Part shown: piece after piece, positions 1 to 27,212 of the stretch
Layout of the letters: each line of letters begins with the position of its first letter
Numbering within the stretch: the first letter of the stretch is position 1
IMG/VR virus record: IMGVR_UViG_3300025132_000227
Coordinates: 1 to 27,212 of that record
Length of the DNA: 27,212 nucleotides
Source: a virus
Reading direction: 5' to 3' (one strand)
Translations under genes and position numbers: made by a program
Notes under the pieces: model-generated
Seen by the model: only the letters and a program-made list of their open reading frames with translations
Told to the model about the DNA's origin: nothing
The model's database searches: none

Positions 1-303
1 GAAGAGGTCGAAGAGGTCGAAGAACAAATAGATGATAGGTATGTTCTTGTCACTGCAGAACACACTAAGACCTTTTTTGAATTAAGGAACGCCATGGATG
101 AGAAAGTCAAGGAATATGGAATATATATGAGAGATCACGAGGTTAAGAAGAATATCGCGCTTGAGGATATCGAATCCGCACGTTTGCAAAGCGAAAACTT
201 CTTTGCCTCACTGAAGCAATCATACCCACTAGATGAAAATAGCGATTACTCATTAGCCATCGATTCAGATAATAGTGGAAATCTAGTGTTTGTTAAACAG
301 TAG
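1..303 (+). CDS. Partial gene, 3' end only: unrecognised acidic protein
   Basis: The reading frame that ends at the TAG at 301-303 is open to the first base of the window, so this is the C-terminal 100 residues of a longer protein; the internal ATG at 94 is probably not the true start. The visible part begins with a Glu/Val-rich stretch encoded by two tandem copies of the 9-mer gaagaggtc plus a partial third, then a mixed charged segment that looks helical (roughly residues 20-75), then a short polar tail ending in VFVKQ. I see no recognisable domain, signal peptide or membrane segment. Its position before fibre genes suggests a structural or assembly role, but that is only context. That it is coding is fairly sure; its function is unknown. 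Confidence 0.6.
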   Translation, partial: EEVEEVEEQIDDRYVLVTAEHTKTFFELRNAMDEKVKEYGIYMRDHEVKKNIALEDIESARLQSENFFASLKQSYPLDENSDYSLAIDSDNSGNLVFVKQ

Positions 304-304
304 G

Positions 305-313
305 CACTATTTA
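305..313 (+). promoter_or_regulatory. CACTATTTA leader motif, copy 1
   Basis: This 9-mer lies between the stop of the first gene fragment and the start at 332. The same 9-mer occurs in the leaders of the sheath and tube genes. Its function is unknown; it could be part of a phage promoter or an RNA element. There is no -35/-10 pair around it. Confidence 0.3.
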
Positions 314-331
314 CTGTGTGAGAGGTAGACC

Positions 332-547
332 ATGAATTTTGTTACATCTGATATAGGCATCGCAGCTTACTTGCAACTAAAGGGAGTAAACTTGATACGG
401 TGCAGAAGGTTGGAGTCTGGTAAGTTTCATTTTGAGTTTGATGATCGTTCTGGAGAGTGCCACGCTCTTTCTTTGGAGTTCTTAAATTCTGAATTTAGTC
501 GGTTCGACAATAACGTTAGAAATTTAAAAAAAGTCCTTTTTTCATAA
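332..547 (+). CDS. Small DUF5659-like protein
   Basis: A 71-residue protein starting at ATG 332, with a purine-rich gagagg about 6 bases upstream as ribosome site. The pattern TSDIGIAAYLQLKG followed by a short strand, an FEFDD turn and a C-terminal lysine-containing helix resembles the small DUF5659 proteins seen in phages and bacteria. This is recalled from pattern, not from a search. The role of that family is not known to me. The protein is soluble, with no membrane segment. It lies 28 bases after the preceding stop, so it may share that transcript. After its stop, an AT-rich 64-base gap with an aaaggag ribosome site leads into the fibre gene. Coding status is likely; the family call is moderate to low. 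Confidence 0.55.
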   Translation: MNFVTSDIGIAAYLQLKGVNLIRCRRLESGKFHFEFDDRSGECHALSLEFLNSEFSRFDNNVRNLKKVLFS

Positions 548-611
548 GTTAATGATATCCGTTTAGTTTTGGTTTGTTTAAAAATTTAAATTAAAAGGAG
601 CACATTACAAA

Positions 612-2897
612 ATGGCTAAAACTAAAATAGGCACAAAATTATTAGCGGATAATTCAATTTCCACAGCGAAATTACAGAATTCTTCCGTAACAAGAAGTAA
701 AATTCAATCAGGTTCTATTCAGGTCGGTCACATGGACTTGTTTCAAGCACCGTCGACCCACGTAGAACTCTTAGACAACGACGTATTGATCATTTCTGCA
801 TCAAAGGGCAAGAATGGTGGTATGAAAACCATCCTCTTTTCAGCGCTCAAAGCTGGCGTTTCAGCATCGAACGCTGCAGTAGGCGATCCAGGAAAACTAC
901 AATTTCACGCACCTGGCGGAACTAATGCTATGGGGGCAGTAAAGCACTTCATTTCTGATGGCACTGACTTAACTGCATCTAATGGTGGTGTTTTACACTT
1001 CGCCGCAGCAGGTGCAAGTGGATCTCACGGTTCAATTCAGGCAGACTCGGCCACGTCACTTACAATCACGGCAGACACAACGTTAAAGTTCAAAATAGAT
1101 GGTTCAAACGAATTAGAACTAAATGCAAGTTCATTGAAACCATCGTCCAACGGCGGACTTGATTTGGGTTCAACCAGCAACCTGTATCAAAACGTATACG
1201 CCAACTCTTTCTCAGGTTCTGGCACCTCAACTTTTCACAAGATTGATGCCGACCAGATCGACGCAGCAAGAGTGGACGTTACTCATACAATTTCTGGATC
1301 TTTTGCCCAAATCAACACATTGAACGCTCATGACGTAAATTTGGGGAATGCAACAGTTACGAAGATAACAGGATCAGGAACTGCTGCTTTCCACAAGATG
1401 GATACCGACCTTGCCGCGATTGACAGAGTACAGTCTCTCGTAGTCACGGGTTCAGGTCTTGCGTCGATTCACAAATTAGACGTAGACAAGGCTACAATTG
1501 ACAGAGTTGTATTGGTTAATATGACAGGTTCTGCCACCGCACAACTTCATCAGGTAACGTCTGATAAAGGTACGTTTGGTACTGTTGTTGCAACTAATTT
1601 AACATCTTCTGGTACTTCACAGTTTCACAATGTACAAGCATCTGTGGTCACTGGTACAGTCGGTAAATTCAATAAATTAACTGTTGATACCTTGAATGCC
1701 TTTGTTTACAAATCAACCATAACAACAAAAGAACATTTTGAAGTTGAAGACAAACAAATTATTGCAGCAGTATCAGCGTCAGCAGGTGTAGCTACAGAAG
1801 GGGCAGGTCTTCAGATCGGCGGCGCCGCAGGCAGCGGTTCCGCAGGTATTGCGAGCATTGTCCTTGGTGACGCAGGTGGCGGCGCTGGTACCGACCTTCT
1901 CTTTAAGATCGGTTCGACTCAGGCAGCATCAATAACCGCAACTGGAGCGCGCAAAAGCGGCGCAGCATCTTTTGGCGTTACTGGCACCTTGTCTGCTTCT
2001 ATTGGTATTTTCCATGAAATTGACGTCAACAAGACCCTCAAGGCATCTTCCTTCTCTGGATCCAAAGGTGAGTTCCACCTTGTAACTGGTTCGAACGTAG
2101 AGGCGCATGTATTAACTGCCAACAGAGGTGCTTTTAGGACTCTATCAGGTTCTACTGCTACTTTTCAATCTGTATCAGCATCTGCAGCGTCGTTCCACAC
2201 ACTTGGCGGCGCCAATGGCATAAAGAGAGCGTCAATAGCTACAATTTCAGGATCCAGCGCAACCTACACAACCGTTTCGGGCACTACAGTGCAAGTGCAT
2301 CAACTGGAAGCAACTCGCTTAAATGTGAAAGATCTCGATGTTAGCAGCGTTACTGGATCGGGCACTTCAACGTTCCACAACCTGCAGGTTACAACGCAGT
2401 TGTCGGGGGCTTCTTTGCAGGCTCATACAATTGATGTCGATAAATTGACAGTCAATGACATTCAATCAACTGACATTATCCACGCTGTAAACCTTCACGA
2501 TGATATCGTGCGTACCACTACTGGTAATGGCGGTCTTAATTTTGCCAACGGCGTACTGAGTGTAGGAACTAGGAGACAGATCTTTAGTCGTACATCGGTT
2601 GCAAATCGAAGCGCAGCGCCAACTGATCTTTCGAGCGATGGGTTGTTTACTACGGCATCTCTTGTTGTTGATTCACTCGGTAGAAAGACGATCATGTTAT
2701 CAGGGTCTGAGATGGTTTATTTGAACGGTGTTCTCTTGATTCCCGCACCAGCAGGACAGGTACCACCAGTTGACGGCGACTATACGATTAATCATTCTGC
2801 GACTCCGACAACAATTAAGTTGCATGAGACTCTCGCAATGGATGCTGACGACATTCTAGTTGTCTCGTTCTTGTCTGGTACGGTAACACCTGCCTGA
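612..2897 (+). CDS. Fibre-like virion protein 1 (repeat-rich, 761 aa)
   Basis: Starts at ATG 612, 11 bases after an aaaggag ribosome site. The N-terminus has the KIGTKLLAD...STAKL pattern common at the start of marine phage fibre and appendage proteins. Residues about 90-200 contain Gly/Ser/His-rich segments. Residues 201-356 hold about six repeats of roughly 26 residues with a (T/S)GSG...FHK.D.D...IDRV core. A Gly/Ala-rich block follows (about 395-430), then more degenerate TGS repeats to about 650. The C-terminal ~110 residues (IFSR... to AMDADDILVVSFLSG) form a separate domain shared with the next gene. Such Ser/Thr/Gly-rich, Cys-free repeats usually form trimeric beta-structured shafts. 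The protein is a paralogue of the product of 2979-7163 but lacks its duplicated 223-residue insert. It is probably a tail fibre or other receptor-facing appendage; which one cannot be told. Confidence 0.7.
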   Translation: MAKTKIGTKLLADNSISTAKLQNSSVTRSKIQSGSIQVGHMDLFQAPSTHVELLDNDVLIISASKGKNGGMKTILFSALKAGVSASNAAVGDPGKLQFHAPGGTNAMGAVKHFISDGTDLTASNGGVLHFAAAGASGSHGSIQADSATSLTITADTTLKFKIDGSNELELNASSLKPSSNGGLDLGSTSNLYQNVYANSFSGSGTSTFHKIDADQIDAARVDVTHTISGSFAQINTLNAHDVNLGNATVTKITGSGTAAFHKMDTDLAAIDRVQSLVVTGSGLASIHKLDVDKATIDRVVLVNMTGSATAQLHQVTSDKGTFGTVVATNLTSSGTSQFHNVQASVVTGTVGKFNKLTVDTLNAFVYKSTITTKEHFEVEDKQIIAAVSASAGVATEGAGLQIGGAAGSGSAGIASIVLGDAGGGAGTDLLFKIGSTQAASITATGARKSGAASFGVTGTLSASIGIFHEIDVNKTLKASSFSGSKGEFHLVTGSNVEAHVLTANRGAFRTLSGSTATFQSVSASAASFHTLGGANGIKRASIATISGSSATYTTVSGTTVQVHQLEATRLNVKDLDVSSVTGSGTSTFHNLQVTTQLSGASLQAHTIDVDKLTVNDIQSTDIIHAVNLHDDIVRTTTGNGGLNFANGVLSVGTRRQIFSRTSVANRSAAPTDLSSDGLFTTASLVVDSLGRKTIMLSGSEMVYLNGVLLIPAPAGQVPPVDGDYTINHSATPTTIKLHETLAMDADDILVVSFLSGTVTPA
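1212..1679 (+). repeat. Six degenerate ~78-bp (26-residue) tandem repeats
   Basis: Repeat units begin at residues about 201, 228, 253, 279, 305 and 331 of the fibre-like protein, each opening with SGSG/TGSG or a close variant and most followed by (F/I/L)H(K/Q/N). Three consecutive units are exactly 26 residues apart. The DNA is diverged, so these are old protein repeats, not recent DNA slippage. They probably form a repeating beta shaft. Confidence 0.7.
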
Positions 2898-2913
2898 TAA
2901 AGTTTAAGTTCAA

Positions 2914-2953
2914 AGAGGGGGGTAATTCCCCCCTCTGTTTCATTTTGTTTGTT
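2914..2953 (+). terminator. Intrinsic terminator after fibre gene 1
   Basis: Stem of 9 base pairs (agagggggg at 2914-2922 with cccccctct at 2928-2936) and a 5-base loop taatt, followed by a T-rich tract. It lies 17 bases after the stop and 26 bases before the next start, so it should limit read-through between the two fibre genes. Confidence 0.85.
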
Positions 2954-2978
2954 ATTTTAAAAAAGGGAGAAAAAATAA

Positions 2979-5900
2979 ATGGCAATAACAAAAATAGGTA
3001 CAAAATTAATTGCAGATTTAGCAGTTACAACCACAAAGTTAAGTTCAAGTATACCAAAAGTACAAACACTGATTGCGAGTTCCATAAAAAGAAATAAAAT
3101 TCAATCAGGATCTGTCCAGCCAGGACACATGGATCTTTCATTAACTGGCGCAGGGCAAAACCATGTCGATATCTTGGATGATGACATGTTTATATTTGGT
3201 GATAAAACCAAGTTTGATGCTAACAACAACCCTCAAGCGGGTACTCATGTTAGAACGTTTAAATTTTCAAGTTTAAAAACCGCTCTATCTCTTTCTAATG
3301 CGGCAAGAGGTGAAGTCGGCACAGTTCAGTTTAAAGCAACTTCAGCACCGTTTGGTTTTGATGGCGTAGCAAGTTTACTTTCAGATGGTACTAACTTGAC
3401 AATGTCTAACGGCGGCAAAGTTCATTTTTCCGCAGTCGGCGCATCTGGTTCTCACGGTTCGATATTTTCCGATGCTGTAAAATCCTTGACAATTGAAGGA
3501 GATACTCAAATAAATCTTCACTCAAGCGCTTCAGTACAAGGACACCAAGCACAAAGTGTTGTTTTAGAAACTGGATCTTTGAGACCAATCACGAGACCTG
3601 CAGTCGCTGTTCAACCAGGGACTTATAAATTTCAATTTACATCTGGATCTATCGGTAGAAATCGTATTGACTCTTCTGGAGGGTTGAAAACCTACGGACC
3701 TCTGTCAAACGGTAATGCGCAGATGATCTCTGTGTTGAGTACTGGATCTGGCGCAAGTCTTGGTAAGGAGTGGTACTTATTTTACCTTAACGAGGCGGCA
3801 TCTGCTTCACCACTTCCAGTGAGTGCGAGTTTGAACCTTCAATACAACGATGCTGGGTTGCCAAAGAGAAGGCACGACATTCCAGTAGAGGCACATAGTG
3901 GAATCACCGATTGGCGTGATGTTGTTGCGAATCTCCGTGCTGCAATGCACACAGAGTTAAACACTAACGCCGATCTTGCCACAGTTACTTTATCCACTGC
4001 AGCAAACATTAATGCTACTGCTTCGATCACAGTAACTTACAAAGCAGGCACAATGCAGGGAGGTATTGTCGTCGGTACTGGCGTTCAAGGTATTGGAACT
4101 GCAGGTTCTGCATTTGGTCGAGGCACTGCCATTCAAGGGCATGGGTCTCCATTTGCATCTACACCACCATCAACTCAACCAGCGCCAATTGAAGGACAGT
4201 TTACACAAACGAATCACGACAACAAGCGCGCTGGTGAACCAGATACGTCTGGTGGCGAAGTAATCGTTGTGAGTTCTGGTTCTGCCGCGATAGCAGCAGA
4301 TAGTGTATGGTTAGACCTTGGTGGATCATCGAATCAATTTAGAAACGTGAAAGCAACCGCTTTTTCGGGTTCGGGTACAGATTCGTCGAACGCTGAAACA
4401 TTTATTCACAGAATTTCAGTTTCAGGTGCCGCTGATAGTAAGATTACCGTTGCTAGAATTAGACTAGAGCAAGGTTCTAAAATCTTGTCTGCTTCTGCGG
4501 CGACATTCAATACTTTCGACGGCCACAACGCTGCTGGAGTAGCTGTAATGTCTTTTACTAATGTTAGAGACGCAGTGTCGGCACCTTTGGGCGCTTCTGA
4601 TAAACCAATGCTTACGGCATCACATGTTAACTCTGCTTACCATAAAATAACTGCTTCGGTAGGTTTTATCGACAGGTTATCTTTTGGACCTACATTAACA
4701 GCGTCAGCCTTTGGACAAAAGAAAGAAGGCAGTAATTTCCACGAACATGGTGGTATAGTGCTTAGTAGTTCCATGACTCAGGTCAAGGGAAACAGAGATG
4801 TTAGAATTGCTTCTGGAAATGCTATAAGTGCCAGTATTGGTGACATTTTTACACTTGTTGGACAGGGCGGAGGCACCTATGTTGCAACAATCGCAAGTAT
4901 TGCAGGGAATAAACTTCACTTCAATACAGTAAACGCTATTGGTGCTGCAACAGCGCCTTACACTTTAGCAAAGATTGAAAAGGTGTCAACACTACACAAG
5001 GTAGACGCAGACAAGGGAACTATTGATAGAATACATGTAAACAGTGTCGTTACTGGGTCGGGTTTATCTACTCCGAGGTTCTTGCGAACTGAAACGTCTG
5101 GTGTCTTCGGTCGTATAGTTTATGGCGACTATAGAGTGACTGGTGGATTGACCCCAGCAAACGGCATGGACGTGGAAGCGAAACTTCACAATGCAACTAC
5201 GAGAAACTTATCTGCATCAGTTGGTAAGTTCCAGCACATGAATGTTGGTGGACCTGTAATTGCAAGAAGATTTACTTCTAATAATACCACTACGGAGCAC
5301 TTTGAATCAGTTGCAGACCAAATTATTGTTGCTGTCAGTGCATCATCGACAACCGCAGATATTGTTGGAGCAGGATTGCAGATAGGTGGCACAGCAGGAT
5401 CAGGTTCGACAGGTATTGCTAGTATTCTATTGGGCGATATCAATCGAAATGAAGCAGGCAAGATCTTGAACTTTAATCTTGGATCGACCAGAGCGTTTTC
5501 AATCAGTGGATCGAACCCAGCACTGGTAAGACTAGGTGTAACGGGAACTTTGTCAGCGTCAATCGGCGTTTTCAACACTTTGGAGATGGCAACAGCGATG
5601 TCTTCTAGCATAGTCTCAGGTTCTAAGTTGGATTTCCAGATTCTATCTGCCTCTGCGGTCTCTGTTCACGAGATTAAGGGTAACCGCCTCAATGAACCTG
5701 CTGTTGGTGCAAGTGACCTGGTGATATCTGGTTCGACATTTACGTATCAGTCAGTCTCTGGTTCAGACTTGGCTGCACATACCTTAGATGTGAAGCGCGC
5801 CACTCGCATTGATACAATATCAGCGGCCGGTGTGACTTCGACCATGCAGTATCACTCCATAACTGGATCAACCCTTCAAGCAACATTGTTGACGGGTAAC

Positions 5901-7163
5901 AAAATAGGTAATGCTTCGCATGGAAATGCAACTGTAACTAGTTTATCCGCCTCTAAGGGACAGTTTGTGAACGTGAACGTGCGAACGGTGACGTCTAGTG
6001 CATCATCAATACAGTTCCATACAGCAGACACAGACAAGATGACAGTCAGTGAGATTGTATCTACTGATGTTATTAAGTCTCAACACTTAAATAACGATAT
6101 TGTTACCAACGCTAGTGATGCTCACGGTGGTATTGTTTTTGCTAACGGCAAGTTAAGCATAGGTTGGAAGAGAAGAATATTCAGTAGATCTTCTAAGAAG
6201 ATCACAAATAGATCTCAACCAACGCAGGGTACGGGATCACTGTACACGACGTGCTCTCTATTAGAAACCCAAGTTGTATCAGGGTCAGAGAGAGTCTTCT
6301 TTAACGGTCTGCAGTTGATACCTTCAGATAACAACCGTTTCGATGGAAAGGGAGACTACGCTATTGATCACAGCCATGGCGGCGGTTTGTCCCCAGGTGT
6401 CTACAAATTTCAATTTACATCTGGATCTATCGGTAGAAATCGTATTGACTCTTCTGGAGGACTGAAAACCTACGGACCTCTGTCAAATGGCAATGCGCAA
6501 ATGATCTCTGTGTTGAGTACGGGTTCAGGAGCAAGTCTTAATAAAGAGTGGTACTTGTTTTACCTCAACGAGGCAGCATCCCCTTCACCACTTCCAGTGA
6601 GTGCAAGTTTGAACCTTCAGTACAACGATGCTGGATTACCAAAGAGAAGGCACGATATTCCAGTCGAAGCGCACAGCGGAATTACTGACTGGCGTGATGT
6701 TGTTGCAAATCTTCGCACTGCAATGAACACAGAACTGAACACTAACGCCGACCTTGCAACGGTTACTCTTAGTACTGCTGCAAATATCAACGCTACTGCT
6801 TCAATCACAGTAACCTACAAAGCAGGTACTATGGTAGGCGGCATTGTGGTTGGTACTGGCGTTCAAGGTATTGGACCTGCAGGTTCTGCATTTGGTCGAG
6901 GTACGTCCGTTCAAGGATTGGGGTCTCCATTTGCATCTACACCACCATCAACTCAACCAGCGCCAATTGAAGGACAGTTTCAGCAAGCGAATCACGACGT
7001 CAAGCGCGCTGGTGAACCAGATACGGGTGGCGGTGAAGTGATCGTTACAACTTCTGGTTCTATAACCAAGGCTGGAACAGGTATTTTCTTGAGTCCGAAC
7101 TTGGCAATGGATACAGATGATGTTCTAGTGGTACAGTACCTCTCGGGATCACATCAATTCTAA
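2979..7163 (+). CDS. Fibre-like virion protein 2 with duplicated insert (1394 aa)
   Basis: ATG 2979 follows an aaaaaagggag ribosome site. The N-terminus (KIGTKLIAD...TTKL) and C-terminus (IFSRSS... to AMDTDDVLVVQYLSG) match fibre-like protein 1, as do several internal blocks (FSGSG; the HFE...ADQIIVAVSAS segment; VTGTLSASIG; LNNDIV...FANGKLSIG). It is nearly twice as long because a 223-residue module occurs at residues 213-435 and again at 1139-1361, about 94 percent identical by eye. One copy sits where the paralogue reads SLKP-SSNGG-LDLG, the other between the GDY(A/T)I.HS strand and the final AMD.DD(V/I)LVV strands. The module has a helix (ITDWRDVVANLR) between beta-rich parts and a Pro-rich linker (STPPSTQPAP). 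It is probably a long tail fibre or appendage subunit. The insert's fold and role are unrecognised. The protein has no transmembrane segment or cysteine clusters. Confidence 0.7.
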   Translation: MAITKIGTKLIADLAVTTTKLSSSIPKVQTLIASSIKRNKIQSGSVQPGHMDLSLTGAGQNHVDILDDDMFIFGDKTKFDANNNPQAGTHVRTFKFSSLKTALSLSNAARGEVGTVQFKATSAPFGFDGVASLLSDGTNLTMSNGGKVHFSAVGASGSHGSIFSDAVKSLTIEGDTQINLHSSASVQGHQAQSVVLETGSLRPITRPAVAVQPGTYKFQFTSGSIGRNRIDSSGGLKTYGPLSNGNAQMISVLSTGSGASLGKEWYLFYLNEAASASPLPVSASLNLQYNDAGLPKRRHDIPVEAHSGITDWRDVVANLRAAMHTELNTNADLATVTLSTAANINATASITVTYKAGTMQGGIVVGTGVQGIGTAGSAFGRGTAIQGHGSPFASTPPSTQPAPIEGQFTQTNHDNKRAGEPDTSGGEVIVVSSGSAAIAADSVWLDLGGSSNQFRNVKATAFSGSGTDSSNAETFIHRISVSGAADSKITVARIRLEQGSKILSASAATFNTFDGHNAAGVAVMSFTNVRDAVSAPLGASDKPMLTASHVNSAYHKITASVGFIDRLSFGPTLTASAFGQKKEGSNFHEHGGIVLSSSMTQVKGNRDVRIASGNAISASIGDIFTLVGQGGGTYVATIASIAGNKLHFNTVNAIGAATAPYTLAKIEKVSTLHKVDADKGTIDRIHVNSVVTGSGLSTPRFLRTETSGVFGRIVYGDYRVTGGLTPANGMDVEAKLHNATTRNLSASVGKFQHMNVGGPVIARRFTSNNTTTEHFESVADQIIVAVSASSTTADIVGAGLQIGGTAGSGSTGIASILLGDINRNEAGKILNFNLGSTRAFSISGSNPALVRLGVTGTLSASIGVFNTLEMATAMSSSIVSGSKLDFQILSASAVSVHEIKGNRLNEPAVGASDLVISGSTFTYQSVSGSDLAAHTLDVKRATRIDTISAAGVTSTMQYHSITGSTLQATLLTGNKIGNASHGNATVTSLSASKGQFVNVNVRTVTSSASSIQFHTADTDKMTVSEIVSTDVIKSQHLNNDIVTNASDAHGGIVFANGKLSIGWKRRIFSRSSKKITNRSQPTQGTGSLYTTCSLLETQVVSGSERVFFNGLQLIPSDNNRFDGKGDYAIDHSHGGGLSPGVYKFQFTSGSIGRNRIDSSGGLKTYGPLSNGNAQMISVLSTGSGASLNKEWYLFYLNEAASPSPLPVSASLNLQYNDAGLPKRRHDIPVEAHSGITDWRDVVANLRTAMNTELNTNADLATVTLSTAANINATASITVTYKAGTMVGGIVVGTGVQGIGPAGSAFGRGTSVQGLGSPFASTPPSTQPAPIEGQFQQANHDVKRAGEPDTGGGEVIVTTSGSITKAGTGIFLSPNLAMDTDDVLVVQYLSGSHQF
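3615..4283 (+). repeat. 669-bp in-gene duplication, copy A
   Basis: Matches 6393-7061 in phase at a constant offset of 2778 bases with no net indel. Two stretches are identical between copies: 3627-3682 (56 bases) and 4143-4202 (60 bases). The DNA between them carries many, mostly synonymous, differences. It encodes residues 213-435 of the long fibre-like protein. Confidence 0.9.
6393..7061 (+). repeat. 669-bp in-gene duplication, copy B
   Basis: Second copy of the segment at 3615-4283, encoding residues 1139-1361. It lies inside the C-terminal domain shared with fibre-like protein 1, splitting two strands that are separated by only about 8 residues in that paralogue. Confidence 0.9.
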
Positions 7164-7178
7164 TAATCCTACCTAAAA

Positions 7179-7216
7179 AGGGGGGGCAAGTCCCCCCCTA
7201 TCCTTTTCTTTTTCTT
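7179..7216 (+). terminator. Intrinsic terminator after fibre gene 2
   Basis: An 8-bp stem (aggggggg at 7179-7186 with ccccccct at 7192-7199) closes a 5-base loop caagt and is followed by a pyrimidine/T-rich tract. It is close in design to the terminator after fibre gene 1. It separates the fibre genes from the sheath gene, so the sheath must have its own promoter in 7217-7290 or depend on read-through. Confidence 0.85.
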
Positions 7217-7238
7217 TTACCAACTTTTAGAATTTGGC

Positions 7239-7253
7239 AACACTATTTAGTAG
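7239..7253 (+). promoter_or_regulatory. Leader motif aacactatttagtag before the sheath gene
   Basis: Contains CACTATTTA (7241-7249) and matches 14 of 15 bases of the left part of the tube-gene leader hairpin at 10881. It sits just downstream of a terminator and about 50 bases before the sheath start, where a promoter is needed. No good sigma70 -10 box follows it. A possible phage-specific promoter element; function inferred only. Confidence 0.35.
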
Positions 7254-7303
7254 AGAGAAAATAATAGATTTTATTTGTATTTTGTTAAAAGGAGATTTCC
7301 AGT

Positions 7304-10300
7304 ATGTCCACAAAGAGATTTAAGTTTGTTTCACCAGGTGTATTCCTAAATGAAATTGATAATTCAAGAGTTCCAGCAGTACTAGATGCCGTTGGACCTA
7401 CCATCATAGGTAGGACCAGAAAGGGTCCTGGCATGATTCCACTAACCGTTAATTCGATGGCTGAATATGTCGAGGTTTTCGGAGAACCAGTTCCAGGCGG
7501 CCGCTCTGATGAAGTTTACAGAGATGGCAATCTTGTTTCGCCACAGTATGCTGGTTTTGCTGCACAGGCATTTTTAAGAAACAGCGGACCAATTAACGTT
7601 GTTAGACTTCTAGGCACCAAAGACACCAACGCTACCGCAGCAGGCGTAGCAGGTTGGAAGTTACAAGGATCCAGAACGTTTAGTACACACAACGGACAAG
7701 CAAAGGGACTTCCATCGTCCACCGACAGTGCAGTTTATGGATTGTACCTGTTCTCTACAGGTGGTATAGACCCGAGACAGGGTTATAGGCAGGGTGGTGC
7801 TGGTACTTATAATACCGTCGCCGCTACTTCTAAAACAACCTTAACTGGTACACTTGCCGCAGTTTGGTATATGGAGAATTCTGCTATTATCCTCTCAGGT
7901 AACCTGGCTAGATTAGATGCTGATGCAACATCTGCAAGACTTCAGGGTTCGACACAAGGTGCAACGTTTACAATCACTGTGACTCACGAAGCGAACACAT
8001 TGGAAGCAGACGATAGAATTACAATCACAACTTCGAAGAATAGCACAATCATACTAAACTGCAACCTCAACACGCCAACGGCTGGCGCTGTGGACAGTTT
8101 AAGTGGGAACCAAACAATTAATTTTGACCGCCAGGGATTAGCTGATGCAGGATCGACTAACGAGCACATTGCAGCAAGCATAGCAGATGTTCTTAAAAAG
8201 CATGACGAAGTTCAGGATGCTACGTCTACCGCTGGTGGCGTTGTAACGGTGACTATGTCAAATGAGGGCACAACTACAGTCGCCGCATCAAACACCACAG
8301 GAAACGCAATGGCTGTGAGTGCGGTGTCCACCGCTGCTGCAGCAGACAGAGTGAACGCAGCAGTAACAGGATCTAACGTACTAGTTGAATCTACAAATGC
8401 TGGTACGTTTGAGTTCGTTGCTTACGTATATGATAAAGGTTCAGACCAGAATGCAGACGCTGATGTCGCAGCAAAGAACGAAAGAACAAGCGGCATCACC
8501 GCAGGTAGAAAGGTTGTGTTCAACTTTGATAGAAATTCAGACAAATACATTAGAAAGGTTTTCAATACCAACCCAATGTTGTTGAATAGTGAAACTACAC
8601 AGGATGATGCAGTGGAAAAGTATTGGTTGGGCGAAACCTTTGATAGGTTTGTAAAAGATCATCACGGTCGCGGTTCAGATAACAAACTGCACCAGGGTGT
8701 TTTGGGAACACCAGCAGCCGGCGGTCTCTGCGCTGCGCTGATCCCACTGCACGCACAGTCGGACAATCCTTATGATGATAGAACAGTCTCTCACCAGGAC
8801 TCAGTAACTAACTGGATAGTTTCACAAGATGTGACTGCCGATAGTAACGGATACCAGGTAAACAAAATGCAGAAACTATTTAAGTTTTGCGGTATCAACG
8901 ATGGTGGATGGAACACTAGACATACAAAAATCAGTATTACAGATTTGAAATTAGGAACAGAGGTTGATCCATATGGAACTTTCACTGTTTTAGTCAGAAG
9001 AATCGATGACAATGACGGTCGCCAAGTAGTTCTTGAAAGATTTTCACAGTGTAGTTTAAATCCTAATTCTAAGAACTATATCGCAAGAAAGGTAGGTGAT
9101 CAGTACAGAGAGTGGGATGAGGCCGACGGACGCTATAGAATCTATGGTGAGTTTCCTAATCAGTCTTCTCTCTTTAGAGTTGAGACACACCAAGATCTTC
9201 AGGGTGGTGTTCTTGATCCTTCATTGCTTCCATTTGGATTCTATGGAGCACCAAGAATTAAGACAGGCGTATTTCAGACAAACAGTGCCCAAAAAGACTC
9301 TGTCGGTCTAAGAGGGCACGCAATGTGTGAGGCAAGTGATGTGGCTATAGATATTGACGGCACTTACAGCGGCGGTTTCCGTCCTATTGGTGGACACACT
9401 GGTGTAAATTCGTTTGGTATTTTTGGACTTCCAGCAGGAGCGACAGGGTCACTACTTTATCCAACACTGCCGCTTAGGTTGACTTCCTCCGCAGAAGGAT
9501 TGTCTAACCCAAAGAAGTCTTGTTTCGGCGTATCCACCTACAGGAGTCCTACAGACACAAGATTTGATGAGTCCTTTTATGATACGACTAGAAGATTGGG
9601 TCGAGCATATGTAAGTACAGACAAGTCTACTGCCACAACCAATGCAGAGATTTCTCAATACTTTAGTTTAGATGACTTGATTGCTTTCTCCAAGACTGGT
9701 TCAGCGCCTGATATTAGCGGATTGGCTCAAGGCGGATTGTTAGCGAAAGACATTGGAGGTTTTGTATACGTATCTGGATCTAGAAGAACAGGTGTTTCAT
9801 ATACTGCAATTAACTCGTCGTACAAAGAACTTGTAAAGTCTGGATTTGCTAACTTTACTGTACCTGTGTATGGCGGTTTCGATGGGTTCGACGTGAAAGA
9901 GAAGGACCCAGTGTCCAATCAGGCAATGTCTGGTGACGAAACTACGAGTTATGAGATCGCTACATTAAAGAGAGCGCTTGACACAGTGGCAGATCCAGAA
10001 GTTATTGAAATGAATGCTTTGGTTGCACCTGGTATAACCAACACCAGAATTACAAACCAAATGATTCGAGTTTGCGAAGACAGAGCAGATGCTTTAGCAA
10101 TCATCGATATCGAAGACGGCGGATACATTCCAGACACAGAGGCCAAGACCTCTTTCAAGACTAGAATTCAAGACTCTAAACCTAGAGAGGCTATCGCAAA
10201 CCTTGAGCAGCGAGGATTAAACTCTAGTTACGCTTGTGCGTTCTATCCTTGGGTAAAGGTTGTAGATAGTTTCTCAGACCAGCAGCTTTGGGCACCGCCT

Positions 10301-10870
10301 TCAGTTGCTGCTTTGGGGACCTTCGCATCAACAGAAGCTTCTTCGGAACTTTGGTTTGCGCCAGCAGGATTTACTAGAGGCGGACTCAGCGAAGGCGCTG
10401 CAGGTATACCAGTTTTGGCGGTTTCACAGAGAGTATCCTCAAAGGAGAGGGATGAACTGTATGAGGCAAACATTAACCCAATCGCACAGTTCCCAGCAGA
10501 GGGCATTGTGGTATTCGGTCAAAAGACTTTGCAGGTTACGCCCTCTGCACTTGATAGAATTAATGTAAGAAGATTGATGATTTTTGTCAAGAAAGAAATT
10601 TCAAGAATTGCTGCAAGACTCTTGTTCGAACAGAATGTTCAAGCAACTTGGGATAGATTTAGAGGACAGGTGGAACCCTTCCTTGACAGTGTTAAGTCTA
10701 GATTTGGTTTAACGGATTTCAAGGTGATCCTTGACTCCACAACCACAACCCCAGACTTGATTGATAGAAACATTATGTATGCAAAGATTTTCTTGAAACC
10801 AGCAAGATCAATTGAATTTATCGCCATTGACTTTGTTATCACAAATTCAGGCGCATCATTTGAGGAGTAA
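7304..10870 (+). CDS. gp18: Contractile tail sheath protein (gp18 family), oversized
   Basis: The sheath surrounds the tail tube and contracts to drive it through the host envelope. The N-terminus SPGVFLNEIDNSRVP is the classic start of the sheath family. The C-terminal ~100 residues (MIFVKKEISRIAARLLFEQN..., ending EFIAIDFVITNSG) match the conserved polymerisation domain that links neighbouring subunits. At 1188 residues it is far longer than T4 gp18 (659). One extra domain is visible at about residues 206-365: a Thr/Ser/Ala/Asn-rich, beta-type segment (TFTITVTHEAN, a helix near 287-300, VVTVTMSNEG) that interrupts a strand pair between AIILSGN and TFEFVAYVY. More insertions probably lie between 420 and 900. 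The ribosome site aaaaggag lies about 9 bases before the start. The tube gene follows 43 bases downstream. The identification is secure. Confidence 0.95.
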   Translation: MSTKRFKFVSPGVFLNEIDNSRVPAVLDAVGPTIIGRTRKGPGMIPLTVNSMAEYVEVFGEPVPGGRSDEVYRDGNLVSPQYAGFAAQAFLRNSGPINVVRLLGTKDTNATAAGVAGWKLQGSRTFSTHNGQAKGLPSSTDSAVYGLYLFSTGGIDPRQGYRQGGAGTYNTVAATSKTTLTGTLAAVWYMENSAIILSGNLARLDADATSARLQGSTQGATFTITVTHEANTLEADDRITITTSKNSTIILNCNLNTPTAGAVDSLSGNQTINFDRQGLADAGSTNEHIAASIADVLKKHDEVQDATSTAGGVVTVTMSNEGTTTVAASNTTGNAMAVSAVSTAAAADRVNAAVTGSNVLVESTNAGTFEFVAYVYDKGSDQNADADVAAKNERTSGITAGRKVVFNFDRNSDKYIRKVFNTNPMLLNSETTQDDAVEKYWLGETFDRFVKDHHGRGSDNKLHQGVLGTPAAGGLCAALIPLHAQSDNPYDDRTVSHQDSVTNWIVSQDVTADSNGYQVNKMQKLFKFCGINDGGWNTRHTKISITDLKLGTEVDPYGTFTVLVRRIDDNDGRQVVLERFSQCSLNPNSKNYIARKVGDQYREWDEADGRYRIYGEFPNQSSLFRVETHQDLQGGVLDPSLLPFGFYGAPRIKTGVFQTNSAQKDSVGLRGHAMCEASDVAIDIDGTYSGGFRPIGGHTGVNSFGIFGLPAGATGSLLYPTLPLRLTSSAEGLSNPKKSCFGVSTYRSPTDTRFDESFYDTTRRLGRAYVSTDKSTATTNAEISQYFSLDDLIAFSKTGSAPDISGLAQGGLLAKDIGGFVYVSGSRRTGVSYTAINSSYKELVKSGFANFTVPVYGGFDGFDVKEKDPVSNQAMSGDETTSYEIATLKRALDTVADPEVIEMNALVAPGITNTRITNQMIRVCEDRADALAIIDIEDGGYIPDTEAKTSFKTRIQDSKPREAIANLEQRGLNSSYACAFYPWVKVVDSFSDQQLWAPPSVAALGTFASTEASSELWFAPAGFTRGGLSEGAAGIPVLAVSQRVSSKERDELYEANINPIAQFPAEGIVVFGQKTLQVTPSALDRINVRRLMIFVKKEISRIAARLLFEQNVQATWDRFRGQVEPFLDSVKSRFGLTDFKVILDSTTTTPDLIDRNIMYAKIFLKPARSIEFIAIDFVITNSGASFEE

Positions 10871-10880
10871 AAACAAATTA

Positions 10881-10899
10881 AACACTATTTAATAGTGTT
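10881..10899 (+). promoter_or_regulatory. Leader hairpin with CACTATTTA before tail-tube gene
   Basis: Perfect inverted repeat AACACTA-tttaa-TAGTGTT: 7 base pairs and a 5-base loop, ending just before the aggaggg ribosome site (10900-10906). It has no T-tract after it, so it is not a normal terminator. It may be an mRNA-processing or stabilising stem that raises tube over sheath output, or a palindromic operator/promoter element. Confidence 0.5.
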
Positions 10900-10913
10900 A
10901 GGAGGGTTGTATA

Positions 10914-11537
10914 ATGACAACGCAAAGATTTTGGTCTGATGCATCTATCGAGCCAAAGAGAAAATATAGATTTTTGTTATCGTTTAATGGTGTGCCACAA
11001 TGGATTGTAAAGACAACCACAAAGCCAAACTTTACAGTTTCAGAATCAGAGCATAATTTTATTAATTATAAGTTTTACTATCCAGGAAGATTGGAATGGG
11101 AAGAGATCAGCATGACTCTTGTAGACCCTGTAGATCCTGATGCATCACATACGATGTATCAGTTGATTGAGAACTCGGGTTACGTTGCTCCCCATAACTT
11201 TTTGAATGACCCGCAGGCTAGAGGCGAGGCAAGTAACGTAGTTACCTTCTCAAAGAAGCGTGCAGTTGATGCTGTTGGTGGTAGAGTTTATATTCATTCT
11301 ATTGATGAGAATGGTGCTCCAATTGAGACTTGGACTCTTTACAATCCTTGGATCAAGAATGTGAACTTTGGTGATTTGGATTACGAGTCTGATGAGTTGG
11401 TCAATGTTGAATTGACTCTTAGATACGATTGGGCAGATATTGAAACGAAGGTCGCACCTGCTGTTGATTTGACAAGAGCAGCGAGATTCGCAGCAACGAG
11501 AGTTACAAATAGAGATAATAGAGCACCTGGTGTTTAA
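10914..11537 (+). CDS. gp19: Tail tube protein (gp19 family)
   Basis: Forms the stacked hexameric rings of the inner tail tube. The N-terminal part KYRFLLSFNGVPQWIVKTTTKPNF and the following FYYPGRLEWEEISMTLVDPVDP are typical of gp19-type tube proteins. At 207 residues it is somewhat longer than T4 gp19 (163). A beta-rich core is followed by a C-terminal LRYDWADIE strand and a basic tail. It starts at ATG 10914 with a strong aggaggg ribosome site 7 bases upstream. It lies directly after the sheath gene, as in T4, and its stop codon is embedded in a terminator, so tube and sheath messages probably end here. Confident call. Confidence 0.93.
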   Translation: MTTQRFWSDASIEPKRKYRFLLSFNGVPQWIVKTTTKPNFTVSESEHNFINYKFYYPGRLEWEEISMTLVDPVDPDASHTMYQLIENSGYVAPHNFLNDPQARGEASNVVTFSKKRAVDAVGGRVYIHSIDENGAPIETWTLYNPWIKNVNFGDLDYESDELVNVELTLRYDWADIETKVAPAVDLTRAARFAATRVTNRDNRAPGV

Positions 11538-11558
11538 TACAAAAAAGTGCTCTTTTTT
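11520..11558 (+). terminator. Terminator overlapping the gp19 stop codon
   Basis: AGAGCAC (11520-11526) pairs with GTGCTCT (11547-11553) and six T residues follow from 11553. The 20-base loop contains the TAA stop, so ribosomes finishing gp19 would cover the left arm and could weaken termination. This would link tube translation to read-through into the baseplate genes. Confidence 0.65.
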
Positions 11559-11589
11559 AGTTTATAATAGTTTAAGTAAGTGAGGTTTT

Positions 11590-12444
11590 ATGAGTAGAAA
11601 TTCCAACAGGGTATCAAAACCCGTAGAACCACAGGCGGAATCGGCCCCTGTGGAGAACACCAACATTACAGATGTAACAAGGCGGACGGCAAATACTGAA
11701 TTTGTCGAATTGCCGTCTAGAGGTGTGTTTTATCCGAAGAATCATCCTTTGCACGGACAAGAAGTGATAGAAATAAGATTTATGACTGCAAGAGATGAAG
11801 ATATACTGACTTCCCCGACTCTTTTGAGCAAGGGTTTGGCAGTAGATAAGTTTGTCCAAAACATACTAGTTGATCAAAGCATTAGGGTTGATTCTTTGTT
11901 GATCGGCGACAAGTCAGCAATCTTGATTGCAGCAAGGATTACTGGATATGGTCCAGATTATGAGGTTTCAGTGACTTGTCAATCTTGTAATACTGAAAGC
12001 GACTTTGATTTTGATCTTTCAGATTATACGAAGTATTTCAACAAGTATGAAAAACCAGAAGAGTTTACTCTTGAGAGTGATGGAACTTTTTCAGTGACTT
12101 TACCAAACTCAGGTGAGACAGCGGTCGTTAAACTGCTAACTTCTCTTGATGAACAAAAACTTGCTAAGAAACAAAAAGCAAGGCAAAAGAATAAATTAGC
12201 AGATTCACCAACCACAGATATGCTAAAGATGTTCATTGTATCTGTGGATGGTACTTCTGACCCAGCGGGTTTGAATGAAAAGATTATGAATATGTCAGCC
12301 AGGGACTCAAGATATTTGAGAAAGGCTTATGGCGATCTTGTCCCAAATGTAAAGATCGTAGAAAATTTTGAGTGCATGTTTTGCGGTGCGGAAACCGAAA
12401 TGGAGGTCCCCCTGGAGGCCCGATTTTTTTGGCCTGACTACTGA
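11590..12444 (+). CDS. gp26: Baseplate hub protein, gp26-like, with two CxxC pairs
   Basis: Resembles the T4 gp26 / 'T4 bacteriophage base plate protein' family, part of the hub-assembly pathway. Visible features: a disordered N-terminus (1-35), FVELPSRGVFYP (38-49), IRFMTARDEDIL (62-72), and a middle domain in which C130-x2-C133 lies in a strand pair. Near the C-terminus, C262-x2-C265 is followed by METP-type strands and the ending ARFFWP, a pattern I associate with this family in marine phages. The two CxxC pairs could bind one zinc ion together. At 284 residues it is longer than T4 gp26 (208). The start at ATG 11590 has agtgagg upstream. The last codons run over a T7 tract and the next gene begins 4 bases after the stop, so the two are probably translationally coupled. 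Confidence 0.7.
   Translation: MSRNSNRVSKPVEPQAESAPVENTNITDVTRRTANTEFVELPSRGVFYPKNHPLHGQEVIEIRFMTARDEDILTSPTLLSKGLAVDKFVQNILVDQSIRVDSLLIGDKSAILIAARITGYGPDYEVSVTCQSCNTESDFDFDLSDYTKYFNKYEKPEEFTLESDGTFSVTLPNSGETAVVKLLTSLDEQKLAKKQKARQKNKLADSPTTDMLKMFIVSVDGTSDPAGLNEKIMNMSARDSRYLRKAYGDLVPNVKIVENFECMFCGAETEMEVPLEARFFWPDY
12424..12430 (+). other. Seven-T run at the gp26 / gp51-like junction
   Basis: The run lies five codons before the gp26-like stop. In the frame of the next gene the sequence is open from at least 12368. A +1 slip of a Phe-UUU codon on this run, or loss of one U by transcript slippage, would fuse the two proteins. Seen: the run and overlapping open frame. Inferred: any use of it. 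Confidence 0.3.
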
Positions 12445-12448
12445 TTAT

Positions 12449-12622
12449 ATGCTTCAAGTTCATGAGCAGATGTTCTATTTGATACAACACGGTAATTGGA
12501 ATTATTTTGATTTGTATGATTTACCGATTAAAATAAGATCGTGGTTTGTTGATAGACTGTCAAAGCACTTTGAAGATAAAAATAAACAAATAGAAAAATC
12601 GAATTCTAAATCTGGAAGGTGA
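12449..12622 (+). CDS. Small gp51-like baseplate assembly protein
   Basis: From ATG 12449 a 57-residue protein; the same frame is open back to ATG 12368, giving 84 residues. I prefer 12449 because the family-like part (VHEQMFYLIQHGNWNYFDLYDLPIKIRSWFV) begins there and the upstream part only shadows gp26. There is no clear ribosome site directly before 12449; ggagg at 12413 is 30 bases away. Re-initiation after the gp26 stop, 4 bases upstream, or frameshifting is therefore likely. The HEQ...(Y/F)D.Y.(L/M)P...R.(W/F) pattern recalls short proteins annotated as gp51, the baseplate hub assembly catalyst, next to gp26 in T4-like phages. The remainder is a charged helix. It is small, soluble and not expected in the mature virion. 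Confidence 0.5.
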   Translation: MLQVHEQMFYLIQHGNWNYFDLYDLPIKIRSWFVDRLSKHFEDKNKQIEKSNSKSGR

Positions 12623-12649
12623 TAATTACTATACGGAGAAACATTTATC

Positions 12650-12958
12650 TTGAAGAAGCAAGAAAAAATTATTATAGATTTCACACAGGTTAATGAAAGT
12701 TTCCTGATCATGATGGGCGCACAGTTGAGACTCGTTCTCAACGCGCTTTTCACAGGAGAGTTCTTTCCAGTATCTGTACGGGGCACGCGTGCTCAGGTTG
12801 ATTCTTTCACAAGTGCACTCGCAAGCGAAAAGAGGTATTTATCTTCATTTGCGCAGCATGGACTGAACAACCCAAAAACACTAAAAGATAAGTTTAAGTT
12901 AAATCGTGCAGTGAAATCTTTTGAGCGCGATACGGGGTTGGTTTGGCCGTTTAAATAG
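12650..12958 (+). CDS. Small conserved-looking protein of the tail operon
   Basis: A 102-residue protein using a TTG start at 12650, with ggag at 12635-12638 (11 bases upstream, rather far). The next ATG in frame is about 20 codons on and would cut off the first beta strand, so TTG is preferred. The second half has a basic, helical pattern: FPVSVRGT, a helix SFTSALASEKRYLSSFAQHG, then NNPKTLKDKFKLNRAVKSFE and a final TGLVWPF. I recognise this kind of short protein near gp26/tape-measure genes in marine myoviruses but know no function. The next gene starts 10 bases later with aggggac as ribosome site. A role in tail or baseplate assembly is inferred from position only. Confidence 0.55.
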   Translation: MKKQEKIIIDFTQVNESFLIMMGAQLRLVLNALFTGEFFPVSVRGTRAQVDSFTSALASEKRYLSSFAQHGLNNPKTLKDKFKLNRAVKSFERDTGLVWPFK

Positions 12959-12968
12959 GGGACTTTAG

Positions 12969-15506
12969 ATGGCTAATAAGACTATTGAAAAATTGGCAAA
13001 AATCATTGCCAAACCTAATCTTTCAGAGGAGGACATGGATGATCTTAAGAATGGACTATCCTATGTTTTTGAACAATATCGTAAATTTTCGAACCGTACC
13101 AAGTCTTACAAAGAGATAATTGAAAATCACAAAAACAAGAGAAGTAAACTTGAAACACTAAAAGAACTTTACGATGATGAAGTGGATTTTATGAATGCTC
13201 GTCAGAGCTTGGATAAAAGTCAACTTAAAAACCTACAAGATAGGTTGCTACAAAACCTAACAACCAATGAACTTTCCGAGGCAGAATTAAGGCACCTTAA
13301 AAAAACAGTTGAAATCCTTAAAAAGAGGATTGCAATACAGGACAGGTTTAACCAAGGTCTCGCAAAAGGTGTTGCTGTTAGCGAGCAGTTGCTGCAAACC
13401 ACTCTTGGAATATCAAACGAATGGGGAGATGTTGGTATAAAAGGTGCCATTAAGGGTTTTGGACAAGGGATAAAAAATAACCTAACTGCAACCAACGCAC
13501 TTGCAACGATAGTAAGTTTTACATTTGGACAACTTATGAAACTGGACGAAACAAGATCGGAGTTATTTACCACAACAGGACTGCAGATGACCGTGGGTGA
13601 AATCTCGGGTATCACAAAAGACTTCGCTGATGTGTTTGGACAACAGGCACCACAGGTAACTAACCAGGTCCTCTCATCGGTGCTAACAAATAATAGAAGT
13701 TCACAGATATTCTTTGACGCATTCGAATCGGACTCGCTGCAAACAATAGGATTTCTAACAAATGTAGGAGTATCTTCGGATGCATCAGCAACTTTGTTTG
13801 GTCAGATGCAGTCTTCTCTTGGAATGTCTAGAGCAAAAAGCACAGATTTTTTAAAACAAATTTACAAATTCAACGAAGACGTTCTAAAAGTTCCGCCTGA
13901 AATGTTATTTAGAGAAACAGCAGAGCAAATTCCCTTCTTGTCAAGGTATGGTAGGAATTTTGAAACAGTCTTTCTTCGACTTGCATTAAACAGTAAAGAT
14001 ACAAACCTTGCTTTAGGTGAATTAATAAGTCTGGGAGATAGTTTGGACTCCATAGAAATGAGTGGACAAGTTGGAGGTAAGCTGAATGCGCTTTTAGGCA
14101 AGAACGTTTTTAACGTTGGAAAACTTCTTTCACTAGAGTCGGATGAAAAAATCATTCACATTGGAGAAAAACTAAGAGAGTACGAGCAGCAACATGGCAA
14201 GATAGGTTCGTACACCATGAGAACAGTTGCCCAAACTTTACAGACAGAGGTCAGCACAGTAAGGAAAGCGATGCAAGGTAACGTAGTGGGTGCGATAGCG
14301 GATTTAGAGGGACTTCCAGACCCAGGCGAGGGGAATGGTGATATAGTTGCAGGTCTGAAGAAAGAGCTTGGTCAACAGCAGCGTTTACAAAACGCTGCCG
14401 CTAAAATTGGATTAGTATTTGCGGATAAGATAGCGAATAATAAATTTCTTGTTAATACTACAAACAAAATTATGAACAATCTTGATATTGTTTTGCCTCT
14501 TGCAATCGCTGGTGTCTTTGGGTTGAAGGCATTTCGAGCAGCGACTCTAGCGATAGGTTCTCCAGTTTACCCTGCAAACACAGTAGACATGGGCATGGGA
14601 ATGGATGGGCCTGGCAGCCGACGCAGCAGCAGAGGCGGCGGTGGCGGTACTCAAGGTAAACCAGGCAGCGGAGCAAGATTTTCTGAAAAACCAGCAAGAT
14701 TTGGCACGGGTCGCAACCAAATGTATGTAGGACCACCACCTGGCACAGCACCACCACCTGGCGCAGTTCCTGGACCCCCTGCTCCCACCGCCAAACCTGG
14801 GTTCTTTTCTAGGATGGCTACATCTGCAAAAAATGTAGTATCAAGGTCGGGACCTCTCAAGACCGCAGTGAGAATTATAAAAGGTGCAGGTGGCACTCTC
14901 CTGAAAGGACTTACTTCAATACCTGGCATTGGCGCAATAATTGAGTCCATTTTCACAGTCGGTGATATTAGAAGCATGATCGCCAGCGGTATAACAGGCA
15001 GTCAATTGTACAGAACTGTAGGGGCCCGAGTCTTTGAAGCAATCGGTGGAGTCATTGGTGGTGCTGGCGCAGCCGCGCTTGTGCAGGCACTCAACATTTT
15101 ACCTGGACTAGGTGTCCTCGCCGCACCTCTCGCCTACATTTTAGGAGATATGTTGGGGCGATTCTTGGCAAGAACACTCGCTGAAACTTTGTCCCCCTCT
15201 ACTGTGGGATCTTTTGGCAAGTTTATACTAGACATGTTTTATGACGAGAATGAGATAGCGGGATCACCAGTAGGGACGACTGCATCTGGACGAAAGAAGT
15301 TTGCAACAACAGGAATTACAAAACAATTCGTACAGTTGAACAACGATAGACTAAGAAAGAAAACGTTCCAACCAGTCGAGTCGGGCACGGATCCTATACT
15401 TGCAGGACTTTCAGACTTGTTAGATATGATTGATGAACTGGACGCTAAGTCAAATCAAGCAGTTTTGCAAGTAGGTCTTACGAGAGTGGGGATGACAACG
15501 TCATAG
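12969..15506 (+). CDS. Tape-measure-like tail protein 1 (845 aa)
   Basis: Probably sets tail length and is threaded inside the tube; in T4 the equivalent is gp29 (590 aa). The N-terminal 130 residues are highly charged and predicted coiled coil. LLQTTLGISNEW (141-152) is followed by a Gly-rich amphipathic stretch (155-200). The middle is mainly helical. Hydrophobic segments lie at about 504-523 and 650-725 (runs such as AIGGVIGGAGAAALV), separated by a Gly/Pro-rich, low-complexity linker (about 540-610) with GPPPGTAPPPGAVPGPP. Hydrophobic segments plus coiled coil are typical for tape measures, which may act in membrane passage of DNA. It is paralogous to the next gene, which begins 10 bases after its stop with ribosome site agggag. 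The role is inferred from architecture and position. Confidence 0.6.
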   Translation: MANKTIEKLAKIIAKPNLSEEDMDDLKNGLSYVFEQYRKFSNRTKSYKEIIENHKNKRSKLETLKELYDDEVDFMNARQSLDKSQLKNLQDRLLQNLTTNELSEAELRHLKKTVEILKKRIAIQDRFNQGLAKGVAVSEQLLQTTLGISNEWGDVGIKGAIKGFGQGIKNNLTATNALATIVSFTFGQLMKLDETRSELFTTTGLQMTVGEISGITKDFADVFGQQAPQVTNQVLSSVLTNNRSSQIFFDAFESDSLQTIGFLTNVGVSSDASATLFGQMQSSLGMSRAKSTDFLKQIYKFNEDVLKVPPEMLFRETAEQIPFLSRYGRNFETVFLRLALNSKDTNLALGELISLGDSLDSIEMSGQVGGKLNALLGKNVFNVGKLLSLESDEKIIHIGEKLREYEQQHGKIGSYTMRTVAQTLQTEVSTVRKAMQGNVVGAIADLEGLPDPGEGNGDIVAGLKKELGQQQRLQNAAAKIGLVFADKIANNKFLVNTTNKIMNNLDIVLPLAIAGVFGLKAFRAATLAIGSPVYPANTVDMGMGMDGPGSRRSSRGGGGGTQGKPGSGARFSEKPARFGTGRNQMYVGPPPGTAPPPGAVPGPPAPTAKPGFFSRMATSAKNVVSRSGPLKTAVRIIKGAGGTLLKGLTSIPGIGAIIESIFTVGDIRSMIASGITGSQLYRTVGARVFEAIGGVIGGAGAAALVQALNILPGLGVLAAPLAYILGDMLGRFLARTLAETLSPSTVGSFGKFILDMFYDENEIAGSPVGTTASGRKKFATTGITKQFVQLNNDRLRKKTFQPVESGTDPILAGLSDLLDMIDELDAKSNQAVLQVGLTRVGMTTS

Positions 15507-15516
15507 GGAGTAGTTA

Positions 15517-17682
15517 ATGAAAACTTTAGAACAAATATTAAAAGAATTAAAACAAAGAAGTCCTTCCCAAGAAACGATGGAACAATTGGGTCAGATGATA
15601 TATGAAATCTTAAACCAATCTGATAAAGTTGCAGGAATCGACGCAAACAAGTTCGACTCGTCAGAACTTGCCAAAAGAATCGAAGATCAAATTAAATTAC
15701 TAAAAGAAGAGAAAGGCATGTTGGATGGGTTTCTCGATGTTGATGATGAAATACAAAAGATAAACAAAGACGCACTTGAGATTTTCAGAGAAAGAATATC
15801 TCTTCTTTATGATCAAGGAAAAATTAATTCTGAAGAAGCTCGCCTAGCAAAAGAAAATTTTAAAAAGTTTCTAGAAGTTGTTAAGCAACAAGAGAGATAT
15901 AATTTAGGATTGAAAAAAGGCAACGAAATGGCAAAAGCCTTACTGCAAACAACGCTAGGACTATCTACTGAGTGGGCATTTTTAGGCGGTAAAGGTGGCG
16001 CAGGTGGATTGTGGAAGGGAATATCTAAGGGGATATCTCAATCCTTAACGATCACCAACATACTTGCAAGCACTGTACAGAAGGTGGTTGAACGAGCGTT
16101 TCAGTTTGATAAACTACAAGCAGATCTATTTAGCAAAACTGGTATAAGAAGAGAGAACTTGAATATTGAAGAGATGGCATCTAACTTAAAGGGCATGTCT
16201 TCCGACTACGAGAAAACTTTTAAAGAAGGACTTCAGACACTTGCGCAAAATTATAGGTCCTTTTCCGATCTAAGTCAGGATCAGATTAAGCAAATGGGAG
16301 ACCTTATGGCCATCTCTGACAAGAGAGGAGTTGCAGGTAATACAATGGCGGAGTCTTTTATTACGTTAAATAAGGCGATTGGATTAACGGTCCCCCAGGC
16401 AAGAGATGTACTAGAAAAGCAATTAGCAATAGCAGATGCCTCTACTCGACCTCCAAATGAGGTTATAAAGGATTTTCAGTTAGGCGTTAATATGTTGGCT
16501 AGGTTTGGTAATGAAAGTGTTTCTATAGTTGATGAGATGAGAATTGATGCTAACAAAGCAAATGTCGAGTTGAGAACCATGCTTGGCATTGCAGAGAAGG
16601 CAGATACTTTCGAAGGCGCTGCACAGATGGCGCAATCCTTTAACGTTGCTGTCGCTGGCCCATTTGGTGCCGCTTTGTTGAACCCTCTCGAACTAATGTC
16701 AGCATCGATGGAAGATAAGGTCCGCATAATCAGAGAAAAAATGGGAGGTAGAGTTGTTGCGCTTTCCCCAAGAGTTCTTAGAGAATTATCAAAATCACTC
16801 GGAGTTCCAGAGAACGAATTGTTAAGCATATTTAGAGTATCTGGAGACGAGATTGGCACAAAGAACGATCAGATAAAAGGCGCAGTTACTAGCATTAAAG
16901 AACAAAAAGAGTTAATCCGCCAAAACCAGAAAATGCAAGAAAAGTTTATGGCGACTATGGTCAAGTTTGCAGATACCGTACTAAATAAAATAGGCGGAGC
17001 AGATGGGTTAATAAGTCTTGCAGAAAAGTTTGTTGATGTTGTTGATTTCATTGCTGAGAACATTGGTAAAATTGCTTTAATATTGGGAATATTTAAGGGA
17101 TTTAGTATGCTTGCTTCGTTTAGGGGCGCCACTCCCGCAAATCCGATGTTTACGAGACCTATTACTGGCGCTATTCCAGGACTCGGCAAAGTGGGCACAC
17201 TTGGCAAGGCACTCCTTATCACTGGCGCTGCTGCAACGACGGGTTTCATCGCTTCCGCAACGAGAGATCCAGTAACACCAGGTGAGACTGCCACCACAGG
17301 TAACACCAATCAGCAAGGCACAGTAAAATTTAGTGGACCAGGGCCCTCCGTACCGCCCAAGACCGCAAACGCAACAGGTCCAACAGCGAATCTTACTAAC
17401 GACGGCCGCCTGGGTGGTGGTGCTAAAATGGTCAGAGCGTCAGGGGGTAAATTACCCCAAATGGTAACATCAAAATATGTAGTTCCAGATCTAAACATGG
17501 TTCACGAAAAAGATAAGATGTATTTTGCTAAAGACGATGGACCCCTCAATAAGATGATTCAAGAAGCGCGTACCAAGCTTGCGCAGAAGAGTAAAATGTT
17601 TGATGAAAATGCCTCCAAAGTCATAAGTATAGATAGGGGTGATTTTAGGAGACTAATAGAAGATGCTCTTGGAGGACTATAG
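15517..17682 (+). CDS. Tape-measure-like tail protein 2 (721 aa)
   Basis: A tandem paralogue of the preceding protein. It has a charged coiled-coil N-terminus (1-130), then LLQTTLGLSTEW at 142-153, almost the same position as in protein 1, then a Gly-rich stretch and an F.KLQADLFSKTG segment matching its neighbour's LDETRSELFTTTG. Hydrophobic segments lie at about 509-535 (GKIALILGIFKGFSMLASF) and 564-581 (LLITGAAATTGFIASA), followed by a Gly/Pro/Thr-rich linker (585-640) and a charged C-terminal ~80 residues. It lacks the second large hydrophobic block of protein 1. The ATG at 15517 is well placed after agggag. Its stop codon overlaps the GTG start of the next gene by one base, suggesting translational coupling. 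It may be a second tape measure, a partner in a mixed bundle, or a hub protein derived from one. Confidence 0.55.
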   Translation: MKTLEQILKELKQRSPSQETMEQLGQMIYEILNQSDKVAGIDANKFDSSELAKRIEDQIKLLKEEKGMLDGFLDVDDEIQKINKDALEIFRERISLLYDQGKINSEEARLAKENFKKFLEVVKQQERYNLGLKKGNEMAKALLQTTLGLSTEWAFLGGKGGAGGLWKGISKGISQSLTITNILASTVQKVVERAFQFDKLQADLFSKTGIRRENLNIEEMASNLKGMSSDYEKTFKEGLQTLAQNYRSFSDLSQDQIKQMGDLMAISDKRGVAGNTMAESFITLNKAIGLTVPQARDVLEKQLAIADASTRPPNEVIKDFQLGVNMLARFGNESVSIVDEMRIDANKANVELRTMLGIAEKADTFEGAAQMAQSFNVAVAGPFGAALLNPLELMSASMEDKVRIIREKMGGRVVALSPRVLRELSKSLGVPENELLSIFRVSGDEIGTKNDQIKGAVTSIKEQKELIRQNQKMQEKFMATMVKFADTVLNKIGGADGLISLAEKFVDVVDFIAENIGKIALILGIFKGFSMLASFRGATPANPMFTRPITGAIPGLGKVGTLGKALLITGAAATTGFIASATRDPVTPGETATTGNTNQQGTVKFSGPGPSVPPKTANATGPTANLTNDGRLGGGAKMVRASGGKLPQMVTSKYVVPDLNMVHEKDKMYFAKDDGPLNKMIQEARTKLAQKSKMFDENASKVISIDRGDFRRLIEDALGGL

Positions 17683-18503
17683 TGGGATTCAAAAAACTAA
17701 CATCGAGTGATGTCGATCCAGTACAATCAGCGATGGAGGCGCAAGGATATTTAATAGAAATTGCGCATATTGGTTCTGGCAAGACGGCTACGTTTCCTGC
17801 TTGGTTAACAGACTACGCCGATAACTACACCAGCGAGTGGAAATCCGAAAGAATTTTTGGTAGAAATGATCCGATTGGATCTTTCGTGGGGGTATCTAGA
17901 AAAATAAGTGTTAGTTTGGAAATTCCATCTTTTAGTGTCCAGGAGGCAAAAAATAACCTTCATCAAGTTGAACATCTAATGGCAAATCTTTATCCCTCTT
18001 ACAAGCCACGCGGTGGCGTAGATGTTCTAGAGGCATACCCTCTCGTAAAGGTTAGGTTTTCCAATTTGATTAAAAAAACTGGAGCAAAAGCCGACGGTGA
18101 TGTTGCGGGAGGTTTGACAGGTTGGATAGAAAATGTTTCATACTCACCAGATTTAGAAGCGGGATTTCATCACCCTCCAGGAGGATCGGAATCCACCACC
18201 ACGAGTGCCTCTGGTGGCGAATATGAAGGCGCAACCAGTCACACGTTTTACCCTAAAATGATTAACGTTTCTTTTTCTTTAAGCGTCGTGCATGAACATA
18301 CATTAGGGTGGACGGGCCCAAAATGGTTGGGCCCAGGCAATAAGCACAATTACACAGGTATTGCATTGAGTTCAGATGAAAAACATGACGCATCGGTGTC
18401 TCCTGGTGCATCACGAGTTAGTAGACTTGGAGAAGAAGATCGAGATACAGTCACTAAAAATTTTACAAAGAACGTTAAAAACGTCTTAGCACCAGGGGTA
18501 TAG
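17682..18503 (+). CDS. Tube-cap / baseplate-tube junction protein, gp48/gp54-like
   Basis: Starts at GTG 17682, overlapping the previous TAG by one base, with ggagg 6 bases upstream. Visible pattern: FPAWLTDYADNY...W (38-53), IFGRNDPIGSF (58-68), a strand-rich SRKISVSLEIPSF, a helix with NNLHQVEHLMANLYPSY (91-107), PLVKVRFSNLI (120-130), GLTGWIENVSYSPD (144-157), then a Gly/Ser/Thr loop (166-185) and YPKMINVSFSLSVVHEHTLGW (190-210). The beta pattern resembles tail-tube-like folds such as T4 gp48/gp54, which join baseplate to tube, and the position after the tape measure and before gp53 fits. The assignment rests on context and fold impression, so it could be another tube-related baseplate protein. 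Confidence 0.5.
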   Translation: MGFKKLTSSDVDPVQSAMEAQGYLIEIAHIGSGKTATFPAWLTDYADNYTSEWKSERIFGRNDPIGSFVGVSRKISVSLEIPSFSVQEAKNNLHQVEHLMANLYPSYKPRGGVDVLEAYPLVKVRFSNLIKKTGAKADGDVAGGLTGWIENVSYSPDLEAGFHHPPGGSESTTTSASGGEYEGATSHTFYPKMINVSFSLSVVHEHTLGWTGPKWLGPGNKHNYTGIALSSDEKHDASVSPGASRVSRLGEEDRDTVTKNFTKNVKNVLAPGV

Positions 18504-18508
18504 AAGAT

Positions 18509-18859
18509 ATGTCAAGATACACACAAAGAGCAGAGTTGATTAACTCTTCTAGGCAATACGCACATAAATTACGAGAACTAAATGTAAAAAATATCACTCA
18601 CTTTGTCACACCAAAATTTGGTAAAATATCCCAAGAAATGGTAGACATGGTTGAATCTGACTTAGTTCGTTGGGGAGTGCAAACAAAGTTTTATAAGTTA
18701 GCGCACGAATATTATGGTGATTCAAAGTTATGGTGGGTGATTGCATTTTTTAATAACATGCCGACAGACTTTCATGCTAAGATCGGAGATGTAATTTTGG
18801 TTCCAAGAAATTGGCAAGATGTTTATAATTTAGTAGCAGACCCAAGTGCAGAGGAGTAG
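18509..18859 (+). CDS. gp53: Baseplate wedge protein, gp53/LysM-like
   Basis: A 116-residue protein. The N-terminal half is polar (INSSRQYAHKLRELN, HFVTPKFGKIS). Residues about 60-101 have the pattern FYKLAHEYYGDSKLWWVIAFFN...IGDVILVP, which matches the LysM-like part of phage baseplate proteins such as T4 gp53 (a wedge protein that helps close the baseplate ring). The YYGD..LWW.IA..N core and the terminal G..(I/L)..P are the main evidence. The gene starts 5 bases after the preceding stop and is followed 2 bases after its own stop by the next gene, so it is part of the same message. An alternative is a gp25/LysM baseplate protein of Mu/P2 type, but the shape fits gp53 best. Confidence 0.65.
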   Translation: MSRYTQRAELINSSRQYAHKLRELNVKNITHFVTPKFGKISQEMVDMVESDLVRWGVQTKFYKLAHEYYGDSKLWWVIAFFNNMPTDFHAKIGDVILVPRNWQDVYNLVADPSAEE

Positions 18860-18861
18860 TC

Positions 18862-21522
18862 ATGAGTGCCACCGAGGACAGAATTGTTCAAAAAATTAAA
18901 GCGAACTTTAAAAAATATGCCGCTAACTTTAGTGATCAGTTGGTTTTAAATTTTCATATGGCGGATGTGGTTCCTCAAGCGTTTAACGGATCGCCCCGAC
19001 TTTATGAAGCAAGTTCTAAACTTGGTTTTGTAAAACAGTTAGGTAGAAAGGAAGGCAAAAAAAATGGAGATCCCTTACAAAATCCACCTTACTTTTTTTA
19101 CCCTTGCTACCCGCCCTCGGAATTAACAACACTTTTTTCTCCAAACAACAGCCCCGAGGTTTTCAACAGGTTTAACAACGCACAGGTTGCTTCTTTAACA
19201 CCTCTAATTGAACTATTTCTTTATAACCAACGAACGGCTAAATACTTTCCAATACCACTACAAAACATACACAATGAAATCAGCATCCTGTCTAACGTTA
19301 ATAGACTGTACGGATTCTTGGGTGTAAAGGAAATTGTTATAGACCTCAAGGGCGATAGTTTTGAAACGAGAAAGAAAGACATTGACATTGCAATAACTTA
19401 TTACGGAAATAATTTAAGTGTCTTTGATGTCAATGAAAAAGATTATCTACCGTTGATACATCCATTTTATCAAAACAAGGGATCAAGTTATGAACTCTAC
19501 CTAAGAACGGGATGGAACGACCCAACGCCCACCACCCAGGAACTACTTTTCTCGGGCAACGGCGACGCAGGAAAAGTTGCAGCTATCAAAGCGCAAAAAC
19601 TACTTTATAAACTACAGTACACAAAACATTCGTTTGCGTTTAATGAGGATGGGTCGTTCATCCTGGAGGTTAATTATGCATCGAGTATTGAAGAAAATCT
19701 TGAGGATATAAATTATGTGGAAAACACCTCTGCTGATATAAAAGAGATGTACCCCATAGTTGGAAACCCGCAACCTCTTCCCGTACAGCAGCAATCACAA
19801 ATTTCGGATTTTATTTCAGAAAATCACGCAGGTGCTTCCGATGCCGAAAAGGAAAGAATCTATAACTATTTTGCGCAAGACCCCAAGACTGTGTCGAAAA
19901 AGATAAAGGACAAGAGATCATCTACCGCCGATAGAAATAAAAAGTTTTTATACGACATGCTTTATGTTATAAGAAAAAACAAGTGTGCCTACACTTGCAT
20001 AGCAAAAAAATCTTACCTAAGAGCAGAAATGTTTAGAAGAGCGCTCAATACCGTAAGTTGGTCTGACCCTGCACCGAAACCTCAACAAACCCAGGGGTCC
20101 AACCAAAGTTCAGATTACATAGACAAAGAAAGACTCAGGATGGTGATGGCTCAAGAAACAGGGTTGATTAAACCACGGACAGTCACAAGAGATGGTGATG
20201 GAAACGTAACAGCGCAGTCTACAGAAAAGAAATACTATCAAGAAGATGCCATCATTAAAACTGTGAACCAGGAAACCGCAGAGTTAGATAGAACGTTCAG
20301 AGGCACGATACCTACGAATGGGAACGACTTAGAGTTGACTATCTCTAGGTACCCTAACTCGACTGATGGCAATGGAATCCCCGTTGAAGCTACTAACTAT
20401 ACTCGTGAAAACCACCTAGCAAATTTAGATCCAGGATATAAACTGCCTCATTTTATTCACGCCAACTCTGCGTATCCAAATCCTGTAGTGCACCATATTT
20501 TTGAATTTTATAGACTTGGCGACATACTTAACGCGTTCTTGGCAACATGTCCATCGACAAACACTTTAAGAGAAGTCGAAATAGTGCTCGGACCAATTAA
20601 TATAACACCAGATAGTCTTTGCGGTTATTACTTTAATTCTAATGCTGGAGACGTAAATAAAGACCCAGAAACTAATGGAATTACAGACCTCAGAGAGAAA
20701 ACAAACTTGGGTAATCCCAAAAGTGACACAAGGAAAAACCCTTTAGTAGCACTCAATGCTGCCGCATCCGATCTTAACAATTCCATATCACTTTATGATA
20801 TACCTATAAGTTACCAGATGTTACAGAGGGTAGTTGTAGAAACGTTTGCCAAGTCTACGATGAGCAGGTTAACGTATTTTGAATTTTTCAACGCTTTGAT
20901 GAATCTTGTAGTTAGACCTTTTTACTTACAAGGAGACCCTGTCTTAACAAATGTTAACCACAAGGGCGTTGTTAAAACTTATCAAAAAGTTCTTAGCACA
21001 AGTGCAAAATATGATGGTTTTTTCAGTATGAGTCACTTAAAAAAACAGTTTAATCCAATTAATTTAAAAGACCCTGGAGACACAAAAGCAATTCATATAA
21101 CAATGTGTGGTCCAGCGACAACAAGTACTAAACAAAAAATCGATACTTATAGGGTGGGATCTGCAGGTAGTTTAATTAAAAAGGTACAATTTCAGCAAAC
21201 GAACTTGGGAGTTCAAAGAGCCCGCAGTCAGGACAATGCAGCCGCAGCCTATAGAGACGGAAATTCAGAAATTGTTCCACAACTCTACAACGTGACAATG
21301 GATTTGGTTGGAAATTTAAATTTTTATCCAGGATACGTTTTTGATTTAAGACCAACAATTGTTGGCATGGGTGAAAAAAACCAAGATCAAATATTCAAAA
21401 CTTTAGGCATTCATGGTAGATATTTTACAACAGCGGTGGTACACAACATAGGATTGAGTGGATTTACAACTAAAATAACCAAAGCATACAATTTTGCAAA
21501 AGGAGACCCAGCAGGAACATGA
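18862..21522 (+). CDS. Large baseplate/virion structural protein (886 aa)
   Basis: ATG 18862, with a gcagaggag ribosome site inside the end of the gp53-like gene. No catalytic domain is evident. The first ~280 residues are mixed alpha/beta with Asn/Tyr/Phe-rich loops. A Gln/Ser-rich linker lies at about 305-320, and a charged helical region follows (325-390). From about 545 come FYRLGDILNAFL, VEIVLGPINI, ISLYDIPISYQMLQR (about 640-655) and a long helix with FFNALMNLVVRPF. The C-terminus (about 805-886) has NVTMDLVGNLNFYPGYVFDL and the ending GFTTKITKAYNF, resembling the beta domains of hub proteins that contact the tail tip. I recall similar large 'structural proteins' from marine phages. A baseplate hub or arm role is likely from position. 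Its stop overlaps the next start (ATGA). Confidence 0.55.
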   Translation: MSATEDRIVQKIKANFKKYAANFSDQLVLNFHMADVVPQAFNGSPRLYEASSKLGFVKQLGRKEGKKNGDPLQNPPYFFYPCYPPSELTTLFSPNNSPEVFNRFNNAQVASLTPLIELFLYNQRTAKYFPIPLQNIHNEISILSNVNRLYGFLGVKEIVIDLKGDSFETRKKDIDIAITYYGNNLSVFDVNEKDYLPLIHPFYQNKGSSYELYLRTGWNDPTPTTQELLFSGNGDAGKVAAIKAQKLLYKLQYTKHSFAFNEDGSFILEVNYASSIEENLEDINYVENTSADIKEMYPIVGNPQPLPVQQQSQISDFISENHAGASDAEKERIYNYFAQDPKTVSKKIKDKRSSTADRNKKFLYDMLYVIRKNKCAYTCIAKKSYLRAEMFRRALNTVSWSDPAPKPQQTQGSNQSSDYIDKERLRMVMAQETGLIKPRTVTRDGDGNVTAQSTEKKYYQEDAIIKTVNQETAELDRTFRGTIPTNGNDLELTISRYPNSTDGNGIPVEATNYTRENHLANLDPGYKLPHFIHANSAYPNPVVHHIFEFYRLGDILNAFLATCPSTNTLREVEIVLGPINITPDSLCGYYFNSNAGDVNKDPETNGITDLREKTNLGNPKSDTRKNPLVALNAAASDLNNSISLYDIPISYQMLQRVVVETFAKSTMSRLTYFEFFNALMNLVVRPFYLQGDPVLTNVNHKGVVKTYQKVLSTSAKYDGFFSMSHLKKQFNPINLKDPGDTKAIHITMCGPATTSTKQKIDTYRVGSAGSLIKKVQFQQTNLGVQRARSQDNAAAAYRDGNSEIVPQLYNVTMDLVGNLNFYPGYVFDLRPTIVGMGEKNQDQIFKTLGIHGRYFTTAVVHNIGLSGFTTKITKAYNFAKGDPAGT

Positions 21523-22718
21523 GTACTTATTTGTTTAACCAAAGACAATCTTACAATTTAAGAACTTCTGATACTCCTATTGCTAGTTTTGACAATTGGA
21601 ATTCGAAGCAATTTTTTTATGGTAAGTTTAACAAGTTTGATAGATCGATTGCACCGCTTGACAGGGCAGGTATCAAGACGACGTTCGAAAGTGATGCTGT
21701 CGCTTTAGACTTTGTTGTAGATGCTTTTAACGACATGAGTGATTTTTACGCATCTACAGTAAATCAACCGCTTAATGACGTAAGAATGCAACTTTTCGCA
21801 GGACAAAGAATTTTAAGAGCAGCTAGGGGATATATTAGACCTGTCGATCTGTACAAGGAAAGGTTAGAATCAATTAAAAGTGAGTTTCTTGAGAACTATG
21901 TTTTTAACACGGGTGTAAAAACATTTGAACACTTCTTAAGTAGATTTGATGAATTTGCAAGAGATTATGCGCCACACGTACCGATGCTCTACTCTTCGTT
22001 TGTAGGATCTTCAGGGTGCCCGATTCACTGTACAGGGTTGGTTCTTGAGACAAGGTTTGATCCGCACAACGACTTGCAGTCAAAAGAAGTTTTCCTCAAC
22101 AATCCTGATTTAGACTTTTATTATGAGATGGCTAAGAAGTTTGGATTTGTTGTTGCAAGGCATGCACCGTGGTGTTTTGTGGCGAACATACAGTCCAAAG
22201 AGATGCATGAGTATGCTAAATTTTACGATATCTCTAAAATTCAGGACATTCCAGATGAATATTATTACGAATGCAAGGACTTTGATATTGACTTGCTGAG
22301 AGAATTTTTGTATAATTGCTATAAAGAAATAGAAACAAGGGAATATGTCGAAACCGTGAAAAGAATTTGCCACAATAAAACCGTAGTAGAAAATGTGTTG
22401 CGAGAACCCATTAATTTACAACAAGAAATTTCTAACTTTGATAATTCAAGGTGGTTCCCCATATACATGAAGGTTCTGATTTATCAAAATCAATTAAAAA
22501 TTAGCAAAGTTACTGAAAAGTCCTTGTTGAAGGAGTTCTCTACTGTTTATAAAGATTTTGGATTTGAAATAGCATATAACTACGCAGAAGATAGATTATC
22601 GCAGTTTCCGACTGGGTTCACCAAGAATCCACAAGTGTCATCTGTATCACCATCCGTCCAAAACCAACAAGACATTGGCATGCCCGAAGGGAGTGGTGGT
22701 GTATTTTCAGGTTATTGA
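21519..22718 (+). CDS. Unrecognised 399-aa protein at end of tail run
   Basis: Starts in an ATGA overlap with the preceding stop, and an aaaggaga ribosome site lies about 11 bases upstream. The protein is soluble and mainly alpha/beta, rich in Phe/Tyr/Asn. A notable segment is FVGSSGCPIHCTGL (about 166-180) followed by LETRFDP. Another is KKFGFVVARHAPWCFVANI (about 206-224), a 'GF.(V)...APW..VA' pattern I associate with conserved hypothetical proteins of large marine phages. The last ~40 residues are Pro/Ser/Gln-rich and flexible. Six or more cysteines could suggest metal binding, but there is no clear zinc motif. The polymerase-like gene begins inside its last codons. Function is unknown; a virion or baseplate role is suggested only by its neighbours. 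Confidence 0.55.
   Translation: MSTYLFNQRQSYNLRTSDTPIASFDNWNSKQFFYGKFNKFDRSIAPLDRAGIKTTFESDAVALDFVVDAFNDMSDFYASTVNQPLNDVRMQLFAGQRILRAARGYIRPVDLYKERLESIKSEFLENYVFNTGVKTFEHFLSRFDEFARDYAPHVPMLYSSFVGSSGCPIHCTGLVLETRFDPHNDLQSKEVFLNNPDLDFYYEMAKKFGFVVARHAPWCFVANIQSKEMHEYAKFYDISKIQDIPDEYYYECKDFDIDLLREFLYNCYKEIETREYVETVKRICHNKTVVENVLREPINLQQEISNFDNSRWFPIYMKVLIYQNQLKISKVTEKSLLKEFSTVYKDFGFEIAYNYAEDRLSQFPTGFTKNPQVSSVSPSVQNQQDIGMPEGSGGVFSGY
22688..22693 (+). promoter_or_regulatory. Ribosome site deciding the polymerase start
   Basis: agggag at 22688-22693 is 5 bases before GTG 22699 and lies downstream of the alternative TTG 22675. It favours a GTG start 24 bases inside the longest open frame, giving a 371-residue protein. 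Confidence 0.5.
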
Positions 22719-23814
22719 TAGCAATCAAATATGTAAGAAAGTATTTATAGATAAAGATTTTGTAGATTTTTCTACAGAATTGAATTTATCTAGAACTTGG
22801 AAGCATTCTCTCCATCTTGAGGGTTTGTGTGATGTAGAGTACGCTTACTTGTATGGCGACGGCACTGTAGAATCTGTCTGTCCAAAGTACATGCTAGAGA
22901 GTTGGAACATTGCTCACACGAGAGTTGCGAATATTTTTAAGAGCGTCTTGCACGCTCAGTGTGACTTTGACAATTCTTGCATTTACGATTACGTGCCGTA
23001 TAATTTTTTAGTTAAATTTTTAAATGTCAAGCAAAGTGTAATCCAATATGCTTTTGAGGACATGAAGAGACCCGACCACTATGGTATTCTCAAAAAGGCG
23101 CACATCCTAACTGAAGAGATGAATTCAAACAAAAACTTATATGATGGAAAAAGGCAAAATACAAATTACAATATATTTGGAACAAAGACTGGTAGACTGT
23201 CAAACAGGAGAGCGTCAATACCTATTCTCACGATGAAGAGGGAAGACAGGCAGTTATTGAAACCTTCAAACGATCTTTTTGTGGAGTTTGACTTTAATGC
23301 TGCGGAACTAAGAACTCTCCTTGCTTTGTCTGGCAAGGAGCAGCCACAGATTGATATTCATAGTTGGACTATCGAGCAGGATGGGCAAAACTTGTCAAGA
23401 GAAGAAATGAAGAAGCGTGTCTTTGCTTGGTTATATAACCCTGTAGCGCGAGATTTGATGTTAGAGCGCCTTTACAATAGAGATTGGGTAAAGGGCAACT
23501 TTTGGGACGGAAACGCTGTTAGAACGCCCTTTATGCGTAAAATTGAAATAGACGATAGGCGCGCCTTAAATTACGTTGTGCAGAGCACGAGTAGTGACGT
23601 GTGCATCGAACAGGCATTTAAGTTAAGGCAGTTTTTTAAAAATAAAAGAACGAAAGTTTGTTATTTATTGCACGATTCTGTTATACTAGACTTTGCAAAA
23701 GAAGATCGACACTTGTTTCTTGAAGCGAGAAGAATATTTGCTAAAACTAGATTTGGTGAATACGTCGTTAATTCTTCTATCGGAAAGAATTTTGGCATGA
23801 TGAAGGCAGTGTAA
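22699..23814 (+). CDS. Compact family-A DNA polymerase-like protein
   Basis: Template-directed DNA synthesis domain of the Pol I type, without visible 3'-5' or 5'-3' exonuclease domains. Numbering from the longest frame (TTG 22675, 379 aa; subtract 8 for the preferred GTG 22699): TGRLS at 172-176; motif A DFNAAELR at 206-213 with the metal-binding Asp 206; DIHS 227-230; motif B (O helix) R242-x3-K246-x3-F250-x3-Y254, exactly the Pol I spacing; a NYVVQSTSSD segment (299-308) matching the N-P-x-QGT-AAD block; motif C HDS at 333-335. Oddities: the Gly after the O-helix Tyr is Asn, the second acidic residue of motif C is Ser as in T7-type RNA polymerases, and only 80 residues separate Y254 from D334 against about 116 in E. 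coli Pol I. It overlaps the tail-region gene upstream and, by one base, the tubulin-like gene downstream. Whether it is the replicase or an accessory enzyme is unknown. Confidence 0.85.
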   Translation: MYFQVIDSNQICKKVFIDKDFVDFSTELNLSRTWKHSLHLEGLCDVEYAYLYGDGTVESVCPKYMLESWNIAHTRVANIFKSVLHAQCDFDNSCIYDYVPYNFLVKFLNVKQSVIQYAFEDMKRPDHYGILKKAHILTEEMNSNKNLYDGKRQNTNYNIFGTKTGRLSNRRASIPILTMKREDRQLLKPSNDLFVEFDFNAAELRTLLALSGKEQPQIDIHSWTIEQDGQNLSREEMKKRVFAWLYNPVARDLMLERLYNRDWVKGNFWDGNAVRTPFMRKIEIDDRRALNYVVQSTSSDVCIEQAFKLRQFFKNKRTKVCYLLHDSVILDFAKEDRHLFLEARRIFAKTRFGEYVVNSSIGKNFGMMKAV

Positions 23815-24650
23815 TGTATACAGTAATTGGTTTCGGCGGAGTCGGCTGCCGCATCGCAAAATGTTTTGATCACTACTCGCAGTACAATATTATCTGTGTG
23901 GACAATAGTGAGTTAGACTGGAAAGATAAGTGGGTTATTAGAAAAGAGTCGACACCTGAAGATTATGAGAATAACTTTAAAGCAATACCAAAAAGAATAA
24001 AAGATAAAATAAAAGATGATGTAGTGTTTGTTCTAAGTGGATCTGGATCAGTTTCCTCTGCCGCCTTAAGGTTTCTGTATCAAATAAGGGACAAGAATGT
24101 ATCAATTTTATATGTGAGACCAGAATTGGACCTGCTAGACCAAAAACAAACCATGCAAGAAAGAATGGTGTTCTCTGTTCTACAAGAGTACACAAGGTCA
24201 GGAATTTTTCGAAATATTTACTTGACAAGCAATGCAGAAATAGATAGTCTTATAGAAAATGCGAGTATTAAAGACTACTATCCTACGATAAACAAACTGA
24301 TATCGACTGTGTTTCACATGGTTATGGTTTTTGACCATCAGATTGCAGAGGTTAGCAATTTTTCTGATATCAATGAATCAAGAAGGATTTGTACATTGGG
24401 AATTCTAGACATGCAAAACGAAACTGAGAGTATGTTGTTCCCAATTACGGACCCCATGGACACTAGACTGTATTATGGGATATCAAAAGCAAGCTTAACT
24501 GAGGATCAGAATTTGCAGAGAAACATTATTAAGTTGATCAAAGATAAAAATCAAGAACTGTGCAAGTACAGTTATGGCGTCTATGAGACGCAGTATGAAA
24601 CGGACTTTTGTTATGTAAAAACATATTCTTCAAAAGTTCAAGAATTTTAA
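23814..24650 (+). CDS. Divergent tubulin/FtsZ-fold protein (candidate)
   Basis: ATG 23814 shares its A with the polymerase TAA, so the two are probably translationally coupled. The order of motifs follows the nucleotide-binding half of FtsZ/tubulin: TVIGFGGVGCRIAKCF (3-18, T1-like), a strand ending VDN (29-31, where FtsZ has NTD), DDVVFVLSGSGSVSSAAL (68-85, the place of the GGGTGTG signature loop), then SILYVRPE (97-104) and a helix MVFSVLQEYTRSG leading to NIYLTSN (134-140), as in FtsZ's 'VVT.PF...L...IPN'. The signature loop is degenerate and I do not find a clear NxDxxD catalytic loop in the FSDINES region (183-189). At 278 residues it is shorter than FtsZ or PhuZ. It could therefore be a non-hydrolysing relative. 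An alternative is a GxGxxG NAD-binding Rossmann protein. It has no membrane segment. Confidence 0.45.
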   Translation: MYTVIGFGGVGCRIAKCFDHYSQYNIICVDNSELDWKDKWVIRKESTPEDYENNFKAIPKRIKDKIKDDVVFVLSGSGSVSSAALRFLYQIRDKNVSILYVRPELDLLDQKQTMQERMVFSVLQEYTRSGIFRNIYLTSNAEIDSLIENASIKDYYPTINKLISTVFHMVMVFDHQIAEVSNFSDINESRRICTLGILDMQNETESMLFPITDPMDTRLYYGISKASLTEDQNLQRNIIKLIKDKNQELCKYSYGVYETQYETDFCYVKTYSSKVQEF

Positions 24651-24679
24651 TTGACAAACAATAAAACATTTAGTATAGT
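24651..24679 (+). promoter_or_regulatory. Sigma70-type promoter for gp32-uvsX
   Basis: TTGACA (24651-24656), a 17-base spacer, then TATAGT (24674-24679): a consensus -35 and a near-consensus -10 at ideal spacing, beginning right after the TAA of the upstream gene. Transcription should start near 24686, giving a leader of about 73 bases. This is the only strong host-type promoter I see in the window, suggesting early expression by unmodified host RNA polymerase. Confidence 0.88.
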
Positions 24680-24689
24680 ATGAATAGTT

Positions 24690-24731
24690 GGTCGGGAGAT
24701 TTGCCGACCCGCTATAGCCAAAGTGTGCAAA
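24690..24731 (+). promoter_or_regulatory. Leader hairpin / possible pseudoknot upstream of gp32
   Basis: Stem 1: GGTCGG (24690-24695) with CCGACC (24704-24709), 8-base loop gagatttg. The last four loop bases TTTG (24700-24703) can pair with CAAA (24728-24731), forming an H-type pseudoknot. An A-rich stretch without evident structure then leads to the aaggagg ribosome site and ATG 24759. T4 gene 32 autoregulates through a leader pseudoknot followed by an unstructured region at similar distances. Stem seen; pseudoknot and function inferred. Confidence 0.55.
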
Positions 24732-24758
24732 AAAACAATACCATAAGGAGGTAATATA

Positions 24759-25517
24759 ATGGCACTGAATTTAGATCTTATGAAGCAAAAGATGGCTTCA
24801 TTAACAGGGAAGGGTGACGGCAAAAAGAATAATTTTTGGCGACCACAGGATGGTGAGAATAATATTCGCATTGTCCCAACAGCGGATGGGGATCCGTTTA
24901 AGGAGAAGTTTTTCCACTATGGTGTAGGGGAGCAATCTTTCCTATGCCCAAAGAGAAACTTTGGAGACAAGTGCCCAGTTTGCGATTTTGCAAACCAACT
25001 CTGGAATGAGGGTACCGAGGAAAGTAAGCAACTTGCAAAGGGCATGTTCGCAAAGCAGCGATTCTTTTCTCCTGTTCTTGTGAGAGGTGAGGAGTCCGAA
25101 GGGGTCAAGGTCTGGGGTTATGGTAAGTTAGCATACCAGAAACTTCTCGGCATTGTCCTTGATCCTGACTACGGAGACATTACCGACCCAGAGGATGGTA
25201 ATGACCTTAAGTTGATGTACGGCAAGCAACCAGGTGCTTCCTATCCAACCACCGATATTCGCCCTCGCCCTCGCAAGTCTGTCCTTTGTGACGATGCAGT
25301 AGGTGGCGACGAGCGCTGCACAGAGTTGTTGGAGAAGGTGCCCAACCTTGACAGTGTCTTTGAGAGGAGAACCACCGAAGAAGTTCAGGGGATTCTGGAT
25401 GCGCACTTGAGTGGCGACACGGAAAAAACTGAGATCACTCGTGGTGGTAACAGTGAAACTGAAGTCAAGTCTGAAGCAGATACTGTGTCTGCTGCATTCA
25501 ATGAACTTCTGGGTTGA
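24759..25517 (+). CDS. gp32: Single-stranded DNA-binding protein (gp32-like)
   Basis: Coats single-stranded DNA during replication and recombination. At 252 residues (T4: 301). The N-terminus has the basic, helical LMKQKMASLTGKGDGKKN segment involved in cooperative binding in gp32. FWRPQDGENNIRIVP (26-40) is typical of the core. The zinc site is complete: H53, C63, C72 and C75 (H-x9-C-x8-C-x2-C), close to T4's His64/Cys77/Cys87/Cys90. KVWGYGKLAYQKLLG and a strand-rich part follow, then an acidic/polar linker and the terminal AAFNELLG, the likely protein-docking tail. Start ATG 24759 has an ideal aaggagg site. It is preceded by its own promoter and a structured leader, and followed 11 bases later by uvsX, its recombination partner. 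Secure. Confidence 0.93.
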   Translation: MALNLDLMKQKMASLTGKGDGKKNNFWRPQDGENNIRIVPTADGDPFKEKFFHYGVGEQSFLCPKRNFGDKCPVCDFANQLWNEGTEESKQLAKGMFAKQRFFSPVLVRGEESEGVKVWGYGKLAYQKLLGIVLDPDYGDITDPEDGNDLKLMYGKQPGASYPTTDIRPRPRKSVLCDDAVGGDERCTELLEKVPNLDSVFERRTTEEVQGILDAHLSGDTEKTEITRGGNSETEVKSEADTVSAAFNELLG

Positions 25518-25528
25518 GGTGATATAGG

Positions 25529-26668
25529 ATGGCAAAAGTAACAAAAATGAAACCAGGAGGTTTGTCCACGAAGGACATTATAAAGTCACTCAACAAGTCT
25601 GCTGGCGGAGTTGTTGCTTATAATCTCAAGGAGGAGAACCCAACCCAGGTTAAGGAGTGGATTCCAACTGGATCCCGATGGTTAGACTCCATAGTTTGCA
25701 AGGGTCGACTTGCTGGGATTCCAGTTGGAAAGATTTCTGAGATTGCGGGGTTAGAAGCAACGGGCAAGTCTTTCATGGCAGCACAGGTGGCGGCAAATGC
25801 CCAGCAGATGGGTTTTCGCGTAGCGTACTTCGATTCTGAATCAGCAATCGATCCTGACTTTCTTGCAAGAGCAGGATGTGATCTTGAAGACGAAGAGAAC
25901 GGGCTGATTTATGTTCAGGCGCACTCTGTTGAAATGGTGATGGCTACTATTGAGGATCTTTTGAAGATGCCTCAGAAGTGGTTGTTCATTTGGGACTCTC
26001 TTGCCCTCACCCCATCGGAACACGACTTGGAATCGGACTATAATCCCCAGTCATCCATGGCAATGAAGGCGCGAGTGTTGTCCAAGGGCATGCCAAAGTT
26101 GGTGCAACCAATTGCAAACGCTGGAGCAACTCTTTTGGTGTTGAACCAGTTGAAGACCAATATTACAAGGTCTCCTTCTGAGGCGCTTACGACTCCATAC
26201 ATGACACCTGGAGGAAAGACTCTGCCATACTCTTACTCATTAAGGGTTTGGTTGACTGGACGTAAGGCAAAGGCCTCATTCGTTACGGACGAAAACGGAT
26301 TTAGGATCGGATCTGAGGTGAAGTGCAAAATTGAGAAGTCCCGCTTTGGATCGACGGGTAGGACTTGCAACTTCAAAATTCTTTGGGGTGACTCAGACAT
26401 CGTTGGTGTTCAGGATCAAGAGAGTTGGTTCGATGCAATTCAGATTTCTGAGAACCTGAAGCAGTCAGGTGCCTGGTATGCCCTTGTTCATGAGGATGGT
26501 ACAGAAGAAAAATTTCAGAGGGCGCATTGGGTTTCAAAATTGCAAGACGAAAGATTCAAGAAAAGGGTTTTGCAAATCATGGACGATGATGTTATTATGA
26601 AGTTCAGTAACAAAACAGGAAATGCTTCTGATTTTTATGATCAGGAAGATTCCCCCACCAAAGACTGA
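25529..26668 (+). CDS. uvsX: UvsX, RecA-family recombinase
   Basis: An ATP-dependent strand-exchange protein for recombination-driven replication and repair. At 379 residues, close to T4 UvsX (391). Walker A is GLEATGKS (74-81), the catalytic Glu is in FDSES (E104), and Walker B is FIWDS (153-157, D156). The DNA-binding loop region is near 160-185, and NQLKTN...MTPGGK (206-230) corresponds to loop L2 and its flanks. A mixed C-terminal domain ends in an acidic tail (DQEDSPTKD). The start ATG 25529 follows gaggtgat, 11 bases after gp32, so the two are co-transcribed, and UvsX filaments must displace gp32 from single strands. A strong terminator follows 17 bases after the stop. Secure at family level; UvsX rather than bacterial RecA is chosen because of the neighbours and the short L2 context. 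Confidence 0.92.
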   Translation: MAKVTKMKPGGLSTKDIIKSLNKSAGGVVAYNLKEENPTQVKEWIPTGSRWLDSIVCKGRLAGIPVGKISEIAGLEATGKSFMAAQVAANAQQMGFRVAYFDSESAIDPDFLARAGCDLEDEENGLIYVQAHSVEMVMATIEDLLKMPQKWLFIWDSLALTPSEHDLESDYNPQSSMAMKARVLSKGMPKLVQPIANAGATLLVLNQLKTNITRSPSEALTTPYMTPGGKTLPYSYSLRVWLTGRKAKASFVTDENGFRIGSEVKCKIEKSRFGSTGRTCNFKILWGDSDIVGVQDQESWFDAIQISENLKQSGAWYALVHEDGTEEKFQRAHWVSKLQDERFKKRVLQIMDDDVIMKFSNKTGNASDFYDQEDSPTKD

Positions 26669-26684
26669 CATAGTGTTCAGTCGG

Positions 26685-26712
26685 CCCCCTGCGAAAGCAG
26701 GGGGTTTTTTTT
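26685..26712 (+). terminator. Strong intrinsic terminator after uvsX
   Basis: CCCCCTGC (26685-26692) pairs with GCAGGGGG (26697-26704) across a GAAA tetraloop, followed by eight T residues (26705-26712). A textbook terminator closing the gp32-uvsX unit. The next gene starts only 14 bases later and has no room for its own promoter, so it needs read-through. Confidence 0.93.
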
Positions 26713-26726
26713 ACTAAGGAGTTTAT

Positions 26727-27212
26727 ATGAAGAGGTTAATGTTGGTAGATGCACAAAACCAGTTCATGAGGTCATACATTGTTAACCCAACCATGTCGCC
26801 TAATGGTGATCCGATCGGCGGCGTAGTTGGTTTTTTACAGACAATGAACAAGTTGTGCAGACAAGTCAGACCTGACCTTTTCGTAGTTGTCTGGGACGGC
26901 GACGGAGGGTCCAATCGCAGAAGGCAGCAAAACAAGAACTACAAAGTCGGCCGAAAACCACCGAAGTTGAACAGGTGGTCTCAATCTATGAACCCTGCGG
27001 AACTTCACACAAATAAGATTTGGCAACAGGTCAGATGCATTGAGTACGTCAACCAGACACCAATCGTGCAATTTAGACAACCAGGCGTTGAAGCAGATGA
27101 TGTAATCGCTTACATTAAGGCAATGTCGCTGTTTAAGGATTGGCAAAAAGTTGTGATATCTAGTGATAAAGACTTTATTCAACTTCTTGATGAAAAAACT
27201 CTATTACTCAGA
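26727..27212 (+). CDS. 5'-3' exonuclease / flap nuclease (partial, 3' end missing)
   Basis: 162 residues from ATG 26727 (ribosome site taaggag, 5-6 bases upstream), open to the right edge of the window. It is a PIN-like 5' nuclease of the type that removes RNA primers and flaps (T4 RNase H, T5 D15, Pol I N-terminal domain). Visible metal-binding positions: D8 in MLVDAQN; D57 in VVWDGDG; the cluster GVEADD (E122, D124, D125); and SSDKD (D147, D149). The conserved R/K-rich helix after WDG (RRRQQNKNYKVGRKP) is also present. The last metal-site Asp and the helix-hairpin-helix should lie beyond the window. It complements the polymerase-like gene upstream, which lacks such a domain. Expression probably depends on read-through of the terminator just before it. 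Confidence 0.88.
   Translation, partial: MKRLMLVDAQNQFMRSYIVNPTMSPNGDPIGGVVGFLQTMNKLCRQVRPDLFVVVWDGDGGSNRRRQQNKNYKVGRKPPKLNRWSQSMNPAELHTNKIWQQVRCIEYVNQTPIVQFRQPGVEADDVIAYIKAMSLFKDWQKVVISSDKDFIQLLDEKTLLLR

Follow-up and report, generated by a model that had tools for sequence, protein, structure and literature searches.

Two fibre-like genes and a repeated module

The window analysed here is the whole 27.2-kb stretch of DNA from the record of an uncultured phage, hereafter W; L-numbers designate related viral contigs. It carries sheath, tube, baseplate and SSB genes together with a UvsX-like recombinase gene (25529..26668, + strand; phrog_97, E 2e-56), and the clade from which it comes is one of uncultured T4-type phages. 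The tail sheath gene (7304..10870, + strand; phrog_23 tail sheath, E 4e-73) served as the phylogenetic anchor and has the tail tube gene as context (10914..11537, + strand; phrog_4542, E 3e-27). Directly upstream of the sheath gene lie two paralogues that share 37% identity over 544 aligned positions: g1 (612..2897, + strand), which encodes 761 aa beginning with MAKTKIGTKLLAD, and g2 (2979..7163, + strand), a single ORF of 1394 aa and the downstream neighbour of which is the sheath gene itself. The shaft of g1 displays a 26-residue spacing in runs, and both genes adjoin those for sheath, tube and baseplate; g1 and g2 probably encode virion fibres. When annotated fibre families in Pfam and PHROGs were searched, g1 gave zero matches and g2 chance-level matches only.

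Two copies of a module are present in g2 and absent from g1. Copy 1 (site 1) spans 3615..4283 on the + strand, corresponding to g2 residues 213-435, and copy 2 (site 2) spans 6393..7061 on the same strand, residues 1139-1361, within the C-terminal domain; the spacing between the two insertion points is about 700 residues. Both copies are in frame and align over 669 bases with zero indels, as an earlier note on this DNA had reported, and they are identical at 579/669 nucleotides and 207/223 amino acids, that is, 92.8% rather than the protein identity of about 94% given there. Their edges are sharp: in 30-base bins, 17-30 of 30 positions were identical within the module vs 6-12 of 30 beyond it. 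The pair is also the strongest direct repeat in the window (an ungapped 300-base core at 88%), far above chance.

In agreement with the same note, both insertion points are closed up in the neighbouring paralogue, at 1131..1169 (+ strand; SLKPSSNGGLDLG) for site 1 and at 2775..2852 (+ strand; GDYTINHSATPTTIKLHETLAMDADD) for site 2. The module thus sits inside a host domain with both of its ends at one loop, which is closed in g1 and in the g2 of the L011 type (see below), and it is bordered by the host strands DY.I.. and ..IFL... At site 1 the context is a KP-containing segment upstream and W(L/F).LG downstream; site 2 lies inside (D/A)Y.I(D/N)...GGG ... GT.(I/V)F(L/I). Loss from the shorter gene had been put forward as the explanation to adopt if the paralogues of relatives all carried both modules; in fact, the module was present in 0 of 11 distinct full-length g1 proteins of relatives.

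The W copies differ at 90 nucleotides, which fall at codon positions 1, 2 and 3 in the numbers 19, 10 and 61, and dN between them is 0.057 vs a dS of 0.51. Given this third-position excess, the two copies have diverged under purifying selection and do not represent a single copy assembled twice. A single real copy placed twice might be suspected because the contig is short and the virus uncultured; however, the 90 differences, mostly at third positions, the two distinct flanks and the recurrence of this layout of two sites in independent contigs leave such an assembly artefact a virtually negligible chance. Diversifying selection between the W copies was ruled out by the third-position bias. 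The copies agree at 48 of 56 residues even across a stretch that is hypervariable in the family (4083..4250 in copy 1, + strand; module residues 157-212).

Slots and copies across related phages

Relatives were found by scanning viral contigs with the module, the fibre genes and the sheath. A module at each of these two points was present in nine lineages (W, L003, L008/L009, L015, L019, L021/L028, L022, L023 and L037), a count that takes in every syntenic g2 with both ends readable, the exceptions being the L007/L042 and L011 types. In the deeper-branching L042 and L007 the modules are at other g2 points, two in the former, where site 2 is empty, and four in the latter, while both sites are empty in the six contigs of the L011 type. 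The sheath tree placed the L011 type nested among filled lineages and W outside L003, L023, L022 and other filled lineages; W was on a long branch in both the sheath and g2 trees. Since site 2 is filled elsewhere and W branches outside, the slots would have been filled before the split or, otherwise, repeatedly at identical points, and the sequences indicate that g2 has two ancestral slots and g1 none.

Outside g2, the module was found neither in 80 sheath-anchored loci nor by six-frame scans of the window and of the retrieved relatives' loci, and no reliable match came from annotated phages (tblastn) or from 84,980 genomes of prokaryote species. The earlier note had proposed to look for the module at other sites; it occurs at other points of the same gene in related phages (L007 and L042) but was found in no other gene. 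An extra domain of W's own sheath was considered as a distant copy of the module but gained no support (hhalign probability below 1%).

These distributions bear on the possibility that the site 1 module was recently duplicated into an empty site 2 in the W lineage. The 92.8% identity of the W copies, their sharp edges and the closed sites of g1 are what such an event would leave, but site 2 is occupied at the identical point in eight other lineages (for example L003, L023 and L022), W falls outside the filled lineages in the sheath tree, and the known empty sites, those of the L011 type, are nested in the filled group and g1-like at site 1, so that we regard a recent duplication as distinctly unlikely. 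What remains of the earlier proposal is a portable, discrete domain that is copied between sites; its insertion twice, as recent and fresh events, is not supported, the two slots being common to those eight other lineages and the near-identity of the W copies being better attributed to overwriting.

The evidence for overwriting is as follows. Within single phages, the two copies are only 34-51% identical in seven of the nine lineages with two slots, vs about 93% in W. In a tree of 26 modules the W copies were sisters (support 100/99), with the L003 site-1 copy adjoining the pair and the L003 site-2 copy elsewhere. This tree contained two deep groups, one mainly of site 1 and the other mainly of site 2, with the site groups reversed in L022 and the second group at both sites in W, L003 and L037; site labels interleaved with at least five changes forced, and site-1 monophyly was rejected (p-AU 9e-93). 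Moreover, dS between the W copies (0.51) contrasted with 2.1-2.6 in the g2 flanks compared between W and L003, values that are lower bounds only, as dS above about 1.5 is saturated. Considering the divergent copies of the seven lineages and the dS of W against its saturated flanks, we believe that the simplest reading of these sequences is that one W slot overwrote the other, long after both slots existed. Site 1 is favoured as the donor because the W copies group with the site-1 copy of L003. A constraint pairing W and L003 copies by site (W_s1 with L003_s1 vs W_s2 with L003_s2) cost 15 log units, which was non-significant (p-AU 0.13), and the overwriting step accordingly rests on the wider comparison.

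Comparable events were apparent in other phages. L037 and L023 are 95% identical in the sheath (aa) and mostly 74-98% in the flanks, vs 40-52% along the site-1 modules, which are 43% identical, and the L037 site-1 copy is 85% identical in amino acids to its own site-2 copy; this pattern again indicates overwriting. Likewise, L019 and L035 match at mostly 86-100% in sheath and tube DNA vs 43-76% along the site-2 module (59% in protein), as left by an allele replacement, while module 1 of L019 and L015 is 90% identical in nucleotides with a dS of 0.17, the surrounding g2 being 58% identical with a dS of 2.4, a comparison that indicates transfer between divergent phages. In these three pairs a homologous domain was exchanged between similar proteins, as in domain shuffling. 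The two copies of L042 are 90% identical, and two of the four in L007 are 81% identical. Finally, residues 706-745 of the L011 g2, at the emptied site 1, are 80-81% identical in nucleotides to its own g1 vs 38-61% to other g2 genes. These g1-like bases, together with the nested position of L011, make it most likely that its site 1 was emptied by copying from the g1 paralogue.

Module anatomy and predicted structure

The module begins with PG(T/V)Y and finishes with SGS. Across 26 modules, the first 12 residues, residues 85-143 and the last 11 residues are conserved (mean pairwise identity 52-65%), whereas residues 157-212 reach a mean of only 18-28% vs 38-65% elsewhere. Pfam and PHROGs yielded no reliable relative, and PDB sequences none at E up to 5 with either a single sequence or a 20-row profile; the module family is, on these searches, unannotated in the libraries examined. 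Two Pfam matches, to Read-through (14.9-23 bits, cut-off 27) and to SWM_repeat, were sub-threshold and were discarded.

A discrete unit with exact edges, several sites and horizontal spread might also be a selfish element of intein-like or homing type. Nevertheless, in Pfam and PHROG searches 20 modules matched neither intein/Hint domains nor HNH or other nuclease domains, and the PG(T/V)Y start and SGS end lack the intein-type splice residues, which are an established criterion for inteins. Considering also that the module was found in a single gene and is under the purifying selection described above, we hold this alternative to be very improbable.

The earlier note had supposed that the module folds by itself. 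AF2 predictions of the module alone (four sequences) reached a pLDDT of only 33; in context (g2 1038-1394, 39 sequences) a beta-helix-beta core was predicted at pLDDT 85-90, in a model of moderate quality (mean 58) in which the variable stretch was mostly at 31-46. These predictions fall short of demonstrating self-folding. Foldseek returned zero matches in PDB and BFVD at E <= 0.001. VIA-align against the module model, itself of mean pLDDT 58, gave Z of about 4-6.7 over some 90-118 residues (rmsd 2.4-4.5 A), the leading rows spanning the module nearly exactly (model 100-325) and corresponding chiefly to inner stretches of contractile-tail proteins, plus FliD: 9mt4_Q 81-181 (Z 6.7), 9ki1_1 100-213 (Z 6.4), 9f4b_FD 85-194 (Z 6.0), 5fhy_A (Z 5.7), 5iv5_AF 81-188 (Z 4.9) and 8env_A 90-210 (Z 4.8). 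The modelled fold would therefore weakly resemble contractile-tail insertion domains and FliD, a lead and not a classification, as all Z were below 8.

Among these matches, 5iv5_AF is a T4 baseplate chain of 218 residues that we take, judging by its length, to be gp11; its residues 81-188 align to the entire module, a weak, fold-level likeness. To our knowledge, gp11 does not swap its finger domain between slots. The gp11 fingers clamp gp10 (PMC3004832). A domain inserted in the sheath of phage XM1 has been reported to resemble the flagellar cap FliD D3 (PMC10457771), which fits the weak structural matches of the module, the model of which aligns from first to last residue with FliD D2-D3 and with inner sheath and baseplate stretches (Z 4-6.7). 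Like the module, the XM1 domain is a self-contained insertion within a protein of the contractile tail; the two cases differ in that sequence similarity is lacking and that the host protein of the module is fibre-like, not a sheath.

Proposed explanation and comparison with other tail systems

We consider it probable that the module is an inserted surface domain of the fibre-like g2 shuffled by homologous recombination. Recombination would move module sequence from slot to slot, from phage to phage and against g1, with the outcome that a slot overwrites the other, an allele is swapped, or a slot is erased with g1 as template. The conserved edges and core would let any variant fit any slot, each a loop of the host protein, while about 56 residues close to the C-terminal edge can diverge freely. 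This variable stretch is flanked by conserved parts and probably forms the contact surface, and the module is probably exposed, self-folding and in touch with the host or with neighbouring structures. The phage's own UvsX-type machinery is a plausible driver of the copying, the likely purpose of which would be to vary the exposed surface of the appendage.

This confidence covers the recombination-shuffled inserted domain; its serious rival, that the module acts as a structural spacer or stabiliser without variable contact and that the swapping is neutral recombination between repeats, differs in purpose only. The low dN/dS between copies, the weak fold likeness to insertion domains with a structural role in sheath and baseplate proteins, and the fact that L011-type phages manage without the module are consistent with a spacer. 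However, residues 157-212 vary far more than the remainder, and phages that otherwise hardly differ have had entire alleles replaced, as is usual for host-facing parts. We consequently give the spacer a minor, although real, chance. A stronger version of the shuffled surface domain, in which g1, free of modules, and g2, with two interchangeable slots, would jointly serve as a system of variation driven by recombination and the exposed domain would be reversibly overwritten, swapped or erased, appears to us rather unlikely.

Exchange of whole domains is known among the tail fibres and receptor-binding proteins of similar and distant phages (PMC10684548). The g2 module is likewise a whole domain exchanged among similar or distant phages but, unlike those cases, one family occupies two slots of one gene, is homogenised between them and can be erased with a module-free paralogue as template. 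The tail-associated BACON repeats of crAss-like phages have increased in number through duplication in some lineages and through horizontal transfer of individual domains in others (PMC6949934); they too are tail-associated, but their copies are tandem whereas the g2 modules are about 700 residues apart at two fixed points. At an E cut-off of 0.1, none of 20 modules matched the BACON Pfam models. In the tail fibre adhesins of the T4 family, small duplications selected in the laboratory widen host range. There, too, a small domain is duplicated in a fibre gene, whereas the layout of the module is one of two slots conserved across a clade. In the open-access literature we found no paper on concerted evolution in phage tail fibres. 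Thus, exchange of tail-protein domains is already known; particular to this locus are the fixed two-slot layout, the overwriting within a gene and the use of g1 as template for erasure.

A few contigs suffice to trace overwriting, allele replacement, horizontal transfer, erasure with a paralogue as template and slot sharing, which makes this locus a natural test case of a phage appendage reshaped domain by domain. If the variation system were true, a population would hold several surface states, akin to gene conversion in antigenic variation. Should the module be host-facing, it would mark a variable part of the virion surface in phages without a cultured member.

Sheath and large ORFs of the window

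The tail sheath protein (window 7304-10870) is 1188 aa long, compared with about 1,027-1,043 aa in relatives, and it carries some 145 extra residues (199-343; window 7898-8332) that are absent from the sheaths of the latter. No sequence relation was seen between this stretch and the fibre module, the 223-residue domain inserted in g2. From the baseplate hub gene to a DNA polymerase-like gene (window 12969-22718) there are several large ORFs (845, 721, 273, 886 and 399 aa), none of which had a PHROG family match.

Fibre-like genes in related and distant phages

The g2 of the related locus L007 (4133-9565) encodes 1810 aa with four modules, and its many repeats of the I..GS(V/I) type are reminiscent of a beta-helical shaft. 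In more distant phages (L074, L075, L076, L081, L088 and L101) a fibre-like gene likewise lies upstream of the sheath; its C-terminal ending, DSDD...QY, is similar, but the module was not found in it.

Extended g2 genes and the empty site 1

In L008 (177-5708) and L011 (10371-14360), g2 is extended at its N-terminus by about 540 residues, C-terminal of which the TKIG motif is kept. Judged from its sequence, the extension gives the impression of a beta-propeller with a ZU5-like domain after it; a Pfam search with it yielded no match. In L011, where both module sites are empty, g2 residues 706-745, around site 1, are closer to the adjoining g1, the module-free paralogue, than to other g2 genes, which suggests gene conversion of this segment with g1 as the source.

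Follow-up and report, generated by a model that had tools for sequence, protein, structure and literature searches.

The window, by which we mean the whole 27,212-nucleotide stretch of viral DNA analysed here (IMG/VR record IMGVR_UViG_3300025132_000227), carries on its plus strand a gene of 278 codons plus stop (23814..24650, ATG start) whose product is assigned a tubulin/FtsZ fold by an AlphaFold2 model and by Foldseek and VIA matches. The gene lies between the polymerase part of a family-A DNA polymerase (22675..23814, +) and a gp32-type single-strand DNA-binding protein, its conserved downstream neighbour (24759..25517, +). The one-base overlap with the polymerase gene that was reported in an earlier note on this DNA is exact, base 23814 in GTGTAATG being common to the polymerase TAA and the ATG of the tubulin-like gene. 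The polymerase itself probably starts near 22702, since its relatives open with MYFQI and the corresponding residues in the window are YFQVI. Directly 3' of the tubulin-like gene and before gp32 stands a promoter-like TTGACA-17-TATAGT (24651..24679, +; a match to the consensus only), and the polymerase and tubulin-like genes may therefore together end one transcription unit. No long competing frame is found on the reverse strand of 23814-24650. The reading frame is not a product of chance, because Ka/Ks is low (0.05-0.10 in close-relative pairs with finite Ks, a range that indicates strong purifying selection), full-length homologues occur in many phage contigs and the same neighbours are kept.

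Elsewhere the window encodes T4-type tail sheath, tail tube and baseplate proteins together with gp32, UvsX and a 5'-3' exonuclease, and a strong terminator-like hairpin of 10 pairs followed by a T run lies directly 3' of the UvsX gene (26683-26706, +). A tail-fibre-like reading frame of 1394 aa (2979-7163) contains a stretch of about 200 aa (GxYKFQFTSGSIGRNRIDSSGGLKTYG...) twice, nearly identical and about 3 kb apart, and the start of another frame (612-2897) is much like the start of this one.

The order polymerase, tubulin-like gene, gp32 is kept well beyond the window. Among 176 loci, some of which are overlapping stretches of one contig, a family-A polymerase lies upstream in all 165 that have room for it, and gp32 lies downstream in 166 of the 169 with room; in the three exceptions the sequence ends before the gp32 site of near-identical relatives (1955 bases on). 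This synteny is not simply a consequence of how the loci were selected, because L001-L017 and L097-L172 were fetched by means of the tubulin-like protein and not the polymerase. The one-base overlap, in turn, is a feature of the window and its close relatives, while in distant relatives a small gene often stands between the two, and the gap amounts to 190 to 2333 bases in roughly one locus in three, so that tight translational coupling is not universal. As a constant upstream position, the coupling to a polymerase that the earlier note put forward holds throughout the family; we take the synteny with polymerase and gp32 as evidence of co-inheritance and not of contact. This small intervening gene, about 103 aa long (L038:9172-9483, and likewise in L040, L047, L048, L057 and others), has a YNKLVRDKIPEI motif and presumably resembles MazG/HisE-type pyrophosphohydrolases. 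In some close relatives a thymidine kinase lies between the tubulin-like gene and gp32 (L009:6850-7404, L011:6838-7392, L012:6795-7403), the L009 copy matching phrog_592 with an E of 1e-31.

Thirteen large records (G001-G013, 102-204 kb) give a view of the phages themselves. All 13 have the tubulin-like gene in single copy together with a T4-type gp23, 12 have a DnaB-type helicase, and a family-B polymerase was detected in none. The polymerase of the window and its relatives (A3) is short, about 370 aa, with the motifs DFNAAELR and LLHDSV, and this family-A polymerase part is the only replicative polymerase detected in these T4-type phages; the window copy has no match among cultured phages. 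Nor did the T4 sliding clamp family PF02916 match in these records, in a search with no positive control above the cut-off. Just upstream of the polymerase, at 21519-22718, is a fast-evolving reading frame of 399 aa, with identities of 23-37% where the tubulin-like protein has 30-75%. It gave no Pfam or PDB match and no fold, and a single weak match to a DNA-polymerase PHROG. If the polymerase is split, its missing exonuclease or N-terminal half may be encoded by this frame. Rhodothermus phage RM378 was compared on the assumption that it has a split family-A polymerase, and was rejected as a relative, its first 50 kb containing no homologue of the tubulin-like protein or of the polymerase.

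The family is large. When IMG/VR was searched with the window protein by itself, 7 loci at 65-75% identity came up; a four-member profile gave 9, and a 65-member profile at least 598 confirmed relatives. From the loci we collected 131 distinct tubulin-like proteins, of which 114 are less than 85% identical to each other; these 114 homologues (alignment A5) are full-length and 27-75% identical to the window protein. Searches with the single 278-aa protein gave no usable match above noise in Pfam, PHROGs, NCBIfam, the PDB or the INPHARED phages, and a deeper member drew only three weak Bacillus phage matches from the cultured phages (E 0.3-6, 35% coverage). The family is absent from every curated family library tried. 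No relative was found in bacterial and archaeal genomes scanned with one family member, and a search from L096 for a divergent bridge to FtsZ-like proteins yielded nothing beyond near copies and relatives sharing 67% identity. No description of the family was found in the literature searched, mostly open-access journal papers. The phages that carry the gene, of T4 type and with a family-A DNA polymerase, are a widespread but uncultured group, in which the gene represents a separate family.

That the protein belongs with the tubulins was proposed in the earlier note from short motifs, and the predicted structure bears this out. The AlphaFold2 model built from the 114 homologues has a mean pLDDT of 96 and a pTM of 0.92, and 266 of the 278 residues score 90 or higher; the same procedure with 9 close homologues gave a poor pLDDT of 52 and a model that we left unused, so it is the alignment that drives the prediction. 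The modelled elements follow the tubulin/FtsZ order across both domains: S1 (2-7), H1 (8-20), S2 (24-30), S3 (39-41), S4 (69-74) and H4 (79-90), then S5 (95-102), H5 (110-128), S6 (134-139), H6 (140-144) and the long core helix H7 (155-174), and finally a C-terminal domain of tubulin type (24387..24647, from the model and VIA) with S7 (192-199), a strand at 204-207, S8 (216-224), helices at 225-230 and 234-245, S9 (251-259) and S10 (265-272). Foldseek placed FtsZ or TubZ at every one of ranks 1-50 in the PDB (best E 3.5e-13), with TM-scores by query between 0.65 and 0.73. In VIA the model aligned with CetZ 3zid_B at Z 24.4 (257 residues, 2.9 A), with TubZ 4ei7_B at Z 23.2 (275 residues) and with Aquifex FtsZ 2r6r at Z 22.7 (268 residues), and all 711 chains compared reached a Z of at least 8, although that list was confined to Foldseek's own candidates and we do not count the missing of other folds there as evidence. 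The best three matches among viral predicted structures are annotated as FtsZ cell division GTPase, cell division protein and tubulin, at 12-14% identity, with no close relative among them.

Sequence profiles speak less clearly. The Pfam Tubulin profile matched 3 of 65 members, with a best E of 0.04 that falls below the PF00091 cut-off, and the gathering cut-off was reached in none of the 13 large records, while TrkA_N matched 29 of the 65 (best 6.8e-6), better than the Tubulin profile when single members are judged by sequence alone; ApbA and ThiF profiles also match family members. The earlier note had named two outcomes that would speak against its proposal, namely a predicted fold lacking the tubulin-type sheet and core helix, and a top hit in a dinucleotide-binding or ThiF-like family. 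The model has both domains and the long H7, its top PDB matches all belong to the tubulin superfamily, and the fold of the entire chain, C-terminal domain included, is that of a tubulin. Comparison of profiles with profiles by hhalign gave weak matches: a small FtsZ profile at E 0.023, in the right register over residues 3-182, and a PhuZ profile at E 0.0011 with a probability of 20% over residues 4-98 only; with single sequences of FtsZ or PhuZ in place of profiles, hhalign was uninformative. Because this support is weak, the homology to tubulins rests on the fold, and a full-length tubulin/FtsZ fold is, on the model, close to certain.

Mapped onto the gene through the hhalign register to FtsZ and the element positions in the model, the nucleotide pocket is a mixture of kept and lost parts (all coordinates on the plus strand). 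The GFGGVG loop seen in the earlier note is G6-F-G-G-V-G11, within a T1 loop G6-x-G8-x-x-G11-C12 (23829..23849) conserved in 99/100/99/94% of the 114 homologues, and its VDN is V29-D30-N31, with D30 (23901..23903) at the end of strand 2, the T2 position, in 96%. The succession of strand, RPE, helix, strand and N that it described is likewise present, as strand 95-102, R102-P103-E104, helix 110-128, strand 134-139 and N140; this asparagine (24231..24233), at the T6 position, is conserved in 96% and aligned by hhalign to E. coli FtsZ N165. At the start of H7 (24276..24335) two residues occupy guanine-binding positions, namely 156, where 106 of 114 homologues (93%) carry an aromatic residue or His, and N160 (97%), and hhalign pairs Y156 and N160 with F182 and N186 of E. 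coli FtsZ; we take these positions to correspond to tubulin Y224 and N228. G6, G8, G11, D30, N140 and N160 occur together in 106 of 114 homologues. Columns conserved at 90% or more are enriched in the pocket loops (12/47 vs 22/231, one-sided Fisher P 0.004), a result that is supportive only, the loops having been chosen by us from the fold.

The losses lie on the phosphate and catalytic side. The D-VVF segment noted earlier at the place of the tubulin GGGTGTG is present as D69-VVFVLSGSGSVSSAAL85, and the T4 position, residues 76-83 (24039..24062), reads GSGSVSSA in the window copy. The exact SGSG string, whose conservation the earlier note had raised, is not kept among homologues, the family consensus after strand 4 being G-[SAG]-G-x-[IV]-S-[GSA], and the loop is altered and about 2 residues shorter than in FtsZ by the hhalign alignment. 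The T4 signature (GGGTG[ST]G), the T7 signature NxDxxD (searched as NxDxx[DE]) and the T3 glycine loop (GAG) were each found in 0 of 114 homologues and in 7 of 7 FtsZ controls. Residues 175-191 (24336..24386), by the model and motif count, are a shortened counterpart of FtsZ T7 and H8, 17-19 residues long across the family, with no NxDxxD and no predicted helix. In FtsZ the phosphates of the nucleotide are contacted by loops T1-T4 and its ribose by T5, and T6 takes part in binding guanine; the aspartates of T7 act as catalysts of hydrolysis in the adjacent subunit and form with H8 the longitudinal catalytic contact (PMC8936486). The combination of retained guanine-site residues with missing T3, T4 and T7 leads us to expect that base recognition is kept, phosphate handling changed and catalysis lost. 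From the alignment it is likely that the protein binds a guanine nucleotide, and we expect with good confidence little or no GTP hydrolysis, so that the earlier wording, diverged and possibly non-hydrolysing, fits a family in which these signatures are missing from all 114 homologues. Invariant residues are also found outside the pocket, at Q124, R128 and S129 (H5), H168 (H7), Y24 and L85, and are candidates for a family-specific interface.

Taken together, the fold, pocket and neighbourhood are best explained, with a probability we put at about 0.55, by a divergent tubulin/FtsZ relative that binds guanine nucleotide, hydrolyses it at best poorly, is produced along with the polymerase and serves at the site of replication. 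The nucleotide would be held by the T1 glycines, D30, N140, the aromatic at 156 and N160, and hydrolysis would be slow or nil because the loop that catalyses it in the neighbouring subunit is gone. Translational coupling would keep synthesis in step with that of the polymerase, and at the replisome or replication site the protein would serve as a subunit or as a scaffold, contacting polymerase or gp32; action through such a contact seems to us slightly better than an even bet. It would then work as a nucleotide-stabilised clamp, a switch or a static oligomer, and not as a treadmilling spindle of the PhuZ kind. Loss of the T7/H8 side of the longitudinal contact makes canonical dynamic filaments unlikely, while static filaments or capped oligomers are possible. 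We entertain more tentatively, at somewhat less than even odds, that in a large lineage of T4-type phages the tubulin fold has become an obligate, stoichiometric and non-cytoskeletal component of the replication machine that does not hydrolyse nucleotide, as a polymerase partner, a processivity or scaffold subunit, or a nucleotide-sensing switch.

The same fold could instead belong to a working cytoskeletal tubulin similar to PhuZ or TubZ, whose GTP-dependent filaments position replicating phage DNA in spite of unusual catalytic loops. TubZ is among the best structural matches, a DNA-positioning role is known for the phage tubulin PhuZ (PMC7950403), and the conserved surfaces outside the pocket (Q124/Y126/R128/S129 in H5 and H168 in H7) could be filament contacts. 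The T7 aspartates and H8 are nevertheless missing in 114/114 homologues, and filaments of a PhuZ T7 mutant form but are not dynamic (PMC7950403). The thaumarchaeal FtsZ Nmar_1262 of N. maritimus, which is reported to have AGKAGSA instead of GGGTGTG and no T7 loop, gave no filaments in yeast (PMC3684127). The 13 large records matched neither a PhuZ profile nor the phiKZ chimallin, in searches run with no positive control and for chimallins that diverge. We judge a cytoskeletal role of this kind unlikely, at something like one chance in five. A slightly smaller weight goes to a pocket that holds NAD, another dinucleotide or no ligand at all, in a protein that would serve the polymerase as a structural adaptor. 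GxGxxG together with an acidic residue closing strand 2 (D30) is an NAD-type motif, members match TrkA_N, ApbA and ThiF, and the T4 phosphate loop is altered and shortened; but the guanine-site positions 140, 156 and 160 are kept in more than 90% of members, and D30 is compatible with a tubulin, the GTP-dependent PhuZ also ending strand 2 in an invariant Asp.

Two further proposals seem to us very improbable. Were the protein a mimic of an FtsZ subunit that serves host takeover by poisoning or capping host FtsZ, with the polymerase nearby only through shared early expression, a top (nucleotide) face lacking the T7 bottom face could in principle cap filaments, as judged from the fold; its fixed place among replication genes, its single copy and a purifying selection unlike that on fast-changing host-interaction genes weigh against this. 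Least probable of all is an ordinary enzyme of the Rossmann dehydrogenase or ThiF-like kind, with a likeness to tubulin in its N-terminal half only. Profiles by sequence alone do favour Rossmann families, yet the alignment to tubulins, at Z >21, runs over the entire chain with its C-terminal domain and 20-residue H7, and the first 50 PDB matches contain no oxidoreductase; an NAD-binding enzyme was accordingly dropped as a candidate, the tubulin match covering the whole chain and not the N-terminal half alone.

To our knowledge, the known phage tubulins are the PhuZ spindles of nucleus-forming jumbo phages and the TubZ partition proteins. The family described here adds to these another large branch of the tubulin superfamily, one for which no description was found in the papers and protein-family libraries searched. 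It occurs in T4-type phages with no phage-nucleus gene detected (13 large records, no positive control), and its gene is as constant there as the polymerase itself. A relative of the tubulins of the cell skeleton may thus be part of a viral DNA-copying machinery, and a direct role of a tubulin in DNA replication becomes a testable idea. A natural tubulin with neither T7 loop nor T4 signature also offers a way to study the function of the fold in the probable absence of GTP hydrolysis.

Compared with the known systems, the protein is, by its predicted fold, a member of the tubulin superfamily, and by the three defining GTPase signatures not a standard one. With FtsZ and CetZ it shares the two-domain fold, the long H7, the T1 glycines, the T6 Asn and an aromatic-xxx-Asn/Asp at the start of H7, but at 278 aa and 10-17% identity it lacks their T3 glycine loop, GGGTGTG, T7 NxDxxD and H8. 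PhuZ of the phiKZ-like jumbo phages (Chimalliviridae) is likewise a phage-encoded tubulin fold with strand 2 ending in Asp, but the T4 glycine motif is recognisable in 6/8 PhuZ and the T7 D..D in 8/8, and in phiKZ PhuZ is gene 39, apart from the polymerase, gene 50. PhuZ is also missing from many chimallin phages (PMC13282480), whereas the tubulin-like gene is present in all 13 large records. TubZ has the same fold, the alignment to 4ei7_B spanning 275 residues, but acts with TubR and a centromere (PMC7950403), while the neighbours of the tubulin-like gene are replication genes, and in the loci read no TubR gene or tubC/tubS centromere partner was noticed next to it. Nmar_1262, by its published description, is similar in missing both the T4 and the T7 motif, and differs in being a cellular gene for which no connection with a polymerase is reported.
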